Shown here piece by piece: positions 1-64,000 of a stretch of 64,000 nt of DNA (positions are counted from its first letter, which is position 1; every line of letters begins with the position of its first letter). This DNA comes from Planococcus lenghuensis (lineage in GTDB: Bacteria; Bacillota; Bacilli; Bacillales_A; Planococcaceae). Where the stretch lies: the NCBI RefSeq assembly GCF_001999905.1, contig NZ_CP019640.1, positions 276,501-340,500 on the forward strand. Direction: 5' to 3'. The position numbers and the translations under genes are program-made. The notes beneath the pieces are model-generated. The model saw only the letters and a program-made list of their open reading frames with translations, was not told the origin of the DNA and ran no database searches.

Positions 1-1732
1 TAAAAACAGCCTGTTGTTCGCAGAAGAAGCGAAACAGGAAGGCAAAGAAACAAATGAAGAGATCATCCAACATGCATATGAACAAATCAAATCACGCGAA
101 ACGAAATTCGCGATTGAAGATCCGGGTGCACCGGAAAACTTCCCGCGCTCCCTGTTCATCTGGCGGTCGAATCTGATCTCAAGTTCTGCAAAAGGACAGG
201 AATACTTCATGAAACACCTGCTCGGCGCATCGGACGCACTTCTGGCAAGACCGAACGAAGATGCGAAACCGGAAGAAATCGTCTGGCGCGAGGATGTGGA
301 AGGCAAGCTCGACCTCATGGTGGCACTCGATTTCCGGATGACGTCAACACCGATCTATGCGGATATCGTTCTGCCTGCTGCAACGTGGTATGAAAAGACG
401 GATCTGTCTTCAACAGACATGCATCCATTCGTTCACCCGTTCAATCCGGCAGTGAATCCGCTTTGGGAATCCCGTTCAGACTGGGATATTTACCGCAAGA
501 TGGCTGAGACCTTCTCGGAAATGGCGAAAACCCACCTTCCGGGCGTCTATAAGGATGTGGTCACCTCACCGTTGGCACACGATACAGCAAGCGAAATTTC
601 ACAGCCGATGGGGCTCGTGAAGGATTGGGCAAAAGGCGAAATCGAAGCAATCCCAGGCAAGACGATGCCGAATTTGAGCATCGTGGAGCGGGATTACACC
701 AAAATCCATGACAAGTACATCACGCTTGGACCGAATCTCGCCGTCAGCAAAATCGGGGCGCACGGGGTCAGCTTTCCGGTGAAGGAAGAATACGAGGAAC
801 TAAAGCGGATCAACGGCGTGTACTATGATGAGACGATCAAGAGCGGCCTCCCGAAAATCCAACAGGCACGCCAAGTGGCAGACGCCATCCTGCATTTATC
901 TTCTGCGACAAACGGCCGCGTGTCCCAGAAAGCCTATAAGCAGGCGGAAGAGGATTCAGGTGTGCCGCTCATGGATATTTCAGCCGAGCGGGCGGCGGAA
1001 AAGATCACGTTCCAGAGCATTACAGCGCAACCGCGGGAAGTCATTCCGACACCGGTGTTCAGCGGATCGAATAAATCCGGCCGCCGGTACTCACCGTTTA
1101 CAACGAACATCGAACGGCTCGTGCCATTCCGGACATTGACCGGCCGGCAGCATTTCTACATCGATCATGAAGTGTTCCTGCAGTATGGCGAATCGCTTCC
1201 TGTTTATAAGCCGACATTGCCACCGATGGTATTCGGCGCGCGGGACAAAGAAGTGAAAGGCGGCGTCGATTCGCTCGTGCTCCGTTACCTGACGCCGCAC
1301 GGCAAGTGGAATATCCATTCCACCTACCAGGACAACCAGCACATGCTGACGCTGTTCCGTGGCGGTCCAACCGTCTGGATCAGTAACGAAGACGCAGATG
1401 CCCATGGCATTAACGACAACGACTGGCTTGAAGTGTACAACCGGAATGGGGTTGTCACTGCACGCGCAGTCGTCAGCCACCGGATGCCGAGAGGCACGAT
1501 GTTCATGTATCACGCACAAGATAAGCACATAAACGTACCAGGCTCTGAAATTACAGATACACGCGGCGGCAGTCACAACGCGCCGACCCGCATTCATATG
1601 AAACCGACACAAATGGTCGGCGGATACGCTCAGCTCAGCTATGGATTCAACTACTACGGACCGATCGGAAATCAGCGGGACGAGTACGTGGCGGTCCGCA
1701 AAATGAAGGAGGTCAACTGGCTTGAAGATTAA
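1..1732 (+). CDS. narG: NarG, respiratory nitrate reductase alpha subunit (5' truncated by window edge)
   Basis: This is the C-terminal half of the molybdenum catalytic subunit that reduces nitrate to nitrite on the inner face of the membrane. The frame is open from base 2 with no start, so the gene begins outside the window; about 577 codons remain of the roughly 1,230 usual for the family. The last ~150 residues form the molybdopterin-guanine-dinucleotide-binding domain (YLTPHGKWNIHSTYQDN, then GGSHNAPTRIHM). The narH start lies inside its last codons, so the two are translationally coupled. The cofactor genes 8-14 kb downstream serve this enzyme. Identification is secure; the catalytic N-terminal part with the first Fe-S cluster is not visible. 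Confidence 0.97.
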   Translation, partial: KNSLLFAEEAKQEGKETNEEIIQHAYEQIKSRETKFAIEDPGAPENFPRSLFIWRSNLISSSAKGQEYFMKHLLGASDALLARPNEDAKPEEIVWREDVEGKLDLMVALDFRMTSTPIYADIVLPAATWYEKTDLSSTDMHPFVHPFNPAVNPLWESRSDWDIYRKMAETFSEMAKTHLPGVYKDVVTSPLAHDTASEISQPMGLVKDWAKGEIEAIPGKTMPNLSIVERDYTKIHDKYITLGPNLAVSKIGAHGVSFPVKEEYEELKRINGVYYDETIKSGLPKIQQARQVADAILHLSSATNGRVSQKAYKQAEEDSGVPLMDISAERAAEKITFQSITAQPREVIPTPVFSGSNKSGRRYSPFTTNIERLVPFRTLTGRQHFYIDHEVFLQYGESLPVYKPTLPPMVFGARDKEVKGGVDSLVLRYLTPHGKWNIHSTYQDNQHMLTLFRGGPTVWISNEDADAHGINDNDWLEVYNRNGVVTARAVVSHRMPRGTMFMYHAQDKHINVPGSEITDTRGGSHNAPTRIHMKPTQMVGGYAQLSYGFNYYGPIGNQRDEYVAVRKMKEVNWLED

Positions 1733-3284
1733 AGCACAAGTTGCAATGGTAATGAATCTAGATAAATGCATCGGCTGCCATACATGCAGTGTTACATGTA
1801 AAACGACGTGGACGAACCGGAAGGGCGCTGAGTATATTTGGTTCAATAATGTTGAGACAAAACCGGGCATCGGCTATCCGAAGCGCTGGGAAGACCAGGA
1901 GCTCTATAAAGGCGGCTGGCAACTGCGCAAAGGGAAGCTGGAACTGAAATCCGGCAATAAATTGTCCAAAGTGGCCCTCGGAAAGATTTTCTACAATCCG
2001 GATATGCCGGAAATGAAAGATTATTACGAGCCGTGGACATACAATTACGAGCATCTGACAACTGCTGGAGAGCAGGAGCACTCACCGGTGGCACGGCCGA
2101 TTTCGGCCGTGACCGGCGATAAAATGGACCTCGAATGGGGCCCGAACTGGGAAGATGATCTTGCCGGTGCGCACATAACCGGTCCGCAAGACCCGAACAT
2201 CCAGAAAATCGAAGAAGAAATCAAATTCAATTTCGAAAAATCATTCATGGTCTATCTGCCCCGTCTTTGTGAACACTGCTTGAACCCGAGCTGTGTGGCA
2301 TCTTGTCCGTCAGGTGCCCTCTACAAACGGGATGAAGACGGCATCGTGCTCGTCGACCAGGAGGCCTGCCGCGGCTGGCGCTATTGCATGACCGGCTGCC
2401 CATATAAAAAAGTGTACTTTAATTGGCAGACGAACAAAGCGGAGAAATGCACATTCTGCTTTCCGAGAATGGAAGCAGGACTGCCGACAGTGTGCTCCGA
2501 AACATGCACCGGCCGGATTCGCTACCTGGGTGTGCTGCTGTACGATGCAGACCGCGTACTTGAAGCAGCGTCCACTCCGGATGAAAAAGATTTATACAAG
2601 GCCCAATGTGATCTCTTCATGGATCCATATGATCCGGAAGTAATTGCGCAAGCGAAACACGATGGTATTTCCGAAGACTGGATTGAAGCGGCACAAAACT
2701 CACCGGTATACAAGCTCGCCATCGAACATAAACTGGCGTTCCCGCTTCATCCGGAGTACCGCACGCTGCCGATGGTCTGGTATGTGCCACCGCTCAGCCC
2801 GATTATGAACTACTTCGAAGGTAGAGATTCCATCAAGAATCCGGACATGATTTTCCCGGCAATTGAAGAAATGCGCACGCCGATTCAGTACTTGGCGAAT
2901 ATGCTGACAGCAGGTGACACGGAAACTGTGAAACATTCCCTTCAGCGGATGGCGATGATGCGCTCGTATATGCGTGCCTTGTCTTCCGGAAAAGAATTCG
3001 ATAACAGCCGCCTGGAGCGTGTCGGAATGACGCCGCATCAGACGGAACAGATGTATCGCCTTCTCGCGATTGCCAAATACGAAGATCGTTTCGTGATTCC
3101 GACTTCCCATAAGGAAACAACGATGAACCCTTACCGGGCACAAGGATCTGCCGGTTATGGTGATGTGATGGGGGATATGGGATCCGGCTGTGACGGCTGT
3201 GGACCTGCAGTTCCGGCGGGCACGATGAAAACGGGGAAAGAAGTATATGAAGAAAACTTCTATGGAGGTATCTGGCGTGATTAA
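1722..3284 (+). CDS. narH: NarH, nitrate reductase beta (iron-sulfur) subunit
   Basis: This electron-transfer subunit carries electrons from the NarI haems to NarG. The N-terminal motif CIGCHTCSVTC is the first ferredoxin half-set. Residues around 180-265 hold the remaining clusters, CEHCLNPSCVASC, CRGWRYCMTGC and CTFC...CSETC. The Trp in CRGWRYC is the hallmark of the 3Fe-4S site, so the usual three 4Fe-4S plus one 3Fe-4S clusters are predicted. At 520 aa the length is normal. The TTG start is chosen because AAGGAGGT sits at 1706-1713; it overlaps the narG 3' end by 11 bases. The 3' end overlaps narJ. Confidence 0.97.
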   Translation: MKIKAQVAMVMNLDKCIGCHTCSVTCKTTWTNRKGAEYIWFNNVETKPGIGYPKRWEDQELYKGGWQLRKGKLELKSGNKLSKVALGKIFYNPDMPEMKDYYEPWTYNYEHLTTAGEQEHSPVARPISAVTGDKMDLEWGPNWEDDLAGAHITGPQDPNIQKIEEEIKFNFEKSFMVYLPRLCEHCLNPSCVASCPSGALYKRDEDGIVLVDQEACRGWRYCMTGCPYKKVYFNWQTNKAEKCTFCFPRMEAGLPTVCSETCTGRIRYLGVLLYDADRVLEAASTPDEKDLYKAQCDLFMDPYDPEVIAQAKHDGISEDWIEAAQNSPVYKLAIEHKLAFPLHPEYRTLPMVWYVPPLSPIMNYFEGRDSIKNPDMIFPAIEEMRTPIQYLANMLTAGDTETVKHSLQRMAMMRSYMRALSSGKEFDNSRLERVGMTPHQTEQMYRLLAIAKYEDRFVIPTSHKETTMNPYRAQGSAGYGDVMGDMGSGCDGCGPAVPAGTMKTGKEVYEENFYGGIWRD

Positions 3285-3852
3285 TCTTGAAAAGCTGTAC
3301 GGGTATAAACACTCTTTCGGTTTTTTTGCCGAGCAGCTGACGTATCCGCAGAAGCTGGACTTTCATCCGATGTATCTCGAGGAATCATTTGAGCCGGGAC
3401 ATCCGGCGTATGAGCACGTGAAAACTTACTGGTCGCTCATGCATGAATACAGCCTGATGGATATTCAGGAAATGTATACCGAGACATTCGATTTCCAGAA
3501 AGATGCGACGCTTCATATGACGTACTTCAAGTTTGAAGATGCGAAAGAGCGCGGTCAGATGCTGGCGAAACTGAAAGTGCTGTATGAAATGTTCGGCTTG
3601 GAAATGCCGGATGAGGAATTGTCGGACTTTCTGCCGCTGATGTGTGAATTCATCTATGCGGCGGAATGGCTAGGTGATCCGCGTGCCCCGCAGAGTTTCG
3701 GGATGCTGATTGCCGTACTTGAAGATGGCACTTACCATCTATTGCAGACACTTCAGGAAACGAACAGTCCTTACTTTCATTTAATTAAAGGGTTGCGTGA
3801 GACATTTAAAGCTTGTGTAGAACAGGGGGCTCCTTCCGGTGAGCATGGTTGA
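3277..3852 (+). CDS. narJ: NarJ, nitrate reductase assembly chaperone
   Basis: NarJ is the cytoplasmic TorD/NarJ-family chaperone needed for inserting the Mo cofactor into NarG and for membrane attachment of NarGH. The 191-aa product is acidic and helical, with the family pattern of a Tyr/Phe-rich N-terminus and the AEWLGDPRAPQSF region near residue 130. An upstream in-frame ATG at 3247 exists, but the GTG at 3277 is preferred because a TGGAGGT ribosome site precedes it at a proper distance. It overlaps the end of narH by 8 bases and the start of narI by 14, giving a tightly coupled narGHJI operon. Confidence 0.93.
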   Translation: MINLEKLYGYKHSFGFFAEQLTYPQKLDFHPMYLEESFEPGHPAYEHVKTYWSLMHEYSLMDIQEMYTETFDFQKDATLHMTYFKFEDAKERGQMLAKLKVLYEMFGLEMPDEELSDFLPLMCEFIYAAEWLGDPRAPQSFGMLIAVLEDGTYHLLQTLQETNSPYFHLIKGLRETFKACVEQGAPSGEHG

Positions 3853-4525
3853 TCAGTTTCTATGGGTTATTTTTCCTTATCTTTGTATAGCGGTATTCGT
3901 TGTCGGTCATATTTACCGTTACCGGACCGATCAGTTTCACTGGACAGCCAAGTCCAGTGAATTCATTGAAAAGAAACAGCTGATGGTCGGCAGCCTGCTG
4001 TTCCATCTTGGTATTATCCCGGTGATTTTCGGCCATATTGCCGGCCTCGGCATTCCGAAAGAATGGATGCGTGCATTCGGGGTGAATGACCATATGTACC
4101 ACATCGGTGCCATCTACATCGGCGGATTCTTTGGTTTTGTCACACTCGCCGGAATGGTCATCCTGACATTCCGCCGATTTACAAAAAAGAATGTGCGTCA
4201 GCTGAGTTCAGCTTCTGACTTGATCGTCAATTCACTTTTGCTGCTGATCGTGTTTATGGGCATGTATGCGACCATCGTGACGAATGCAGTACAGCCGGGC
4301 TTTGACTACCGGGATACGATCTCCATTTGGTTCCGCGGTCTGTTTTTGCTCAGCCCCGATCCTGCTTTAATGACAATTGTACCGCTGTCGTTTAAAATAC
4401 ATGCATTGGCTGGTTTTGCGATTTTCGCCATGTGGCCGTTTACCCGGCTTGTGCATGTGTGGAGTGTACCGTTGAATTACGTCGGCAGAAGTTACATTCT
4501 GTACAGAAGACATAAAATGAACTGA
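3839..4525 (+). CDS. narI: NarI, nitrate reductase gamma subunit (cytochrome b)
   Basis: NarI is the integral membrane quinol oxidase subunit with two b haems; it anchors NarGH. The 228-aa protein has about five hydrophobic helices. Histidines typical of haem ligation lie in the second helix region (LLFHLGIIPVIFGHIAG) and near the C-terminus (FKIHALAGFAIFAMWPFTRLVHVWS). The GTG start overlaps narJ, with a GGGGG-rich ribosome site 9-10 bases upstream; an ATG two codons later is possible. It ends the nar operon proper, 46 bases before nreA. Confidence 0.96.
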   Translation: MSMVDQFLWVIFPYLCIAVFVVGHIYRYRTDQFHWTAKSSEFIEKKQLMVGSLLFHLGIIPVIFGHIAGLGIPKEWMRAFGVNDHMYHIGAIYIGGFFGFVTLAGMVILTFRRFTKKNVRQLSSASDLIVNSLLLLIVFMGMYATIVTNAVQPGFDYRDTISIWFRGLFLLSPDPALMTIVPLSFKIHALAGFAIFAMWPFTRLVHVWSVPLNYVGRSYILYRRHKMN

Positions 4526-4571
4526 TCGGAGGAGAAGGGGAAACCTTCTCTTCCGTCGCATAGGAGATAAA

Positions 4572-5033
4572 ATGATGAAAACTAAATTCAACTACCAGAA
4601 GGAAATGGAACGGCTGCAAACTGCATTGGGCTGTGATTTGGTAGCACTGGCGTGTGTGGAACCGGCTGAGCAGCAATATGTGCTCAAATGGCAGTATGCA
4701 GCCGGAAACTTGAATGACCGTTTCAAGCGGGTCGTTCTCCAGTCCGGCAAAGGTGTCGCCGGCCTCGTCTTCAAAACCGGTAAACCGATCCTATTGCCGA
4801 CAGTGACTGAATTTGTTCAAAAAGACGGGTTGTTCAATTACCCGATCATCAAATCAGAGAAATTGAAAAGCGTGGCAGCTGTCCCGATCTGGAACCATGG
4901 CCGGGTCGCCGGTGTGCTGCTCAGCGGCAGCCGTGAGGAATACGGCATAAATGAAGTGATTTTGCAGCAGATGACGGAAGCGGCACATAAAGGATTTGGA
5001 GATATGGACGGGAAGGAACTGATGGTTCTTTGA
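4572..5033 (+). CDS. nreA: NreA, GAF-domain nitrate sensor
   Basis: This single-GAF-domain protein of 153 aa corresponds to staphylococcal NreA, which binds nitrate and modulates the NreB kinase. The GAF fold is visible throughout, including LQSGKGVAGLVFKTGKPILLPT and LKSVAAVPIWNHGRVAGVLLSGS. The start is ATG 4572 with AGGAGAT upstream; a second ATG follows immediately. Its stop overlaps the nreB start by 4 bases. Placement directly after narGHJI mirrors the staphylococcal nar-nre arrangement and ties it to nitrate/oxygen control of these genes. Confidence 0.9.
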   Translation: MMKTKFNYQKEMERLQTALGCDLVALACVEPAEQQYVLKWQYAAGNLNDRFKRVVLQSGKGVAGLVFKTGKPILLPTVTEFVQKDGLFNYPIIKSEKLKSVAAVPIWNHGRVAGVLLSGSREEYGINEVILQQMTEAAHKGFGDMDGKELMVL

Positions 5034-6106
5034 TACGTGTAGAAGAAAATAAAATGATTGAAATGCTGATGAAGATGTTTGAAAACAGCACGGATGCCAT
5101 TTTCTTTTTTGATGCTGCAGGAAAAGCGCTGGCACTGAACCCGGCTGCTGAGCAGATCATGGATCCAGATGCGCTGGCTCATTTGAAGCAAGGAAGTATT
5201 GATGCAATGTGTCTGGCTTGCAGAGGTTATACCAGCGACACGGATCTTCAGACGTGTCTTAACTGTTATTTCAGTGAAAGTGCGGAACCGGAAGACTTTT
5301 CTTCTTTCCAGGTGTATTTGAAGACGAAAGGGAAAGGCGTCATACCATACGCGGCCACGTTCCATACGGTCGATGAGGAAAGCGGCGTCCGGGTATTTAT
5401 GCTTCGCGACCTGACAAAGCAGTTTAAGACTCAGGAACAGCTTTACAAGAATAAAATGATGAAACACGTAATCGAAGCCCAGGAAAATGAACAGAAGCGC
5501 ATCTCGCGTGAATTGCATGATAGTGTCGCTCAGGAATTGTTGAGTGCGATGGTCGACGTGCGAATTATGAAGTATATGACCAAGGAAGAAGAAGTGTTGA
5601 ATAAACTGAAGCAGACTGAAGCATCCATGACCCGGCTGCTGGATGATATCCGAAACCTGTCAGTGGAACTGCGCCCGGCTGCATTGGACGATTTTGGGTT
5701 GGAAGCTGCGTTCCGCTCGCATTTCAAACGGGTTGAACAAAGTTATGGGATGGAAGTCGAATTCTCATCCGGCATTTCAACGAAGCGCTACGGTAACGAA
5801 ATCGAGACAGTTGTGTATCGGATCTGTCAGGAAGCTGTGCTGAATGCCATCAAATACGCACAGGTTGATACGCTGAAAGTATCCCTTTTTGAAAAAGGCC
5901 GCATGCTGCAACTTCTCGTGGAAGACGAGGGAGAAGGATTCACCAAAGGAGACGATCCGATCGGTACAGGGCTTGGCCTGTATGGCATGCGGGAGCGGGC
6001 GGAGCTGGCCCACGGTGACTTTGAAGTACTTTCCCAAGCGGGAGCGGGCACGACGATCCGAGTACGGATTCCGATTCGCAACATTGGAGAAGAGGGGGAC
6101 GAGTAA
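5030..6106 (+). CDS. nreB: NreB, oxygen-sensing histidine kinase with Fe-S PAS domain
   Basis: This cytoplasmic kinase senses oxygen through a 4Fe-4S cluster in an N-terminal PAS domain. Four cysteines at residues 61, 64, 76 and 79 (CLAC...CLNC) have exactly the C-x2-C-x11-C-x2-C spacing of Staphylococcus carnosus NreB. A HisKA_3 box follows (RISRELHDSVAQELL, phospho-acceptor His163), then an HATPase domain with DEGEGF and GTGLGLYGMRERAE. There are no membrane segments. The TTG start overlaps the nreA stop by 4 bases, with GGGAAGGA upstream. The partner response regulator begins directly at the stop codon. Confidence 0.95.
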   Translation: MIRVEENKMIEMLMKMFENSTDAIFFFDAAGKALALNPAAEQIMDPDALAHLKQGSIDAMCLACRGYTSDTDLQTCLNCYFSESAEPEDFSSFQVYLKTKGKGVIPYAATFHTVDEESGVRVFMLRDLTKQFKTQEQLYKNKMMKHVIEAQENEQKRISRELHDSVAQELLSAMVDVRIMKYMTKEEEVLNKLKQTEASMTRLLDDIRNLSVELRPAALDDFGLEAAFRSHFKRVEQSYGMEVEFSSGISTKRYGNEIETVVYRICQEAVLNAIKYAQVDTLKVSLFEKGRMLQLLVEDEGEGFTKGDDPIGTGLGLYGMRERAELAHGDFEVLSQAGAGTTIRVRIPIRNIGEEGDE

Positions 6107-6754
6107 GTGAAAATCATCATTGCTGACGACCATGCGATCGTGCGGAGCGGATTTTCAATGATTCTGAACTTTCAGCAAGACATGGAAGTGATCGCGACAG
6201 CGGCGGATGGACTGGAAGCTTATTCGCTTGTGGCAAAACATCAGCCGGATGTGCTGCTGCTGGATTTGAGCATGCCGCCGGGCGAGAGTGGGCTCATCGC
6301 TACCGGAAAAATCAAGGATGATTTTCCGGATACGAAAATCCTGATTTTGACGATGCATGATGACGAGGAATACCTGTTTCACGTATTGAAAAATGGCGCA
6401 TCGGGGTATATCTTGAAAAATGCACCGGAAACCGAATTGATCACAGCGATTCGCACGGTATACCGGGGCGAAACATATATCCATCCCAAAATGGCTACGT
6501 CTCTTGTTCGGGAGTTTGTGAAAAGTGATCAGACGATCAATGAAGAGAGCCCGTTTGAAGTGCTATCCAAGCGTGAGCTCGAAATTCTGCCGCTCATTGC
6601 TAAAGGATACGGCAATAAAGAGATCGCTGAAAAATTGTTTATTTCCGTAAAGACAGTCGAAGCACATAAAGCGAAAATCATGGAGAAATTGAATCTGAAA
6701 AGCCGGCCGGAGCTGGTGGAGTATGCACTAAAGAAGAAATTGCTGAATTTCTGA
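6107..6754 (+). CDS. nreC: NreC, NarL/LuxR-family response regulator
   Basis: NreC is the response regulator of the nitrate/oxygen system, with a receiver domain (acidic pair D7-D8, phosphorylation site D53 in [10 protein letters not shown], Lys near 105) and a C-terminal LuxR-type helix-turn-helix ([24 protein letters not shown]). Its 215-aa length is normal. The GTG start immediately follows the nreB stop, with AGAGGGGG upstream. In staphylococci NreC activates narG and narT through TAGGG-N4-CCCTA sites; a very close match lies upstream of narK in this window. The upstream region of narG cannot be examined here. Confidence 0.95.
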
Positions 6755-6776
6755 GCGGCAACAGGAGGGATTTCCC

Positions 6777-7304
6777 TTGGCGGGACATGGAGAATTACGA
6801 TTCAAAGAACCTTGTATGCGTGTGCTGGAAAATGAGCACCGCTATTTATCATTTTTGATGGCGGAATGGCATGCCATCATTTTATGGTTCGAACAGGAGA
6901 AGCTGGATGAAGCGGAGGCACACAACCAATTGAAGGAATTGCGGCGGCTGATCATCGAATTCATCGAGCCGCTGAAAAACCATACGGAAAAAGAAGAGAC
7001 TCATTTTTTTCCGCTGCTTGGCACGTATATTGGGTTCGAACAGGGACCACTTGTCGGCATTCAGGAAGAGCATGAAGAAATCGATGGCTATATCGGTCAT
7101 TTTCTGCATCACACACGCGGGGACTTGAATGCCTTATCGGTTGCAGACATGAAAGCTGTTGTCAAAGATGCAGCGGAAGCTTTTGAAGTGCTGACCGTTC
7201 ACTTTGTGAAAGAAGAAACTGTATTGTTTACAATGGCTGAGAACTTGATGAAAGCGGCCGACCAGGATGCGCTGTTTGAGAAACTGAATACGCTGATCAC
7301 TTGA
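6777..7304 (+). CDS. Hemerythrin HHE-domain protein
   Basis: This 175-aa four-helix hemerythrin-like protein probably carries a non-haem di-iron centre. Metal-ligand candidates are the His and Glu residues in ENEHRYL, NHTEKEETHFFPLL, EEHEEIDGYIGHFLHH and HFVKEETVLF. Such proteins are implicated in O2 or NO sensing, or in repair of nitrosylated iron. Its position as the last gene of the nar-nre operon fits protection against nitrite-derived NO, but that role is inferred. The TTG start is supported by AGGAGG at 6763-6768, and a terminator follows at 7318-7344. Confidence 0.85.
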   Translation: MAGHGELRFKEPCMRVLENEHRYLSFLMAEWHAIILWFEQEKLDEAEAHNQLKELRRLIIEFIEPLKNHTEKEETHFFPLLGTYIGFEQGPLVGIQEEHEEIDGYIGHFLHHTRGDLNALSVADMKAVVKDAAEAFEVLTVHFVKEETVLFTMAENLMKAADQDALFEKLNTLIT

Positions 7305-7317
7305 ATCGCCTCCCGAG

Positions 7318-7344
7318 CTGCTTCCGCGTGAAGCGGTTTTTTTT
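7318..7344 (+). terminator. Rho-independent terminator after the hemerythrin gene
   Basis: A 7-bp stem (CTGCTTC/GAAGCGG, one G-U pair) with a 5-base loop is followed by eight T residues. It closes the narGHJI-nreABC-hemerythrin transcription unit. Confidence 0.85.
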
Positions 7345-7420
7345 CGACAAATGTAACTGAGTAGATGTTTTCAATGGCCATGATGGCCTTCCCCGTGTTC
7401 GTATGGTTTTCATGTCTACC

Positions 7421-7955
7421 CCCGCGATGGCAAAGAGCGCCATCTTCGGTAAGTCCTCCAGCGCTCGTCGGGGGCCCGCACGATGCGGTTCAAATAACCG
7501 TTGCGGCAGGAGGCCGCGTTTTTAGGTTGTCCTCCTCTGTTCAGGGCGCTTGCGCTTTTCTTGTTGTCCAGTTCTGCTCGCCAGTCCGCACCTTCGTTTC
7601 ACCCACTTTCACGAAATCAGGAAAGACAGGGGACGAATGATGTTTAGTCCCCTGTCTTTGCGACGAGCTTGCGCAGGAGCATTTCTTTTATGGTTTAGGA
7701 AAGCCACCTTATAGCTGTCGGCACGGCTCGCTTCACTTTTCTTGTTGTCCAGACTCCAGCGCCCAGCCCCTCGAGTCGCTTCGGCCTTACCCGCGATGGC
7801 AAAGAGCGCCATCTTCGGTAAGTCCTCCAGCGCTCGTCGGGGCTTGCAGGGCGCTTGAGCTTTTCTCTTGTCCAGCTCGTTCGCCAGCCCGTACGCTGAT
7901 TTCACGCCCTCCGCCGGAAACAGGTTTCCGGGTCGGCCGTTCCAATCCGCTATCG
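7421..7955 (-). repeat. Left intergenic repeat block (inverted relative to the right block)
   Basis: The 766-base gap between the terminator and narK is mostly repeat DNA. Two copies of a core unit lie at 7421-7474 and 7790-7842. They contain a GATGGC...GCCATC hairpin followed by CGCTGGAGGACTT in the reverse direction. A module at 7877-7950 is identical over 74 bases to the reverse complement of 15990-16063. The stretch 7421-7572 closely matches the reverse complement of 16065-16214. A 13-bp hairpin lies at 7622-7659. Open frames here are out-of-frame readings of repeats and are not annotated. Confidence 0.85.
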
Positions 7956-7988
7956 GTCTTTCGCGGCTCTCTCCGCTTTTCTTGTTAT

Positions 7989-8023
7989 CAGGGATTCCCC
8001 CGGCCTATGCAGGGACTCCCCTA
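7989..8023 (+). promoter_or_regulatory. NreC-type operator pair upstream of narK
   Basis: The 14-base sequence CAGGGACTCCCCTA at 8010-8023 differs from the staphylococcal NreC consensus TAGGG-N4-CCCTA only in its first base. A weaker copy (CAGGGATTCCCCCG) begins 21 bases upstream at 7989, two helical turns away. A -10-like TACAAT is at 8048-8053, which would place the good site about 43 bases before the start of transcription, where an activator would bind. This is a prediction from sequence only. Confidence 0.6.
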
Positions 8024-8110
8024 ATAGGAAGAAATGCACCTTACTTCTACAATAAAGTTAGTGGAGAAAAGCTGTAAAAACTAACAAGACTTTAGAAAAA
8101 GGTGAGTAGG

Positions 8111-9631
8111 ATGATTAAAAAAACGCAGTTGCCGTTGCAGACAGCGAATCTTGTTGTCGGATTCATGGTTTGGGTTATTATTTCTGCACTGATGCCATTC
8201 ATTTCAGAAGACATCACCATTCCGCCGGAGCGGCTGGCGCTGGTCACGGCGATTCCCGTCATTCTGGGTTCAGTGCTGCGGATTCCGCTTGGTTACTGGG
8301 CCAATTTGTTTGGCGCACGGATTGTATTCCTGATCAGTTTTCTTTTGCTGCTGTTCCCGGTATTCTACATCAGTGAAGCATCTTCAGTGAATGATCTCAT
8401 CATTGGGGGACTGTTCCTGGGAATCGGCGGCGCCATCTTCTCGGTAGGGGTTACATCATTGCCGAAGTATTACCCGAAGGAAAAGCATGGGTTCGTTAAC
8501 GGAATCTATGGTGCCGGGAATATCGGTACAGCTATTACAACATTTTCAGCACCGATCATAGCCACTCAAATTGGCTGGACGGCAACTGTTAAGCTGTATC
8601 TGGTGCTTCTGCTTGTGTTCGCTGCATTGAATTTCTTTGCCGGTGATCGTCAGGAAAATAAAGTGAAAGTGCCGCTCATGGAGCAGATCAAGAGTGTATA
8701 TAAGAATGAAAAATTATGGTTCTTCTCGCTATTTTATTTCATTACATTCGGATCATTCGTTGCATTCACTGTATATTTACCAAACTTCCTCGTTACGAAT
8801 TTCGGTCTCGAGAAAGTGGATGCAGGGATGCGGACAGCCGGCTTCATCGCCTTGGCTACGTTCCTTCGTCCGCTCGGCGGGTGGTTGGCGGATAAATTTC
8901 AGCCGCTGTTTCTATTAATCGGTACTTTTGGTGTTTATACTATTGCAGCGATCATACTGGCATTCTCTCCATCGATCGGCCTATATACAGTCGGAACCTT
9001 GGCAATTGCCGTCAGTGCTGGAATCGGTAATGGTGTCATTTTCAAACTCGTTCCGTTCTATTTCCATAAGCAGGCGGGTATCGCGAATGGGATTGTTTCC
9101 ATGATGGGTGGTCTCGGTGGATTCTTCCCGCCGCTCATGCTCGCGGCTATTTACTCCATCACAGGCCAGTACTCCATCGGATTTATGTTACTGTCGCAAG
9201 TTGCTTTGGCGAGTCTCGTAATCGTGATATGGTTGTACTATCAGGATCGTCTTGCAGTGGCAGCCGAAGTTTTTGATTCGATGGGGCAGGGAGTCATCGT
9301 TACAGACGTTTCCGGCAACATCCGGGCAGTAAATCCGGCGTTTACGCGCCTGACTGGATTCAGTAAGGAAGACGTCATAGGACAAAACCCGCGGATTATG
9401 CAATCCGGCAAGCAATCGAAGGAGTTCTACAGTAAGATGTGGAAAGAGATAAAAGAAAATGGAATTTGGCAGGGCGAGATTTGGAACAAGCGGAAAAACG
9501 GGGAAGAGTATTTGCAGTGGCTGAATATCAGCACGGTCAAAGACGAAACCGGGGAGCCGATTCAGTACGTCGGCACATTCAGTGACATCACGGCCAAACA
9601 GGAATCTAAAACAAAAGGGCTGTCGGTCTGA
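8111..9631 (+). CDS. narK: NarK-type nitrate/nitrite transporter fused to a C-terminal PAS domain
   Basis: Residues 1 to about 378 are a 12-helix MFS nitrate/nitrite porter with both nitrate-signature glycine-rich helices (YGAGNIGTAITTFSAP, and GIANGIVSMMGGLGGFFPP) and the RIPLGYW arginine in helix 2. Residues about 385-497 are a PAS domain of the S-box type (GVIVTDVSGNIRAVNPAFTR...GEIWNKRKNGEEYLQW...YVGTFSDIT) with a short tail. Ordinary NarK proteins of 390-460 residues lack this domain. ATG 8111 is preferred to GTG 8102 because AAAGGTG lies just upstream. The gene stands alone before the Moco operon, with a likely NreC site in its promoter. The fusion is in one uninterrupted frame. Confidence 0.93.
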   Translation: MIKKTQLPLQTANLVVGFMVWVIISALMPFISEDITIPPERLALVTAIPVILGSVLRIPLGYWANLFGARIVFLISFLLLLFPVFYISEASSVNDLIIGGLFLGIGGAIFSVGVTSLPKYYPKEKHGFVNGIYGAGNIGTAITTFSAPIIATQIGWTATVKLYLVLLLVFAALNFFAGDRQENKVKVPLMEQIKSVYKNEKLWFFSLFYFITFGSFVAFTVYLPNFLVTNFGLEKVDAGMRTAGFIALATFLRPLGGWLADKFQPLFLLIGTFGVYTIAAIILAFSPSIGLYTVGTLAIAVSAGIGNGVIFKLVPFYFHKQAGIANGIVSMMGGLGGFFPPLMLAAIYSITGQYSIGFMLLSQVALASLVIVIWLYYQDRLAVAAEVFDSMGQGVIVTDVSGNIRAVNPAFTRLTGFSKEDVIGQNPRIMQSGKQSKEFYSKMWKEIKENGIWQGEIWNKRKNGEEYLQWLNISTVKDETGEPIQYVGTFSDITAKQESKTKGLSV

Positions 9632-9670
9632 CCGGCCGCCCTTGCGTTATGTGAAAGGTGCGGCACTTGC

Positions 9671-10687
9671 ATGAACGAACGCTATTCAAGACAGACGCTA
9701 TTCAAGCCGATTGGCCATGCCGGGCAGCAACAGCTCTCGGAAGCTGCTGTAACCATTGTCGGTTGCGGGGCACTTGGATCGGCAATCGCTGAAACCCTTG
9801 TCCGGGCGGGTATTGGCGAGATTCATCTTGTAGACCGGGATTATGTGGAATGGTCGAACCTTCAGCGCCAGCAATTATTTACAGAAGAAGATGCAAAACA
9901 AATGCTGCCGAAAGTGGCAGCCGCCGAAACGCGGCTGAAAGCGATCCGGGGAGACGTGCGTCTCTACACGTATCTGGATAATCTTGATGCGCCACTGGCA
10001 GAGAAGCTGGCAGCTGGCAGCAACGTCATCATGGATGCGACCGATAATTTTGAAACGCGACTGCTGATCAGCGATGTAGCGGCGAAGTATCAAATTCCAT
10101 GGATCTATGGCGCGTGTGTTGGCAGCTCGGGCGTCGTGTTTCCATTTGTGCCGGGTGAATCGGCTTGTTTCCGCTGCCTGCTGCCGGTTTTGCCTTCTGT
10201 GAATGAGACATGTGACACAGTCGGCATCATTGCGCCTGCTGTGCAGATTACGGCAGCGCTGCAATGCGCGGAAGCGCTGAAGTGGCTGAGCGGCAACCGG
10301 GAAGCCTTACGGAAGAAAGTTCACCACTTCAATCTATGGGACAATTCCCAACTGGATGTGGGAATCTCAAGAATCCGGAATGCGGCCTGTGAAACATGCG
10401 GAGAAGAACCGGTTTACCCATCCCTGCAGTCAGTGGGATATGGGGCTGCTGTGTTATGCGGACGGGATGCTGTACAGATTCTGCCGGATCCGAACCGGCC
10501 GATCACGCTTGATGATGCAGAGCAAGTCGGCAGCCGGCTGGAAGCAAATGTGCGCCGGACTCCATATTTTGTGGAATTGACAGCGCTGGGACACCGGATG
10601 GTGCTTTTCGGGAATGGCCGCCTGCTTATCCATGGTACAAAAAATGCCAAAGAAGGACAGCGGCTGTACCACCAGCTATTCGGTTAA
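9671..10687 (+). CDS. moeB: MoeB/ThiF-family adenylyltransferase
   Basis: This E1-like enzyme is predicted to adenylate the C-terminal Gly-Gly of MoaD so that sulfur can be loaded for molybdopterin synthesis. A nucleotide-binding GCGALGS lies at residues 31-37, DATDNFETR at about 122-130, and the structural zinc Cys pairs are C166/C169 (CFRC) and C240/C243 (CETC). After residue 250 there is a C-terminal extension of about 88 residues, roughly where some homologues carry a rhodanese-like domain, but no CxxxxxR active loop is obvious. It is the first gene of the cofactor cluster; moaB follows 17 bases downstream. Confidence 0.9.
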   Translation: MNERYSRQTLFKPIGHAGQQQLSEAAVTIVGCGALGSAIAETLVRAGIGEIHLVDRDYVEWSNLQRQQLFTEEDAKQMLPKVAAAETRLKAIRGDVRLYTYLDNLDAPLAEKLAAGSNVIMDATDNFETRLLISDVAAKYQIPWIYGACVGSSGVVFPFVPGESACFRCLLPVLPSVNETCDTVGIIAPAVQITAALQCAEALKWLSGNREALRKKVHHFNLWDNSQLDVGISRIRNAACETCGEEPVYPSLQSVGYGAAVLCGRDAVQILPDPNRPITLDDAEQVGSRLEANVRRTPYFVELTALGHRMVLFGNGRLLIHGTKNAKEGQRLYHQLFG

Positions 10688-10704
10688 AGAGGAAGGGGAT
10701 TTAT

Positions 10705-11220
10705 ATGCTGCAACCATTTCAAGGAGACAGGGCACTGCGTATCGCAGTGCTGACTGTGAGCGATACCCGGAACGAGCAGACGGACAAGGGTGGACCGCTT
10801 GTCCAGGAACTTGCCTTGGCTGCCGGTCTTGAAATCGGCGCATACGAAATCAGGAAAGATGACACCACAGCCATTCGCGAAGTGCTCGCGGAATGGCTGC
10901 AGCGCGAGGATCTGGATGCCGTGGTTACGACGGGCGGAACTGGTATTGCAAATCGTGACGTGACCATCGAAGCTGTGAGGCCAATGCTGCAGAAGGAATT
11001 GGATGGCTTCGGCGAGCTGTTCCGTTTCTTGAGTTACGCGGAAGACATCGGCACGAAGGCACTCCTGTCAAGAGCGTTGGGCGGAACAGCTGCAGAAAAA
11101 GCCATATTTGTTCTTCCGGGTTCAACAGGAGCAGTCAGACTGGCGATGGAGCGGCTTATTCTTCCGGAAATTCATCATATTATGAAGGAGCTGACAAAGC
11201 ATCGTCAGCCCCGGGTGTAA
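10705..11220 (+). CDS. moaB: MoaB/MogA, molybdopterin adenylyltransferase family
   Basis: This cytoplasmic protein of 171 aa acts after molybdopterin synthase, activating molybdopterin by adenylation before molybdate insertion. Family motifs include [15 protein letters not shown] near the N-terminus, the [11 protein letters not shown] nucleotide/pterin-binding loop, and [13 protein letters not shown] near the C-terminus. Its 3' end overlaps the 3' end of moaC on the other strand by 16 bases, so the two transcription units converge without a gap. Confidence 0.92.
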
Positions 11221-11693
11221 TCGCCTGATTTGCCGCCTGTCTTCTCGATCAGCATGGTCGGACCAATCACCATTTCCTTACCGGCCGCCTTGCACATGTC
11301 ATAGATGGTCAAAGCGGCGGCAGATGCTGCAGTGAGGGCTTCCATCTCAACACCGGTCGGCCCTTTTGTCTTAACTGCTGCAATAAGGATTACCTCGTAA
11401 TGATTAGCATCTTCATCGACATTCCATTGGAATTCAATGTCGACGCCACTCAATGCGAGAGGATGGCACATTGGGATAATCTGGGCAGTGTTTTTGGCGG
11501 CCATAACACCCGCCACCTGTGCGACTGCAAACACATCCCCTTTTTTATTGGTGCCTTCCTTGATCTGGCGGTAGATTACTTTATTCAGCAGAACTGCAGT
11601 CCGGGCGCGGGCCGTCCGGACTGTTTCAGCTTTATCCGATACATCGACCATTTTGGCGCGGCCCTGTTTGTTAAAATGTGTAAGTTCGGACAT
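11205..11693 (-). CDS. moaC: MoaC, cyclic pyranopterin monophosphate synthase
   Basis: MoaC works with MoaA in the first step of molybdenum-cofactor synthesis, turning the GTP-derived intermediate into cyclic pyranopterin monophosphate. Conserved blocks are [26 protein letters not shown] (with the catalytic-region His) and [18 protein letters not shown]. The start MSELTHF at 11693 is preferred over ATG 11702 because AAAGGA is 8 bases upstream of it. It is the only gene of the cluster on the minus strand, divergent from moeA across a 66-base AT-rich gap that must hold both promoters. Confidence 0.94.
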
Positions 11694-11759
11694 TGGGATC
11701 ATCCTTTCAGATATAATTAATTATCAGTATAGCATGCCAGCAGTAAGGAGCAGATAGCG

Positions 11760-13004
11760 ATGGTGGAACACAGAAAACCGATTCCGGTGCATGAAGCGGT
11801 TGCCCGGGTTATCAATAAAGCGAAACCGCTCGGAACCGAAACCGTTCCGCTTGCAGAGAGCTACGGCAGGATTTTAGCGGAACCGGTTGCGGCATCCCAT
11901 GCCGTTCCGCCATTTGACCGTTCACCTTATGACGGCTTTGCAATCCGCTCAACAGATTCAGTCGGTGCATCAGGGGATCATCGGGTGAAGTTTGCCATAG
12001 TGGATTACATTGGTGCAGGAGCTGTTTCTAAAGCAGTGCTTGGTCCTAATGAGGCTGTCCGCATCATGACGGGTGCTCAGTTGCCGGAAGGAGCAGATGC
12101 CGTCGTAATGCTTGAGCAGACTGCCGAATTGGAGAATGGTTTTACTATCCGTAAGCCGTTTAAGGCATTGGAGAACCTGTCACTCAAGGGAGAGGATGTA
12201 CAGGAGGGTGAGGAAGTGGTGCCGGCTGGGAGCCTGATTCATCCGGGAACGATTGCGGTGCTGGCCACGTTCGGCTATGCCGAAGTTAGAGTGGCGAAAC
12301 GGCCGGTTGTTGGCGTTCTGTCGACCGGAACGGAGCTGCTGGATGTAAGCGAGCCGCTGGTACCCGGAAAAATCCGGAACAGCAATGGCCCGATGATCGC
12401 GGCACAGCTGGCTCGTATGGGGATTGACTGCAAAATGTACGGTCTTTCCGTTGATCATTTGGAAGACAGTTTAAAAGCCGTACAACGGGCAGCTGCGGAA
12501 ACGGATTGTCTGATTACGACTGGCGGGGTTTCTGTCGGCGATTTCGATTTTCTTCCGGCGATCTATGAACGGTTGGGCGCGCAAGTTCTGTTCAATAAAG
12601 TGGCGATGCGTCCAGGGAGTGTGACAACCGTCGCTGTAGCGGATGGCAAGTATCTGTTTGGGCTTTCCGGAAATCCATCTGCCTGTTTCACAGGTTTTGA
12701 GCTGTTTGTGCGTCCGGCACTGCTGACCATGATGGGGGCTATGAAAATCTACCTGCCGCACACACGCGCAGTGCTGGATGAGGATTTTGCGAAAGCCAAT
12801 CCGTTCACCCGCTTCATCCGGGCCAGCTATGACGGTGCCACTGTCCGGCCGGCTGGCTTTAATAAATCAAATGCAGTCTCCTCAATCGCCAGAGGCAACG
12901 CACTTATCGTGCTGCCGGGCGGAACAAGAGGATTTAAAGCGGGAGATCAGGTGGATGTGCTGTTACTTGGAAGCGAAGAAGGGACAGCGGAATGGAAACT
13001 GTGA
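11760..13004 (+). CDS. moeA: MoeA, molybdopterin molybdenumtransferase
   Basis: MoeA inserts molybdate into adenylated molybdopterin. The 414-aa protein shows the N-terminal PPFDRSPYDGFAIRS motif, the GAQLPEGADAVVMLE segment, TTGGVSVGDFDF (MoaB-like domain) and LFGLSGNPSACFTGFELFVRP, followed by the C-terminal beta-barrel. ATG 11760 has AAGGAG upstream. It begins a tight run of coupled genes (moeA-mobB-moaE-moaD-mobA-moaA), overlapping mobB by 13 bases. Confidence 0.95.
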   Translation: MVEHRKPIPVHEAVARVINKAKPLGTETVPLAESYGRILAEPVAASHAVPPFDRSPYDGFAIRSTDSVGASGDHRVKFAIVDYIGAGAVSKAVLGPNEAVRIMTGAQLPEGADAVVMLEQTAELENGFTIRKPFKALENLSLKGEDVQEGEEVVPAGSLIHPGTIAVLATFGYAEVRVAKRPVVGVLSTGTELLDVSEPLVPGKIRNSNGPMIAAQLARMGIDCKMYGLSVDHLEDSLKAVQRAAAETDCLITTGGVSVGDFDFLPAIYERLGAQVLFNKVAMRPGSVTTVAVADGKYLFGLSGNPSACFTGFELFVRPALLTMMGAMKIYLPHTRAVLDEDFAKANPFTRFIRASYDGATVRPAGFNKSNAVSSIARGNALIVLPGGTRGFKAGDQVDVLLLGSEEGTAEWKL

Positions 13005-13513
13005 AAATCCTGCAAGTCGTCGGGTTTAAGAACAGCGGCAAAACCACATTGATCCTGCAGCTGCTCAAGATGGCAGAACAGCTTGGCAAGTCGGTCGCGG
13101 TCATCAAGCACCATGGACATGGCGGAGCACTCGGTATGCCGCCGGCTGATACGGATAGCACCCGTTTTTTTGCCGCAGGGGCAGAAAGTTCGGTCGCTTT
13201 CGGCGGAGGAGTCATTCAGCTGCATATGCGAAAGCCCTTAGTAAGCGTAGAGGAATTGTTGACGCTGGCACAAATGCATGAGCCTGATCTGGTGCTTATC
13301 GAAGGATATAAAGATGCCAAATATGATAAAATTGTATTATTGCGGTCCGAGGAGGACTGGACAGATCTGCAGAAGTTGGACAATATTGTTTTAGTTATTG
13401 GACAGGAAACAACCCGGCTGAAAACGCGAGGGTTCATAGAACGCACTAACACAGATCAGCTGACATCGTGGTTCGCTGATTGGCTGGAAGGTGGAACAGA
13501 TGAAAGCATTTGA
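12992..13513 (+). CDS. mobB: MobB, molybdopterin-guanine dinucleotide biosynthesis adaptor GTPase
   Basis: This 173-aa P-loop protein assists MobA in making the bis-MGD form of the cofactor used by NarG. A Walker A motif lies near the N-terminus (GFKNSGKTTLI), with KHHGHGG and DLVLIEGYK further on. The ATG start lies inside the moeA 3' end (13-base overlap), and its own 3' end overlaps moaE by 14 bases, indicating translational coupling. Confidence 0.92.
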   Translation: METVKILQVVGFKNSGKTTLILQLLKMAEQLGKSVAVIKHHGHGGALGMPPADTDSTRFFAAGAESSVAFGGGVIQLHMRKPLVSVEELLTLAQMHEPDLVLIEGYKDAKYDKIVLLRSEEDWTDLQKLDNIVLVIGQETTRLKTRGFIERTNTDQLTSWFADWLEGGTDESI

Positions 13514-13940
13514 AGTGACAGCCGAACCGATCAACCCGCAAGCATACGCCGATTATGTGCTGCGTCCGGAAGCAGGCGCAGTGACCGTGTTCACCGGTCA
13601 TGTACGGGAATGGACAAAAGGTGTGCGCACACTGTATTTGGCTTACGAAGCGTATGTGCCAATGGCTGAAAAAAAACTGGCGGAAATCGGTCGGGAAATT
13701 GAAGACAGATGGGAAGGAACACGCGTAGCGATTGCCCACCGGATCGGCGAACTCCAGATCGGGGATATTGCAGTAGCGATTGCCGTTTCTTCACCGCATC
13801 GCCGGGTCGCTTACGAGGCGAATGAGTATGCGATCGAGCGGATTAAGGAAATGGTGCCTATCTGGAAAAAAGAGATTTGGGAAGACGGCGAGGAATGGAT
13901 CGGCGACCAAAAGAAAAAACCCGAGGGGGAACAGAGATGA
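13500..13940 (+). CDS. moaE: MoaE, molybdopterin synthase catalytic subunit
   Basis: The large subunit of molybdopterin synthase transfers sulfur from thiocarboxylated MoaD to cyclic pyranopterin monophosphate. Conserved stretches are GAVTVFTGHVREWTKG, the LAYEAYVPMAEKKL helix, AIAHRIGELQIGD, and VPIWKKE with the active-site lysines. ATG 13500 is chosen over GTG 13491 because GGAAGGTGG lies just before it. The stop overlaps the moaD start by 4 bases, matching the stoichiometric complex. Confidence 0.93.
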   Translation: MKAFEVTAEPINPQAYADYVLRPEAGAVTVFTGHVREWTKGVRTLYLAYEAYVPMAEKKLAEIGREIEDRWEGTRVAIAHRIGELQIGDIAVAIAVSSPHRRVAYEANEYAIERIKEMVPIWKKEIWEDGEEWIGDQKKKPEGEQR

Positions 13941-14170
13941 TCCGATTGTTTTATTTTGCGGGACTTCGTGAATTGACGGGTGTCGCTGAAGAAAAGGCGG
14001 CACTCGCCGGTCAGACTGTTGAAGGCCTGTGGCAATGGGCGGAAGCAAAGTACCCGGGCATCCGGAACGGCTCTGTCCGGGTAGCGGTGAATGAAGAATA
14101 CGCGCTGGCGAATGATATTCTGCAAGATGGTGACACAGTGGCATTCATTCCTCCGGTGAGCGGGGGCTGA
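13937..14170 (+). CDS. moaD: MoaD, molybdopterin synthase sulfur-carrier subunit
   Basis: This 77-aa ubiquitin-fold sulfur carrier ends in the required Gly-Gly (IPPVSGG). A longer open frame begins at 13877, but ATG 13937 with GAGGGGG upstream gives the standard MoaD length and the typical MIRLFYFAGLRE start. MoeB upstream would adenylate it, and MoaE is its partner. Its stop codon overlaps the mobA start by one base. Confidence 0.94.
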   Translation: MIRLFYFAGLRELTGVAEEKAALAGQTVEGLWQWAEAKYPGIRNGSVRVAVNEEYALANDILQDGDTVAFIPPVSGG

Positions 14171-14754
14171 TGACGACAGTCGGAATCCTTCTTGCCGGCG
14201 GATTGTCCCGCCGTTATGGTTCTCCCAAAGCTTTTGCAAAAGCGGACGGAAAATACTTTTATGAACAGGTTTACGATGCACTGGAGGCAGCTGCAGACCA
14301 GGTGGTCGTTGTGGCAAGGCCGGAATTCGCGGACCGGTTTCCTGAAGTGTATGATGTAATCACTGATTTGCCTGAAGTGGCAGGACTCGGACCCTTGGCC
14401 GGTATTTTTTCGGCCATGTGCACCCATCCTGCTGACCGGTACATTGTACTGCCGTGTGACATGCCTTATATCGGCCGTACAGAAGTGAGGCGGCTGATGG
14501 AAGCATCGGGCGGCAGTGAAGGCGTGACGGCTGTAGCAACAGCGGCGTATCACGTTCCGCTGTTCAGTGTCTGGAGTAATCGGATGAGAGACGAAGTGGA
14601 ACAGGAACTGGCGCAGGGGCAATTGAGTGTCATGAGATTTCTGGAGCGGGTGCCGGCAATCTGGATCGGATCTGAACGGATTCATGCAGACGAAGGCGTT
14701 TTCTGCAACATCAACAAACCGGATGACCAACGAAAGGGAGGGCGACACACATGA
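14170..14754 (+). CDS. mobA: MobA, molybdenum cofactor guanylyltransferase
   Basis: MobA attaches GMP to Mo-molybdopterin to form the MGD cofactor. The 194-aa protein has the nucleotidyltransferase N-terminus [30 protein letters not shown], and the metal-binding LPCDMPYI. Its start overlaps the moaD stop by one base and its 3' end overlaps moaA by 4 bases. It provides the bis-MGD required by NarG. Confidence 0.94.
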
Positions 14755-15767
14755 CTGGACATGCACTGACAGACCGGCTTGGACGACCGATCCGCGACTT
14801 GCGGATTTCAGTGACGGACCGCTGTAATTTCCGCTGTTCGTACTGTATGCCGAAAGAGGTATTTGGCGATGATTATGTATTCCTGCCAAAAAACGAATTG
14901 CTGTCATTTGAGGAACTGCACCGGCTGACGGGATTATTTGCGTCGCTTGGCGTGAAGAAGATCAGACTGACCGGCGGTGAACCGCTCATGCGCAGAGGCC
15001 TTCCCGAACTGATTAAGAAAATCTTGTCTGTTGAGGGGATAGAAGACGTCGGTCTGACGACGAATGGCGTGATGCTCGGGCAGTATGCGCAGCCGCTTTA
15101 CGACGCCGGGCTGCGCCGGCTGAATATCAGCCTGGATGCGCTAAATCCTGAGCTATTCGGCAAATTGAATGGCCGCGGCATCAAACCGGATCATATTCTA
15201 AAACAAATTGATCTCGCTCAGCAAATCGGTTTTGAGATTAAGATCAATATGGTGATCCAGAAAGACGTCAATGAATCGGAAATTCTGCCAATGGCTGCTT
15301 ACTTCCGGGATCGTAATATCACATTGCGGTTTATCGAGTTCATGGATGTCGGTAATGACAATGGATGGAGTTTCGATAAAGTCATCACTAAAAAAGAAAT
15401 CATCGACAGGCTGCAGGCAGCTTATGATCTTGAGCCGGTGGACCAGGATTACTTCGGGGAAGTGGCGAAACGCTATCGTTATAAAGGCACCGATGCACAA
15501 GTCGGCTTTATCACATCTGTGTCTGAATCTTTCTGTTCTTCCTGCACACGCGCGCGCTTGTCATCTGACGGCAAGTTCTATACCTGCCTGTTTGCTTCTT
15601 CCGGATTTGATGTTCGGGAGCTGATCCGCAATGGAGCCAGCGATGCCGAATTGCTGGACGCCATCAGCGGGGTATGGAACAGCCGGAGCGATCGTTATTC
15701 GGATGAGCGGACCGAGCAGACAGCCAAGAACAGGAACAAGATTGGCATGTCTTATATCGGCGGGTGA
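14751..15767 (+). CDS. moaA: MoaA, radical SAM GTP 3',8-cyclase
   Basis: MoaA starts the cofactor pathway from GTP. Residues C25, C29 and C32 (CNFRCSYC) bind the radical SAM 4Fe-4S cluster. [11 protein letters not shown] contacts SAM, and the second cluster uses the C-terminal Cys triplet (CSSC...CLF). The protein ends in Gly-Gly, as functional MoaA proteins do. At 338 aa the length is normal. It is the last gene of the cofactor operon; repeat DNA starts within about ten bases of its stop. No Moco-riboswitch-like leader was recognised. Confidence 0.96.
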
Positions 15768-15777
15768 ATAAGAAAAG

Positions 15778-16411
15778 CGCAAGCGCCCTGTAAGCCCCGA
15801 CGAGCGCTGGAGGACTTACCGAAGGTGGCGCTCTTTGCCATCGCAGGTAAGGCTGAAGCGACTCGAGGGGCTGGGCGCTGGAGTCTGGACAACAAGAAAA
15901 GTGGAGAGAGCCGGACTAAGGAACGCAACCTAAAGGCACGACATCCTGTCGTAACGGTTGCATGACCCACATCCTGTGGGCCTCCGTTAGCGGATTGGAA
16001 CGGCCGACCCGGAAACCTGTTTCCGGCGGAGGGCGTGAAATCAGCGTACGGGCTGGCGAACGAACTAGACAACAAGAAAAGCGCAAGCGCCCGGAACAGA
16101 GGAGGACAACCTAAAAACGCGGCATCCTGCCGCAACGGTTGTCTGACCCGCATCGTGCGGGCCCCCGACGAGCGCTGGAGGACTTCCGAAGATGGCGCTC
16201 TTTGCCATCGCGGGTAAGGTCGAAGCGACTCGAGGGGCTGGGCGCTGGAGTCTGGACAACAAGAAAAGTGGAGAGAGCCGGACTAAGGAACGCAACCTAA
16301 AGGCATCACATCCTGTCGTAACGGTTGCATGACCCATAAAAAGAAATGCTCCTGCGCAAGCTCGTCGCGAAGACAGAGGACCAAACGCTGTTTGTCCTCT
16401 GTCTTTCCTAT
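15778..16411 (+). repeat. Right intergenic repeat block
   Basis: The roughly 670 bases after moaA consist of repeated modules and no credible gene. The core unit occurs at 15795-15847 and 16162-16214. The following TGGACAACAAGAAAAGTGGA module occurs twice (near 15890 and 16254). Block 15990-16063 is a perfect 74-base reverse-complement match to 7877-7950, and 16065-16214 matches 7421-7572 inverted. A hairpin at 16370-16405 (12-bp stem, 12-base loop) corresponds to the left-block hairpin with one compensated base pair. Short frames through here are not genes. Confidence 0.85.
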
Positions 16412-16437
16412 GGGCCTGACCGCTGGAGTGCGGACGT

Positions 16438-16475
16438 AAAAAGGAACTTCCCATTCCCGGGAAGTTCCTTTTTGA
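16438..16475. terminator. Bidirectional terminator hairpin
   Basis: A strong stem (AAAAAGGAACTTCCC / GGGAAGTTCCTTTTT) around a short loop, with A and T runs outside. It can end transcription of the DUF2188 gene on the minus strand and any read-through from the moa operon. Confidence 0.85.
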
Positions 16476-16489
16476 AGTTCGCGCATATG

Positions 16490-16687
16490 TTAATAAGTCC
16501 GTTCTTCCACTTCATTGTGATCATCATCCAAGATGATTACTTTGCTTGGAGTGTTTGCTTTTGCAAGTTCTTCGGCTGCATCAATCGCACCGCTTTTTGT
16601 CGGATACGAATCATCCGGTGCCACTCCTTCGAGTGTCACAATCCAACGGGAAGCATCTTTATTCGGTTCTACAACATAGCGGTTCAT
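16490..16687 (-). CDS. DUF2188-family small protein
   Basis: This 65-aa protein begins MNRYVVEPNKDASRW and contains VTLEGVAPDDSYPTKSGAI and a C-terminal VIILDDDHNEVEE strand, the pattern of DUF2188 proteins. Their function is not established; the fold is a short beta sheet with one helix. A longer frame exists upstream, but the start at 16687 has an AAAAGGAG ribosome site and gives the normal length. The gene is monocistronic and ends at the terminator 16438-16475. Confidence 0.8.
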   Translation of the reverse strand: MNRYVVEPNKDASRWIVTLEGVAPDDSYPTKSGAIDAAEELAKANTPSKVIILDDDHNEVEERTY

Positions 16688-16836
16688 TCCATTCAACTCC
16701 TTTTCGATTCGCGTTCTACTCCTTGTTATTTCCCGCCGTTCCAACGAATTAAACGAAAATAACTTACTTCGCTTTCATTTCGATACTTTTTCCTCTATGA
16801 TGAAACTGGATTTATTTTATGAATGGAGGATGCTGC

Positions 16837-17511
16837 ATGAAACTGCTGCAGGCACGAAAAGGTCAGTTCGTTTATTTCAATAACGAACTCCACAAGATTT
16901 ACTCAGTAAAGCCCATATTAAAGCAATCACTGCATATGTACCGGATAAAGGATATGCAGCAAGTGCTTGCTCGGACGGACGAAGTTGTTCAAGTAAAACC
17001 GAAACCGAACGATTCCCTTATTTTCTGGGGGAAGCGCTATACTCTCAGAGATGATGTGCAGCCAAAGGAAAATGGATATATCCTAATCACAAAACCAGCT
17101 CCTGATTACTTGGATCATTACTCGCTGAACGAGTTTGAAAAAGTGGACCAAGTAAAAGATGATCATGTGATCACAACTCGCCGGAACTCAGTCCAGATGA
17201 ATGAGTTTCTCGTACTGGTTCCAGGTAAGGAAGACAGCCAAAATGATATTGCTTACCAGGATCCCTCACTTGTTACTGCGCAGCAAATGTCAGAAGACGA
17301 GAACCTGGAAACGATTCTTACAGGTGAATCCGCATATGCCGCTTCAATCGGGGATATTTATGCCAATAGCAGCAGAGATATCCGGGCTATGGTAGTGGCA
17401 ATTGTCGGAGATAAAGCTGTACTCGGGCATGGCGAGCAAATTCCATTGAAGGAACTGACACAGTCAGAAGATTGGCTGCTTGTATTGAGTGTAGAAACAG
17501 AAGAAGCATGA
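16837..17511 (+). CDS. Uncharacterised 224-aa cytoplasmic protein
   Basis: I do not recognise a family. The product begins MKLLQARKGQFVYFNNELHK, has no signal peptide or membrane segment, and seems to consist of three beta-rich segments of about 60-75 residues. These are an SH3/KOW-like start with the VYFNNELHKIYSV pattern, a middle with FWGKRYTLRDDVQPKENGYI, and an end with VAIVGDKAVLGHGEQIPLKEL. The last resembles a promoter-like barrel where a polar loop precedes a strand. ATG 16837 is chosen for TGGAGG upstream. The gene stands alone between a terminator and its own terminator at 17523, with codon use like its neighbours. Confidence 0.8.
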   Translation: MKLLQARKGQFVYFNNELHKIYSVKPILKQSLHMYRIKDMQQVLARTDEVVQVKPKPNDSLIFWGKRYTLRDDVQPKENGYILITKPAPDYLDHYSLNEFEKVDQVKDDHVITTRRNSVQMNEFLVLVPGKEDSQNDIAYQDPSLVTAQQMSEDENLETILTGESAYAASIGDIYANSSRDIRAMVVAIVGDKAVLGHGEQIPLKELTQSEDWLLVLSVETEEA

Positions 17512-17522
17512 ATAGGGTACTG

Positions 17523-17551
17523 ACCGAAAAAGCGTTGCTTTTTCGGTTTTT
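17523..17551 (+). terminator. Rho-independent terminator
   Basis: An 11-bp stem (ACCGAAAAAGC / GCTTTTTCGGT) with a 3-base loop followed by T5. It ends the gene at 16837-17511. Confidence 0.9.
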
Positions 17552-17751
17552 CGTTAGGATAAAGCAGTTCGGGCAGAGAGATGAGTCAATGGATATAATC
17601 ATGCAGGCAGAATGGTGAGAGTCTAAAGGTTTGTGCCATCTTTTAATAACGGCTGGTTTGGTTTCAATTGCCCAGTACGATTCTTGGTTAACTGATAATT
17701 ACCATAAAAATCCTTCTACATAAAGCTTTTTAACTGAGTACAGGCAAGATT

Positions 17752-17802
17752 TTGAAATTGTCACGTAAATACTATACAATTAACACAATGTAAGCGATTA
17801 AA
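17752..17802 (+). promoter_or_regulatory. Promoter with CcpA (cre) site for the sugar transporter operon
   Basis: The 270 bases before the binding-protein gene hold a possible -35 TTGAAA (17752-17757) and -10 TATACA (17773-17778, 15-base spacer). Immediately downstream, 17788-17802 reads ATGTAAGCGATTAAA. This fits the cre consensus WTGNAANCGNWNNCW except for one position, suggesting catabolite repression by a roadblock or start-site mechanism. The rest of the gap (17552-17750) shows nothing I can name. Confidence 0.6.
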
Positions 17803-17821
17803 GTTCAGGGAGGGAATGGGA

Positions 17822-19072
17822 ATGTCAAAGAAATGGATATTGGCTACAACTCTGATCGGCATGCCACTGCTGGCTGCCGGTTGTGCCGGAGACGATGAAG
17901 CAGAAGGAACTGGTGAAGAGCGGGAAGTGGATCTCAGTTTCATGCATTGGCGGGGGGAAGACCAGGCAGTCTTTGATGTGCTCATTGATCAGTTCGAATC
18001 AGAGAATCCCGATATCAATGTGGAACAGAATGTTTATCCGTCTGATCAGTACATGGCGACGGCACAACGCATGCTGCAGGAAGGATCTACAGGTGATGTA
18101 TTTGCGACATTCCCGGGAGCGCAATTTGAAGCCCTTGAATCGGCTGGGTTCTTTGAAGACCTGTCAGATGAGGAATTTGTGGCAAACTTCGACGAGGGAG
18201 CAATTGAAGTCGGGCAGGCGGATGGCCGGCAGTTAGCGTTGCCGTACCAGCTCGTGTTCAATATGCCTGTTTATAATACAGAAATCTTCGAAGAACTGGG
18301 GCTTGAAGTCCCCCAGAGTTGGGATGAATTTATCGCAATGGGAGAGACATTGAAAGAAAATGACATCATCCCGATTGCGTTTCCAGGTGCAGATATTGGA
18401 CCGAACCAATTCATGAATTCCATGGTGATGAATAATGCACCGGACGGAGCCTTTACGGACCTGGTAGCCGGTGAAGCGGCGCTGACGGACGACTGGTGGA
18501 TCCAGACCCTTGAGCAGTTCCAGTACCTGCAGGAAAACGATTTCTTCCAGGAAGATGCCCTCGGTACAAACCAGGATGCAGCGATGGCACTCGTGGCGAA
18601 TGGCGAAGCAGCCATGCTGGCTACTGGCTCTTACCATATGGCATCCCTTCTTGAACTGAATCCCGATCTTCAGCTCGACTTACTGGCACCAATTACGGTA
18701 TCAGAAGAAGAAGCACGGTATGAAGGTATCCACACAGCAACATTTATGCTGGCAATTAACAGCAACTCTGAAAATAAAGAAGCGGCAGCAGAATTCATCG
18801 AATTTCTTTCCCAGCCTGAAGTTGCTTCCCAGTACGCAAATGAGACAGGGCAGCATCTGACGGTAACAGGAGTCGAATATGAATCCGAAGCCCTTCAGAA
18901 TACCTCATACTGGATCGATGAACGGGAAACGCGTTTCCAGCCGCGCTATATGATTACAAATGCCCAGGTGGAAGATGCGGTACTGAGTTCCATCGAGAAT
19001 GTAATCGGCGGTGCAGCTCCTGAAGAAGCAGCAGCGGAAGCACAGCAAGTGGTTGAAGAAGTTACCGAGTAG
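17822..19072 (+). CDS. Sugar ABC transporter substrate-binding lipoprotein
   Basis: This extracellular solute-binding protein (family 1) is anchored as a lipoprotein; the signal ends in PLLAAGC, Cys at about residue 20. The mature domain starts with a short acidic linker (GDDEAEGTGEEREVDLS) and has family features such as FESENPDINVEQNVYPS, EDLSDEEFVANFD and GEAAMLATGSYH. ATG 17822 is preferred over 17816 because GGAGG lies 8 bases upstream of it. It heads an operon with two permeases; a hairpin after the stop probably lowers read-through so that binding protein is made in excess. The substrate is unknown. Confidence 0.92.
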   Translation: MSKKWILATTLIGMPLLAAGCAGDDEAEGTGEEREVDLSFMHWRGEDQAVFDVLIDQFESENPDINVEQNVYPSDQYMATAQRMLQEGSTGDVFATFPGAQFEALESAGFFEDLSDEEFVANFDEGAIEVGQADGRQLALPYQLVFNMPVYNTEIFEELGLEVPQSWDEFIAMGETLKENDIIPIAFPGADIGPNQFMNSMVMNNAPDGAFTDLVAGEAALTDDWWIQTLEQFQYLQENDFFQEDALGTNQDAAMALVANGEAAMLATGSYHMASLLELNPDLQLDLLAPITVSEEEARYEGIHTATFMLAINSNSENKEAAAEFIEFLSQPEVASQYANETGQHLTVTGVEYESEALQNTSYWIDERETRFQPRYMITNAQVEDAVLSSIENVIGGAAPEEAAAEAQQVVEEVTE

Positions 19073-19077
19073 ACAGA

Positions 19078-19115
19078 AAGCTGTCACTCGCCATGGCGGG
19101 TGACAGCTTATTTTA
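19078..19115 (+). terminator. Intra-operon hairpin between binding protein and permease
   Basis: A long stem (AAGCTGTCAC...GTGACAGCTT with an inner CGCC/GGCG pair) followed by ATTTT directly after the binding-protein stop. Such partial terminators set unequal expression of binding protein versus permeases, or protect the upstream mRNA. Confidence 0.75.
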
Positions 19116-19132
19116 GGTTGAGGAGGGAGTCC

Positions 19133-20008
19133 GTGAAAAATTCAAAATCACTTTTTTGGTTCTTCGTTCCGGGGTTTCTTCTGTATTTGGTCTTTTTTCT
19201 TTATCCGACCGTAAGTGCGTTATTTTATTCCTTTACAGATTGGGACGGACTCAGTGAGAATTTCCAGTACGTCGGATTTGAAAATTATGAGCGGGCCTTC
19301 ACCGGCGACTCGATTTTTAAAAAAGTAGCGGTCAATAATCTGCAGTTCATGTTTACGGTAGTTATCCTGCAGACGATTGTTGCACTCGCGTTTGCGATGT
19401 TGCTCATCCGAAACACAAGAACAAACGTTTTTTTTCGGGCACTTTATTTTTTTCCGACGATTCTGTCGTCCGTGTCGGTTGCATTTATCTGGGCATTTAT
19501 TTACGACCCTACATTTGGCATCTTGAATAATTTTCTCGAAGCGGCAGGACTCGGGGCGCTGACACAGAGTTGGCTTGGTAATGCCGATATTGCGATTTAT
19601 TCACTTGCCATCACTCAAGTGTGGTTCCATGCCGGGCAAATGCTCATCATTTTTGTCGCAGGTCTGCAATCCATCCCGGAAGACCTCTATGAAGTGGCCA
19701 GAATTGAAGGGGCAAGCAAATGGCAGACGTTCCGGAATGTCACTTGGCCGCTTTTGGCGCCTTCTGCAACGATTGTTGTGGCTTATACGACAATCCAGTC
19801 TTTTAAGGCATTTGATCTTGTATTTGCCATGACGGGCGGGGGGCCAAATAACTCGACAGAAATTATAGCCACGTACATTTATGAAGTGGCGTTCAGAGGG
19901 TATGAGTTTGGTTACGCTTCTGCCGTCTCTGTCCTATTCATGCTTATTATCGGAATCATTACATATCTCCAATTCAAAGCGCTGCGGTCCGACCGCGTGT
20001 CGTACTAA
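19133..20008 (+). CDS. Carbohydrate ABC transporter permease (MalF/UgpA type)
   Basis: This membrane permease has about six helices over 291 aa. The first helix is FWFFVPGFLLYLVFFLYPTV, and the ATPase-contacting EAA loop lies near residue 190 (DLYEVARIEGASKWQTFRNVTWPLL). The GTG start is chosen because GAGGAGGG precedes it; an upstream extension to 19100 has no ribosome site and overlaps the hairpin. Its partner permease starts 15 bases downstream. No ATPase gene follows, so the complex probably uses a shared MsmX-type ATPase encoded elsewhere. Confidence 0.92.
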   Translation: MKNSKSLFWFFVPGFLLYLVFFLYPTVSALFYSFTDWDGLSENFQYVGFENYERAFTGDSIFKKVAVNNLQFMFTVVILQTIVALAFAMLLIRNTRTNVFFRALYFFPTILSSVSVAFIWAFIYDPTFGILNNFLEAAGLGALTQSWLGNADIAIYSLAITQVWFHAGQMLIIFVAGLQSIPEDLYEVARIEGASKWQTFRNVTWPLLAPSATIVVAYTTIQSFKAFDLVFAMTGGGPNNSTEIIATYIYEVAFRGYEFGYASAVSVLFMLIIGIITYLQFKALRSDRVSY

Positions 20009-20023
20009 GGAAGGTGGACCTGC

Positions 20024-20830
20024 ATGCTACGTAAATTTCCTGTTATCATCTATGCATTGCTGATCATCGTGCCACTTCTGATTGTAGTCCTTACATCTAT
20101 GAAAACCATGCAGCAGACGTTCCAGAATCCGCTGGGCGTGCCTGACGACGGACTGGTTTTTGAAAACTATGCTGCCATCTTTGAAGAACAGAACATGGCT
20201 GGCTATTTTGCCAATAGTGTAATTGTCACGATTTTTTCTGTTACGTTTACACTTTTATTTTCATCCATGATTGCGTTCGGTATAACAATGCTGAATAATT
20301 GGCTCGGCAACCTGCTTTTTACTGTTTTTATCTTAGGGATGATGGTGCCGGCGCAAGTAAGCATGATTCCGCTTTATTCACTCGTGCTCGATTTAGGGCT
20401 TACCAATAGTCTGGTGGGACTGATTCTCGTGAATATATCCGTCACACTGCCTATTGCTGTCTTTATTCTGACCGGCTTCATGCGGACGCTGCCGAAAGAA
20501 TTGATTGAAGCTGCAGTAATTGACGGGGCGGGGAACTGGAAAGTGTTCTCCCGGGTCATCATCCCGCTTTCGCTGCCATCCATGTCCGCGGCAGCTATTT
20601 TCCTTTTCGTGATTCACTGGAACGATTTGCTGTATCCGCTACTCCTGGTCACAGAAGACGATTATGTCACTTTGCCGCTAGCGTTGCTGCAGTTCCAAGG
20701 CCAGTATTCCACTAACTATCCGATGCTGTTTACCGGCGTCATCATTGCCTCATTGCCAATGGTGATTGCTTATGTATTCCTGCAGCGATTTTTCGTAGCC
20801 GGTATTACGGCCGGTGCGATGAAAGGATAA
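20024..20830 (+). CDS. Carbohydrate ABC transporter permease (MalG/UgpE type)
   Basis: This second permease of 268 aa has six predicted helices and an EAA loop (ELIEAAVIDGAGNWKVFSRVIIPLSLP). The external loop with NPLGVPDDGLVFENYAAIF is typical of CUT1 sugar importers. ATG 20024 follows GGAAGGTGG. It completes a binding protein-permease-permease set without ATPase or glycosidase, so the sugar cannot be deduced from context; the cre site upstream argues that it is a carbon source. Confidence 0.92.
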   Translation: MLRKFPVIIYALLIIVPLLIVVLTSMKTMQQTFQNPLGVPDDGLVFENYAAIFEEQNMAGYFANSVIVTIFSVTFTLLFSSMIAFGITMLNNWLGNLLFTVFILGMMVPAQVSMIPLYSLVLDLGLTNSLVGLILVNISVTLPIAVFILTGFMRTLPKELIEAAVIDGAGNWKVFSRVIIPLSLPSMSAAAIFLFVIHWNDLLYPLLLVTEDDYVTLPLALLQFQGQYSTNYPMLFTGVIIASLPMVIAYVFLQRFFVAGITAGAMKG

Positions 20831-20849
20831 TTGAAAGGGGAGAAGTCAA

Positions 20850-21131
20850 TTGACACTGCAGCTTATGATCAATGGCCGGATATTTGATGTAACTGGTTTT
20901 TTCGAAAAGGAGCACCTTGGCCGCCGAATCGTGGGCTTTGACTTTCAAGTGACACATGAGAGTTACCATGACGTTACCGTACTTCTGTATGAAAATGACT
21001 TCCGGGTCGAAATTCCATCCTTGGAAGTAGATTTTCAGGCAGTTATTCACAATTATTTCACTTCCTTCACAAATCTTTATGAAGAAGGCGCTGTTGGAGA
21101 CTTTCATCTTGAACTTATTGAAAAACGCTGA
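20850..21131 (+). CDS. DUF3219 family protein (YkvR-like)
   Basis: This small 93-aa cytoplasmic protein matches the DUF3219 pattern, with a conserved C-terminal half (ESYHDVTVLLYENDF, IHNYFTSFTNLYEEGAVGDF, HLELIEK). The function is not known. The TTG start has AAGGGGAG upstream. It lies 19 bases after the second permease and may be carried on the same transcript, although nothing links it functionally to sugar import. A bidirectional terminator follows. Confidence 0.85.
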   Translation: MTLQLMINGRIFDVTGFFEKEHLGRRIVGFDFQVTHESYHDVTVLLYENDFRVEIPSLEVDFQAVIHNYFTSFTNLYEEGAVGDFHLELIEKR

Positions 21132-21161
21132 AAACCGGTCCTCCTTAGAGGACCGGTTTTT
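21131..21161. terminator. Bidirectional terminator
   Basis: The stem AAAACCGGTCCT / AGGACCGGTTTT with a short loop sits between two convergent genes, and its A and T runs serve both directions. It overlaps the last codons of the minus-strand esterase gene. Confidence 0.85.
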
Positions 21162-22404
21162 GCGGTAAGGGTGAAAGAGCTTTTGTCTCTTCAATGTAGA
21201 CGAATGCATCGTAGCGTTCTGACACTCGCGTTGGCACGTAATTTCCATATGCTTCATAAGCGGGGTTGTAGACTACTCCGATTGCCCGGTGGCCGATCCA
21301 ATCATTGAATAAATTCCGGTTTTTATCATCAAAAAGTAAATACTTGCTGCCGCCACCGGCTTTATACAATTCATCTTCCCAAGAGCGTGCGCGGGCAGGA
21401 GGCACCTGCATCACTTCTTGCGGAGCCGCCCATTCATCAGCGGCAATCACTGTGCCGCGATGGGTGCCAAAGCCAACGGCGTATACCTCTTCCGGCCGGT
21501 TCTGTTCCCGGAGCCGCTGCCCGACATTGATCATACCGGCTTTTGCCATATCTGTCGCCCGGGCGTCGCCGATATGGGTGTTATGCTCCCAAATGACAAT
21601 TTTGGCGTCCGGTCCATGATGATCCATGATTTCATTCACCGTCTCCACCATATGCTCGTCCCGGATATTCCAGGATTCCGCATTGCTGTGGACCATCGCC
21701 CGGTAATAATCTTCTGCATTTTTGGCAACCAATGCATTGATTTCCAGGTTCAAGTCGCTTTCCTGCTCATCTTTATAGCGTTCTTCGTTCGAACGGATGG
21801 ATGAAAGTAACGTGGATACTTCCTCTACGCATGCATCTGTAAAGTTGACAGAGGAAAGTGCATAGTTTTCGGGAATCCGATTATATGGCTCAAAACAAGT
21901 AAACGCTTTTTTTGCAAGTTCCAAATCACCGCCGGATGGGTCGGTGTGCGTCAAGTACTGGATCACTTCATCCATTGACTCCCATAGGCTGTAAACATCA
22001 ATTCCATAGAATCCGGTTTTTAATGCGCTTTGGTTATTATGGTCTTTCATCCACTCCAGGAACTCCACGATCTCTTCATTCGCCCACATCCATGTCGGCC
22101 ATCTGCCGAATGCCTGAAGTGCTTCCCGGGCGGTATGCGCTTTCCCGTGTCCCTTGACATAACGATTCGCTTCGCGGGCAGCCGGCCAGTCGCCTTCAAC
22201 GGCGACCAATGAAAATCCCCGCTCTTGAATAAGGCGTTTTGTCAGTTCTGCCCGGACAGAATAAAATTCTGAAGTGCCATGTGAAGCCTCTCCAAGCATG
22301 ACGATTTTTGCTTCCCCAATAGCGTTCATCAATGGCGTTAAGTCATCTGTTTTTTGGTAAGGTATGGAAAATGTGTTGATTGCTTTAGTTAAAGACTGTT
22401 CCAA
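21145..22404 (-). CDS. Erythromycin esterase family protein
   Basis: This 419-aa protein belongs to the EreA/EreB-like superfamily, whose members include macrolide esterases but mostly have unknown substrates. Family motifs are VMLGEASHGTSEFYSVRAEL near residue 35-55 (catalytic Glu and His), VAVEGDWPAAREANRYV, and IVIWEHNTHIGDARATDM. The TTG start is supported by GGGGAGG 8 bases upstream. It is a single gene with normal-looking codon use and no mobile DNA beside it, so it is more likely a housekeeping paralogue than an acquired resistance gene. Activity on macrolides cannot be inferred. Confidence 0.88.
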   Translation of the reverse strand: MEQSLTKAINTFSIPYQKTDDLTPLMNAIGEAKIVMLGEASHGTSEFYSVRAELTKRLIQERGFSLVAVEGDWPAAREANRYVKGHGKAHTAREALQAFGRWPTWMWANEEIVEFLEWMKDHNNQSALKTGFYGIDVYSLWESMDEVIQYLTHTDPSGGDLELAKKAFTCFEPYNRIPENYALSSVNFTDACVEEVSTLLSSIRSNEERYKDEQESDLNLEINALVAKNAEDYYRAMVHSNAESWNIRDEHMVETVNEIMDHHGPDAKIVIWEHNTHIGDARATDMAKAGMINVGQRLREQNRPEEVYAVGFGTHRGTVIAADEWAAPQEVMQVPPARARSWEDELYKAGGGSKYLLFDDKNRNLFNDWIGHRAIGVVYNPAYEAYGNYVPTRVSERYDAFVYIEETKALSPLPQKPVL

Positions 22405-22663
22405 TTGATTCGCCTCCCCATAACCGTGTCTGTTAATGGTGATTTACCCGTTCGGCGCCCGGGCAAACAGCTAATTCCATGAACCATTTGTTTAAGGAGT
22501 CTGGTAGGATGAAAAGAAGGATTGCCTCTTTCCAAATCGGGACAATCAGACGTTTTTGGGGATGGCGCCAGTTTGGCTTGTGATGACAATACGACTGAAT
22601 TGCTGTAATCGGATAAATCACAAAGTCGGAAAATCAACGAGAAGAAAGAGAGGATGGGACAGC

Positions 22664-23338
22664 TTGATCAGGACATGGCCGTTATTCGCCGATCTGCCGC
22701 CGGAAGCGGAAGCATTACTGCTGGATATGGCATCCAGACGCACATTCAGCCAGCACAGCTTTATTTTCAGACAAGATGAACCGCTCACATATCTCCATTT
22801 CGTCGTGAGAGGGAAAGTGAAAATACACCGGGTCGATATCTCCGGGAAGGAGCAAGTCGTCTCTTTTCAGCAGGACGGGGATATGTTTCCGCATATCGGT
22901 ATTTTCAGGGAAGGTAATTATCCTGCGGATGCGATTGCTGTTACCGAAACGGAAATAATTCTAGTTTCTGTCGATAATTTTAAAAAGCTAATGGAAGCAT
23001 ATCCTGCTATTTCTTATAATCTTCACCGGGTAATGGAAGAAAAAGTAATCGATCTTCAAAAGCGGCTCAGTGAAATGATCATGAACAGTGCCAACGAACG
23101 GGTGCTGCTGCTGTTAGCGCGCCTATCTAACGAGCATGGCAGAAAGGATAATCAAGGTCGGATTGTTTTCACCAGCCGGTTTACGAATATGGAGCTGGCT
23201 AACATGATTGGAACAGCGCGTGAAACAGTGAACCGCTGCATCGCGCAATTGAAAGCCCATGGTGTGCTTGACGTAACATCTGGCGGTTTTTTTCGGATTG
23301 ATCCGCTGCTGTTGGAAGAAGAGTTGTTTAAGCGATGA
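22664..23338 (+). CDS. Crp/Fnr-family transcriptional regulator
   Basis: The product is a cyclic-nucleotide-binding-like beta-roll (FSQHSFIFRQDEPLTYLHFVVRGKVKIH, about residues 25-110) and dimerisation helix, then a winged HTH (RFTNMELANMIGTARETVNRCIAQLKA, residues ~165-195). It has none of the clustered cysteines that bind Fe-S in Fnr proteins, so it may sense another ligand or be redox-insensitive. The TTG at 22664 gives the normal 224 aa; the frame stays open further upstream without a ribosome site. It is convergent with nirK, and the Crp/Fnr-type box before nirK makes it a candidate nitrite/NO regulator. Confidence 0.88.
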   Translation: MIRTWPLFADLPPEAEALLLDMASRRTFSQHSFIFRQDEPLTYLHFVVRGKVKIHRVDISGKEQVVSFQQDGDMFPHIGIFREGNYPADAIAVTETEIILVSVDNFKKLMEAYPAISYNLHRVMEEKVIDLQKRLSEMIMNSANERVLLLLARLSNEHGRKDNQGRIVFTSRFTNMELANMIGTARETVNRCIAQLKAHGVLDVTSGGFFRIDPLLLEEELFKR

Positions 23339-23435
23339 ACACAGTATTGAACAGATTTACAAGTCCGGTTGGAGCTACTCTCCTTATGCTGATTTATAAG
23401 GAGTGTGCTATTCCAATGGATGAATGTAAACAGTA

Positions 23436-23471
23436 AAACCAAAAAACCTCCGTTCTGGAGGTTTTTGGTTT
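23436..23471. terminator. Bidirectional terminator between crp-family gene and nirK
   Basis: The inverted repeat AAACCAAAAAACCTCC / GGAGGTTTTTGGTTT with a 5-base loop serves both convergent genes. Confidence 0.9.
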
Positions 23472-23516
23472 GTAACAGATGCTCTCGCATCGTGACATTG
23501 ATGGGAGACGATAATG

Positions 23517-24566
23517 CTATTCAGCTGCGACTCGCAATACGGCGACAGCTCCCTTGGATGCATGGTTGAATTGATGCGTGACAATCGGGTAATCGCCTGC
23601 TTCAGTTACAGTGAATTCAACAACTGCCCCACCACTTGCCGGTAACAGAATCGTCTGCATGCCTGTCATATGGTTTTCCGGATTGCCGTCTATATAGATG
23701 TCGTCCAGGACAGTTCCGACGACATGGAATGAGCTGACTTCGTTCGGTCCCATGTTGTTGATATAGATCCGGATCTTTTCCCCGACGTTTGCGGTAAGAG
23801 GTTCGTCTTTCAGGCTGAATGTATCACCATTTGTGTTGCGGTCGCCTTCATTCAGCGCTTTAGTCGAGAAGACGACCTGGCTTGGTTCTCCGTTTGCAAA
23901 GTCCTCAAGATTATTATAGTCATACCATTCATTCTGGATCATGACGAATTCCCGGTCAATTTCACTGTCAGTCGGATAACCGTCTGCCGGTTTTACAATG
24001 ATTGTGCCGTGCATACCGTTGGCAATGTGTGCGAGAACCGGGTCTGTGCCGCAGTGGTACATGAATACGCCGGGGTCATTTGCCGGGTAAGAAAAGACGC
24101 CTTCTTCATTCGGCATGATATCCGCAAACTTCACGGAAGGAGCTGCATGCACGGCATGAAGGTCGATGCTGTGCGGAATGGCAGGGTCTATATTGATAAG
24201 TTTAAAATTGATCATATCGCCTTCGTTGACAATTAATAGCGGGCCTGGTGCTTCGCCGTTGAATGTCCAAGCCCTATACATGAGATCCGGCGCAATTTCG
24301 ATATCGGTGATTTGTGCGGTCATCTCTATATTTACTTCATGCTCACCGACCCGTTCCATTTTGACTGGAACAACCGGCTGGTTCACCCCTTCATGTGGAC
24401 CGAAAACCTTTGTTTCTGCAGTACTGCTGGCCGCAGCTGCGACTTCGGTGACTTCTCCAGCTTCGATCTCTGGTGCAGGTTCTTGAACAGCAGCTTCCTC
24501 TCCGCAAGCCGTAAGTATCCCGGATACAAACAACAACGTCGCTCCTACTGCAAGACCTCTTTTCAT
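23517..24566 (-). CDS. nirK: NirK, copper-containing nitrite reductase (lipoprotein)
   Basis: NirK reduces nitrite to nitric oxide. Residues 1-21 are a lipoprotein signal (GILTAC, Cys21), so the enzyme is anchored outside the membrane, followed by an Ala/Glu-rich linker. Two cupredoxin domains carry a full ligand set. Type 1 copper: H132, C172, H180, M185. Type 2 copper: H137, H171, H331. Catalytic Asp135 and His281 are also present. The C-to-H distance of 8 is one shorter than in proteobacterial NirK. A Crp/Fnr box lies about 70 bases before the start codon. No nitric oxide reductase is seen in the window. Confidence 0.95.
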   Translation of the reverse strand: MKRGLAVGATLLFVSGILTACGEEAAVQEPAPEIEAGEVTEVAAAASSTAETKVFGPHEGVNQPVVPVKMERVGEHEVNIEMTAQITDIEIAPDLMYRAWTFNGEAPGPLLIVNEGDMINFKLINIDPAIPHSIDLHAVHAAPSVKFADIMPNEEGVFSYPANDPGVFMYHCGTDPVLAHIANGMHGTIIVKPADGYPTDSEIDREFVMIQNEWYDYNNLEDFANGEPSQVVFSTKALNEGDRNTNGDTFSLKDEPLTANVGEKIRIYINNMGPNEVSSFHVVGTVLDDIYIDGNPENHMTGMQTILLPASGGAVVEFTVTEAGDYPIVTHQFNHASKGAVAVLRVAAE

Positions 24567-24636
24567 TTCGGGTGCCTCCTTGGGCTTTTTTAAAGATCGA
24601 TCTCTTACTTATGATAATATAGGAATTACAAAAAAA

Positions 24637-24658
24637 GATTGTGATCTGAATCACAATC
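24637..24658 (-). promoter_or_regulatory. Crp/Fnr-type operator upstream of nirK
   Basis: GATTGTGAT-CTGA-ATCACAATC is a 22-base palindrome with 9-bp arms containing TTGTGA-N6-TCACAA. A minus-strand -10-like TATTAT lies at 24614-24619. This puts the palindrome centre about 40 bases before the predicted transcription start, the class II activator position used by Fnr in Bacillus. The rest of 24567-24846 holds only this promoter and no credible gene. Confidence 0.75.
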
Positions 24659-24846
24659 GTGAAAAAAGTCTGTTTTTTTTAGTCGTTATTCTTAAGACAG
24701 GGCGAAAAAACACCTGATTTGCATTAGGGGTAATAAACAGAAAGTCACTTGCGTTATGACAATACAGGAGTGGTCACGTACAGAAGCAAGTGAAGCCGGT
24801 GCTGCTGTCCCGGGGGAAGTGCTGATGGATTGGATATCAGTCAAAA

Positions 24847-25005
24847 GTGAACTACCCACCACTTAATTTCCTTCGGAAATTTGAAGTGGAGGCTTCAGGG
24901 AGACTTCGCTCCCTTCTTTTATTGCTTGGTCATCCACGGGGCTAACGCCCGATGTCACAAGCCTTGAATTCGTGGCGTCCCAGCCACTACTGATCGTGAT
25001 CGGAA
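24847..25005 (-). ncRNA. Predicted omega RNA (reRNA) of the first tnpB element
   Basis: The roughly 160 bases between the tnpB stop and the GTAGTTCAC terminus are rich in stem-loops. They occupy the position from which IS200/IS605 elements produce the omega RNA scaffold that guides TnpB. The guide would be the flanking sequence beyond 24847 read on the minus strand (TTTTGACTGATATCCAATCC). Position and structure only; no covariance model was run. Confidence 0.5.
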
Positions 25006-26342
25006 TTAGTTCGACACAGGATCTGCCAAGAACCCCGTGTCCAGCAAGGCGTGGATTCCGTAGTTTTTGAGATTGAGGGCCGCATTATGGTCCCGATCCA
25101 ATTCCGCATGGCAGCTTTCACACGCATACGTCCGCTCGGAAAGCCGCAGACGTTCTTTTTTGTGTCCGCAGGCGCTGCACAGCTTACTTGATGGGAAGAA
25201 CCGATCAGCGACAATATAATGCTTTCCCTTTCGTTCCGCCTTGTATTTCAGCATGCTGCGGAACATCCCGAATCCATTGTCATGCAGTTTCTTGCCGAGC
25301 TTCAGGCACTGCGCCAAATTCGTCAAATCCAGGTCTTCCACCACAATCGCATCGTAATCATTGGTTATCTGATGACTGCGCTTGTGAAGGAAATCGTTCC
25401 GCTGGTTGGCCGCCTTCGCCATGGTCTTTTGATAGTGTACAACTGTTTGCCGGTAGTTCTTCGAATAGACAGGCTGTCCGTTTTCATCTTTCATCGCGCG
25501 TTCTTTCTTCCGGGCCAGCGATTTGTTCAGCCGCCGCTGCCGTTTCCCGATCAATTCATGGAAACGCGGATAGCCCGCTTTTTTCCCGTCGCTGTCCACG
25601 TATAAACCGGATTGGCTGTAGTCCAATGCGGTCATGTTGGCTGCCAAGACCGTTTCCTTCAGCGGTGCTTTTTCGAACGGGTAATCCACAGAAATCGATG
25701 CCAGATATCGGGTGCCTTCCCGCTTGAGGGTCACTTTTTTAACCAGCCCATCGGCGGGCAGTTTCCGATGCAATCGAACGGGTATACCTTCAGGGAATTT
25801 CGGAATCCGCAGAAACGTCGCGCCGTCCCTCGATTCGATGCGGATATTCCCGTTCGTCTGGTTGGTTGTATAGCTGAATCCGCCTTGCTTTTTACTGTGG
25901 AATTTCGGCAGCCCCTTGACGTCTCGAAGGGAAGGCACATAGCCGGCTTTCATCTTTTTCTGTACAGATTTCTTGTATTGCAGCGGGCGTTTACCGTACG
26001 TCTCGTTGTACTTTTTGATGGCTGCCTGAAAACGGATCTTGGCATCGTTGTACACAAACGAATCAGTCGACCGATCCAGGAAATCATAGCGCTGGGTGAT
26101 CGTCGTGTAATTCGGAACCCTGTAGGTCAGAAACCCGCCTGAAAACCCGCGGCTTCCAAGTGGTCGTACAATCCCGCGACGTATTCGTTATACACTTTCC
26201 GCTCACATCCGAATGCCATCTCCAGGCGCTGCTTCTGTTCATCGGTCGGAAAAATGGCATAACGGAACGCGCCTGTTATCCACCCGTCAGGCAATTGCTT
26301 TTTCGTGCCTTTGATGTGACTTCCCTTCTTGTCAGCCGCCAT
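25006..26342 (-). pseudogene. tnpB: Frameshifted TnpB RNA-guided endonuclease
   Basis: Two adjacent minus-strand frames together make one TnpB. The first, starting at 26342 (AAAGGAGG upstream), encodes the N-terminal KQLPDGWITGAFRYAIFP...ERKVYNEYVAGLYDHLEAAGF and stops at 26127. The second continues FLTYRVPNYTTITQRYDFL in another frame to 25006, so a one-base indel lies at about 26128-26150. The second part keeps the RuvC residues (Asp in ALDYSQSGLYV, Glu in VVEDLDL, Asp in DRDHNAALNL) and the zinc finger CSACG...CESC. Protein function would require the frameshift to be bypassed. Confidence 0.85.
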
Positions 26343-26524
26343 GACGATGCCTCCTTTCTGTTCATTCATTGCCATTTGCACACTGGAACTCACGTTCTGT
26401 TTATGTCGAGTATACAGGCTGGTTTGACAGAAAGAAAAGAAAAAATGTCGGCGTTCGCCGACCGAAATTCATCCCCACCCTGCTCGCTCCGCTCCCTGAG
26501 GATGGGGGCTTCTTTCGGAGCTCG

Positions 26525-26579
26525 TTAAAAGGGCTGCCCGTAAAGGTCATTGTACACAACCTTTTAGGACAGCCCCTTC
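26525..26579 (-). terminator. Long terminator hairpin, GGGGCTGTCC type
   Basis: An imperfect long stem (AAGGGGCTGTCCTAAAAGGT / ACCTTTACGGGCAGCCCTTT) followed by T residues on the minus strand. It ends the GNAT gene and closely resembles the hairpin at 52016-52071 at the IS1182-family element end. Confidence 0.75.
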
Positions 26580-26581
26580 TA

Positions 26582-26854
26582 TCATTTCGCCAATACATCC
26601 TGGAGTTCGGGATTCTTATCAATTACGCTTGCTGCAAATGGACATTGGGGATCGATTGTTTTGTTTTCATGCCGTGCAAGTTCAACTACTTTTTCCACCA
26701 GTTGTTGGCCGATTCCCCGGCCTTCTGCTTGTTGCTGCACTTTCGTATGCTCAACGACATAATGGTTTTCACCGCTCGGTGCGTAGGTGATGACGCCGAT
26801 TTCCTGTCCGTCTTCCATTGCCGAAAATTGATTGTCGCCTTTTTCGATTTTCAA
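26582..26854 (-). CDS. Small GNAT-family (YjdJ/CG-type) N-acetyltransferase
   Basis: This short 90-aa GNAT protein contains the acetyl-CoA pyrophosphate loop (QQQAEGRGIGQQLVEKVVELA) and the C-terminal ..CPFAASVIDKNPELQDVL typical of the minimal acetyltransferase family related to human GTLF3/YjdJ. The substrate is unknown. TTG 26854 is chosen because GGAGGGG lies just before it; a slightly longer frame has no ribosome site. It is monocistronic, ending at the hairpin 26525-26579. Confidence 0.85.
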   Translation of the reverse strand: MKIEKGDNQFSAMEDGQEIGVITYAPSGENHYVVEHTKVQQQAEGRGIGQQLVEKVVELARHENKTIDPQCPFAASVIDKNPELQDVLAK

Positions 26855-26961
26855 GCTGTTCCCCTCCAATCCAGTAATGGGTTCTTTTCCTGCTATTCCC
26901 GTTTCTGCAGATTTTACTCATAGTGAAACGGGTATGAACAGAGGAAGGAGGGATGCTGCAT

Positions 26962-27867
26962 ATGGATAAACAGGAAAAGGCGGAAAAAGCAGTAGATATG
27001 ATTGAACAGGGATTCGGTGTGTATCCGGGTTACAGACGGGCACATGCTCGGGGAGAGGTATATGAAGCGGAATTTACAGCAAACGGCGCAGCGGCAAGGT
27101 GGACAACCGCACCGCATTTCACGGGGGGCACAGTACAGGCGGCTGTCCGGTTTTCCCATTTTTCACCTGATCCGTTGTGGCTGGATGATGAATCGCCAGT
27201 GAAAGGGATGGCTGTGCGCTTTGAACTTCCTGACGGTCAACGGGCTTCCATCGTCAGTGTCACATCACCGGTCTTTTTTGCCAAGACGCCTGAAACATTC
27301 AACGAGATGGTCAGCATTTACCGGTCATTCAGCAACGGAAAACCCCGGTTGGGAGATTTGTTCAGCCTTTTCCTGAATTACCCGGACAGCCGGTCAGGAC
27401 TGAAGGCGCTCCGGAAAATGAAGGCACCTGCGAGTTTCGCTTCAGGGGCTTATTATGCGATTCATGCATTCTATTTTGTCAATGAGGAAGGCCGGCGACA
27501 ACCCATTAAATATGAATGGGAACCGGATGCGGAAATCGAGAGACTGCCCCACGGAAAAGGGGAATTCGGGTATTTTGAACGGGAAATGGAGGAGCGGCTG
27601 TCACGCGGGCCGGTCGGATTCCGTCTGTTTATCCGCCTCGGCCGTCCCGGTGATCCGACTGATGATCCGACCAAATTATGGCCGGAGAATCGGGAGCGAA
27701 TTGAAATCGGCCACTTAAGTATTCAGCGCCGGACCGGCGACAGGGAAGGCATGCTGTTTGATCCTTGTGAAGTGACGGCTGGAATTGAGCCGTCTGAAGA
27801 CCGTATTCTCCGCTTCCGGCCGGAAGCGTACCGGATTTCCCACAAGAGACGGCAGGAAGGACGGTAG
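26962..27867 (+). CDS. Catalase-related peroxidase (SrpA-like haem protein)
   Basis: This 301-aa mini-catalase acts as a haem peroxidase or similar enzyme. Visible catalase core motifs are YRRAHARGEVYEAEF (distal His), AAVRFSHFSPDP, PVKGMAVRFELPDG, SPVFFAKTPETF, and the proximal Tyr in FRPEAYRISHKRR. It lacks the long N- and C-terminal arms of classical catalases and has no signal peptide. ATG 26962 is chosen for GGAGGG nine bases upstream. It may protect against peroxide; no regulator site was seen. Confidence 0.85.
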   Translation: MDKQEKAEKAVDMIEQGFGVYPGYRRAHARGEVYEAEFTANGAAARWTTAPHFTGGTVQAAVRFSHFSPDPLWLDDESPVKGMAVRFELPDGQRASIVSVTSPVFFAKTPETFNEMVSIYRSFSNGKPRLGDLFSLFLNYPDSRSGLKALRKMKAPASFASGAYYAIHAFYFVNEEGRRQPIKYEWEPDAEIERLPHGKGEFGYFEREMEERLSRGPVGFRLFIRLGRPGDPTDDPTKLWPENRERIEIGHLSIQRRTGDREGMLFDPCEVTAGIEPSEDRILRFRPEAYRISHKRRQEGR

Positions 27868-27875
27868 GTAGGCTG

Positions 27876-28430
27876 CTACCAATCGCGCATCCGTTCTTCT
27901 TCTGCCGTCCATTGCAGATCGTCTGCAGAAATCAGCATAATTTCATAGTCCGCTGCTTCGGCATAGCGTTCGGCTTCCTGTTTCAAGAATTTCGGGGAGC
28001 CTTCTTTTTCATCGTCATAAACCAGCAGCAGCCCATCTGTATTGCGCAGCAGAAAACGGTTTTTCTCCACGAACTGCCACGGTGCTTCATAAGGGCGGTT
28101 CGTCAAACTGACGTGATAATCAGCGTTGGCAGTGATCTCTTCATATTTCTCCTGCTTGGCTTCATTCCAATTCTTCTCTTGATCAAGAAAAGGTGTAATG
28201 ATTGCATACTTTAAATCCAGGTAGCTCTCCTGCAACTCCATTACTTCTTCAGCCGCCCACGTCTCCACGCCGAGCTGTCCGCTGAGGATCACCCACTCCA
28301 GCCCTTCTTCAAGCAAGGGTTCAAGCCTGTTGCGCAAGGCTTTTTTTATGATCGGAATACCGGGGTGCTGGTTGTCAAAGATACCGAGTTCATGTTGTTT
28401 GTATCCGGATACCATCAATCGTTTTAACAT
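27876..28430 (-). CDS. ypsA: YpsA family protein (SLOG superfamily, DUF1273)
   Basis: This 184-aa cytoplasmic protein has the Rossmann-like SLOG fold, with LMVSGYKQHELGIF at the N-terminus, WVILSGQLGVETWAAEEVM and LLLVYDDEKEGSPKF. In Firmicutes YpsA is linked to cell-division control and oxidative-stress survival; its biochemical activity is not settled, though SLOG proteins bind nucleotide-derived ligands. The start at 28430 is fixed by AAGGAGGG; the longer upstream frame overlaps the divergent gene's promoter. It converges with the catalase-like gene with only 8 bases between them. Confidence 0.93.
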   Translation of the reverse strand: MLKRLMVSGYKQHELGIFDNQHPGIPIIKKALRNRLEPLLEEGLEWVILSGQLGVETWAAEEVMELQESYLDLKYAIITPFLDQEKNWNEAKQEKYEEITANADYHVSLTNRPYEAPWQFVEKNRFLLRNTDGLLLVYDDEKEGSPKFLKQEAERYAEAADYEIMLISADDLQWTAEEERMRDW

Positions 28431-28541
28431 GTTCTGTCCCTCCTTGTAACTGGTCTCTTCATCGTAGCGCATTTTTTTCTTGAAGTCAGAGAACTTGAAC
28501 TGCGTTATAATTAAAGGAAATGCCGGCAAGGAGGAAAAGAC

Positions 28542-29492
28542 GTGATCACACTGAGAGACGTGGAAGCTGCACGGGAAGAAATATATAAAGTCATCCATGA
28601 AACACCGGTCCTGACGTCAACACTGCTGAACGAACAGTGCGGAAGCCAAATCTACCTGAAATCGGAACACCTGCAGAAAACCGGTTCCTTTAAAATTAGA
28701 GGAGCGGCGAATAAAGTCAGGCATGCAGTGAAAGACGGAGCAACTCTCATCACGGCTGCATCTTCAGGCAATCACGGACAGGCAGTCGCTTACATGGCAC
28801 GCGAGACAGGCGTGCGCGCTGTCATCGCCGTACCGGAAGATGCAAGTGCCGCCAAAGTTGCCGCCATCCGTGCATATGGAGCCGAAGTGGAATTTTGCGG
28901 TCTGACTTCAGCTGAACGGATTCCGCGTGCACGGGATCTGGCGGAAACCGGTGCCGGCATCTATGTGCCGCCATACGATGATCCGCTGATTATGGCCGGT
29001 CAAGGCACATGTGGCCTCGAGTTGCTTGAGCAAGTGCCGGATGTGGAAGTGATTGTGGTGCCGGTAGGTGGCGGAGGGCTTATCAGCGGCATTCTGACAG
29101 CCATTAAAGAATCGAACCCCAGAGTCAAAGTAATCGGTGTTGAACCGCAGCTGGCCAATGATACATACCTGTCACTTCAGAATAAAGAAATTACACCGAT
29201 TTCCGGCACGGATACAATTGCGGATGGATTGCGGACTTCCCAGCCGGGGGATTTAACATTCCCGATCGTTCAAAAATATTTGGACGATCTCATTCTGGTG
29301 ACAGAAGATGAAATCAGAGAAGCCTTGCAGTTCCTTATGGAGCGTTCAAAGCAGCTGGTTGAACCATCGGGAGCTGTTTCAGTGGCTGCGCTTTTGTCCG
29401 GAAAGCTGAAGGCGCCCTATCAGAATGTAGCGGCGGTTTTGTCTGGTGGAAATCTTGACCTCCGCAGTATCACAACTTACTTGCCATCTTAG
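28542..29492 (+). CDS. PLP-dependent threonine/serine dehydratase
   Basis: This 316-aa fold-type II PLP enzyme probably deaminates L-threonine or L-serine. The Schiff-base Lys lies in KTGSFKIRGAANK, followed by the ASSGNHGQAVAY phosphate/substrate loop and VPVGGGGLISG for the PLP phosphate. There is no C-terminal ACT regulatory domain, so it is of the catabolic or serine-racemase-like kind rather than IlvA. The GTG start has AAGGAGG upstream. A serine racemase activity cannot be excluded from sequence. Confidence 0.88.
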   Translation: MITLRDVEAAREEIYKVIHETPVLTSTLLNEQCGSQIYLKSEHLQKTGSFKIRGAANKVRHAVKDGATLITAASSGNHGQAVAYMARETGVRAVIAVPEDASAAKVAAIRAYGAEVEFCGLTSAERIPRARDLAETGAGIYVPPYDDPLIMAGQGTCGLELLEQVPDVEVIVVPVGGGGLISGILTAIKESNPRVKVIGVEPQLANDTYLSLQNKEITPISGTDTIADGLRTSQPGDLTFPIVQKYLDDLILVTEDEIREALQFLMERSKQLVEPSGAVSVAALLSGKLKAPYQNVAAVLSGGNLDLRSITTYLPS

Positions 29493-29513
29493 GAATAAGG
29501 GAGCGACATTGGA

Positions 29514-29939
29514 ATGAGTGCAGAAAAGCAGCATATAGCAGAGCAATGGTTTATGGAATATTTTACGAAAGGAAACACGGATGTCTTGGACAGCCTGACA
29601 GCACCGGATTTTGTCTATCATGGACGGAATGGGAAGAGTGACCGGGACAAGATGAAGGAATTCATGAATTGGTTCCGGTCGGTCTTTCATGGTGACGAAT
29701 GGATACTCGAGGACGTTATCGAACAAGGCGACCGGCTCGTGGTTCGCTATACCGGACGCATGACATATAAAGGCGGATGGTTTGATATTCCACCTGAGAA
29801 TCAGCAAGTCCGGGAGACAGGAATTATCATTTTTCGATTCGAAGAAGGTAAGGTGAAAGAAGTATGGTGCGAAAACAGTGATGCAGCCATCTTATATGAG
29901 CTCGGCGCTCTTAAGCCAAACACGCACGAAGCATTTTAA
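29514..29939 (+). CDS. SnoaL-like/ester cyclase family protein (NTF2 fold)
   Basis: This 141-aa NTF2-like protein carries the family pattern AEQWFMEYFTKGNTDVLDSL, followed by DFVYHGRNG, GDRLVVRYTGRMTY and IIIFRFEEGKVKEVWCENSD. SnoaL-like proteins act as cyclases, isomerases or hydratases, or simply bind ligands; the substrate here is unknown. It lies 21 bases after the dehydratase gene and may be cotranscribed with it. Confidence 0.8.
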   Translation: MSAEKQHIAEQWFMEYFTKGNTDVLDSLTAPDFVYHGRNGKSDRDKMKEFMNWFRSVFHGDEWILEDVIEQGDRLVVRYTGRMTYKGGWFDIPPENQQVRETGIIIFRFEEGKVKEVWCENSDAAILYELGALKPNTHEAF

Positions 29940-30034
29940 GTAGAGAAGCAGCGGCGGTTTTGATGTTTAGTGCCTTTCGAAGCGGGAAAATATAAAGCAA
30001 AGACAATTATGCCCGAACGAAAGGAGAATACATC

Positions 30035-30187
30035 ATGGCAGAAGATAAAAAACCGCACGAAAAAATCACGGATAAAAATAACGGATTGAGCGATACACAG
30101 GAAGTGCTTTATCCGGATGATTTCAAAAAAGCGGATGAAGCAGATGAACAGCAGCGTGAAGAACAGAAAAAACAAGATGAAAAATAA
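30035..30187 (+). CDS. Small hydrophilic protein of 50 residues
   Basis: A short frame encodes MAEDKKPHEKITDKNNGLSD and then a Lys/Glu/Gln-rich tail (YPDDFKKADEADEQQREEQ). AAAGGAG lies 8 bases before the ATG and a perfect terminator palindrome follows the stop, which together make it a likely real gene. It is predicted to be disordered, highly charged and soluble. I do not recognise a family; the composition recalls small stress or dehydrin-like proteins of Bacillales. Confidence 0.6.
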   Translation: MAEDKKPHEKITDKNNGLSDTQEVLYPDDFKKADEADEQQREEQKKQDEK

Positions 30188-30190
30188 GTA

Positions 30191-30234
30191 AAAACCGGCT
30201 CCGGAGAATTAATTCTCCGGAGCCGGTTTTATTA
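30191..30234. terminator. Perfect 40-base palindromic terminator
   Basis: Bases 30191-30210 and 30211-30230 are exact reverse complements (AAAACCGGCTCCGGAGAATT and its complement), followed by ATTATT. Being fully symmetrical, it serves both the small gene and the convergent BCCT gene. Confidence 0.9.
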
Positions 30235-31731
30235 TTAATGGCGTTTTTTCTCGATTAACTTTAATTCGTAATTCAAGGCTCTGAATAAGGACCACATCAT
30301 TAATATAATGATGAATGAGAACGGCAAGGCCGCTATGATAATCGTATTCTGAATAGCGCCAAGGCCCCCGACGGCCAGCAGAATCGCTGCAATGGAGGAT
30401 TGAATGAGCCCCCATGCGATTTTTACTGTATTTGACGGTGCGAGTGATCCATTCGTTGATTGCATGCCGAGTACGAATGTTGCTGAGTCGGCTGATGTGA
30501 TAAAGAACGTCGACACGAGCAGAATGGCGACAATCGACAGAATGAACCCGAACGGCAATTCACTGAAGACGACGAACAATGTCGTTTCAACTGCGCTGGC
30601 TGCCACATCAACGATGCCGCTTCTCTGTAAACTAATTGCTGCTGTACCGAAAGTGGAGAACCAGATTGCACAAAGCAAGGTCGGTGCAATGACGACACCT
30701 ATAAGGAATTCACGAATTGTCCGGCCTCTTGAGACCCGGGCGATGAACATGCCGACGAACGGCGACCAAGCGATCCACCATGCCCAGTAAAAAATGGTCC
30801 AAGCATTCAGCCAGCTCCGATTTTCCTCATTGAGTGCTGAAGTTTCAAAGCTCAGCTGGATAAGGTTCTGAAGGTATCCGCCGAGTGACTGGGTGAATAC
30901 ATTGAAAATCAGCAGTGTCGGCCCGAGAATAAGAACGAGAAACAGCAGCAAAACGGCAAGTACCATGTTTGTATTCGATAAATACTTGATCCCTTTTGAA
31001 AGGCCGGTCCAAGCTGAAAAGATAAACAAAACCGTAACGACCGCTATGATGAGAAGCTGGGACCATACATCATTTCCGAAACCGAAAAGATAAGTAAGGC
31101 CTCCGTTAATTTGAGCAGCGCCGAAGCCGAGAGAGCTTGCTACCCCAAAGACGGTTGCAAATACTGCGATTATATCGATGAAAGTGCCCCAAGGACCATC
31201 CATTTTTTCACCAAAAATCGGCTTCAGTGTTGCTGAAATTAATCCGCGATCTCCTCTGCGGAATTGAAAGAAAGCGAGTGACAGAGCGACCATGCCGTAC
31301 ATTCCCCATGGCTGGAATCCCCAATGGAAAAATGTGCGCTGCATTGCTTCTTTGAAAGCTGCGTCACTTCCAATCTCTTCAGTAGCCGCGTCGACGATAA
31401 AATGCGACAGCGGTTCATAAGCGCCATAGAAAACAAGTCCAATTCCCATCCCTGCGGAGAATAACATGGCAAGCCAAGTGGCTGTTGAGAATTCTGGTTT
31501 TTCTTTTTCTTTGCCTAACCGGATTTTACCGTAAGGGCTAATGATGAGGAAAAGGGAGATAGCGAGCAGGAGAGTCATAAGCAATTGATAGTACCAGCCA
31601 AATCCAGTACTGATATCGCCAGTAAGATTCCCTGTTATTGTCCCAAAGCCTTCCGGATCAATGACACCATAAATAACCGTGACTGCGACAAGTGCAAGTG
31701 TGATGTAAAAAACATTCGTAACCTTCTTCAT
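30235..31731 (-). CDS. BCCT-family osmolyte transporter (glycine betaine/choline/carnitine type)
   Basis: This 498-aa, 12-helix transporter imports a compatible solute such as glycine betaine, driven by Na+. The family signature FYWAWWIAWSPFVGMFIARV with SRGRTIREF is present, as is GMGIGLVFYGAYEPLSHF. The latter has GAYEP where many betaine porters have GVAEP, which may shift substrate preference. ATG 31731 is chosen because GAAGGGAG precedes it. It is a single gene with a strong shared terminator. The C-terminal cytoplasmic tail is short and basic. Confidence 0.92.
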   Translation of the reverse strand: MKKVTNVFYITLALVAVTVIYGVIDPEGFGTITGNLTGDISTGFGWYYQLLMTLLLAISLFLIISPYGKIRLGKEKEKPEFSTATWLAMLFSAGMGIGLVFYGAYEPLSHFIVDAATEEIGSDAAFKEAMQRTFFHWGFQPWGMYGMVALSLAFFQFRRGDRGLISATLKPIFGEKMDGPWGTFIDIIAVFATVFGVASSLGFGAAQINGGLTYLFGFGNDVWSQLLIIAVVTVLFIFSAWTGLSKGIKYLSNTNMVLAVLLLFLVLILGPTLLIFNVFTQSLGGYLQNLIQLSFETSALNEENRSWLNAWTIFYWAWWIAWSPFVGMFIARVSRGRTIREFLIGVVIAPTLLCAIWFSTFGTAAISLQRSGIVDVAASAVETTLFVVFSELPFGFILSIVAILLVSTFFITSADSATFVLGMQSTNGSLAPSNTVKIAWGLIQSSIAAILLAVGGLGAIQNTIIIAALPFSFIIILMMWSLFRALNYELKLIEKKRH

Positions 31732-31858
31732 GTCGGCTCCCTTCATTCTTATTATTGTGATAAAACGAACAGTAAGTAATATTAACGAAAAATTGTTGCA
31801 ATGTCAACTGAAGCACAGAGAGCGGGGAGTGTAGACAATTTTGTCTTGTTTTTTTTAT

Positions 31859-31910
31859 TTGAAAGCGTTAACATTATATTTAATATTTCGAAAATACTAA
31901 CTGGTCAGTA
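31859..31910 (+). promoter_or_regulatory. cre site and TetR-type operator in the acyl-CoA operon promoter
   Basis: Positions 31859-31873 read TTGAAAGCGTTAACA, a perfect fit to the cre consensus WTGNAANCGNWNNCW, overlapping a TTGAAA -35-like element. Downstream, 31895-31910 is the imperfect palindrome TACTAACTGGTCAGTA (6 of 8 positions paired per arm), of the kind bound by TetR-family repressors. A weak -10 (TAATAT, 31881-31886) lies between. The TetR gene of this operon (34384) is the natural candidate for the palindrome. Confidence 0.65.
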
Positions 31911-31928
31911 CCAGAGAGGAAGAAATTG

Positions 31929-32702
31929 ATGAATGTGATGGATTTATTCAGTCTCAAGGGTAAAACCGCCATTGTTACAGGTGGCGGAAGAGGTCTTGGC
32001 GCACAAATCGCCCAAGGTTTCGCAGAAGCAGGCGCAAATGTTGTCGTGTGCTCACGGAACGTGGAAGCCTGTGAGGACGTGAGGAAGCAATTGGAGGAAG
32101 CGGGCGTACAGTCACTGTCAATGGCTTGTGATATTTCAAACCCCGAAGATGTCCGAAATGTCATTGAAAAAACAGTGGAAAAATTCGGCACTATTGATAT
32201 TCTGGTGAATAATTCCGGTGCCACATGGGGAGCGCCGGCTGCGGAAATGCCGCTTGATGCCTGGCAGAAAGTCATGAACGTCAACGTGACGGGTACCTTC
32301 CTGATGAGCCAGGCGGCGGGTAAGGTCATGATTGAAAAAGGCGGCGGCAAAATCATCAATATTTCGTCTGTGGCAGGTCTTGGCGGAACGGATCCCCGGT
32401 TTATGGATACGATTGGCTATAACACCTCAAAAGGCGCCGTCATCACGATGACAAAGGATCTGGCAGCTAAATGGGGACAGCATAACATCAACGTGAACGC
32501 CATTGCACCTGGATTCTTTCCGACGAAAATGTCTAAGGTGCTGATTGAAAAAGGCGGCGATCAAATTCTTAATCTCACACCGCTCCGACGCTTCGGAACA
32601 GATGAAGACCTGAAAGGAGCAGCCTTGTTCCTGGCTTCAAAAGCATCGGATTATGTGACTGGTGATGTACTGGTGGTAGACGGCGGCATGCACGCTGTTT
32701 AA
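31929..32702 (+). CDS. Short-chain dehydrogenase/reductase (FabG-like)
   Basis: This 257-aa NAD(P)-dependent SDR has TGGGRGLG at residues ~18-25 for the cofactor, NNSG, the catalytic Ser in NISSVAGLGG, the YxxxK pair (YNTSKGA), and IAPGFFPTKM. It is the first gene of the acyl-CoA operon. In the levulinate pathway an SDR reduces the 4-keto-acyl-CoA to 4-hydroxyacyl-CoA; this gene is in the right company for such a step, but the substrate is inferred. ATG 31929 follows AGAGGAAG. Confidence 0.9.
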   Translation: MNVMDLFSLKGKTAIVTGGGRGLGAQIAQGFAEAGANVVVCSRNVEACEDVRKQLEEAGVQSLSMACDISNPEDVRNVIEKTVEKFGTIDILVNNSGATWGAPAAEMPLDAWQKVMNVNVTGTFLMSQAAGKVMIEKGGGKIINISSVAGLGGTDPRFMDTIGYNTSKGAVITMTKDLAAKWGQHNINVNAIAPGFFPTKMSKVLIEKGGDQILNLTPLRRFGTDEDLKGAALFLASKASDYVTGDVLVVDGGMHAV

Positions 32703-32730
32703 AACAATTCAAAATGGAGGCGATGTGGAG

Positions 32731-34344
32731 ATGACAGTAACAGAGCAAACTTGGCATAAGCATTACCCGGAAGATATCAACGCCGTAATGGAGTTTCCGG
32801 ACAAGACACTACCCGATATTCTCGCTGAAACAGCCGCGAAGATTCCGGATAACGTGGCATTGAAATTCTACGGAAGAGAAATGACCTACAAGGAATTGCT
32901 GACATTTTCGACGGTGTTTGCTTCATCGCTCCAGCAGTCAGGGGTTCAGAAAGGGGACCGGGCGGCGATTATGCTGCCGAACTGTCCGCAATATGTGGTC
33001 TCGTATTACGGCATTCTGAAAGCCGGGGCGACCGTCACGCAAGTCAATCCGATGCTGCTGGAGCAGGAACTGATTTACTTGCTGAAGGATTCCGGAGCGG
33101 AAACGATTGTCGTCTATGAACCGCTGTATCCACGCATTAAAGCAATTGCCGGTGAAACGTCACTGAAAAACATTATCGTTGTCAGTTTTGAGACGGACCA
33201 GCCCGACCTGCAGGAAGGAGACTGGTCATTTACCAGCTTCGTTGGTAAGGGAGACGGAAAATTGGCAAACGTGGAAATAAATCCTCAGGAGGACATCGCG
33301 GTCCTGCAGTATACAGGCGGGACGACGGGGCTGTCGAAAGGTGCCATGCTCACGCACCGGAATATCCTGGCGAATGCGTTCCAGTCTCACGAGTTTTTCA
33401 AACATGATTTTGTTTTCGGCGAAGAGCGCTGCCTGACGGTCATTCCGCTGTTTCACGTATTCGCAATGTCTTCGGCTATGAATCTGTCCATTTTAACCGG
33501 TTCACAGAACATTCTGCTGCCGCGATTTGATCTCCAGGAAGTGCTGGACACCATTAAACGGGAACAGCCGACGACGTTCCCTGGCGTGCCGACGATGTAT
33601 ATCGCGATTACCAATCATCCAAAGGCCCAGGAGTACGGCATCGACAGCATTCATCTATGCAATAGCGGTAGCGCCCCGATGCCGGTGGAAACGATGAAAG
33701 AGTTTGAAGGGAAAACCGGCGCGAAAATCCTGGAAGGTTATGGACTGTCAGAAGCTTCCCCTGTAACTCATTGCAATCCTTCATTTGCGGCCCGGAAACC
33801 CGGCAGCATCGGAATCGGCATTCCTTCCACTGAATACAAGGTGGTGGACCTCGCTACGGGTGAAAACGAAGTTCCTGCCGGTGAAGCCGGTGAACTGATC
33901 ATCCGCGGCCCGCAAGTAATGAAAGGCTATTGGAATATGCCGGAAGAAACGGAAAATGCGCTCCGGGACGGCTGGCTGTACACAGGCGATATCGCCAAGG
34001 TAGACGAGGACGGTTATGTTTTTATTGTGGATCGCAAAAAGGACATGATCATCTCGAGTGGCTATAACGTTTATCCGCGTGATATTGAAGAAGTGCTGTA
34101 CGAGCATCCGGCGGTGCAGGAAGCGGTGGTCATCGGCATTGCAGATCCGTATCGCGGTGAGAGTGTGAAAGCGATCATTGTGAACAAAGCCGGACAGGAA
34201 GTGACAGAAGACGAATTGATTGAATGGGCACGCGGCAAAATGGCTGCGTATAAAGTGCCTCGTGCTGTCGAATTCCGGGCTGAACTGCCAAAGACGAATG
34301 TCGGGAAAATTCTGCGACGGGCACTTCGCGAAGAAAACCGGTAA
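32731..34344 (+). CDS. Acyl-CoA ligase (long-chain-fatty-acid-CoA ligase type)
   Basis: This AMP-forming ligase of 537 aa activates a carboxylic acid to its CoA thioester. ANL motifs are YTGGTTGLSKGAM (P-loop), EGYGLSEASPV, GWLYTGDIAKVDEDGYVFIVDRKKD (hinge Asp) and the C-terminal Lys in KTNVGKILRR. GTG 32725 is an alternative start, but ATG 32731 has better spacing from GGAGG. It is followed by the TetR gene. Confidence 0.92.
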   Translation: MTVTEQTWHKHYPEDINAVMEFPDKTLPDILAETAAKIPDNVALKFYGREMTYKELLTFSTVFASSLQQSGVQKGDRAAIMLPNCPQYVVSYYGILKAGATVTQVNPMLLEQELIYLLKDSGAETIVVYEPLYPRIKAIAGETSLKNIIVVSFETDQPDLQEGDWSFTSFVGKGDGKLANVEINPQEDIAVLQYTGGTTGLSKGAMLTHRNILANAFQSHEFFKHDFVFGEERCLTVIPLFHVFAMSSAMNLSILTGSQNILLPRFDLQEVLDTIKREQPTTFPGVPTMYIAITNHPKAQEYGIDSIHLCNSGSAPMPVETMKEFEGKTGAKILEGYGLSEASPVTHCNPSFAARKPGSIGIGIPSTEYKVVDLATGENEVPAGEAGELIIRGPQVMKGYWNMPEETENALRDGWLYTGDIAKVDEDGYVFIVDRKKDMIISSGYNVYPRDIEEVLYEHPAVQEAVVIGIADPYRGESVKAIIVNKAGQEVTEDELIEWARGKMAAYKVPRAVEFRAELPKTNVGKILRRALREENR

Positions 34345-34383
34345 CAGAAGTACAGCTGATAACAGGAACGGCGGGAGAGAGGT

Positions 34384-34941
34384 ATGAAAGAGAAAATCAC
34401 ACAGCACAGCATTCTCTTGTTTGAAGAGAAGGGATTTGTCGAGACATCGGTACAGGACATTGTAGAAGCGCTTGGTGTGACAAAAGGAACCTTCTATTAT
34501 TACTTCACAAGTAAAGAACAATTGCTGATGGAAATTCATCTGGGTTACATCGATCGACTGCTGGCACGGCAGCAAGTGATTGTTGAAAGCGGGGATTCAG
34601 CAAGAGAGAAGATCAGCGGGATGATCAGGCTGCTGATTATGGATATTGCTTCTTACGGGCCGAGTGCCCGTGTCTTTTTTCGGGAAGTCCGTCACCTGGG
34701 ACAAGAAAATGCTGCTGAAATCAGGGAAAAACGGGAACGATTCCGACTTACTATTGAACAAGTGCTGGAACGGGGCAAGGGTGCAGGTGAGTTCCGGGAA
34801 GATATGGAGCCGGGAATTACAGCGTTCGCAGTTCTCGGCATCACGAATTGGAGTTATCAATGGTATAACCCGGCCGGTGAAATTTCACCGGACCACTTGG
34901 CGGCGATTTATACAACGCTTATTTTACAAGGCATCGAATAA
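34384..34941 (+). CDS. TetR-family transcriptional regulator
   Basis: This 185-aa repressor has an N-terminal HTH (TSVQDIVEALGVTKGTFYYYF) and a C-terminal ligand domain of the type seen in KstR2/FadR-like TetR proteins (ITNWSYQWYNPAGEISPDHLA), often acyl-CoA responsive. Embedded in the operon, it probably represses it through the palindrome at 31895-31910 and responds to an acyl-CoA pathway intermediate. ATG 34384 has CGGGAGAGG upstream. Confidence 0.92.
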   Translation: MKEKITQHSILLFEEKGFVETSVQDIVEALGVTKGTFYYYFTSKEQLLMEIHLGYIDRLLARQQVIVESGDSAREKISGMIRLLIMDIASYGPSARVFFREVRHLGQENAAEIREKRERFRLTIEQVLERGKGAGEFREDMEPGITAFAVLGITNWSYQWYNPAGEISPDHLAAIYTTLILQGIE

Positions 34942-34953
34942 AGGAGGGGCAGA

Positions 34954-35838
34954 ATGGCGAATAACGATATAAAACGGATTTGCGTGGTTGGCGCCGGTCA
35001 GATGGGTCATCAGATTGCGATGCTATGCGCATTGGGCGGCTATCAGACAAAGCTGCAGGACGTGAACGCTGATGCACTTGAAAAAGCACAATACAGTTTG
35101 GAAGCATTGATGGAGCAATGGGTGCAAAAAAAGAAAATCACTCAAGAAGAACGTGAATCGGCTTTCAACCGCCTTGCATTTACTGGGGTGTTGGAAGAGG
35201 CGGCAAGTGACGCAGACATGGTCATTGAAGCCGTTGTGGAAAAACTGGATGTAAAGCGGGATATTTTTACGCAACTTGATCGAATCGCGCCGCCTCATGC
35301 CATTCTGGCCTCCAACAGTTCGACAATCGTCAATTCATTGATCGCAGAAGTGACAGGACGGCCGGAACAGGTTTGCAATATGCATTTCTTTTTCCCGCCG
35401 CTCGTCATGGATTGCGTGGAAGTCGTGATGAGTGACCGGACGTCTGAAGAAACGGCACAGAAAGCGCTGGCTGTCTGTGAACAAATTGGCCTGACGGGAA
35501 TTCTGCTCCGGAAGGAAATTTCCGGGTTTGTGGCCAACCGGATTCTCGGTGCCCTTCAGAAAGAAGCGATGGATTTATATGAGGCGGGGATTGCGGACTA
35601 TGCGGATATTGACCTGATCGTCAAAAAAGCGCTCCGCCACCCGATCGGACCGTTCGAATTGATGGATCTTTCCGGAATCGATGTCGGTTATTACGTCATG
35701 CAGCAGCGTTATGCGGAAACCGGGGACCCGGCAGATAAGCCGCCTGCGTTCATTGAAGAAAAAGTGAAAGCGGGGGAGCTCGGCCGTAAAACCGGCAAGG
35801 GATTTTACGATTACTCACTCAAGGAAGTGAGAAGCTGA
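34954..35838 (+). CDS. 3-hydroxyacyl-CoA dehydrogenase
   Basis: This NAD-dependent enzyme of 294 aa oxidises 3-hydroxyacyl-CoA to 3-ketoacyl-CoA. The Rossmann motif GAGQMGHQIA is at residues 12-21, the catalytic region reads NMHFFFPPLVMDCVEVV (NxHFFxPP, where the His acts), and the C-terminal domain has GFVANRI and LMDLSGIDVGY. It overlaps the following hydratase by a single base of the stop/start (TGATG), so the two steps are coupled. Confidence 0.93.
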   Translation: MANNDIKRICVVGAGQMGHQIAMLCALGGYQTKLQDVNADALEKAQYSLEALMEQWVQKKKITQEERESAFNRLAFTGVLEEAASDADMVIEAVVEKLDVKRDIFTQLDRIAPPHAILASNSSTIVNSLIAEVTGRPEQVCNMHFFFPPLVMDCVEVVMSDRTSEETAQKALAVCEQIGLTGILLRKEISGFVANRILGALQKEAMDLYEAGIADYADIDLIVKKALRHPIGPFELMDLSGIDVGYYVMQQRYAETGDPADKPPAFIEEKVKAGELGRKTGKGFYDYSLKEVRS

Positions 35839-36617
35839 TGGCGGATCACGTACATAGCGAGAAACGGAACGGCTATGCGGTTATAACCTTGTCCAATCCG
35901 CCGATGAATGTGCTGAGTCAGCGCGTTTTCAAGGAATTGGATGAAACATTCAGCAAGCTGGGACAAGACCCGGAAGTCACTGCGGTCGTGTTGACAGCGG
36001 CAGGCGACCGGGCATTCGTTGCAGGTGCCGATATTAAAGAGTTCCCGGAATTGATCGGTAAATCCGGCCTTAAGCAGGGACTCATGGAGACCCATGCCAT
36101 ATTGAATAAAATTGATGCCTTTGAAAAACCGGTGATCGCCGCATTGAACGGCTTGACGCTCGGAGGCGGAACAGAGCTGGCGCTGTGCTGCGATATTCGC
36201 ATAGCGGATGCAGCTGTTCAGATCGGGCTGCCTGAGATTACACTCGGCCTGTTTCCGGGCGGCGGCGGTACACAGCGTCTGCCGCGCCTTGTAGGTGAAG
36301 CGAAAGCAAAAGAACTGATGTTTACGGGGATTCCGGTTGATGCTGCGGAAGCGGCCAGTATCGGTCTCGTGAATTTCGTTGTGCCGACGGGTGATGTACT
36401 GAAAGCGGCGGAGAAAATGGCTGCCCGGATCAGCGGTTTTTCATTACCCGCTCTTTCCCGGATCAAGCAGGCTGTGGATGAGGGGCTTGCGCTTTCGCTC
36501 GGTGAAGGAATTGAACGTGAAGCAGCGCTCTTTGAAGAAGTGTTTCAGACAGAAGACATTCAGGAAGGAGTGCGGGCGTTCATTGAAAAACGAAAGCCGG
36601 CATTTCGGAATAAATAA
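35838..36617 (+). CDS. Enoyl-CoA hydratase/isomerase family protein
   Basis: This crotonase-fold protein of 259 aa has an oxyanion-hole segment (AFVAGADIKEF) and the second conserved region LTLGGGTELALCCDIRIADAAVQIGLPEITLGLFPGGGG, containing both catalytic-position glutamates (TEL and PEI). It should hydrate enoyl-CoA in the pathway. It is translationally coupled to the dehydrogenase upstream. Confidence 0.93.
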   Translation: MADHVHSEKRNGYAVITLSNPPMNVLSQRVFKELDETFSKLGQDPEVTAVVLTAAGDRAFVAGADIKEFPELIGKSGLKQGLMETHAILNKIDAFEKPVIAALNGLTLGGGTELALCCDIRIADAAVQIGLPEITLGLFPGGGGTQRLPRLVGEAKAKELMFTGIPVDAAEAASIGLVNFVVPTGDVLKAAEKMAARISGFSLPALSRIKQAVDEGLALSLGEGIEREAALFEEVFQTEDIQEGVRAFIEKRKPAFRNK

Positions 36618-36633
36618 TGGAGGAGGAGACCGA

Positions 36634-37047
36634 GTGGCGCACGAGATAGATGTGAAAGTCCGATTTTGTGAGACAGATGCGCTGGGCCATATCAGCAATA
36701 TTAGCTATTTTATCTATCTGGAAGAAGCGCGGACGGACTTTTTTGGGGAAATGGGCTTTGAGATGGGGATAGGTAACTGGAAATTCATTCTGGCATCTGC
36801 CACATGTGATTTTGTCAGCCAAGGCTACTTTAATCAGCGGCTGAAAGTGGTTTCCGAAATCAGCCGGATCGGCAATTCCAGTTTCACGATTGTTCACCGG
36901 ATTGAGGATGACAGAGGGAAGCGTATTGCAAACGGGGAGGCGAGTATCGTCTTTTTTGACTTTGATAAACAAAAAAGCGAGCGGCTGCCGGATTGGTTCC
37001 GCGAGACATTGACAGAACATCTGGCAGCAGCATCAGAGGCGGGGTGA
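36634..37047 (+). CDS. 4HBT-type hotdog acyl-CoA thioesterase
   Basis: This 137-aa hotdog-fold thioesterase has the family start VRFCETDALGHISNISYFIYLEEART with the catalytic Asp in the TDALGH motif. It may release CoA from stalled or product acyl-CoA. The open frame extends to 36478 inside the previous gene, but GTG 36634 with GGAGGAGG is the clear start and gives standard length. The phosphotransferase-like gene follows six bases after its stop. Confidence 0.9.
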   Translation: MAHEIDVKVRFCETDALGHISNISYFIYLEEARTDFFGEMGFEMGIGNWKFILASATCDFVSQGYFNQRLKVVSEISRIGNSSFTIVHRIEDDRGKRIANGEASIVFFDFDKQKSERLPDWFRETLTEHLAAASEAG

Positions 37048-37052
37048 AACGA

Positions 37053-38120
37053 ATGACGACACATACGAACGATACGATCCCTGTAAGATCGGGGGAAGAG
37101 TTGAATGTACAGAAACTGGAGCAATTCCTGCGGACAAGAATCGACGGGTTGCCGGCAGGGGAGCTGACGGTCCGCCAATTCGGCACCGGTCATTCCAATT
37201 TAACCTATGCTTTGCAGATCGGTGACTGGGAAGCTGTGCTACGTCGGCCGCCGCTCGGTCCTGTTGCGCCAAAAGCGCATGATATGGAACGGGAGCATCG
37301 GATTTTGTCGGCTTTGCATCCTGTATTTCCAGCGGCTCCGGAACCATACGTGTTTTCGGATGATTCCGATATTGTCGGCAGTCCGTTTTTCGTCATGGAA
37401 CGGCGGCATGGCATTGTGCTGGATACCGCTTTTCCGGAAGGAGTGGAACCGACGCCGGATTTATGCCGCCGGATTTCCGAAAAAATGGTCGACACGCTTG
37501 TTGAACTCCATGCATTGGACTATAAGGAGACGCCGCTTGCTGAACTTGCAAAACCTGAAGGGTTCATGGAACGGCAAGTGCATGGCTGGATCGGCCGCTA
37601 TGAACGGGCGGCGACCGATGATATGGAAGGTATAGATGAATTGAAGGCATGGATGACCGCCAATATTCCGGCATCACCGGATCCGACAGTCATCCATTAT
37701 GATTTCAAATTGAATAATACCATGTTCTCGAAAGATTTCTCACAGCTGACAGGCTTGTTCGACTGGGAAATGACGACCGTCGGTGATCCGCTTGCCGATC
37801 TTGGTGCGGCGATGAGTTACTGGATCCAGTCGGATGATCCTGAATTGTTGAAATCCGGAATGGGCAAGCCGCCGGTCACCGTCCTGGATGGTTTCTATAC
37901 GCGCCAGGAATTCATCGAGCAATACGGGAAGAAAAGCGGACGGGATGTAAGCAATATGAAGTTTTATCTGACGTTTGCCTACTTCAAACTGGCTGTCATC
38001 ATTCAACAGATCTACTACCGCTACCGGCAGGGACAGACCCAGGATAAGCGGTTCGCCCATTTTAATCGGTTCGCGGACAGTCTGATCCGCCATGCACTGG
38101 CTGTTGCAAAAGGGACGTGA
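37053..38120 (+). CDS. APH-fold phosphotransferase of the ACAD10/11-LvaA type
   Basis: This 355-aa kinase-fold protein has the N-terminal loop FGTGHSNLTY (residues 43-52), Lys/Arg-rich VLRRPPLGPVAPKAHDMEREH, and the catalytic HYDFKLNN loop (H215, D217, N222) followed by metal-binding D237 in LFDWEM. The RRPP...AHDM..E pattern marks the subgroup that includes LvaA and the kinase domains of ACAD10/ACAD11, which phosphorylate the 4-hydroxyl of 4-hydroxyacyl-CoA. It is four genes after the TetR and is followed by an acyl-CoA dehydrogenase, supporting that role. Antibiotic phosphorylation is unlikely. Confidence 0.88.
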   Translation: MTTHTNDTIPVRSGEELNVQKLEQFLRTRIDGLPAGELTVRQFGTGHSNLTYALQIGDWEAVLRRPPLGPVAPKAHDMEREHRILSALHPVFPAAPEPYVFSDDSDIVGSPFFVMERRHGIVLDTAFPEGVEPTPDLCRRISEKMVDTLVELHALDYKETPLAELAKPEGFMERQVHGWIGRYERAATDDMEGIDELKAWMTANIPASPDPTVIHYDFKLNNTMFSKDFSQLTGLFDWEMTTVGDPLADLGAAMSYWIQSDDPELLKSGMGKPPVTVLDGFYTRQEFIEQYGKKSGRDVSNMKFYLTFAYFKLAVIIQQIYYRYRQGQTQDKRFAHFNRFADSLIRHALAVAKGT

Positions 38121-38124
38121 AGAA

Positions 38125-38871
38125 ATGCCGAAACTGCATGTGCTGCTGAAAAAAGAAGAACTGGAAGAAACGAAACTCCAGGACGGCAAAATAGCGGTCG
38201 TCTTTGATGTGCTGCTTGCAACGTCCACCATTGTCTCCTGTTTACATTATGGTGCAAAAGAAGTTATTCCGGTGATGGATGGAGACGAAGCGCGAAAAGC
38301 TGCAGAGCGGCTGAAAGCTGACAGTTTCTGTCTGACAGGCGAGTTCAACGGCGCGACCATTGAAGGGTTCCTCGATCCGAATCCACTGCAGCTGCAAAAG
38401 ACCGTCGGAGGAAAAACGGTCGTGCTGTCCACGACGAATGGGACCGTTGCGATCCGGAATTCGGCAACGGCGGCACGGACATACATCGCTTCTCTCTTGA
38501 ATGGCCAGGCAGCAGCTGAGCTGATTGCCAAGCGGCATAAAAATGAAACGGTGATCGCAGTTTGTTCCGGGTCCGGCGGAGAATTCTGTCTGGAAGATTT
38601 CTACGGAGCAGGTTACTTCATTGACTGCCTGCTGGAAGAATCAGACACATGGGAACTGACCGATGCCGCACAGGCGGCGCTATTATTCTATCAATCCAGA
38701 AAACAGGAAGCGGCAGAAATTTTGAAGGCATCCCGTGTCGGAAAAATGCTGCTGCGGAACGAGTGGGAAGAAGAAATTGAATTTGCGGCCAACCGGGGCA
38801 TCATTCCGACAGTTCCTGAATTTAAAGGCAATACGATTGCTTCAGAAGGAGATGAACGTTATGAAGACTGA
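38125..38871 (+). CDS. 2-phosphosulfolactate phosphatase family protein (ComB-like)
   Basis: This 248-aa protein belongs to the ComB family, which hydrolyses 2-phospho-3-sulfolactate in coenzyme M and sulfolactate pathways. Family blocks are VVFDVLLATSTIVSCLHYGA, LTGEFNGATIEGFLDPNP, VLSTTNGTVAIRNS, and AVCSGSGGEFCLEDFYGAG. No ComA (phosphosulfolactate synthase) is nearby; instead the gene sits between a kinase and an acyl-CoA dehydrogenase and overlaps the latter by 11 bases. It may handle a different phosphorylated substrate here. ATG 38125 gives the family's standard length. Confidence 0.85.
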   Translation: MPKLHVLLKKEELEETKLQDGKIAVVFDVLLATSTIVSCLHYGAKEVIPVMDGDEARKAAERLKADSFCLTGEFNGATIEGFLDPNPLQLQKTVGGKTVVLSTTNGTVAIRNSATAARTYIASLLNGQAAAELIAKRHKNETVIAVCSGSGGEFCLEDFYGAGYFIDCLLEESDTWELTDAAQAALLFYQSRKQEAAEILKASRVGKMLLRNEWEEEIEFAANRGIIPTVPEFKGNTIASEGDERYED

Positions 38872-40633
38872 CACACTGGCATATCGGGGCGGCTCGTTCC
38901 TCTACAGCCCCGCAGAGAAAGATGCGGTATTCACCCCGGAAAATTTTACCGAAGAGCACCGGATGATTGCAGCTACTGCAAAGCGCTTCCTGGAACAGGA
39001 AGTGCGGCCGAATAATGAAGCGCTGGAGAATCAGGATTTCACTAAAGTGAAGGAACTTCTACACAAGGCGGGTGAACTCGGCCTGCTCGGACACAGCGTA
39101 CCCGAAGCATACGGGGGCCTTGGGCTCGATAAAATCAGCAAAGGGCTCGTCGGCGAGATGCTCGGGTCGGGCGGCGGCTACAGTGTGGCGCAGTCCAATC
39201 ACACATGCATCGCGACACTCCCGATTACGTATTTCGGGACGGAACAGCAGAAAGAGAAATACTTGCCGAAGCTCGCCTCCGGTGAGTTCATCGGTGCTTA
39301 CTGTCTGACGGAGCCGAACGCCGGATCGGATGCGCTCGCAGCACAGACGACCGCACGGCTGAATGAAGCCGGAACACATTATATTTTGAACGGCACTAAA
39401 ATGTTCATCACAAATGCGGAATTCTCGGATACGTTCATCACTTACGCCAAAGTGGATGGAAACGCGTTCACCGCATTTATCGTGGAGCGGAACTTTCCGG
39501 GGTTGTCGCTCGGACCGGAAGAACAGAAGATGGGCATCAAAAGCTCTTCGACCCGAGCGGTTATTTTTGAAGACTGCGAAGTGCCGGTGGAGAACCTGCT
39601 TGGTGAAGTCGGCAAAGGCCATGTCATCGCACTGAACGTGCTGAACTTGGGGCGGTTTAATCTTGGTTCTGCCTGTACGGGAGCGGCCAAATACGGGATG
39701 GGACTCGCACTTGGCTATGTGAAAGAACGAAAGCAATTCGGCAGGGCGATTGCAGATTTCGGTGCAACGCAGGAGAAAATCGCCGACATGGCGATCCGCA
39801 TCTATGCGGCTGAATCGCTGCAGTACCGGACAGCTGGTTATCTGGAAGACGCGCTCGGTAGTCTATATGAGTCGGACGATCAGCGTCTCATTGCAAAACA
39901 GCTGATGGAATATGCATCAGAATGTGCAGTGTGCAAAGTCTATGGTTCGGAAACACTTGATTTCGTCGCCGATGAAGCGCTTCAGCTGCATGGTGGCTAT
40001 GGGTATATCAAAGAATACGGTGTCGAGCAGATGTACCGGGATTCCCGGATCAACCGGATTTTCGAAGGGACGAACGAAATCAATCGCCTGCTCATCCCGA
40101 TGAATCTGCTGAAAGCGGCGATGAAAGGACAGATTCCGCTGCTGGATCTCGTCAATCAGGCGGCTTCCGAGATGCAGGAACCAAAAGTGGACGGGATTGG
40201 ACCAATTACGCGGGAAACAGAAGCAGTCAAAGCTGTTCGACGTGTCCTTTTGATGTGTGCAGGACTGGCATTTGAGGCATATGGTGAAAAACTGGCAGAA
40301 GAGCAGGGCGTGCTGATGCAGCTTGCAAATCTCGGTATTGCGCTGTATGCCTTGGAATCCGCTGTGCTTCGGACGCAAAAAGAACTCGATGCAAAAGGTG
40401 AAGAGAAAGTGCAGCTGAAACTCCAGCTTGCCGAGGCGCTTGCCGACGAGACGCTGTTGGCTGCTGAACTCGCTGCGCGGAAAATGATTCAATCAGCGGC
40501 AAAAAATCCACAGCTGGCCACCGCCGTTACTGCAGTTACCGCAGAATTGAGCCGGTTGCAGCGCGGTGGCACAGCGCGGACGAAGCGGGCAATCGCCCAG
40601 GCGCAATTTGAAGCCGGGCAATTTGTAAGCTGA
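38861..40633 (+). CDS. Acyl-CoA dehydrogenase (FadE-like, with C-terminal extension)
   Basis: This FAD flavoenzyme of 590 aa follows the Bacillus FadE (YusJ) layout, an ACAD core to about residue 400 and a C-terminal helical domain of about 180. It shows GAYCLTEPNAGSDALAAQ, KMGIKSSSTR and the catalytic Glu in RIFEGTNEINR. ATG 38861 with AGAAGGAG upstream is the start; the frame open before it is the previous gene's shadow. In lva-type pathways the ACAD converts the 4-phosphoacyl-CoA; classical alpha,beta-dehydrogenation is the alternative. Confidence 0.93.
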   Translation: MKTDTLAYRGGSFLYSPAEKDAVFTPENFTEEHRMIAATAKRFLEQEVRPNNEALENQDFTKVKELLHKAGELGLLGHSVPEAYGGLGLDKISKGLVGEMLGSGGGYSVAQSNHTCIATLPITYFGTEQQKEKYLPKLASGEFIGAYCLTEPNAGSDALAAQTTARLNEAGTHYILNGTKMFITNAEFSDTFITYAKVDGNAFTAFIVERNFPGLSLGPEEQKMGIKSSSTRAVIFEDCEVPVENLLGEVGKGHVIALNVLNLGRFNLGSACTGAAKYGMGLALGYVKERKQFGRAIADFGATQEKIADMAIRIYAAESLQYRTAGYLEDALGSLYESDDQRLIAKQLMEYASECAVCKVYGSETLDFVADEALQLHGGYGYIKEYGVEQMYRDSRINRIFEGTNEINRLLIPMNLLKAAMKGQIPLLDLVNQAASEMQEPKVDGIGPITRETEAVKAVRRVLLMCAGLAFEAYGEKLAEEQGVLMQLANLGIALYALESAVLRTQKELDAKGEEKVQLKLQLAEALADETLLAAELAARKMIQSAAKNPQLATAVTAVTAELSRLQRGGTARTKRAIAQAQFEAGQFVS

Positions 40634-40652
40634 ACCAGAAGGAGGAAAATTT

Positions 40653-41627
40653 ATGAAAATCGTAAAATTGGAAAAGTATGGCGGCCCGGAAGTGCTGGAG
40701 CTGACGGAAGCGCCGATGCCTGAACCCGCACAAGGAGAAGTGGTTGTTGAGATCAAGGCAATTGGCGTGAATTACGCGGACACCGCCCGGCGGGAAGGGC
40801 AGTATGTTGTGCCGACACCGCTGCCATTTACACCGGGAGCAGAGATCGCGGGGACAGTTTCAGCAGTCGGTGGAGGCGTGACCCGGTTTAAACCTGGTGC
40901 GCGCGTCGTGGCATTGATTGAATCCGGCGGCTATGCCGAATATGTCACTGTTGCGGAACAGACGTTGATTCCTGTGCCTGACGGCGTACCATTTGAGCAG
41001 GCGGTCGCTTTACCGCTGCAAGGACTGAGTGCCTATCATATCCTGAAAACGATGGGCCGGGTAGAACCGGGCGAGACCGTACTCGTGCATGCGGCGGCAG
41101 GCGGCGTCGGAACATTGGCGGTGCAGCTGGCTAAAATTTTCGGGGCCGGGAGCGTCATTGCGACAGCCAGCACAGACGAAAAACTGGAGCATGCACGCAG
41201 CCTTGGGGCGGATCATCTCGTGAACTACACGGAAGCTGGCTGGGAAGATAAAGTAAAGGAACTGACAGGCGGCAAGGGTGTGGATGTGGCGCTTGAAATG
41301 GTGGGAGGCGAAGTGTTCCATCAGACGCTGAGATGCTTGGCGCCGTTCGGCCGGCTGGTCATTTTCGGGGCAGCGAGCGGTGAACAGGCTCAGTTCCAAC
41401 CGGGACAGCTTATGCGGAAAAATCAGTCGGTCGTCGGGTTCTTCCTGCCGCAAATCATGCGGAAACCGGATTTATTCAGACAGAGCCTTGGTGAATTACT
41501 GGAATGGACAGGGAGCGGCAAACTGAAACTGACAGTGGGCGGCACGTACCCGCTTGCGGAAGCGGCAGATGTGCATCGGCAGCTGCAGGGTCGGAAGACG
41601 ATCGGCAAGCTGGTGCTGGTACCTTGA
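40653..41627 (+). CDS. Quinone oxidoreductase / zinc-less MDR-family reductase
   Basis: This medium-chain dehydrogenase of 324 aa has a GroES-like N-terminus (GVNYADTARREGQYV) and an NADPH Rossmann motif VHAAAGGVGTLAVQLAK at about residues 145-160. It lacks the Cys/His zinc ligands of alcohol dehydrogenases, so it fits quinone oxidoreductase or 2-enoyl-CoA reductase types. The closest matches by motif are NADPH:quinone reductases. A terminator follows at 41634. Confidence 0.88.
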   Translation: MKIVKLEKYGGPEVLELTEAPMPEPAQGEVVVEIKAIGVNYADTARREGQYVVPTPLPFTPGAEIAGTVSAVGGGVTRFKPGARVVALIESGGYAEYVTVAEQTLIPVPDGVPFEQAVALPLQGLSAYHILKTMGRVEPGETVLVHAAAGGVGTLAVQLAKIFGAGSVIATASTDEKLEHARSLGADHLVNYTEAGWEDKVKELTGGKGVDVALEMVGGEVFHQTLRCLAPFGRLVIFGAASGEQAQFQPGQLMRKNQSVVGFFLPQIMRKPDLFRQSLGELLEWTGSGKLKLTVGGTYPLAEAADVHRQLQGRKTIGKLVLVP

Positions 41628-41633
41628 ATTACT

Positions 41634-41660
41634 GCCGGAAAGCGATGGCTTTCCGGCTTT
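41634..41660 (+). terminator. Rho-independent terminator inside the acyl-CoA cluster
   Basis: The stem GCCGGAAAGC / GCTTTCCGGC with a 4-base loop is followed by TTT. It probably ends the main operon or attenuates expression of the second hydratase. Confidence 0.75.
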
Positions 41661-41699
41661 CTGAAATGGCGAAAGAAAACAGACCGAGGAGGAATGGGA

Positions 41700-42479
41700 A
41701 TGACAAGTGAACACGTAGTAGTAAAGCAGCAGGACGCTGTGCTTTCACTGCAATTGAACCGGCCGGAAAGTCTGAATGCATTCAGCCCGGAAATGATTGA
41801 ACAGCTGACGGAAGAAGTGAAAGCGGCAGGGGAGAATGATGATGTCGGAGCGATTGTATTATCAGGTGCAGGCCGGTCGTTTTCAGCCGGCGGTGACGTA
41901 AAAACGATGGGACAGGCTGGTCCTGCAGAGACATATGATCATATCGGTGAACTGAATAAATTGATTCTCGCAATGCGCGAACTTGAAAAGCCGATTGTGG
42001 CAGCGGTTCATGGTTTTGCGGCGGGTGCAGCATTCAATTTGGCGCTCGCGAGCGATCTTATCGTGGCTGCTGAAGACAGTAAATTTGTTATGAGTTTTGC
42101 CCAAGTCGGTCTCATTTCAGACGGGGGAGGCTTATATTTCCTGCCGCGGCTGATCGGACCATACCGGGCAAAGCAATTATTTTTCAGCGCAGAACCGATT
42201 ACCGCCCGGCAGGCGCACGAATGGGGAATCGTAAATTATGTATATCCGGTCGATCAATTGGAACAGGAAGCACTGGCGTTAGCCGAACGACTGGCAGCCG
42301 GTCCTGGCCGGACGTTTGGACTCTTGAAGAAAATCACAGATCAGGCGGCGACTTCAAGTCTCGCTGAAATCCTCGAACAGGAACGAATCACGCAGGCAAT
42401 GATGGTTACAACCGATAATCATAAAGAAGGTGTGGCGGCATTCAAGGAAAAGCGGAAACCCGACTTTAATCCACGCTGA
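41700..42479 (+). CDS. Enoyl-CoA hydratase/isomerase (second copy in cluster)
   Basis: This crotonase-family protein of 259 aa has AGRSFSAGGDVKTM (oxyanion hole), FAAGAAFNLALASDLIVAAEDSKFVMSFAQVGLISDGGG, and RKPDF near the C-terminus. One catalytic-position residue is Ala/Asn (AAFNLA) where the classical hydratase has Glu, and the other region reads VGLISD. It may therefore be an isomerase, hydrolase or lyase rather than a true hydratase. ATG 41700 is set by GAGGAGG seven bases upstream. Confidence 0.88.
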   Translation: MTSEHVVVKQQDAVLSLQLNRPESLNAFSPEMIEQLTEEVKAAGENDDVGAIVLSGAGRSFSAGGDVKTMGQAGPAETYDHIGELNKLILAMRELEKPIVAAVHGFAAGAAFNLALASDLIVAAEDSKFVMSFAQVGLISDGGGLYFLPRLIGPYRAKQLFFSAEPITARQAHEWGIVNYVYPVDQLEQEALALAERLAAGPGRTFGLLKKITDQAATSSLAEILEQERITQAMMVTTDNHKEGVAAFKEKRKPDFNPR

Positions 42480-42791
42480 GAACCGGAAACAGGTTAAAAG
42501 AAGGCGCTGATCTTGGTGCAACCGGTTAATTCATCACTTTAAAAAGCAGGAAAGCAAGGACAGATAACCGGCAGGCTCATTTGGGATGCGTTTGCATACG
42601 GGCACCGAGCTGAAAATCACCTGAAACGTTGGCGGGAGTTTCAGGAGGGTGGAGCTGTGTCGGTGGAAAGTATTCATCGGGAGCGATTCCATTCAGGAAT
42701 CCACAATTCTTACGAAAAGAATCCATCAAATTGAATAATCCCACAGCTGCTGCCTGAAGACGCATATGTCGGTTTTAAGGGAGGAAATCGG
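42480..42791 (+). promoter_or_regulatory. 312-base gap before the second acyl-CoA ligase
   Basis: This gap should contain the promoter for the ligase-lactonase pair. It includes an 8-bp hairpin (CCTGAAAC...GTTTCAGG at about 42619-42644), several AT-poor stretches, and the AAGGGAGG ribosome site just before 42792. No convincing -35/-10 pair, cre or TetR palindrome like that at 31895 was found. Confidence 0.35.
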
Positions 42792-44465
42792 ATGAATAAG
42801 GCACATTTCGAATTTTGGCCAAGCAGATTACCGAAAACACTCGCTGTTCCTGAAACCACTTTATATGATAATTTGGCAATTTCAGCAAAAAAATATCCGG
42901 AAAAGACGGCACTGGTTTATTACGGCGCCCGGTATACGTACAGTCAAGTGCTCAAAGAAGTGGAAGCGCTTGCAGGGTATCTGCAGAATGTGCTGGGCGT
43001 CAAGAAAGGCGAGAACGTTCTGCTGTTCATGCAGAATGCCCCGCAGTTTCTGATCGGTTATTATGCCATATTGCGGGCGGAAGCTGTCATTGTGCCGGTC
43101 AATCCGATGAACACAGCGGAAGAGATGGCATTTTACGTAGAAGACAGCGCCATCCGGGCCGGAATTATCGGTCAAGAGTTATATGGCCGGGTAAATGAAT
43201 TGAAAGGCCGTACCTCGCTTACACAAATTATCACTGCTGCTTATTCTGACTACGCAGGAAACGGGGATGGACTTGGGGAATTACCGGAAGCTGTCAGGGA
43301 GCCGGTGCAAGTGGTTGATAAAGTGATTGAGTGGAAAGAGGCAATCGGAGCAGGATGCAAACCGTTCGAATACAGAGGGGATGCAGAAGACACGGCAATT
43401 CTGCCGTATACATCCGGTACGACCGGTCAACCGAAGGGTTGTATCCATACGAACCGGACGGTGCAGGCGAATACGGTCGGAGCTTTCCATTGGATGAATA
43501 TCACCGCAGATGCGGCCGCATTATTGACGCTTCCGCTTTTTCATGTCACCGGTATGGTGCATAGTATGAACACGCCGATTTATGCAGGCGGGACGATGGT
43601 CATGATGACCCGCTGGGACCGCGACTATGCGGCAAGTGCAATCGAGCGGTACGGCTGCACGCATTGGATCAACATCAGCACGATGCTCATCGATTTTCTC
43701 GCAAATCCGAAATTGGCGCAATACGATATTTCCTCACTGCAGGCAATCGGCGGTGGAGGAGCCCCGCTTCCGGAAGCGGTCGGAGAAAAGCTGACAGCGA
43801 TCACCGGACTGGAATATATCGAAGGATACGGGTTATCGGAGACGATTTCACATACGCATTTCAATCCGCCGGACCGGCCGAAACTGCAGTGCCTTGGTAT
43901 TCCGTCATTCGATGTGGACGCGCGTGTCATCGAACCTTCAACCGGAAAAGAACTCGGTCCCGGTCAGGACGGGGAGCTCATCGTGAACGGGCCGCAAGTA
44001 TTTAAGGGCTATCACAACCGGCCGGATGAGAATCGGAACTCGTTCATCGAGTTTGACGGCAAAGTTTTTTTCCGGACGGGTGATATTGTGCGAACAGACG
44101 AAGAAGGTTACTTTTTCATCGTGGATCGCGTAAAGCGGATGATCAACGCCGCGGGTTTTAAAGTATGGCCGACAGAAGTGGAATCGATGCTTTATAAACA
44201 TCCAGCCATCCAGCAGGCCTGTGTGGTCGGCATTCCCGATCCGAGAAGAGGCGAAACGGTCAAAGCATTTGTCATTTTGAATGAAGAAGCAAAAGGCGAT
44301 GTGACGGAAGAGGAAATCATCGAATGGGCGAAGGGGCAAATGGCAGCCTATAAGTATCCGCGGTTCATTGAATTCCGGGAAACATTTCCGACGACAAGCA
44401 GCGGGAAAATTTTATGGCGGAAACTGCAGGACGAAGAGCGGGGAAAATCCGGGGAGGTTTTGTAA
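42792..44465 (+). CDS. Acyl-CoA ligase (second copy)
   Basis: This AMP-forming CoA ligase of 557 aa has PYTSGTTGQPKGCIHTN (P-loop), EGYGLSETISHTHFNPP, KVFFRTGDIVRTDEEGYFFIVDRVKRM and the catalytic Lys in TTSSGKILWRK. It is as distant from the first ligase in the cluster as separate paralogues usually are, so it probably activates another chain or a hydroxylated acid. Its stop codon is directly followed by the ATG of the lactonase gene. Confidence 0.92.
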   Translation: MNKAHFEFWPSRLPKTLAVPETTLYDNLAISAKKYPEKTALVYYGARYTYSQVLKEVEALAGYLQNVLGVKKGENVLLFMQNAPQFLIGYYAILRAEAVIVPVNPMNTAEEMAFYVEDSAIRAGIIGQELYGRVNELKGRTSLTQIITAAYSDYAGNGDGLGELPEAVREPVQVVDKVIEWKEAIGAGCKPFEYRGDAEDTAILPYTSGTTGQPKGCIHTNRTVQANTVGAFHWMNITADAAALLTLPLFHVTGMVHSMNTPIYAGGTMVMMTRWDRDYAASAIERYGCTHWINISTMLIDFLANPKLAQYDISSLQAIGGGGAPLPEAVGEKLTAITGLEYIEGYGLSETISHTHFNPPDRPKLQCLGIPSFDVDARVIEPSTGKELGPGQDGELIVNGPQVFKGYHNRPDENRNSFIEFDGKVFFRTGDIVRTDEEGYFFIVDRVKRMINAAGFKVWPTEVESMLYKHPAIQQACVVGIPDPRRGETVKAFVILNEEAKGDVTEEEIIEWAKGQMAAYKYPRFIEFRETFPTTSSGKILWRKLQDEERGKSGEVL

Positions 44466-45461
44466 ATGGCAAAACAAGTGGAGACAGTCACAGGACCGAT
44501 TGCGCCAGAAGACATGGGGAAAACACTGATTCATGAACATTTCATTTTCGGGTATCCCGGATTCCAGGGCGACAGCACACTCGGCCCGTTCAACTTCGAA
44601 GAAGCGGTGGGTGCGGGAGTCGCGGCAGCTGAAAAGATGATGAGCCACGGGGTGAAGACGGTTGTTGATCCGACACCGAACGAATGCGGTCGGGACCCTG
44701 AGGTGCTTAAAGCGATTTCCGAGCGGTCCGGCCTGCAAATCATCTGCGCGACCGGCTACTATTACGAGGGCGAAGGAGCGACGCCTTATTTTAAATTCAG
44801 AGCGTCACTCGGAAGTGCGGAGCAGGAAATCAGTGAAATGTTCATGAAAGAAATCACCGATGGGATCGGGACATCCGGTATTAAACCGGGCATCATTAAA
44901 CTGGCGTCCAGTAAAGGGGCGATCACGGATTATGAGCAGATGTTCTTCCGGGCGGCGGCACAGGCGCAACGGGAAACGGGCATTACGCTTTTGACGCATA
45001 CGCAGGAAGGGACAATGGGACCCGAGCAGGCACGGCTGCTGATAGATCTCGGGGCGGATCCGGCGAGTATCGTCCTCGGCCATATGTGCGGCAATACGGA
45101 TCCGTCCTACCATAAGCAAGCGCTTGAAACAGGAGTGAGTATCGCATTCGACCGGTTCGGCCTGCAGGGGATGGTCGGAGCACCTTTCGATCAGGAGCGG
45201 ATCAAGACATTGCTGGAACTGTTGGCGGACGGATATGAAGATCAAATCATGCTGTCCCATGATTCCATCACTGTCTGGCTTGGCCGTCCGCCGGTCATCC
45301 CGCCGCAAGCGGAAGCAGGTGTCGCCAATTGGCATCCGACTTATCTGTTCGAGGAAGTGGTGCCGCAGCTGAAACAAGCGGGCGTAACAGAGGAGCAGCT
45401 GGATAAATTGTTTACGGAGAACCCGAAAAAGCTATTCGCAGGAAAGGCGCTGACCGTTTAA
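44466..45461 (+). CDS. Phosphotriesterase-like lactonase (amidohydrolase fold)
   Basis: This 331-aa binuclear-metal hydrolase of the PTE family has HxH (HEHF, H23/H25), a candidate bridging Lys in GIIKLASSKG, metal His in LLTHTQ and LGHMCG, and Asp in MLSHDSI. Natural family members are mostly lactonases acting on acyl-homoserine or gamma/delta-lactones. It starts directly after the stop of the acyl-CoA ligase, which fits opening a lactone to a hydroxy acid that the ligase then activates. The substrate is inferred; organophosphate hydrolysis is only a side activity in this family. Confidence 0.88.
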   Translation: MAKQVETVTGPIAPEDMGKTLIHEHFIFGYPGFQGDSTLGPFNFEEAVGAGVAAAEKMMSHGVKTVVDPTPNECGRDPEVLKAISERSGLQIICATGYYYEGEGATPYFKFRASLGSAEQEISEMFMKEITDGIGTSGIKPGIIKLASSKGAITDYEQMFFRAAAQAQRETGITLLTHTQEGTMGPEQARLLIDLGADPASIVLGHMCGNTDPSYHKQALETGVSIAFDRFGLQGMVGAPFDQERIKTLLELLADGYEDQIMLSHDSITVWLGRPPVIPPQAEAGVANWHPTYLFEEVVPQLKQAGVTEEQLDKLFTENPKKLFAGKALTV

Positions 45462-45486
45462 AAAAGCCGGGTAACCGGCTTTTTTC
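45461..45486 (+). terminator. Terminator of the ligase-lactonase pair
   Basis: The stem AAAAAGCCGG / CCGGCTTTTT with a 4-base loop and trailing T residues. It overlaps the last base of the lactonase stop region. Confidence 0.9.
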
Positions 45487-45630
45487 GTGGGCTGACAGCA
45501 GAAAAGAGACTGACTTCATAATAGATGAAAGTTAAATTTATGTTGTCAGAAATAGCATTTACTTTATTTTTAGAATAGTCTAAACTGAAAGGGTATTACT
45601 GTTTGTATAATGTAGAAGGAGGGAAGATTA

Positions 45631-47364
45631 ATGAATGCAATTGCTGTAGCTTCGATAGGACTTTTTCTCTTTTTTTTAGGTTACCGTTTTTATTCGAAGT
45701 ATGTAGCGGAAAGAGTATTCAAGCTTGATCCGAATTATGTAACGCCCGCGCATAAATTGGAGGACGGAGTCGACTTCGTCCCGACCAATAAATTCGTCCT
45801 CTGGGGCCATCACTTTACGTCAGTGGCAGGAGCTGCGCCGATTCTCGGCCCAGCCATCGCCGTCTATTGGGGCTGGCTGCCGGCTTTCATCTGGGTGGTA
45901 TTCGGCACGATTTTTGCAGCAGGTGTCCACGATTTCGGTACGCTCGCACTGTCTGTCCGTAACAAAGGGCAGTCCGTCGGTACTCTTGCGAACCGGCTGA
46001 TCGGCCAGCGCGGAAAAATCTTGTTCTTATTTATTATCTTAATACTGGTCCTTATGGTAAATGCCGTGTTCGCCTGGGTAATCGCCAACTTGTTCATCAC
46101 CTTCCCGGCGAGTGTACTGCCGGTGTTCATCCAAATTCCGCTTGCCGTCTGGATTGGCTACGCTGTGCATAAACGCAGCAAAAACATGCTGGTGCCGTCA
46201 CTGGTCGCACTTGCTGTTATGTACTTGACGGCTATACTGGCAGCACAAATCCCGATTCTTCAGATCGATGTGGTTTCATACTTTGGAGGAGAAGAAGGAG
46301 CAGGACTGTTCGGGCTTGGCGCGGTTTCAACAGCATTCTTCGTCTGGATTGTCATTTTGATGGTGTATGTCTACATTGCTTCGACACTGCCGGTATGGAA
46401 ACTGCTGCAGCCGCGCGATTTTATTAATTCCCATCAATTGATCGTCGGGCTGGCGATTTTGTATCTCGGATTGCTGTTCACGAATCCGGAAATCACAGCA
46501 CCGCTGACAAATGCTACAACGGATGTGTCATGGTTCCCGCTGCTGTTCATCACCATTGCGTGCGGAGCTATTTCCGGATTCCATGGCTTGGTGTCGTCAG
46601 GAACATCATCCAAGCAAATAAATAAGGAAACGGATGCCCGCTTTGTCGGTTATGCCGGCGCTGTAGGGGAAGGGGTACTGGCGCTGATCTCGATTCTTGC
46701 TGTTGTAACACTATTCCCGACGGCAGGCGCATTCCGTGAAACGTACAGCAGTTTTGCTGCTGCAAGCGGCGGCGGACTCGGCAACTTCATTCTCGGGGCA
46801 AGCCAGTTAGCGACAGGTCTATTAATTCCAGCCAACATCGCCTCAACGATCGTTGCGGTTATCGTAGTCAGTTTCGCCGCAACGTCGCTTGATACATCCG
46901 TTCGGCTGATGCGCTACATCATTTCTGAGCTCGGTCAGGAGTATAACGTTCCTGCACTGACAAAAGCACATGTGGCGACATCTATCGCAGTCGTATCCAG
47001 TGCGGCACTTGTACTGCTGCCGAAAGGGCCGAATGGCTTCGGTTCCGGCGGATTCCTGCTGTGGCCGCTGTTCGGGACGGCGAACCAGCTGCTTGCCGGC
47101 ATCAGTTTACTGCTGATCTCCATTTGGCTGAAGCGATTGAGCCGGAATTACTGGATTACACTTGTTCCGATGATTTTCATCATCTTCATGACGCTCTATG
47201 CAATGATTCAGCAGGTATTCCTGCAATGGTCATTCTGGGGAGACAATACAAACTGGCTGCTCTTCATCTTCGGTTCCATCATCCTGGTATTTGCACTGTG
47301 GATCATGGTTACCGCGGTATCCGTCCTGCGGGATAAGACACCAAAAGTACTCGATACGGAATGA
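45631..47364 (+). CDS. cstA: CstA-family carbon-starvation / peptide or pyruvate transporter
   Basis: This 577-aa protein has about 16 hydrophobic segments. Family motifs include LDPNYVTPAHKLEDGVDFVPTNK near the N-terminus, GHHFTSVAGAAPILGPAIAVYWGW, and SGFHGLVSSGTSSKQI. CstA proteins take up peptides in starvation or pyruvate. Together with the two following genes it forms a possible unit; a terminator-like hairpin at 47377 may reduce read-through. A TATAAT at 45606 lies too close to the ribosome site to be a normal promoter. Confidence 0.93.
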   Translation: MNAIAVASIGLFLFFLGYRFYSKYVAERVFKLDPNYVTPAHKLEDGVDFVPTNKFVLWGHHFTSVAGAAPILGPAIAVYWGWLPAFIWVVFGTIFAAGVHDFGTLALSVRNKGQSVGTLANRLIGQRGKILFLFIILILVLMVNAVFAWVIANLFITFPASVLPVFIQIPLAVWIGYAVHKRSKNMLVPSLVALAVMYLTAILAAQIPILQIDVVSYFGGEEGAGLFGLGAVSTAFFVWIVILMVYVYIASTLPVWKLLQPRDFINSHQLIVGLAILYLGLLFTNPEITAPLTNATTDVSWFPLLFITIACGAISGFHGLVSSGTSSKQINKETDARFVGYAGAVGEGVLALISILAVVTLFPTAGAFRETYSSFAAASGGGLGNFILGASQLATGLLIPANIASTIVAVIVVSFAATSLDTSVRLMRYIISELGQEYNVPALTKAHVATSIAVVSSAALVLLPKGPNGFGSGGFLLWPLFGTANQLLAGISLLLISIWLKRLSRNYWITLVPMIFIIFMTLYAMIQQVFLQWSFWGDNTNWLLFIFGSIILVFALWIMVTAVSVLRDKTPKVLDTE

Positions 47365-47376
47365 TGCAGAAAGAGG

Positions 47377-47398
47377 GGGATCTCACGAGATCCCTTTT
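47377..47398 (+). terminator. Terminator after cstA
   Basis: The stem GGGATCTC / GAGATCCC with a 2-base loop and TTTT. Its weak loop suggests partial termination between cstA and the small CC-protein gene. Confidence 0.7.
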
Positions 47399-47422
47399 CT
47401 TCATTGAAGGAGGAGAAAACAA

Positions 47423-47680
47423 GTGCTCGAACATATGAAGAAGTTGCTTGCTTATTATGAGGAAGTCATCAGCTTGCCGCATAAAAGAGAAATCGCACTC
47501 GAGCTCCGGAATGAAGATGATTTGTTTTTTTTGATGCTTTATTCGGAAATGCTCGGCATTCCCAATCCCGTTTATTACTACACATTGGAACTGTATCCGT
47601 ACATGATTGAACAGTTCCATGATTGGCATTTACGGATGGGAATGGACAAATCACCACTGAGCGGAATCCGGTGCTGCTGA
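47423..47680 (+). CDS. Small protein with C-terminal Cys-Cys (cory-CC-star type)
   Basis: This 85-aa protein is rich in Tyr, Leu and Met (FFLMLYSEMLGIPNPVYYYTLELYPYMIEQFHDW) and ends GIRCC. The length, aromatic middle and Cys-Cys end match the small proteins named cory-CC-star, whose role is unknown. GTG 47423 follows GAAGGAGG. It lies between cstA and an ArsA-like ATPase, with its stop 13 bases before the ATPase start; the paired cysteines may bind metal or carry a modification. Confidence 0.75.
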   Translation: MLEHMKKLLAYYEEVISLPHKREIALELRNEDDLFFLMLYSEMLGIPNPVYYYTLELYPYMIEQFHDWHLRMGMDKSPLSGIRCC

Positions 47681-47693
47681 AAGGGAGAGTCAT

Positions 47694-48635
47694 ATGGACG
47701 TATTAACGAAAACGATCATTTTTGTGGGCGGCAAAGGCGGCGTCGGAAAATCGACATCTGCTGCCGCTCTTGCGCTTATGTCAGCGCGCGAAGGGCACGA
47801 AACGCTTCTCGTTTCGACCGATCCGGCACATAATACCGGCGATATTTTCCGGCGGAAGATTGGCGGGGACATTACGCGGATTCAGCGGAATCTCTCAGCG
47901 CTTGAAATCGATCCGGAGCGGGAAACGACGAAGTACATTAATAGCGTAAAAGAAAATATCAAAGGGACGGTACACTCCGGCATGATGGAAGAAGTGCACC
48001 GGCAGCTTGATACAGCAAAAGCTTCCCCGGGAGCTGATGAAGCGGCGCTTTTTGATAAACTGATCCGCATTATTTTAGAAGAACGGGAGAACTTTGATAA
48101 AATCATTTTTGATACCGCTCCAACGGGTCATACGATCCGGCTGCTGTCGCTCCCTGAACTCATGGGTGTCTGGATTGAGGGGCTGCTCGCGAAACGGAAA
48201 AAAACGAACGACAATTACAGCCGTCTCCTGAACGACGGGGAACCGCGGGAAGACCCGGTTTACGACGTGCTCAGAGAACGCCAGCAGCGCTTTGCACGCG
48301 TGCGCCGAATCTTGCTGAATCAGGAAGAGACCGGATTCATTTTCGTGCTGAATCCCGAACGGCTTCCGATTCTGGAGACAGAGAAAGCGATCCAGCTGCT
48401 GGCCAAGTACGAGTTGGACGTCAAGACATTGATCATCAATAAAGTTCTGCCGGAAGAAGCGGATGGCACATTTTTCGCGGAGCGGAAAAAGTATGAAAAG
48501 CCTCATCTGGAAGACATCCGGAAACGGTTTGAAAAGCAGGAGAAAATCTATATTCCACTGTTTCCCGGCGATGTTTCCGAGCTCGAACAGCTGGAAAGAT
48601 ACAGCACTTATTTCAAGAAAGGGAGTATGTTATGA
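47694..48635 (+). CDS. ArsA/Get3-family ATPase
   Basis: This 313-aa P-loop ATPase has the deviant Walker A GGKGGVGKST (residues 12-21), the STDPAHNTGDIF switch region, the family hallmark DTAPTGHTIRLL, and NKVLP. It has one ATPase domain, unlike the doubled ArsA of arsenite efflux, and none of the Get3 CxxC zinc motifs or arsenite-binding cysteines are apparent. No arsB/arsR genes are adjacent, so arsenite export is unlikely. Its partner is more probably the CC-protein just upstream. Its 3' end overlaps the next gene by 4 bases. Confidence 0.88.
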   Translation: MDVLTKTIIFVGGKGGVGKSTSAAALALMSAREGHETLLVSTDPAHNTGDIFRRKIGGDITRIQRNLSALEIDPERETTKYINSVKENIKGTVHSGMMEEVHRQLDTAKASPGADEAALFDKLIRIILEERENFDKIIFDTAPTGHTIRLLSLPELMGVWIEGLLAKRKKTNDNYSRLLNDGEPREDPVYDVLRERQQRFARVRRILLNQEETGFIFVLNPERLPILETEKAIQLLAKYELDVKTLIINKVLPEEADGTFFAERKKYEKPHLEDIRKRFEKQEKIYIPLFPGDVSELEQLERYSTYFKKGSML

Positions 48636-49609
48636 AAGCCGCAGTACTGGAATACGGAAAACTGAAAGTCAAAGATATGCCGGAACCGGAAGCGCGTGCG
48701 GGAGAAGCGGTCGTGGAACTCCGGACCGCCGGGCTTAATCACCGGGATTTGAATATCCCGAATAGATGGGGAAACGATAAGGAAGCGCTCATCCTCGGAT
48801 CTGACGGGGCAGGCGTTGTGACTGCCGTCGGGGAAGGAGTTACGAACGTCGCGGTCGGGGATGAAGTGATCATCAATCCGGCGCTTCGCTGGTTCGATAA
48901 CAGCCCGGCGCCACCACAGGGATTCGATATTCTCGGTATGCCCGATCACGGGACATTCGCTGAAAAAATCGCCATTTCCGCTGAACAGCTTGAAAAGAAA
49001 CCGGCTCATCTCTCCTGGGACGAAGCAGGTGTCATGGGGCTTGCCATGCTGACAGGTTACCGGGCACTTATCACAAAAGGTGAAGTGAAGGAAGGGGATA
49101 CCGTTTTCATCCCGGGCGCAGGAAGCGGAGTGGCGACTTATCTCATCCAATTCGCCAAACAGGCAGGTGCGCGGGTGATTGTCACGTCCCGAAGCGAAGA
49201 AAAGCAGAAGCACGCACTTGAACTTGGAGCCGATCGGGCCATTGATACGAACAGCGACTGGCAGCAGGAACTGGCGGGTGAAACGGTGGATCTCGTCATT
49301 GAAAGCATCGGACGCGCCACGTTCAACCGATCGCTCGATGTGCTGAAAAAAGGCGGCCGGATCGTCGTGTTCGGTGCCACAACAGAAGACACGGTCGATT
49401 TTGATTTACGCAAATTCTTTTACGGGCAGTATCAGTTATTCGGTTCAACGATGGGCAGCCGGGACGAGTTCCGGGCAGCGCTGAAACTCATTGCGGATCA
49501 TGAACTCCATTCGGCTGTGGATCGGACGTTTGCACTGGACGAACTGGAAGAGGCATTCGCTTATCTTAAAGAAGGAAAGCAATTCGGGAAACTAGCATTC
49601 AAATTATAG
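48632..49609 (+). CDS. Zinc-binding-type MDR alcohol dehydrogenase
   Basis: This 325-aa medium-chain dehydrogenase has an N-terminal catalytic domain with GLNHRDLNI, and an NAD(P) fold with FIPGAGSGVATYLIQFAKQAG at about residues 155-175. The structural-zinc Cys quartet is absent, while the catalytic-zinc region is only partly conserved, so quinone oxidoreductase activity is equally possible. Coupled to the ArsA-like gene by a 4-base overlap; no terminator was seen before the DUF4870 gene. Confidence 0.85.
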   Translation: MKAAVLEYGKLKVKDMPEPEARAGEAVVELRTAGLNHRDLNIPNRWGNDKEALILGSDGAGVVTAVGEGVTNVAVGDEVIINPALRWFDNSPAPPQGFDILGMPDHGTFAEKIAISAEQLEKKPAHLSWDEAGVMGLAMLTGYRALITKGEVKEGDTVFIPGAGSGVATYLIQFAKQAGARVIVTSRSEEKQKHALELGADRAIDTNSDWQQELAGETVDLVIESIGRATFNRSLDVLKKGGRIVVFGATTEDTVDFDLRKFFYGQYQLFGSTMGSRDEFRAALKLIADHELHSAVDRTFALDELEEAFAYLKEGKQFGKLAFKL

Positions 49610-49676
49610 AAATCCTGGAACCATCCGTGAAGTCATCCGTATAACTAGATAGGAACATTAGGAGAGGATGAAAAGG

Positions 49677-49985
49677 ATGGAAAACACCGGATTAAAAGTG
49701 CTCGTGCATACAAGTGCGTTTTTCGCTCCGTTTCTGGTGCCGTTTATTGTTTATTTGATTGCGACTGATGAAGAAGTGAAAAAACTGTCGGTCCAGGCGA
49801 TTCTGTTCCAGATTGCCTTGACGGTGCTGATTATCGTTTCATTCGTACTTGCGTTTTTCCTGGTAGGCATTCCACTGTTGATCGTGTTTGCAGCGATGGG
49901 CTTTATCGTGCCGATCATCGGAATTGTTAAAGCGGTGAACCACGAGAAATTCAATTACCCGATCGTTGGCGGTTTGTACCGCTAA
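49677..49985 (+). CDS. DUF4870-family membrane protein
   Basis: This 102-aa protein has three hydrophobic helices (LVHTSAFFAPFLVPFIVYLI, AILFQIALTVLIIVSFVLA, VGIPLLIVFAAMGFIVPIIGIV) and the conserved GG..P (YPIVGGLYR) end of DUF4870. The function is unknown. ATG 49677 is chosen over 49668 for spacing from GGAGAGG. An IS1182-family element lies 12 bases beyond its stop on the opposite strand. Confidence 0.85.
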   Translation: MENTGLKVLVHTSAFFAPFLVPFIVYLIATDEEVKKLSVQAILFQIALTVLIIVSFVLAFFLVGIPLLIVFAAMGFIVPIIGIVKAVNHEKFNYPIVGGLYR

Positions 49986-51791
49986 ATCGGAGAACACAAA
50001 AAGGGGCTGTCCAAAAAGCCCCCCTAAATTAAAAACAGGGAGAGAATAACCAATCGGTTGTTCTCTCCCTGTTTTTTTAAAGTTCGCTTTTTCGGAAAGT
50101 GACCGGAGGAAACCGGCCACTTTCCGAAAATTATGCGCCATGGCGATGAGTCCGAATTCGATGTGCACTTTCTGAAGCCCCCGGAGATGGAACCGGCGGA
50201 ACGCCAAATTGCCCTTGATATCGCCGAAACCGGTTTCCACCTCGATTTTTCTTCGGGCGTATACCAGTTTTCGGTCCTCACATTCAAGGGCTTCTTTCGC
50301 TTTCATTTTCAATTCCTCGTAGACCGGGTTCCAGTGAACCTGACGGTTCCCTTTCGCCTTGGTACACGATTCTTTCAGCGGACATCCGGTACAGTCTTCA
50401 CATTCGTAGATTCTATAGGACTGAACAAAGCCCGATGCATTTTTCTTCTCCTGATACTTTTTGAAAACGACGCGGCGGCCGTTTGGACAGATGAATCGGT
50501 CATCCGCTTCTTCATACGTCCAGTTTTTCGCGTTCCATTCATTGTTTTTAAACTTCTTCGTCTGCTCTTTCAGATAGGTGCCATACGGGATCAGGAAGCC
50601 GGCAAGCGGTTCTTTTTCATCCCCGATCAGGTAGAGGTAGTTCTCTTCGCTTCCATAGCCGGCATCCGCGACGATGGTCTTCGGCATAGGCAGGGCAGAT
50701 GCCTGCAGCTCTTCCAGATGTGGAATCAGGCAGCGAGCATCTCCTGGGCGCTGATGAATGGTATAGAACAGTACAAATTGATTCTCGGTCGCCATCTGGA
50801 TATTGTATCCGGGTTTCAGCTGGCCATTCTTCATATGATCTTCCTTCATCCGCATGAATGTGGCGTCCGGGTCCGTCTTCGAGAAGCTGTTGCGCTCTCC
50901 ACAGACGGCGAGCTGTTCCGCATACGTTTCTTGGCGAGGAATGAAGTTTTCACGAATCAGTTTCACTTTCTTTTTCAGGAGACTGTGCCGTTTGCGGAGT
51001 CCTTTTCTGTTTTCCACAATCTCTTCCTCAGCAATGAGATCCGTCAGGATGTCCATTTGGTCTTCCAGCTGGTTCGCAATTGAAGCCAATTCCGCAGCCG
51101 CCGGCTCCTCGGCCAGCTGGCCCAGTTCCAATCCCTCCGCCTTGGCAATCTCCTGGATTTCCTGAAGCGTTTCCTGAATTCTGATTTTCAGTTTCGCTTC
51201 CCGCCCCGTCACCGCCTTACGGAAGACAAAGCTATACTTATTGGCGTCCGCTTCCATCTTCGTCCCGTCCAGGAAGTAGTTCTCAAACTCGACAAACCCT
51301 TGCCGGTGAAGTTCCAAAACAGTGAACTCGAATAACTGATCGATGACCGCTCCCATTCGGACGCTCCGGAAATGGTTGATGGTCCGGAAATCCGGTTTCT
51401 GCATCGCCGCCAGCCAGATCGCCGGAAGATCCTCGTGCAGCATCGTGGCGATGCCCCGGCAGGAATAAACTTTTTGGGAATAGGCATAGAGAATAACTTT
51501 GAGCATCAGTTTCGGGTGGAAGGGTGGTCGCCCCCCGCCAGGGTAGCAGGCGGTCAACACCTCATCGGGGAAAGCCTCAACCAACTGATCCACCACACGA
51601 GCCACATGATGGTCGGGAATCAGGGCGCCAATATCAGGAATGGATAAGGCCTGGGTCGGATCATACGGTTTGAATGCGGGCGCCGGCCGGCGCCCTTGGG
51701 TGGAAACTGCGGTTTCGTGTTCAAGTAATTCACCTGACGGAAGAGGTGGTTGCATGGTATAATCGGTAGAAGCAATCGTTGGATTGCGCAT
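49839..51791 (-). CDS. IS1182-family DDE transposase (stop codon outside the element)
   Basis: This 650-residue frame encodes a DDE transposase. The Asp in YFLDGTKMEADANKY, the Asp in IVADAGYGSEENY and the Glu in EVETGFGDIKGN form the catalytic triad, and a zinc-ribbon-like C-x2-C-x5-C motif (CEDCTGCPLKESC) precedes the last. The frame runs through the inverted repeat at 49998, so about 53 C-terminal residues come from flanking DNA antisense to the DUF4870 gene. The start lies in a hairpin that masks its ribosome site GAAAGGA, as is usual for transposases. Confidence 0.85.
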   Translation of the reverse strand: MRNPTIASTDYTMQPPLPSGELLEHETAVSTQGRRPAPAFKPYDPTQALSIPDIGALIPDHHVARVVDQLVEAFPDEVLTACYPGGGRPPFHPKLMLKVILYAYSQKVYSCRGIATMLHEDLPAIWLAAMQKPDFRTINHFRSVRMGAVIDQLFEFTVLELHRQGFVEFENYFLDGTKMEADANKYSFVFRKAVTGREAKLKIRIQETLQEIQEIAKAEGLELGQLAEEPAAAELASIANQLEDQMDILTDLIAEEEIVENRKGLRKRHSLLKKKVKLIRENFIPRQETYAEQLAVCGERNSFSKTDPDATFMRMKEDHMKNGQLKPGYNIQMATENQFVLFYTIHQRPGDARCLIPHLEELQASALPMPKTIVADAGYGSEENYLYLIGDEKEPLAGFLIPYGTYLKEQTKKFKNNEWNAKNWTYEEADDRFICPNGRRVVFKKYQEKKNASGFVQSYRIYECEDCTGCPLKESCTKAKGNRQVHWNPVYEELKMKAKEALECEDRKLVYARRKIEVETGFGDIKGNLAFRRFHLRGLQKVHIEFGLIAMAHNFRKVAGFLRSLSEKANFKKTGREQPIGYSLPVFNLGGLFGQPLFVFSDLAVQTANDRVIEFLVVHRFNNSDDRHDKAHRCKHDQQWNAYQEKRKYE

Positions 51792-51860
51792 AAAAATCGT
51801 CCTTTCTGAGTGGTTGTGTGGTAACTCCCATTTTACAGAAACGGACGATTTTTGTATGCA
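51787..51860 (-). promoter_or_regulatory. Hairpin masking the transposase ribosome site
   Basis: An inverted repeat with arms of about 20 bases (GCATAAAAATCGTCC... and ...GGACGATTTTTGTATGC with two gaps) straddles the transposase start. A transcript entering from outside would fold this hairpin and hide GAAAGGA and the ATG, preventing translation; a promoter inside the element would avoid it. Confidence 0.65.
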
Positions 51861-51876
51861 TTGATGACTTGACTAG

Positions 51877-52005
51877 CGGGAAGGCCGGCGGCGACTCCTG
51901 CGGGACCAGCACGAGCTGAAGACCCTGGACCGAGTATAGCGAGGGAAGCGTCTGAAGCCGTGCCCGCGGAAAGCGTCCGCCGGGCCGAACCCCAGCTACT
52001 TCTTT
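51877..52005. repeat. GC-rich dispersed repeat (GGCGACTCCTGCGGG type)
   Basis: This GC-rich stretch begins GACTAGCGGGAAGGCCGGCG and runs to GTCCGCCGGGCCGAACC, with the sequences GGCGACTCCTGCGGG and CCCGCGGAAAGCGTCCGCC at its ends. These are arms of a familiar intergenic repeat common in Bacillales genomes. It lies inside the predicted IS1182-family element, upstream of the transposase. Confidence 0.7.
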
Positions 52006-52015
52006 ACGAATAGAA

Positions 52016-52071
52016 AAAAGGGGCTGCCCCTCGAGGTCATTTTTCATGACCTTTCGGGACAGCCCCTTTTT
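52016..52071 (-). terminator. Long hairpin downstream of ytoQ
   Basis: An imperfect stem (AAAAGGGGCTGCCCCTCGAGGTCAT / ATGACCTTTCGGGACAGCCCCTTTT), read on the minus strand with T residues at the end. It would terminate ytoQ and simultaneously forms one end of the IS. It resembles the hairpin 26525-26579. Confidence 0.75.
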
Positions 52072-52074
52072 GAT

Positions 52075-52515
52075 TCAATTGAAAATGTAGGCAAGTGCTT
52101 TAACCGCCTGGTCCGGTGTTTCAACCGTGGCATGCGCTTTTCGGGATAATTCCTTCAGTGCATGGTGCAGTTTCTCGGGCCGGACAAGAATCAATGGTTT
52201 CCCCGCTGTAATCGCAGCGCTTGCGTCCATCGCGGTATTCCACTGTTTATACTGTTCGCCGAATAACGCAATGACGAGATCCGCCTTCTGCAGCAGAACT
52301 TCCGTCCGCAAATTATTGAAGCTGGATGCTGCCATGTCCCGGAAAACCGCAGACGGCTGTTCCCCAAGGATTTCCTCACCGATTCCATCCGAGCGTTCAT
52401 GATCTTCCATCGGCCCGACGAAATCCACGGGAAGATTCAACGCTTCCGTTTTTTTGCGGATTTCTTCCCGCCACGAGCTGTGAATTTCTCCTGCCAAATA
52501 AACTGTCAGTCTCAT
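52075..52515 (-). CDS. ytoQ: YtoQ family protein
   Basis: This 146-aa protein begins MRLTVYLAGEIHSSWREEI and contains VDFVGPMEDHERSDGIGEEILGE and KADLVIALFGEQYKQWNTAMD, matching the YtoQ family. It relates to nucleoside 2-deoxyribosyltransferase-like folds, suggesting nucleotide or sugar-nucleotide binding; no reaction is established. It is monocistronic, with AGGGATG upstream of the ATG. Confidence 0.9.
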   Translation of the reverse strand: MRLTVYLAGEIHSSWREEIRKKTEALNLPVDFVGPMEDHERSDGIGEEILGEQPSAVFRDMAASSFNNLRTEVLLQKADLVIALFGEQYKQWNTAMDASAAITAGKPLILVRPEKLHHALKELSRKAHATVETPDQAVKALAYIFN

Positions 52516-52572
52516 TATACATCCCTCCGCTCTCCGTTTCCTATCAAGTTTACCATACGGAGAAGGGGAGGA

Positions 52573-52803
52573 CTAAACGACAGCCGGCGTTTTCCGCTCG
52601 CGAATGTGTACAGGGAGAAGCGACAGGACATTCTCGAATTTAAAAGTCCGTTTCTCCCGCCGGAGGTAGCAGTATGCCTGAAATGAATTGCCGGATACCT
52701 TTATGATCTTAATCCGGCGTTTTGTAATGGAACCGTCTGCGGCCATATACATCATATTGATCGGCTCGCCAATTTTAAAATATTTAAGAACCTGCGTCTG
52801 CAT
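52573..52803 (-). CDS. WYL-domain-like mini-protein
   Basis: A 76-aa protein with the core of a WYL domain (GEPINMMYMAADGSITKRRIKII, then SFQAYCYLRREKRTFKFENVLSLLPV) but no DNA-binding or other domain. WYL domains bind nucleic acid or nucleotide ligands in DNA-damage and phage-defence regulators. ATG 52803 has AGAGGTG upstream. The LexA-like palindrome at 52823-52836 lies just 20 bases before the start, so SOS control is plausible. Confidence 0.7.
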   Translation of the reverse strand: MQTQVLKYFKIGEPINMMYMAADGSITKRRIKIIKVSGNSFQAYCYLRREKRTFKFENVLSLLPVHIRERKTPAVV

Positions 52804-52822
52804 GTTTTTCACCTCTTGTTAT

Positions 52823-52836
52823 AGAACGTTTGTTCT
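52823..52836. promoter_or_regulatory. LexA/DinR-like box
   Basis: AGAACGTTTGTTCT has the half-sites GAAC and GTTC with a four-base spacer, matching the Gram-positive SOS box core GAAC-N4-GTTC, though the outer bases are A/T rather than C/G. It lies between the WYL-like gene and sbcD, 20 bases before the former and 42 before the sbcD -35. Control of the WYL gene is more likely than of sbcD. Confidence 0.45.
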
Positions 52837-52877
52837 TATTTTACTTCGAACAGCCCGAAAATGCAACGAAACGCACC

Positions 52878-52906
52878 TTTACCGATTGCCGGATTTTCCC
52901 TATAAT
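52878..52906 (+). promoter_or_regulatory. Predicted sigma-A promoter of sbcDC
   Basis: TTTACC (52878-52883) and TATAAT (52901-52906) with a 17-base spacer, followed by a short leader and GAAGAAGGGG before the sbcD ATG. Confidence 0.6.
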
Positions 52907-52953
52907 TGAACGAACATATATTCTTTATTCATTATAAGGAAGAAGGGGAACTC

Positions 52954-54105
52954 ATGCGTTTTTTTCATACAGCTGACTGGCATTTGGGTAAGCTTGTGCA
53001 AGGTGTTTACATGACAGATGACCAGCGGCACGTGCTGGAGCAGTTCGTGAAGGCTATCGAAGAAGAAAAACCGGATGCTGTCATCATTGCGGGGGATCTG
53101 TATGACCGGGCAGTTCCGCCAACGGAGGCGGTCAATCTGCTTGATGAAGTGCTGGCCGATATTGTGATTCGGCTGAAGACGCCGGTCATTGCAGTCGCCG
53201 GCAACCATGACAGCCCGGGACGGCTCGACTTTGGCAGCCGTCTCATGAAAGCGAACGGCTTTCATATGGCCGGGCGCTTCCGTCCGGAAGTTGAAAAAGT
53301 TATATTATCGGATGATGCCGGAGAAGTCCATTTCCATCTGGTCCCGTACGCTGATCCGTCACAGGTGCGCCATGCGTTTGGAGACACCGGCGTTTCTTCC
53401 CATAATGGTGCAATGAAAAAAATCTCCGGGGCGATTGCTGCATCAGCTGATCCTGCTGCACGTCATGTGTTCGTCGGCCATGCGTTTGTGACACCGCATG
53501 GTGAGCCCGAGGAAAACACGAGTGACTCGGAGCGGACGCTGTCGGTCGGAGGAGCGGAATATGTCAGTTCAGAGCACTTCAGCCAATTCCAATACACAGC
53601 ACTCGGACATTTGCATCAGGCACACCCCGTCGGTTCGGACATCATCCGGTATGCCGGATCGCCGTTGAAGTATTCGATTTCAGAAGAGCGCCACGAAAAG
53701 GGCTATTACGTCGTGATACTCGATGAAAAGGGGACAGTTACGACCGAACGGCGCCGGTTTGTACCGCGCCGCGATATGCGGACAGTCAGCGGCAAGCTGG
53801 AAGACATCCTCAAGCATGAACGGAGCGATGATTATATTTTTGTGAAACTGCTTGATGAAACGCCGGTTTTGTATCCGATGGAAAAAGTGCGTTCCATTTA
53901 TCCGAATGCGATGCACGTGGAACGGGTCATCGCAGCCGGAACGGGTACACGGACAGCCGGCCGTTCACGTGCGCAGATGGATGAATTATCTCTGTTCCGG
54001 GCGTTTTACGAAGAGGTTAAAGGCGAAGCGCCGGCCGAGGAGACAGAGGGTGTATTTACGGAAATTCTTCAGGAAGTATTGCAGGGGGAGGATGAAAAAG
54101 GATGA
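52954..54105 (+). CDS. sbcD: SbcD, exonuclease SbcCD nuclease subunit
   Basis: This Mre11-type metallophosphoesterase of 383 aa works with SbcC to open hairpin and protein-blocked DNA ends. Metal-binding motifs are HTADWHLGK at residues 5-13, AGDLYDRA, AVAGNHDSP, VGHAFV and LGHLHQAH. ATG 52954 with AAGGGG is preferred; the frame open to 52906 runs through the promoter. The stop overlaps the sbcC start by 4 bases. Confidence 0.95.
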   Translation: MRFFHTADWHLGKLVQGVYMTDDQRHVLEQFVKAIEEEKPDAVIIAGDLYDRAVPPTEAVNLLDEVLADIVIRLKTPVIAVAGNHDSPGRLDFGSRLMKANGFHMAGRFRPEVEKVILSDDAGEVHFHLVPYADPSQVRHAFGDTGVSSHNGAMKKISGAIAASADPAARHVFVGHAFVTPHGEPEENTSDSERTLSVGGAEYVSSEHFSQFQYTALGHLHQAHPVGSDIIRYAGSPLKYSISEERHEKGYYVVILDEKGTVTTERRRFVPRRDMRTVSGKLEDILKHERSDDYIFVKLLDETPVLYPMEKVRSIYPNAMHVERVIAAGTGTRTAGRSRAQMDELSLFRAFYEEVKGEAPAEETEGVFTEILQEVLQGEDEKG

Positions 54106-57100
54106 GACCGTTAAAACTGAAACTGACGGCATTCGGTCCTTACAAGAAGACAGAAATCATCGATTTTGCCGAACTGGAGCACAATCGTCTGTTTGCGATC
54201 TCCGGGAATACCGGCTCGGGAAAGACGACGATTTTCGATGGAATCTGTTATGTGCTATATGGTTCAGCAAGCGGTGCGGACCGTGGTGAATCGAAAGGGC
54301 TCCGAAGTGATTTTGCAGAGGATGGTACGCACACAGCGGTGGAAATGGAGTTTGAAATACATAACCGCAGGTATCGGATTCTCCGGCAGATGGGGCATGT
54401 GAAAAAAGGCAATAAAACAGTGACCGGTGACCGCTGTGAATTTTTTGAAATCCATGGAGATGGAGAAAAGCCATGTGTAGAGCGCCAAATCGTATCTGAA
54501 ATCAACCGGCGCGTGGAAGAAATCCTGGGCCTCACGCAAAACCAGTTCAGCCAGATTGTGATGTTGCCGCAAGGAGAATTCCGCAAGCTTCTTGTCTCTG
54601 AAACAGACGACAAGGAAGTGATTCTCCGCAAAATTTTCAAGACAGAGCCGTATAAATGGTTTGTTGAGAAGTTGAAAAAGAAGCGGGATAACGCGAAAGC
54701 CGCTTTTGAAGTGGAACAGCAAAGGCTGGATCAGGAAATGAGCAGCATCGATTCTGTTCTTGAGAAACGGGAAAGTGAACTTTTTGCTGTACTTGACCAG
54801 GATCATTACAATGTCCAGCAAGTATTGAATGGCCTGGAGGCTGAAGAACGCGATTACGGGATTGCTGCACAGGAAGGGCAAACTGTATACGATGAAAAGC
54901 GGCGGCTGCATGAGAATCAGGTACATGTCTTCCATGAAGCGAAACGGGTGAATGGCCAGTTTCAGGAACTTCGCGATAAGGAACAGAAACTGGAAGAACT
55001 TAAAGATCAGGAACCGGTGATCCGAAAGAAGGAACAGGAGAAAGAGCAGGCAGACCGGGCCCGGGCCATCTCAGGCATTGAGCAGCAGCTGCAGGAACTG
55101 GCCGATGAAAGTAAAAGGAAAGAAGCGGCCCGGATCGCTGCAGCGGAAGCGAAGGACGTCGCTGCCCGGACGCTTGAAAAAGCGGAAGCCGATTTCCAAA
55201 AGGAACAAGACCGGGCAACTGACCGTGAAACAGCTGCTGCCGAGCTGACAAAACTGGAACAGCTGCTGCCGATTGTAGAAGATCTGTCCCGGAGACAAAA
55301 AGAGAAAGCCGACAGCGAAGCAGCTGCACGTAAGGCCGCTGCACAGCTGGCTGTAAAAAAAGAAGCGGCTGAGCAGCTGAAAACCCAGCTTGTCGGCTGC
55401 CGACAGGAAATCGGTGAGCTGGAAAATCGGGTGGATACACTCAGTGATAAATCAGAAGAGCTGAATAATGTAAAAGAAGAATACCGGTTATTGAATGATC
55501 TTATTAAATTGGAAGAAAGCCTCGAAGTTCTGGAGCGGAGAGCAGAAAATGACCGGGGAGTGTTTGAGAAAGCAGCTACAGCCTACCGGGAACTTGAATC
55601 GGAGTGGTTACGGAATCAGGCGCAGCAGCTGGCGGCACAGCTGCAGGATGGGGATGCCTGCCCGGTGTGCGGAAGCACGGAACATCCGGCAAAAGCGGGC
55701 GGCCAGCATGAGACTGGACCATCGAAAGAGGAGCTGGACGCCGAGCGAAAGCAGCTGGATGAAAAAGACCAAGCTTGCCGCACCAGTGAGGCGGCACGGC
55801 AGACTGCACGTATCCAGTTCGCTGATAAGTGCAAGGAAACAGCAGAGTCCGGACTTGCGGCGGGTCAACGATTCCAAGAACTGAAGAAGAAAGAGACCTT
55901 GCGCGCGCAGCTTATGGCTGAAGTCGAATCACTGAAACAAGAACGGGAAGCCCTCCGGCAAAAGAGACAATCAGCAAACGGGCTGGCTGGAAAGTTGGAC
56001 GAATTGGAGAATGAAACCCGGCTGCTGGAAACAGAAGTAGCAGATAAACGGGAAGCTGCAGCACAAGTGGCAGCTGTCCTGGAGAATGTCATGCAATCTG
56101 TGCCGGAACCAATGCGTGATCTGGTCCGACTGAAACGTTCATTGGCAGATACCGAAGAGCTGAAACGGAAACTTGCCGAAGCATGGAAGCAGGCGAAGGA
56201 AGACTACCAGTCTGCAAAGGAACGGCACAGCAATACTTTGATAGAAGCAAAGTTCAAAACGGAAGCGGCGGAAGAAGCGGACCGGAAACGGGCGAAAGCA
56301 AACTCTCAATTCGAGGAGGCGCTGGAAAAATCAGCATTTTCTTCACTGGAAACGTATCAGTCAGCGAAACGCACAGAGACAGAAATAGAAAAACTGGCAA
56401 AGGAGATTCAGGAGTACCGGCAGACACGGCATACTATGATAAACCAAGTGATGGAACTAAGAACCCAGTTGGAGAATTTGGTGGAATCAGACCTCGATGA
56501 ACTGCAAAGCGGCCTGGATTTCTTAAAAGCAGAGTGCGACAAAGCATATGAGGCTTGGAACCGTTCAAAAGAATTTGGAGAGAAAGCGGCAGGCCTGGCA
56601 GAACGGATCCGTACTTCAGAGGAACGCAGCATGGCAAAAGAAGCCCAATTGAATCACATCGCCGATCTCCATGACGTGCTGCGCGGCCAAAACGGATTGA
56701 AGATTTCATTTGAACGCTATTTGCAGATTGAATACCTTGAGCGGATTTTGGAATCAGCGAATGAGCAGCTGCGGCGTCTATCCCATGGCCAGTTTGTTCT
56801 GGTCCGGAGCGACCGGCAGGAAATACATGGACGACAGAGCGGGCTTGGACTGGATGTATACGACGCGTATACAGGACAGACGCGGGACGTGAAAACCTTG
56901 TCCGGTGGTGAAAAATTCAATGCATCATTATGTCTGGCACTTGGAATGGCGGATGTGATTCAAAGCTTCCAAGGCAATGTGGCAATCGACACAATGTTTA
57001 TTGATGAAGGGTTTGGCTCACTGGATGAGGAAGCACTGCAGAAATCGATCGAGACGCTCATCGACCTGCAGCGGACCGGCCGGATGATCGGTGTTATCTC

Positions 57101-57194
57101 TCACGTACAGGAATTGAAAACAGCGATTCCGGCGATTCTGGAAGTGACCAAATCCAAGGATGGCCACAGCCGGACGAAATTTATCGTTAAATAA
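54102..57194 (+). CDS. sbcC: SbcC, exonuclease SbcCD ATPase subunit
   Basis: This Rad50-type SMC-like ATPase of 1,030 aa has a Walker A (GNTGSGKTT, residues 35-43), long coiled coils to either side of a zinc hook with CPVC at residues 520-523, then the signature LSGGEKFNASLCLALGM and the Walker B VAIDTMFIDEGFGSLDEE. It forms the ATP-driven clamp of the SbcCD nuclease. Coiled-coil length is normal. There is no strong terminator downstream; the region after the stop (57195-57291) carries only a weak stem and T residues. Confidence 0.95.
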   Translation: MRPLKLKLTAFGPYKKTEIIDFAELEHNRLFAISGNTGSGKTTIFDGICYVLYGSASGADRGESKGLRSDFAEDGTHTAVEMEFEIHNRRYRILRQMGHVKKGNKTVTGDRCEFFEIHGDGEKPCVERQIVSEINRRVEEILGLTQNQFSQIVMLPQGEFRKLLVSETDDKEVILRKIFKTEPYKWFVEKLKKKRDNAKAAFEVEQQRLDQEMSSIDSVLEKRESELFAVLDQDHYNVQQVLNGLEAEERDYGIAAQEGQTVYDEKRRLHENQVHVFHEAKRVNGQFQELRDKEQKLEELKDQEPVIRKKEQEKEQADRARAISGIEQQLQELADESKRKEAARIAAAEAKDVAARTLEKAEADFQKEQDRATDRETAAAELTKLEQLLPIVEDLSRRQKEKADSEAAARKAAAQLAVKKEAAEQLKTQLVGCRQEIGELENRVDTLSDKSEELNNVKEEYRLLNDLIKLEESLEVLERRAENDRGVFEKAATAYRELESEWLRNQAQQLAAQLQDGDACPVCGSTEHPAKAGGQHETGPSKEELDAERKQLDEKDQACRTSEAARQTARIQFADKCKETAESGLAAGQRFQELKKKETLRAQLMAEVESLKQEREALRQKRQSANGLAGKLDELENETRLLETEVADKREAAAQVAAVLENVMQSVPEPMRDLVRLKRSLADTEELKRKLAEAWKQAKEDYQSAKERHSNTLIEAKFKTEAAEEADRKRAKANSQFEEALEKSAFSSLETYQSAKRTETEIEKLAKEIQEYRQTRHTMINQVMELRTQLENLVESDLDELQSGLDFLKAECDKAYEAWNRSKEFGEKAAGLAERIRTSEERSMAKEAQLNHIADLHDVLRGQNGLKISFERYLQIEYLERILESANEQLRRLSHGQFVLVRSDRQEIHGRQSGLGLDVYDAYTGQTRDVKTLSGGEKFNASLCLALGMADVIQSFQGNVAIDTMFIDEGFGSLDEEALQKSIETLIDLQRTGRMIGVISHVQELKTAIPAILEVTKSKDGHSRTKFIVK

Positions 57195-57291
57195 TTCCGA
57201 TTCCCTTAAAGAAAGGGCTCTGACCTGACACAGGCAGGGTGTTTTTCTGTAAGATATGAGTGAGACTTACCATGACAAGGAGGATGGACGA

Positions 57292-58218
57292 ATGAAGATT
57301 TTGGTCGTAGGGGCAGGAGCTGTCGGCGGGTATTTCGGTGGCCGGCTATTGGAAAAAGGAGAGGACGTCACGTTCCTCGTCCGGGAAAGCAGAAAACGGA
57401 AATTAGAAGAAAACGGATTTAACATTCGCAGCGTACACGGAGATTTCAACGCGAATCCGAAACTGCTCGTCAGCGGAGAACGGGAAGAAAAGTTTGATGT
57501 AGCGATTTTATCTGTGAAAGCTTATCAGCTGGTTCGGGCGATCGAAGATTTGCGTCCACATTTAGCAGAAGATGGAATCGTCCTGCCGCTGCTCAATGGC
57601 ATTTCGCACATTGATGAACTCGCGCGGACATTTGGCAAAGAACGGGTGATCGGCGGTCTGTGTCTGATCGAATCCACACTGGACAATGATGGAACCATTC
57701 TGCAGAAAAGTCCGATGCATCAGATTGTCTATGGTGAACTGTCAGGCGAAAAAACGGAACGCATCAAGCGGCTGGAAGCGTCATTCAGCGGAACCAAAGC
57801 CTCGTTTGAGCTGAGTGACCACATTGAGCGGGAAATGTGGCACAAGTACTTGTTCATCACAGCAATGTCCGGCATTACTTCCCTTTTTGAGGCGCCGATT
57901 GGCCCGATTCGCGACCTGGACAGCGGGCAGCGCGCAATCAAGGCATTATTGAATGAAATCACAGCCATTATGCAGGCGGTCGACGCACCGATTCGTGAAG
58001 ATATTGCTGACGTGTTGTTTGAGCGAATAAATGGTCTCGGCCACGCCATGAAATCATCCATGCAGCGCGACGTGGAAAAAGGAGCGCCTACAGAGGCGGA
58101 TCACCTGCAGGGTTATCTTTTGAAGCAGGCACACGCACAGGGAATCGAGGCACCGCTTCTTGAGACCATCCATACGAAACTGACGCTGTATCAGCAAGCA
58201 CGGATTGCGGAGTGGTAA
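57292..58218 (+). CDS. Ketopantoate reductase family protein (PanE/ApbA)
   Basis: This NADPH-dependent reductase fold of 308 aa has GAGAVGGYFGGRL at residues 7-19, LSVKAYQLVRAI and LLNGISHIDEL. Its C-terminal domain carries the KYLFITAMSGITSLFEAPIGPIRD stretch with the catalytic Lys typical of the family. True PanE makes pantoate for CoA, but many paralogues have other substrates; nothing adjacent belongs to pantothenate synthesis. ATG 57292 has AAGGAGG upstream. Confidence 0.88.
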   Translation: MKILVVGAGAVGGYFGGRLLEKGEDVTFLVRESRKRKLEENGFNIRSVHGDFNANPKLLVSGEREEKFDVAILSVKAYQLVRAIEDLRPHLAEDGIVLPLLNGISHIDELARTFGKERVIGGLCLIESTLDNDGTILQKSPMHQIVYGELSGEKTERIKRLEASFSGTKASFELSDHIEREMWHKYLFITAMSGITSLFEAPIGPIRDLDSGQRAIKALLNEITAIMQAVDAPIREDIADVLFERINGLGHAMKSSMQRDVEKGAPTEADHLQGYLLKQAHAQGIEAPLLETIHTKLTLYQQARIAEW

Positions 58219-58311
58219 GGGGAGCAGCCAGTCTTCATTGCTATTCAAATCAAATCTCTCCTGTGAATTATGGTAAAGTAAAAGGATAGAAAAGAAGCAG
58301 GAGTGAAGAAG

Positions 58312-59580
58312 ATGACGAAACGGCTGACGCCAGAACAAGTGATTCAACTAATTGAAAGAGAAGCGGATATCATTGTACCGATTGCGAACGGGGAACCGAT
58401 TCGTTTACTTGATATTTTGGAAGAACGGGCATCCGCGTTATCAGGAGTAAAGGTTCATCAGATGCTGGCCCTGAAACCGCGGGCTTATATCAATGGAGAA
58501 CTGGAAAATCTGACACATGTCTCATATTTTCTGAGCGGTGCTACTCGCAAGGTGTATCAGCAGGCGAAGATGGAACTCGTGCCGAATAACTTTCATGAAA
58601 TGCCCCGGTTGCTCCGGAAAGTGACGAAGATGTCGATGATTATGACGGTTGCAGCACCGATGGATGAACATGGCTATTTCTCATTGGGTACCCAAGCTGA
58701 CTATATCGCCGAATTTGTCGGCAAAGTGCCGTTCGTCCTTGAAGTGAATACGAATATGCCGCGCACGTTCGGCCAGAATCAGATCCACATCAGCCAGATT
58801 GCCGGCTTTGTGGAGCATGAGGCTCCGCTGACAGAAGAAAAGACCGTACCGGTCAGTGAAAAAGACCAGCAAATTGCGGAAAAAGTGGTGGCGGATATTC
58901 AGGACGGTGATACGCTCCAAATCGGTATCGGCTCTGTGCCAAACGCCGTCATTTCGATGCTGAAAGACCATCGTCACCTTGGAATTCACACAGAAATGCT
59001 CCCATCAGCGATTGCGGATCTCGTTGAAGCCGGGGCAGTTGACGGAACGCGGAAATTCACAAATCCGGGCAAAATCATTGCGACGTTTGCATACGGATCG
59101 CAAAAATTATATGACTTCATTGACAATAATCCATCGCTCGAGTTTCTGCCGGTCAGTGTAGTGAATGATCCACGGGAAATTGCGAAAGAGAAGAATATCG
59201 TATCGGTCAATGCAACAACGGAAGTTGATTTATATGGCCAATGCGCCTCCGAGACCGTCGGCGGCAAATACTTCTCTTCAAGCGGTGGACAGGTCGATTT
59301 TGCGCGGGGTGTCCGATTTGCAGAGAACGGGAAAGGATATATCTGTACATACTCGACTGCGAAGGATGACAGCATTTCCCGTATTAAATTGCATCTTACA
59401 CCCGGGTCTGTCGTAACGACCGGAAAAAATGATGTGGATAATATCGTGACAGAGTATGGCATCGCCCGGCTGCATGGTGTTTCGCTGTCAGAGCGTGCAA
59501 AGCGCCTGATTGCTGTTGCCCATCCGAAGTTCCGGGAAGAGCTGACGCATGATGCCAAAAAACAAGGATTACTTATTTGA
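58312..59580 (+). CDS. Acetyl-CoA hydrolase/4-hydroxybutyrate CoA-transferase family protein
   Basis: This 422-aa CoA-transferase family I protein has the catalytic-Glu region in GIHTEMLPSAIADLVEAGAV and the CoA loops GIGSVPNAVI and TYSTAKDDSISRIKLHLTPGSVVTT. It should exchange CoA between acetyl-CoA and a short carboxylic acid, with 4-hydroxybutyrate as the classical substrate. ATG 58312 follows AGGAG at eight bases. It is 12 kb from the acyl-CoA cluster, so a connection is speculative. Confidence 0.88.
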   Translation: MTKRLTPEQVIQLIEREADIIVPIANGEPIRLLDILEERASALSGVKVHQMLALKPRAYINGELENLTHVSYFLSGATRKVYQQAKMELVPNNFHEMPRLLRKVTKMSMIMTVAAPMDEHGYFSLGTQADYIAEFVGKVPFVLEVNTNMPRTFGQNQIHISQIAGFVEHEAPLTEEKTVPVSEKDQQIAEKVVADIQDGDTLQIGIGSVPNAVISMLKDHRHLGIHTEMLPSAIADLVEAGAVDGTRKFTNPGKIIATFAYGSQKLYDFIDNNPSLEFLPVSVVNDPREIAKEKNIVSVNATTEVDLYGQCASETVGGKYFSSSGGQVDFARGVRFAENGKGYICTYSTAKDDSISRIKLHLTPGSVVTTGKNDVDNIVTEYGIARLHGVSLSERAKRLIAVAHPKFREELTHDAKKQGLLI

Positions 59581-59584
59581 TGAC

Positions 59585-59621
59585 AAGCTCTTTCCCTCGG
59601 CCGGGAAGGAGCTTTTTTGTT
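59585..59621 (+). terminator. Rho-independent terminator
   Basis: An imperfect stem (AAGCTCTTTCCC / GGGAAGGAGCTT) around TCGGCC, followed by T residues, ends the CoA-transferase gene. Confidence 0.8.
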
Positions 59622-59717
59622 GAACGTTAAATCAGAAAAGTGAGATAATAATTATAATAACTCTTTCTTCTCAATTCTTCGTACTTCCTGATCTTATCAA
59701 CCAAAGGAGGCAGTGCC

Positions 59718-60014
59718 ATGAAAGGAACGACAAGAACCATCACGCTTGCGGGAGCAGCTTTGGCGGGTTTTTATTTGTTGAAGAAAAATCGGGGCAAAGT
59801 CACGGACGAAATTAAGGAAGCTGTCGAGAACCCGGAACAGTTCATGGAAGAAGTGATTGAACAAGTCGATACGGTCAAGCGTATTCTGACAGCTGTGTAT
59901 ATGGAGATTTGGGGAGCGCCGCAGGATGAGGAAGATGGCCGGATGGTATCGGAAGGTGCGCTGACAAGTGTGCAGTATTATAACAAGAATCAGGAACCGG
60001 ACCGAATTGCCTGA
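59718..60014 (+). CDS. Small membrane-anchored protein (YtxH-like)
   Basis: This 98-aa protein has an N-terminal hydrophobic segment (ITLAGAALAGFYLLKK) and an amphipathic acidic helix (KVTDEIKEAVENPEQFMEEVIEQVDTVKRIL), the pattern of YtxH-type anchored stress proteins, though I cannot assign the family firmly. CAAAGGAGG lies upstream, and a terminator follows at 60029-60065. Its role is unknown. Confidence 0.75.
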   Translation: MKGTTRTITLAGAALAGFYLLKKNRGKVTDEIKEAVENPEQFMEEVIEQVDTVKRILTAVYMEIWGAPQDEEDGRMVSEGALTSVQYYNKNQEPDRIA

Positions 60015-60028
60015 CTCTCCCAAACACC

Positions 60029-60065
60029 AAGGACTTTCCCGCTGATCGGGACGGTCCTTTTTTTC
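60029..60065 (+). terminator. Rho-independent terminator
   Basis: A stem with AAGGAC / GTCCTT outer and CCCG / CGGG inner pairs, followed by seven T residues, ends the gene at 59718. Confidence 0.8.
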
Positions 60066-60071
60066 TGTTGA

Positions 60072-60127
60072 TTTACATACACAGGCAGATGCGGTATGCT
60101 GGTACGGTTGTATTATTACTTAGGTAA
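60072..60127 (+). promoter_or_regulatory. Promoter and MarR-type operator
   Basis: TTTACA (60072-60077) and TATGCT (60095-60100) with a 17-base spacer form the likely promoter. The palindrome TTACTTAGGTAA (60116-60127; 10 of 12 positions symmetric) sits just downstream of the predicted start, where an autorepressing MarR protein would block transcription of marR and the efflux gene. Confidence 0.6.
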
Positions 60128-60147
60128 ATAATGAAAGGGGTATGCTG

Positions 60148-60579
60148 ATGCCGCACCAATTATTCCACGAAATTCATCAGAAAGCCCGGCTGTCTGCCAA
60201 GGAAGTAAATGAGGCGTTAAAAGAGTACGGATTATTCAGCTCCCAATGGGGGATTCTTACATTGCTTGATCGACGGGGAGCGATGTCACAGACAGCGATA
60301 TGGCAGTACTTGAATGTTGAAGCACCGACAGTCACCCGAACATTGGCCCGGCTGGAAGAAACAGGATGGGTCGTGCGAAAAAAAGGACGGGATAAACGGG
60401 AACGAATGGCTTATCTGACAGAAAAAGCGAAACAGCTATTACCCGAAATCTCTGTTCAGGTGTCGAAACTGGAGGCTGAGCTGACTGCTGAGCTTACTGA
60501 GCAGGAACAGCAGCAATTACTGCTGCTCTTAAAAAAAATAAAATCGGGACAAGAAGAGAAGGAAGGATCAGATGACTGA
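60148..60579 (+). CDS. MarR-family transcriptional regulator
   Basis: This 143-aa winged-helix regulator has the DNA-binding helices in LFSSQWGILTLLDRRGAMSQTAIWQYLNVEAPTVTRTLARLEETGWVVRKKGRDKRERMAYLT, where the wing KKGRDKRERM is standard. ATG 60148 with AAAGGGG is the better start than 60142. It overlaps the MFS gene by 8 bases, the usual local repressor of a drug exporter. Confidence 0.92.
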   Translation: MPHQLFHEIHQKARLSAKEVNEALKEYGLFSSQWGILTLLDRRGAMSQTAIWQYLNVEAPTVTRTLARLEETGWVVRKKGRDKRERMAYLTEKAKQLLPEISVQVSKLEAELTAELTEQEQQQLLLLLKKIKSGQEEKEGSDD

Positions 60580-61744
60580 AAAACAGCCGATTTGGACAAA
60601 AAGTTTTATTAATATTTTCATCAGTACTTTTTTTGTGTTTGCGGTATTTTATGCATTGTTGACCCTGTTGCCAATTTATGTGCTGGATACATTTGACGGC
60701 ACGGCGGCTCAAGCGGGGCTCGTAGTGTCTGTGTTTCTTTTATCTGTCATTTTGCTGCGGCCGTTTACCGGGATGATTTTGGATAAATTCGGGAAGAAAC
60801 CGATGCTGCTGATCAGTGTGCTGATCTTTGGTTTGACCACATTCATATATGTTTTCACTGACTCGATCGGATTGCTGCTTGCGCTCCGCTTTTTCCATGG
60901 CCTGTCATTCAGTATCGCCACAACAGTGGCCGGCGCAATCGCTGCCGATATCATTCCGGCTTCGCGCCGCGGGGAAGGCATCGGCTATTACGGAATGGCG
61001 ATGAATCTTGCAGTGGTGGCAGGCCCTTTTATCGCACTGACCCTGCAGCCGCTGATCAGTTATGAAGCTATCTTTTTATTGTTTGGTGTTATCATGCTGG
61101 CGGGCTTCGTCTGCAGCTTGTTTGTGAAAGATGTAAGCACTGCTCCCGCCGAGAAGACCGGCCGGAAGCTATCGCTTGATAATATGCTGGAAAGAAGATC
61201 CTTTCCGATTGCATTCGTTGGTTTCTTTGTAGCTGTTGCGTATTCGAGTATTATTGCGTTCATCTCGATCTATGCAGAGACATTGGGGCTGATTCAGACA
61301 GCCGGTTTTTTCTTTGCCATTTATGCGGCAGCCATGCTTCTTGTGCGGCCATTCACAGGCCGGCTGTTTGATATAGCCGGGCCCACAGTCGTGATCATCC
61401 CATCATTTATACTGTTTTCGGCCGGTCTCTTTTTGCTCAGCATGACAACCACTTCCTGGCAGCTGTTGCTGTCAGGCGTGCTGGTCGGGCTTGGCTATGG
61501 AACGCTGCTCCCCAGTCTGCAGACGCTGGCAATTCAGGCGGCTCCGCATAACCGGAGTGCCTATGCCACCGCAACCTTTTTTATGATGTTCGATGCTGGA
61601 ATTGCTTCCGGCTCCCTGTTGCTTGGAGCTACTGTCGGTTTTCTGGGCTATGCCGATCTGTACCTCGCACTGGCGGTCGGTGTACTGCTGATTATTCTGC
61701 TGTACTTATGGCAGGCAAGCAGGCAAAGGATTCAAAGTAGATAA
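60572..61744 (+). CDS. MFS efflux transporter
   Basis: This 12-helix major-facilitator of 390 aa has the A motif in GMILDKFGKKPMLLI and RFFHGLSFSIATT typical of drug:proton antiporters. Paired with the MarR gene it likely exports a toxic compound and is induced when the repressor binds it. The substrate is unknown. Confidence 0.9.
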   Translation: MTEKQPIWTKSFINIFISTFFVFAVFYALLTLLPIYVLDTFDGTAAQAGLVVSVFLLSVILLRPFTGMILDKFGKKPMLLISVLIFGLTTFIYVFTDSIGLLLALRFFHGLSFSIATTVAGAIAADIIPASRRGEGIGYYGMAMNLAVVAGPFIALTLQPLISYEAIFLLFGVIMLAGFVCSLFVKDVSTAPAEKTGRKLSLDNMLERRSFPIAFVGFFVAVAYSSIIAFISIYAETLGLIQTAGFFFAIYAAAMLLVRPFTGRLFDIAGPTVVIIPSFILFSAGLFLLSMTTTSWQLLLSGVLVGLGYGTLLPSLQTLAIQAAPHNRSAYATATFFMMFDAGIASGSLLLGATVGFLGYADLYLALAVGVLLIILLYLWQASRQRIQSR

Positions 61745-62201
61745 TATGCTTCTCTTTTAGTTAGTATAGAAGAAGGCAACTTTCGGAGAAGGAGAATCAG
61801 ACATTATGGGGAAAATCAGCAGGCAATTGTACGAATATGTAATCGATAGAAAGCAGGATATGACTGATGCTTGGTTTGCCAGCCGGAGCAGCACAGACGG
61901 ATCTGTTTATGCAGCTAATGTCGACCCGCGGATTGAAGACCAGTTGCGGAAAGAGAACAGTGCATTCGTCGATGCGATTTCGCTTGTTTTTGTTGAAGAA
62001 AAAGAGACATATCGCCGCTATATTGAGGAATGGGCATCAACAATTGCACAGGAGCGGGTGAAAGGTGAAGTGCCGCTTGAGGAGATGACGAGCGCATCCA
62101 CCTTATTTCAATGAGGCGTAAGTGAGTCGGTTTTCTTTTGATTTCGATAATTCCGAACGGTATACTGAAGATAAGAAAACAGGTGTTCGGGATGCGGTTG
62201 G

Positions 62202-63338
62202 ATGAAAAAAGGAGAGCAGTTCGACCATTACGGGGTCAAGGTTCGCCTGCAGTTGAACGAAGACCAGCTGATTCAAGTGAAAAAGACCTTTGTCTGTCGG
62301 CGTTTCCTTTACAACCACCTGCTCGACAAGCGAAGCAAGGCGTGGGGTCGGCGCAACGAATCGCTGAATTTGAAGAAGCAGAAAGAATTCTTGAAGAACA
62401 TGAAACAGGCCTTCCCATGGCTGAAGGAAGTGGACAAATTTGCGCTTGAGAATGCGGTCTTTGATCTCGACCGGGCGTACCAGAACTTCTTCGAAAAACG
62501 GGCGAACTACCCGGTGTTCAAGTCGAAGCACAAAAAACAATCGTACAAAACGAACCAGACGAACAACAATATTGTGTTATCCGCAGATTTCAAGCAGGTA
62601 AAACTGCCGAAACTCGGCTGGGTGGCCTGTGCAGGCTCGGAAAACGTGCTGCAGCGGGCGAAAAAGCAAAACCACCGCATCAGCAGCGCGACCATTTCAG
62701 AGAAAGCAGGCGTCATTACCTGTTCCCTGCTGTTCGAGAAAGCGAAAACGCAAGCGGCACATCCGAAGACCGGGCAGGTCGGCATCGATATGGGGCTGAC
62801 GTATCTGTTCATCGATTCCAACGGCCATAAGGAGCCGAATCCCCGCTATTACGGGAAGGCCCAGAAACGGCTGGCAAAACTTCAGCGGAAACTCGCCAGC
62901 CAGCAGAAAAGCAGCCACCGCTACGGGAAGACGAAACGAAAAATCGCGAAGCTGCACGTGCTCATCGCCAACCAGCGGAAAGACCTGCACCACAAACTTG
63001 CCAAGCGCATCACCGACGACAACCAAGTCGTGTGCGTGGAGAACCTGCACATCCGGGGCATGGTGAAGAACAAACGGCTGGCAAAGCACATCCAGGACGC
63101 CGCCTGGTATCAGTTCCGCCGTTTCCTGACGTACAAAGCGGAAAGAAAAGGCGGACAGGTCCTGCTCGTCGACCGTTGGACAGCCACGTCCCGCGTCTGT
63201 TCGCATTGCGGAAAAAAGAAGACGCTTCTGAACCTGAACGAACGGAAATGGATCTGTGCGGCGTGCCGCACCGAGCATGACCGCGACATTAACGCAGCGG
63301 CCAACATTTTACGTGAAGGCTTGAAACAAATCGGGTAA
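62202..63338 (+). CDS. tnpB: TnpB, RNA-guided endonuclease
   Basis: This 378-aa TnpB looks complete, with an N-terminal wedge domain (VKVRLQLNEDQLIQVKK...RFLYNHLLDKR), the RuvC Asp in VGIDMGLTYLF, Glu in VCVENLHIRGM, a zinc finger CSHCG...CAAC, and the final Asp in DRDINAAANI. All three catalytic acids are present. The ATG has no strong ribosome site, as is usual for these genes. The RNA it uses should derive from the segment just downstream. Confidence 0.93.
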   Translation: MKKGEQFDHYGVKVRLQLNEDQLIQVKKTFVCRRFLYNHLLDKRSKAWGRRNESLNLKKQKEFLKNMKQAFPWLKEVDKFALENAVFDLDRAYQNFFEKRANYPVFKSKHKKQSYKTNQTNNNIVLSADFKQVKLPKLGWVACAGSENVLQRAKKQNHRISSATISEKAGVITCSLLFEKAKTQAAHPKTGQVGIDMGLTYLFIDSNGHKEPNPRYYGKAQKRLAKLQRKLASQQKSSHRYGKTKRKIAKLHVLIANQRKDLHHKLAKRITDDNQVVCVENLHIRGMVKNKRLAKHIQDAAWYQFRRFLTYKAERKGGQVLLVDRWTATSRVCSHCGKKKTLLNLNERKWICAACRTEHDRDINAAANILREGLKQIG

Positions 63339-63515
63339 CCCCCGCTGCCGCTGGAACAGCGGCCGATGCGCATGGAGGGACGGTAACACCAGGGAACCGA
63401 AAGGGGAAGGGGACGACCCGATGAAGTGCAGAAAAGTTCGGAAGGTCCATTATGGTAAACATGACGGAAAGTCATTGCCTTTCGAAGCTCCCCATTTCAA
63501 TGGGGAGTAGTTCAC
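63339..63515 (+). ncRNA. Predicted omega RNA (reRNA) of the second tnpB element
   Basis: The 177 bases from the tnpB stop to the GTAGTTCAC terminus contain several stems (CGCTGCCGCTGGAACAGCGG; CCCCATTTCAATGGGG) and should form the scaffold. The guide would start right after 63515 (GAAGTTGTTATGCAGCTCTG). Position and structure only; no covariance search was done. Confidence 0.55.
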
Positions 63516-64000
63516 GAAGTTGTTATGCAGCTCTGAATTTTCCGGCGGATTTACTGGAAATTTGTCCGCGATTTTTTTGAAGAACCGACTTATGCTGCTT
63601 CTGCAGAAGATGCGCTCCGCTGGAGTGATTGGGGGAATAGCGCATTCGATTATGTAATGGAGAGCTTTGTCCGCCACTATCAGAAAACCCATAAAAAAAT
63701 CCTGTTCGCCCAGCAGCAGATGATTAATGAATTGAGCAGCCCTGTCATTCCAATCCGGCCGGGAATCGGGATTTTGCCGCTCGTTGGGGATATTGATACC
63801 CATCGGGCAAAAGTCATCCTGGAAACGACGTTGGATCAAAGTGTGAACAAAGGGCTGCATACGTTGTATATCGATTTATCCGCAGTGCCGATCATCGATA
63901 CAATGGTGGCCCATCAATTGTTTCAACTGATGGAAGCGCTGAAAATCATCGGAGTGACTTCTGTTCTTTCTGGAATTCGTCCTGAAATTGCACAGACGGC

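Follow-up and report, generated by a model that had tools for sequence, protein, structure and literature searches.

A candidate operon for 4-hydroxy fatty acid catabolism in Planococcus lenghuensis, with a ComB-like gene beside a putative 4-hydroxyacyl-CoA kinase gene

The cluster at positions 31929-45461 of the window (the whole stretch of Planococcus lenghuensis DNA analyzed here, 64,000 nucleotides) raises the question of whether one gene unit of a Gram-positive bacterium can take gamma-lactones and 4-hydroxy or 4-keto acids all the way to beta-oxidation. The initial annotation had proposed that it does. All the genes that it named are present, ordered as described and on the + strand, and Pfam and NCBIfam place them in the SDR, AMP-binding ligase (two genes), TetR, 3HCDH, ECH (two genes), 4HBT, APH, ACAD, zinc-type oxidoreductase, and PTE families (Table 1). 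The ligase, 3HCDH, and ECH matches support the CoA activation and the beta-oxidation genes that had been proposed. Spacings from the SDR gene to the second hydratase gene are -14 to +66 nt; a 312-nt gap follows, and then ligase 2 and the lactonase, with 0 nt between them. Within these two runs the spacings leave no room for an unassigned gene that could encode LvaB. One gene had been overlooked: directly 3' of the kinase gene, between it and the ACAD gene, lies a PF04029 (ComB-like) gene. We consider it likely that these genes form an operon for the catabolism of medium- or long-chain 4-hydroxy (4-keto or lactonised) fatty acids by a kinase and LvaC-type route, with the ComB-like protein as an accessory phosphatase or kinase restraint.

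Table 1. Features of the cluster and its flanks (window coordinates)
Feature	Position	Strand	Evidence
cre-like site 5' of first gene	31860..31873	+	match to TGWNANCGNTNWCA
Near-palindrome ACTGGTCAGT, candidate TetR operator	31900..31909	.	recurrence in upstream stretches
SDR, candidate 4-ketoacyl-CoA/4-hydroxyacyl-CoA reductase (putative LvaD-like role)	31929..32702	+	PF13561 8.2e-64
Acyl-CoA ligase 1	32731..34344	+	PF00501 2e-94
TetR-family regulator	34384..34941	+	PF00440, PF17932
3-Hydroxyacyl-CoA dehydrogenase	34954..35838	+	PF02737 1.1e-57
Enoyl-CoA hydratase 1	35838..36617	+	PF00378 1e-63
Hotdog thioesterase (4HBT)	36628..37047	+	PF13279 1.8e-19
APH-fold kinase, predicted LvaA/ACAD10-11 family	37053..38120	+	PF01636 1.5e-45; residues; co-occurrence; tree
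ComB-like protein, pathway-linked subfamily, candidate accessory phosphatase	38122..38871	+	PF04029 6.2e-63; residues; linkage
FadE-type acyl-CoA dehydrogenase, ordinary beta-oxidation	38858..40633	+	NF058590 814 bits; FEGTNE
Quinone-oxidoreductase-like protein	40653..41627	+	TIGR02824 293.2 bits, just below cut-off 296.8
Enoyl-CoA hydratase/isomerase 2	41694..42479	+	PF00378 2.3e-61
Acyl-CoA ligase 2	42792..44465	+	NF006181 854 bits, above cut-off 705
Phosphotriesterase-like lactonase (GkaP-like)	44466..45461	+	PF02126 4.5e-59; PTE-like structures; Tyr99
Terminator-like inverted repeat 3' of lactonase	45460..45485	+	11-nt arms, 100% complementary, T-run end

The kinase and its distant partner

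The window kinase probably belongs to the LvaA/ACAD10-11 family, as had been assigned, and this is supported by its residues and by its co-occurrence with an LvaC-type dehydrogenase. Its best relatives with a stated function are ACAD11 chains (8v3v, 1.6e-46), and it is 34% identical to the ACAD11 kinase domain. The His and Asp of the HxD motif, the Asn, and the Asp of DxE are kept in all 46 aligned kinase rows, and the Glu of DxE in 45, that of the window kinase among them. CoA-contact residues are kept as well: an Arg aligned with ACAD11 R176 is found in 46/46 rows and an Arg preceding the alpha-C Glu in 45/46, the window kinase being included both times. The latter Arg may be the published ACAD11 'R86', with which the numbering of the chain used fits inexactly. 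The kinase tree placed the window kinase and ACAD11 in different groups, with weak deep forks; P. putida LvaA was not part of it, its three outgroup APH proteins sit on branches of length 10, and its bootstrap had not settled.

Among 200 Bacilli genomes, 56 encode the kinase, and exactly the same 56 encode an LvaC-type dehydrogenase; 144 have neither. Full-length kinases occur in 15 of the 41 genomes of the family, the same 15 that have the LvaC type. As a control, the FadE type was found in 142/200 Bacilli genomes and, counted by eye, in 55 of the 56 kinase genomes, hence in 87 of the 144 others. The suggestion that such a pathway is undescribed for this group fits our literature searches, but a kinase-LvaC pair found in 56 of 200 genomes is common in Bacilli and no peculiarity of the strain.

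The ACAD of the window itself exceeds the NF058590 cut-off of 600 bits, has the Glu in its catalytic motif, and lacks HCMR; motif and family rule it out as the LvaC partner. As it is of the FadE type, the window lacks an enzyme for phosphate elimination, and the claim that the set covers each step is not supported, the right type of enzyme being encoded at two other sites in the genome. One is C1:244232-245440, 68 kb away and outside the window. Its product matches ACAD11 with 5e-149 and carries RLGPGRIHHCMR and ADGPDQVH, which contain HCMR, the upstream Arg, and the catalytic Asp, residues tested by mutation in ACAD10/11 according to the data cited from PMC12440821. The other is its paralogue at C1:3457576, within a second kinase-LvaC cluster (C1:3.44-3.46 Mb) that is more complete than that of the window and was also overlooked initially. 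Both R-x4-R-x2-HCMR and DGPD-x-VH were present in 59/59 LvaC-type ORFs checked.

The window kinase and the LvaC type are not in one cluster in P. lenghuensis. No LvaC type is in view in 23 of 80 kinase loci (the best 80 of 238 relatives, biased toward close ones); 22 of these 23 genomes have one elsewhere, and in the L060 genome this follow-up found the kinase and no LvaC type. Five Planococcus-type units among the 80 loci (L040, L041, L043, L044, and L091) are without ComB, both ligases, the second hydratase, the lactonase, and LvaC. In many clusters from Bacillaceae, an SDR gene adjoins the gene for the LvaC type.

ComB-like proteins and other phosphatase families beside the kinase

In 44 of the 80 loci, the first recognised gene to follow that of the kinase is ComB, which is absent from the other 36. 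When the ORFs of these Bacilli loci were searched with two crude queries, a single histidine-phosphatase profile and a single HAD sequence, no substitute was found; together with the 36 loci, this indicates that ComB is not required.

The pathway-linked ComBs are a distinct subfamily. The 200 genomes hold 122 PF04029 copies; with a limit of 8 kb, 40 count as linked and 82 as unlinked. None of the 68 linked copies compared (44 from the 80 loci, that of the second cluster, three from genomes of the family [L130-L132], and 20 hand-chosen from the 40, some of them neighbours of an LvaC type and not of a kinase) has Arg or Lys at position 32, and 67 have Pro86; the Arg32 and Asn86 that are usual in unlinked ComBs are replaced in 68/68. 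The subfamily differs at position 209 as well. Among 50 of the 82 unlinked copies (30 best-scoring and 20 hand-chosen), 41 have Arg or Lys32 and 1 has Pro86. The window protein has Leu32 and Pro86. D29, E74, E158, D159, and D181 are kept in 68/68 linked copies.

Phosphatase genes were also found beside kinase genes elsewhere. In 18 plasmid regions around kinase matches (viewed among the 40 listed of 287 in total), an annotated histidine phosphatase lies beside the kinase in four (L164, L165, L166, and L169) and an annotated HAD phosphatase lies in the kinase gene run in one (L171); the other 13 have no annotated phosphatase within flanks of 4-9 kb. Of eight histidine-phosphatase matches viewed, a kinase adjoins five and not the other three, a biased count, as the query was itself a kinase neighbour. 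The kinase-side histidine phosphatases are from Proteobacteria, Deinococcus, and Streptomyces, and the HAD protein is from Tsukamurella. One published precedent exists: in P. citronellolis LA18T, a histidine phosphatase gene lies next to the LvaA homologue, and in the account cited its authors proposed that the product may dephosphorylate 4-phosphovaleryl-CoA (PMC6692424). A protein of phosphatase fold encoded next to the kinase is not necessarily hydrolytic, since the HAD domain of ACAD10 is described in PMC11342911 as having negligible phosphatase activity. Tentatively, and with rather less than even confidence, we suggest that phosphatases of unrelated folds have repeatedly been placed beside the 4-hydroxyacyl-CoA kinase of bacteria as a relief valve, with the HAD domain of ACAD10 as a point of comparison, and that linked ComB would be a new 4-phosphoacyl-CoA (or 4-phospho-fatty acid) phosphatase. 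The reason would be the hazardous phospho-acyl-CoA, above all where the kinase and the LvaC type are uncoupled, as in P. lenghuensis.

The proposed route, its control, and competing explanations

In the route that we infer, whose substrates and steps are predictions throughout, the PTE-like lactonase would open gamma- or delta-lactones, the ligases would form the CoA ester, and the SDR would interconvert 4-keto- and 4-hydroxyacyl-CoA. The kinase would phosphorylate the 4-hydroxyl, and an LvaC/ACAD11-type enzyme from outside the window (C1:244232-245440 or the paralogue at C1:3457576) would eliminate phosphate to yield 2-enoyl-CoA. The hydratases, the 3-hydroxyacyl-CoA dehydrogenase, and FadE would complete beta-oxidation, and the ComB-like protein may hydrolyse or limit 4-phosphoacyl-CoA or its free acid whenever the LvaC-type reaction falls behind. 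The coupling of a lactonase to a ligase, already pointed out, is confirmed: a PTE of the GkaP kind lies directly behind ligase 2, matches PTE-like structures over its full length (1e-141 to 1e-144), and has the active-site Tyr at position 99. Two such structures, 3ojg and 4h9u, are presumably GkaP entries.

Of the proposed TetR/cre control, a cre-like site and a candidate TetR operator are supported. An exact match to TGWNANCGNTNWCA occurs in the window only at the site 5' of the first gene; with up to one mismatch allowed, the window has 5 matches versus 6.5 expected. Of 74 upstream stretches, that of the window counted, 7 have an exact match, versus 0.04 in shuffles. The near-palindrome ACTGGTCAGT, chosen by eye in the window and tested afterwards, recurs with up to one mismatch in 31 of the 74 stretches (window counted) versus a shuffled mean of 0.6; as the stretches are related, these occurrences are not independent. 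The TetR-family regulator would be a candidate for the protein that binds it. An automatic palindrome search of the upstream stretches gave no clear motif, and a FadR-type operator (TGAATGA-N4-TCATTCA) was rejected, with 0 matches even when 2 mismatches were tolerated. The inverted repeat behind the lactonase gene was left out by the scanner because its T-run belongs to the repeat arm. Overall, the promoter and terminator scans did no better than shuffles (15 versus 11.5 and 13 versus 14.9, respectively).

That the kinase is an antibiotic phosphotransferase is improbable in the extreme: PF01636 does include aminoglycoside kinases, and there is a weak NF033068 match, but its 32.8 bits are far under the cut-off of 205, the nearest relatives of stated function are ACAD11 chains, and kinases of this type are found in the same genomes as the LvaC type. 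A less remote but still unlikely explanation is that the unit serves mainly fatty acid or delta-lactone beta-oxidation, with the kinase and ComB acting on another hydroxyacyl-CoA (e.g., 3-, 5-, or branched). It would account for the majority of the genes, which are generic for beta-oxidation, and for an ACAD that is an ordinary FadE. The characterised relative GkaP also favours delta-lactones (9.9e5 s-1M-1 for delta-decanolactone versus 7.3e4 for gamma-hexyl-gamma-butyrolactone in the values cited from PMC4338136), so that the window lactonase may feed 5-hydroxy acids, for which no kinase is needed. Against this explanation stand the occurrence of kinase and LvaC type in the same 56/200 genomes and the ACAD11 phosphate-binding residues of the LvaC type.

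For the ComB-like protein, the PF04029 match, well above its cut-off, would suit a true 2-phosphosulfolactate phosphatase that is there by chance, but we regard this as very improbable. Eight NCBIfam ComB models match the protein, all below cut-off (e.g., 170.7 versus 330); the genome has no match to ComA (PF02679), while B. subtilis and M. jannaschii were positive among 14 controls; and the linked subfamily, whose linkage is seen in many genera, differs at positions 32, 86, and 209. It is possible, if doubtful, that the protein catalyses nothing and serves the kinase as a partner or restraint, in place of LvaB or the ACAD10 HAD domain. As cited in PMC6692424 from Rand et al., growth on levulinate requires lvaB, and LvaA and LvaB come down together in pull-downs, and in PMC11342911 the ACAD10 HAD domain restrains its own kinase. 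The five acidic residues, kept throughout the linked copies as expected for a working enzyme, argue against such a role, as do the 36 kinase loci that have no ComB gene. An accessory phosphatase (or kinase restraint) that would remove or limit phospho-acyl intermediates seems most likely.

Known systems and what the layout may mean

Pathways of this class are already known; what looks new is the layout in a Gram-positive bacterium and the part with ComB. The lvaABCDE operon of P. putida KT2440 (Rand et al. 2017, as described in PMC6692424 and PMC11342911) shares the kinase, the phosphate-eliminating ACAD, the SDR, the ligase, and the logic. Compared with that description, the window cluster is without an LvaB-like gene, has a TetR protein instead of an LvaR-type regulator, and has its LvaC type unlinked; it adds FadE, the lactonase, and the ComB-like protein, and its ligases are long-chain-type. 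With mammalian ACAD10/ACAD11, as presented in PMC12440821 and PMC11342911, it has the kinase family in common, and the unlinked dehydrogenase is ACAD11-like, with HCMR and the catalytic Asp, whereas in P. lenghuensis the genes are separate and a ComB-like protein stands in place of the HAD domain. The levulinate clusters of P. citronellolis LA18T, in the account of PMC6692424, likewise have a phosphatase-family gene adjoining the kinase and no LvaB; there it is a histidine phosphatase in one strain, whereas the Bacilli case involves the ComB family and many genera. The window PTE is like GkaP of Geobacillus kaustophilus (as described in PMC4338136) over its length and at Tyr99, and it differs in lying directly behind a ligase gene, in a unit with a kinase. 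With the ComB 2-phosphosulfolactate phosphatase (1vr0, labelled 'probable') the window protein shares the sequence family (3.1e-38) and the acidic residues, but Arg32, Asn86, and Arg209 are replaced, the genome is without ComA, and the gene is kinase-linked.

The mammalian 4-hydroxyacyl-CoA kinase/ACAD route was worked out only recently, and what the HAD domain of ACAD10 does was left open there. With its separate genes, two paralogous clusters in a single genome, and a one-gene phosphatase candidate, the Bacilli version would make that question approachable in simple bacteria. It would also give a function to a ComB subfamily that carries, through its family, the name of a sulfolactate enzyme, and it would point to a biological role of GkaP-like lactonases.

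The kinase unit and its proposed phosphate-eliminating partner

The unit consists of 13 genes, all on the plus strand, and the gene families named for it in the initial annotation are all present (gene calls, Pfam/NCBIfam). Their order is SDR, ligase, TetR, 3-hydroxyacyl-CoA dehydrogenase, hydratase, thioesterase, kinase, ComB-like, FadE-type acyl-CoA dehydrogenase (ACAD), oxidoreductase, hydratase, second ligase and lactonase. The kinase and ComB-like genes are 1 nt apart, the ComB and ACAD frames overlap by 14 nt, and no nucleotide separates the second ligase from the lactonase. A 312-nt gap lies 5' of the second ligase, and the unit may give two transcripts split at this gap. A terminator-like repeat, absent from the list of the terminator scan, follows the lactonase. 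A BCCT gene lies upstream of the unit and CstA, ArsA-like and ADH genes lie downstream. Some of these genes also adjoin kinase units in L056 (a draft of the congener Indiicoccus explosivorum) and in five Planococcus-type units (L040, L041, L043, L044 and L091), shorter relatives that lack ligases, ComB, ECH2 and lactonase and have no linked LvaC type. In L056 the kinase is in two frames and ComB was not found in the kinase unit, in each case possibly through draft errors. An IS1182-family transposase gene lies a few kilobases 3' of the window unit.

Coordinates of the genes and clusters discussed
Feature	Coordinates	Remarks
Kinase unit	window 31929-45461	
Kinase	window 37053-38120	
ComB-like gene	window 38122-38871	
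FadE-type ACAD	window 38858-40633	
IS1182-family transposase	window 49839-51791	NF033551, 418.6 bits
LvaC-type gene 1	C1:244232-245440 (chromosome, outside window)	68 kb before kinase; then TetR gene
LvaC-type gene 1 with TetR gene	G000:C1:244232-246060 (L121 8233-10061)	genes overlap; no kinase nearby
LvaC-type gene 2	C1:3457576-3458781 (outside window)	last gene of second cluster (L108)
Second cluster	G000:C1:3438500-3463000 (L108, L122)	
Kinase in two frames, I. explosivorum draft	L056 10001-11043	
Cytochrome P450, Planococcus locus	L033 11152-12369	3' of kinase
Cytochrome P450	L028 12657-13895	after kinase, ComB and a hydratase
Tsukamurella plasmid run	L171 2047-8903	

Among solved structures the window kinase is closest to 9o56 (62% identical; labelled only "aminoglycoside phosphotransferase"), ACAD11 (34%) and 3dxp (33%). 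In the kinase tree it falls inside a 21-row set of Bacillota plus 9o56 (100/97); the paralogue of the second cluster branches next (99/97), followed by Deinococcus and Rhodococcus kinases (91/86). A separate 13-row group (94/72) contains ACAD11 and 3dxp, and the deep forks are weak. All 46 aligned rows, from which four classed as "other" were excluded, share the catalytic-loop His, Asp and Asn, the DxE Asp, the Glu of alpha-C and the Arg that corresponds to ACAD11 R176.

ACAD11 and LvaC are described as converting the phospho-acyl-CoA to the enoyl-CoA, with the HCMR motif, an upstream Arg and the catalytic Asp being important (PMC12440821). The ACAD of the unit had been proposed for this elimination, a role ruled out by its ordinary catalytic Glu (FEGTNE) and its NCBIfam assignment to FadE. 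Two of the 12 PF00441 matches in the genome are of the LvaC type. By eye, the TetR gene that follows the first resembles that of the second cluster.

Kinase and LvaC type occur together. Among 41 family genomes, 21 have a kinase match at E<=0.001, comprising 15 full-length copies, a fragment with an internal stop (G039) and five weak matches or relics; the LvaC type is present in exactly the 15 genomes with a full-length kinase. In 200 Bacilli genomes, with thresholds of 1e-30 and 1e-60 fixed beforehand, the kinase and the LvaC type were found in the identical 56 genomes. The control, FadE type, occurs in 142 of the 200, so this pairing is not a general ACAD property. An LvaC-type gene lies within 10 kb of 54 of the 67 kinase copies in these genomes and is in view at 57 of 80 kinase loci (the best 80 of 238 relatives). 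Of the 23 genomes of the remaining loci, 22 carry the LvaC type outside the viewed stretch; the sole exception is Neobacillus dielmonensis (L060), in whose genome none was found.

The ComB-like gene and phosphatases beside the kinase

ComB is the next recognised gene 3' of the kinase at 44 of the best 80 of 238 loci. The 200 Bacilli genomes contain 122 PF04029 copies. Of these, 40 have a kinase or LvaC gene within 8 kb and are spread over 35 of the 56 kinase genomes; the other 82 are not so placed, and 29 of the 82 belong to kinase genomes. With the window ComB as query, whole copies were found in eight of the 41 family genomes, all with the kinase; a ninth match (G024) is short, with stops. 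A profile search found ComA absent from the genome. In an alignment, Asp29, Glu74, Asn106, Glu158, Asp159 and Asp181 are kept in 68 linked copies. None of the linked copies has Arg or Lys at position 32, against 41 of 50 unlinked copies (the 30 best-scoring and 20 hand-picked); position 209 is never Arg but is Arg in 38 of 50; and position 86 is Pro in 67 of 68 versus 1 of 50 (L213, from a kinase genome). By eye, the linked ComBs include two fairly dissimilar sorts, and this split is seen in both. From these residues we infer that linked ComBs may have lost their contacts with a small anionic substrate and shifted to a different one.

Annotated histidine phosphatase genes adjoin kinase relatives in Deinococcus, Azospirillum, Pseudoalteromonas, Sulfitobacter, Ideonella, a Rhodobacteraceae strain, Streptomyces and Caballeronia, a biased sample, as the survey partly used a query that was itself a kinase neighbour; PF00300 was confirmed in all four genes tested. 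Published work describes a histidine phosphatase gene adjoining the LvaA homologue of P. citronellolis, which has no LvaB (PMC6692424), and an ACAD10 HAD domain that restrains its kinase and has negligible phosphatase activity (PMC11342911). A HAD phosphatase gene (TIGR01509 over cut-off) lies beside a kinase relative on a Tsukamurella plasmid (L171), in a single run with an LvaC-type ACAD and an annotated phosphotriesterase gene; this is a second linkage of a lactonase-like gene with the kinase. A strict rule placing a phosphatase beside the kinase is disfavoured, because 13 of the 18 plasmid kinase regions opened show none and ComB was not found at 36 of the best 80 of 238 Bacilli loci.

Substrates, control and novelty

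The window phosphotriesterase-like protein matches lactonase structures of its kind along nearly its full length. Its residue 99 is Tyr, which in GkaP is reported to contact the lactone; GkaP prefers delta-lactones and also accepts gamma-hexyl-gamma-butyrolactone (PMC4338136). If the unit handled both kinds, 5-hydroxyacyl-CoA would enter beta-oxidation directly and 4-hydroxyacyl-CoA would take the kinase route. FadE and the ligases of the long-chain type point to substrates of medium to long chain length. In several Planococcus loci, L033 and by eye L032-L039 among them, a cytochrome P450 gene comes next 3' of the kinase, in L028 with ComB and a hydratase in between; PF00067 was confirmed in both genes tested (L028, L033). 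It is possible that the Planococcus P450 makes hydroxy fatty acids for the kinase pathway.

The second cluster has its own kinase (49% identical to that of the window), a ComB-like gene (PF04029), SDR, 3-hydroxyacyl-CoA dehydrogenase, hydratases, TetR, oxidoreductase, a ligase, 2-oxoacid dehydrogenase E1-beta and E2 genes, and a TIGR00366-like transporter, whose score of 445 bits falls below the cut-off of 576. By eye only, three further genes resemble a TRAP transporter and one E1-alpha. The transporters suggest short chains, and this cluster perhaps serves a short-chain hydroxy or keto acid.

Upstream of related units, a cre-like site occurs in 7 of 74 stretches from related species (0.04 in base-shuffled ones) and the element ACTGGTCAGT in 31 of 74 (0.6 in base-shuffled ones). 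As the stretches are related, this recurrence supports a putative catabolite and TetR control of the unit but demonstrates neither.

In open-licence literature, by titles and the beginnings of abstracts, we recognised no description of the pathway in Bacilli and no ComB beside the kinase. This kind of pathway is already known; what looks new is the Bacilli variant, together with the ComB subfamily.
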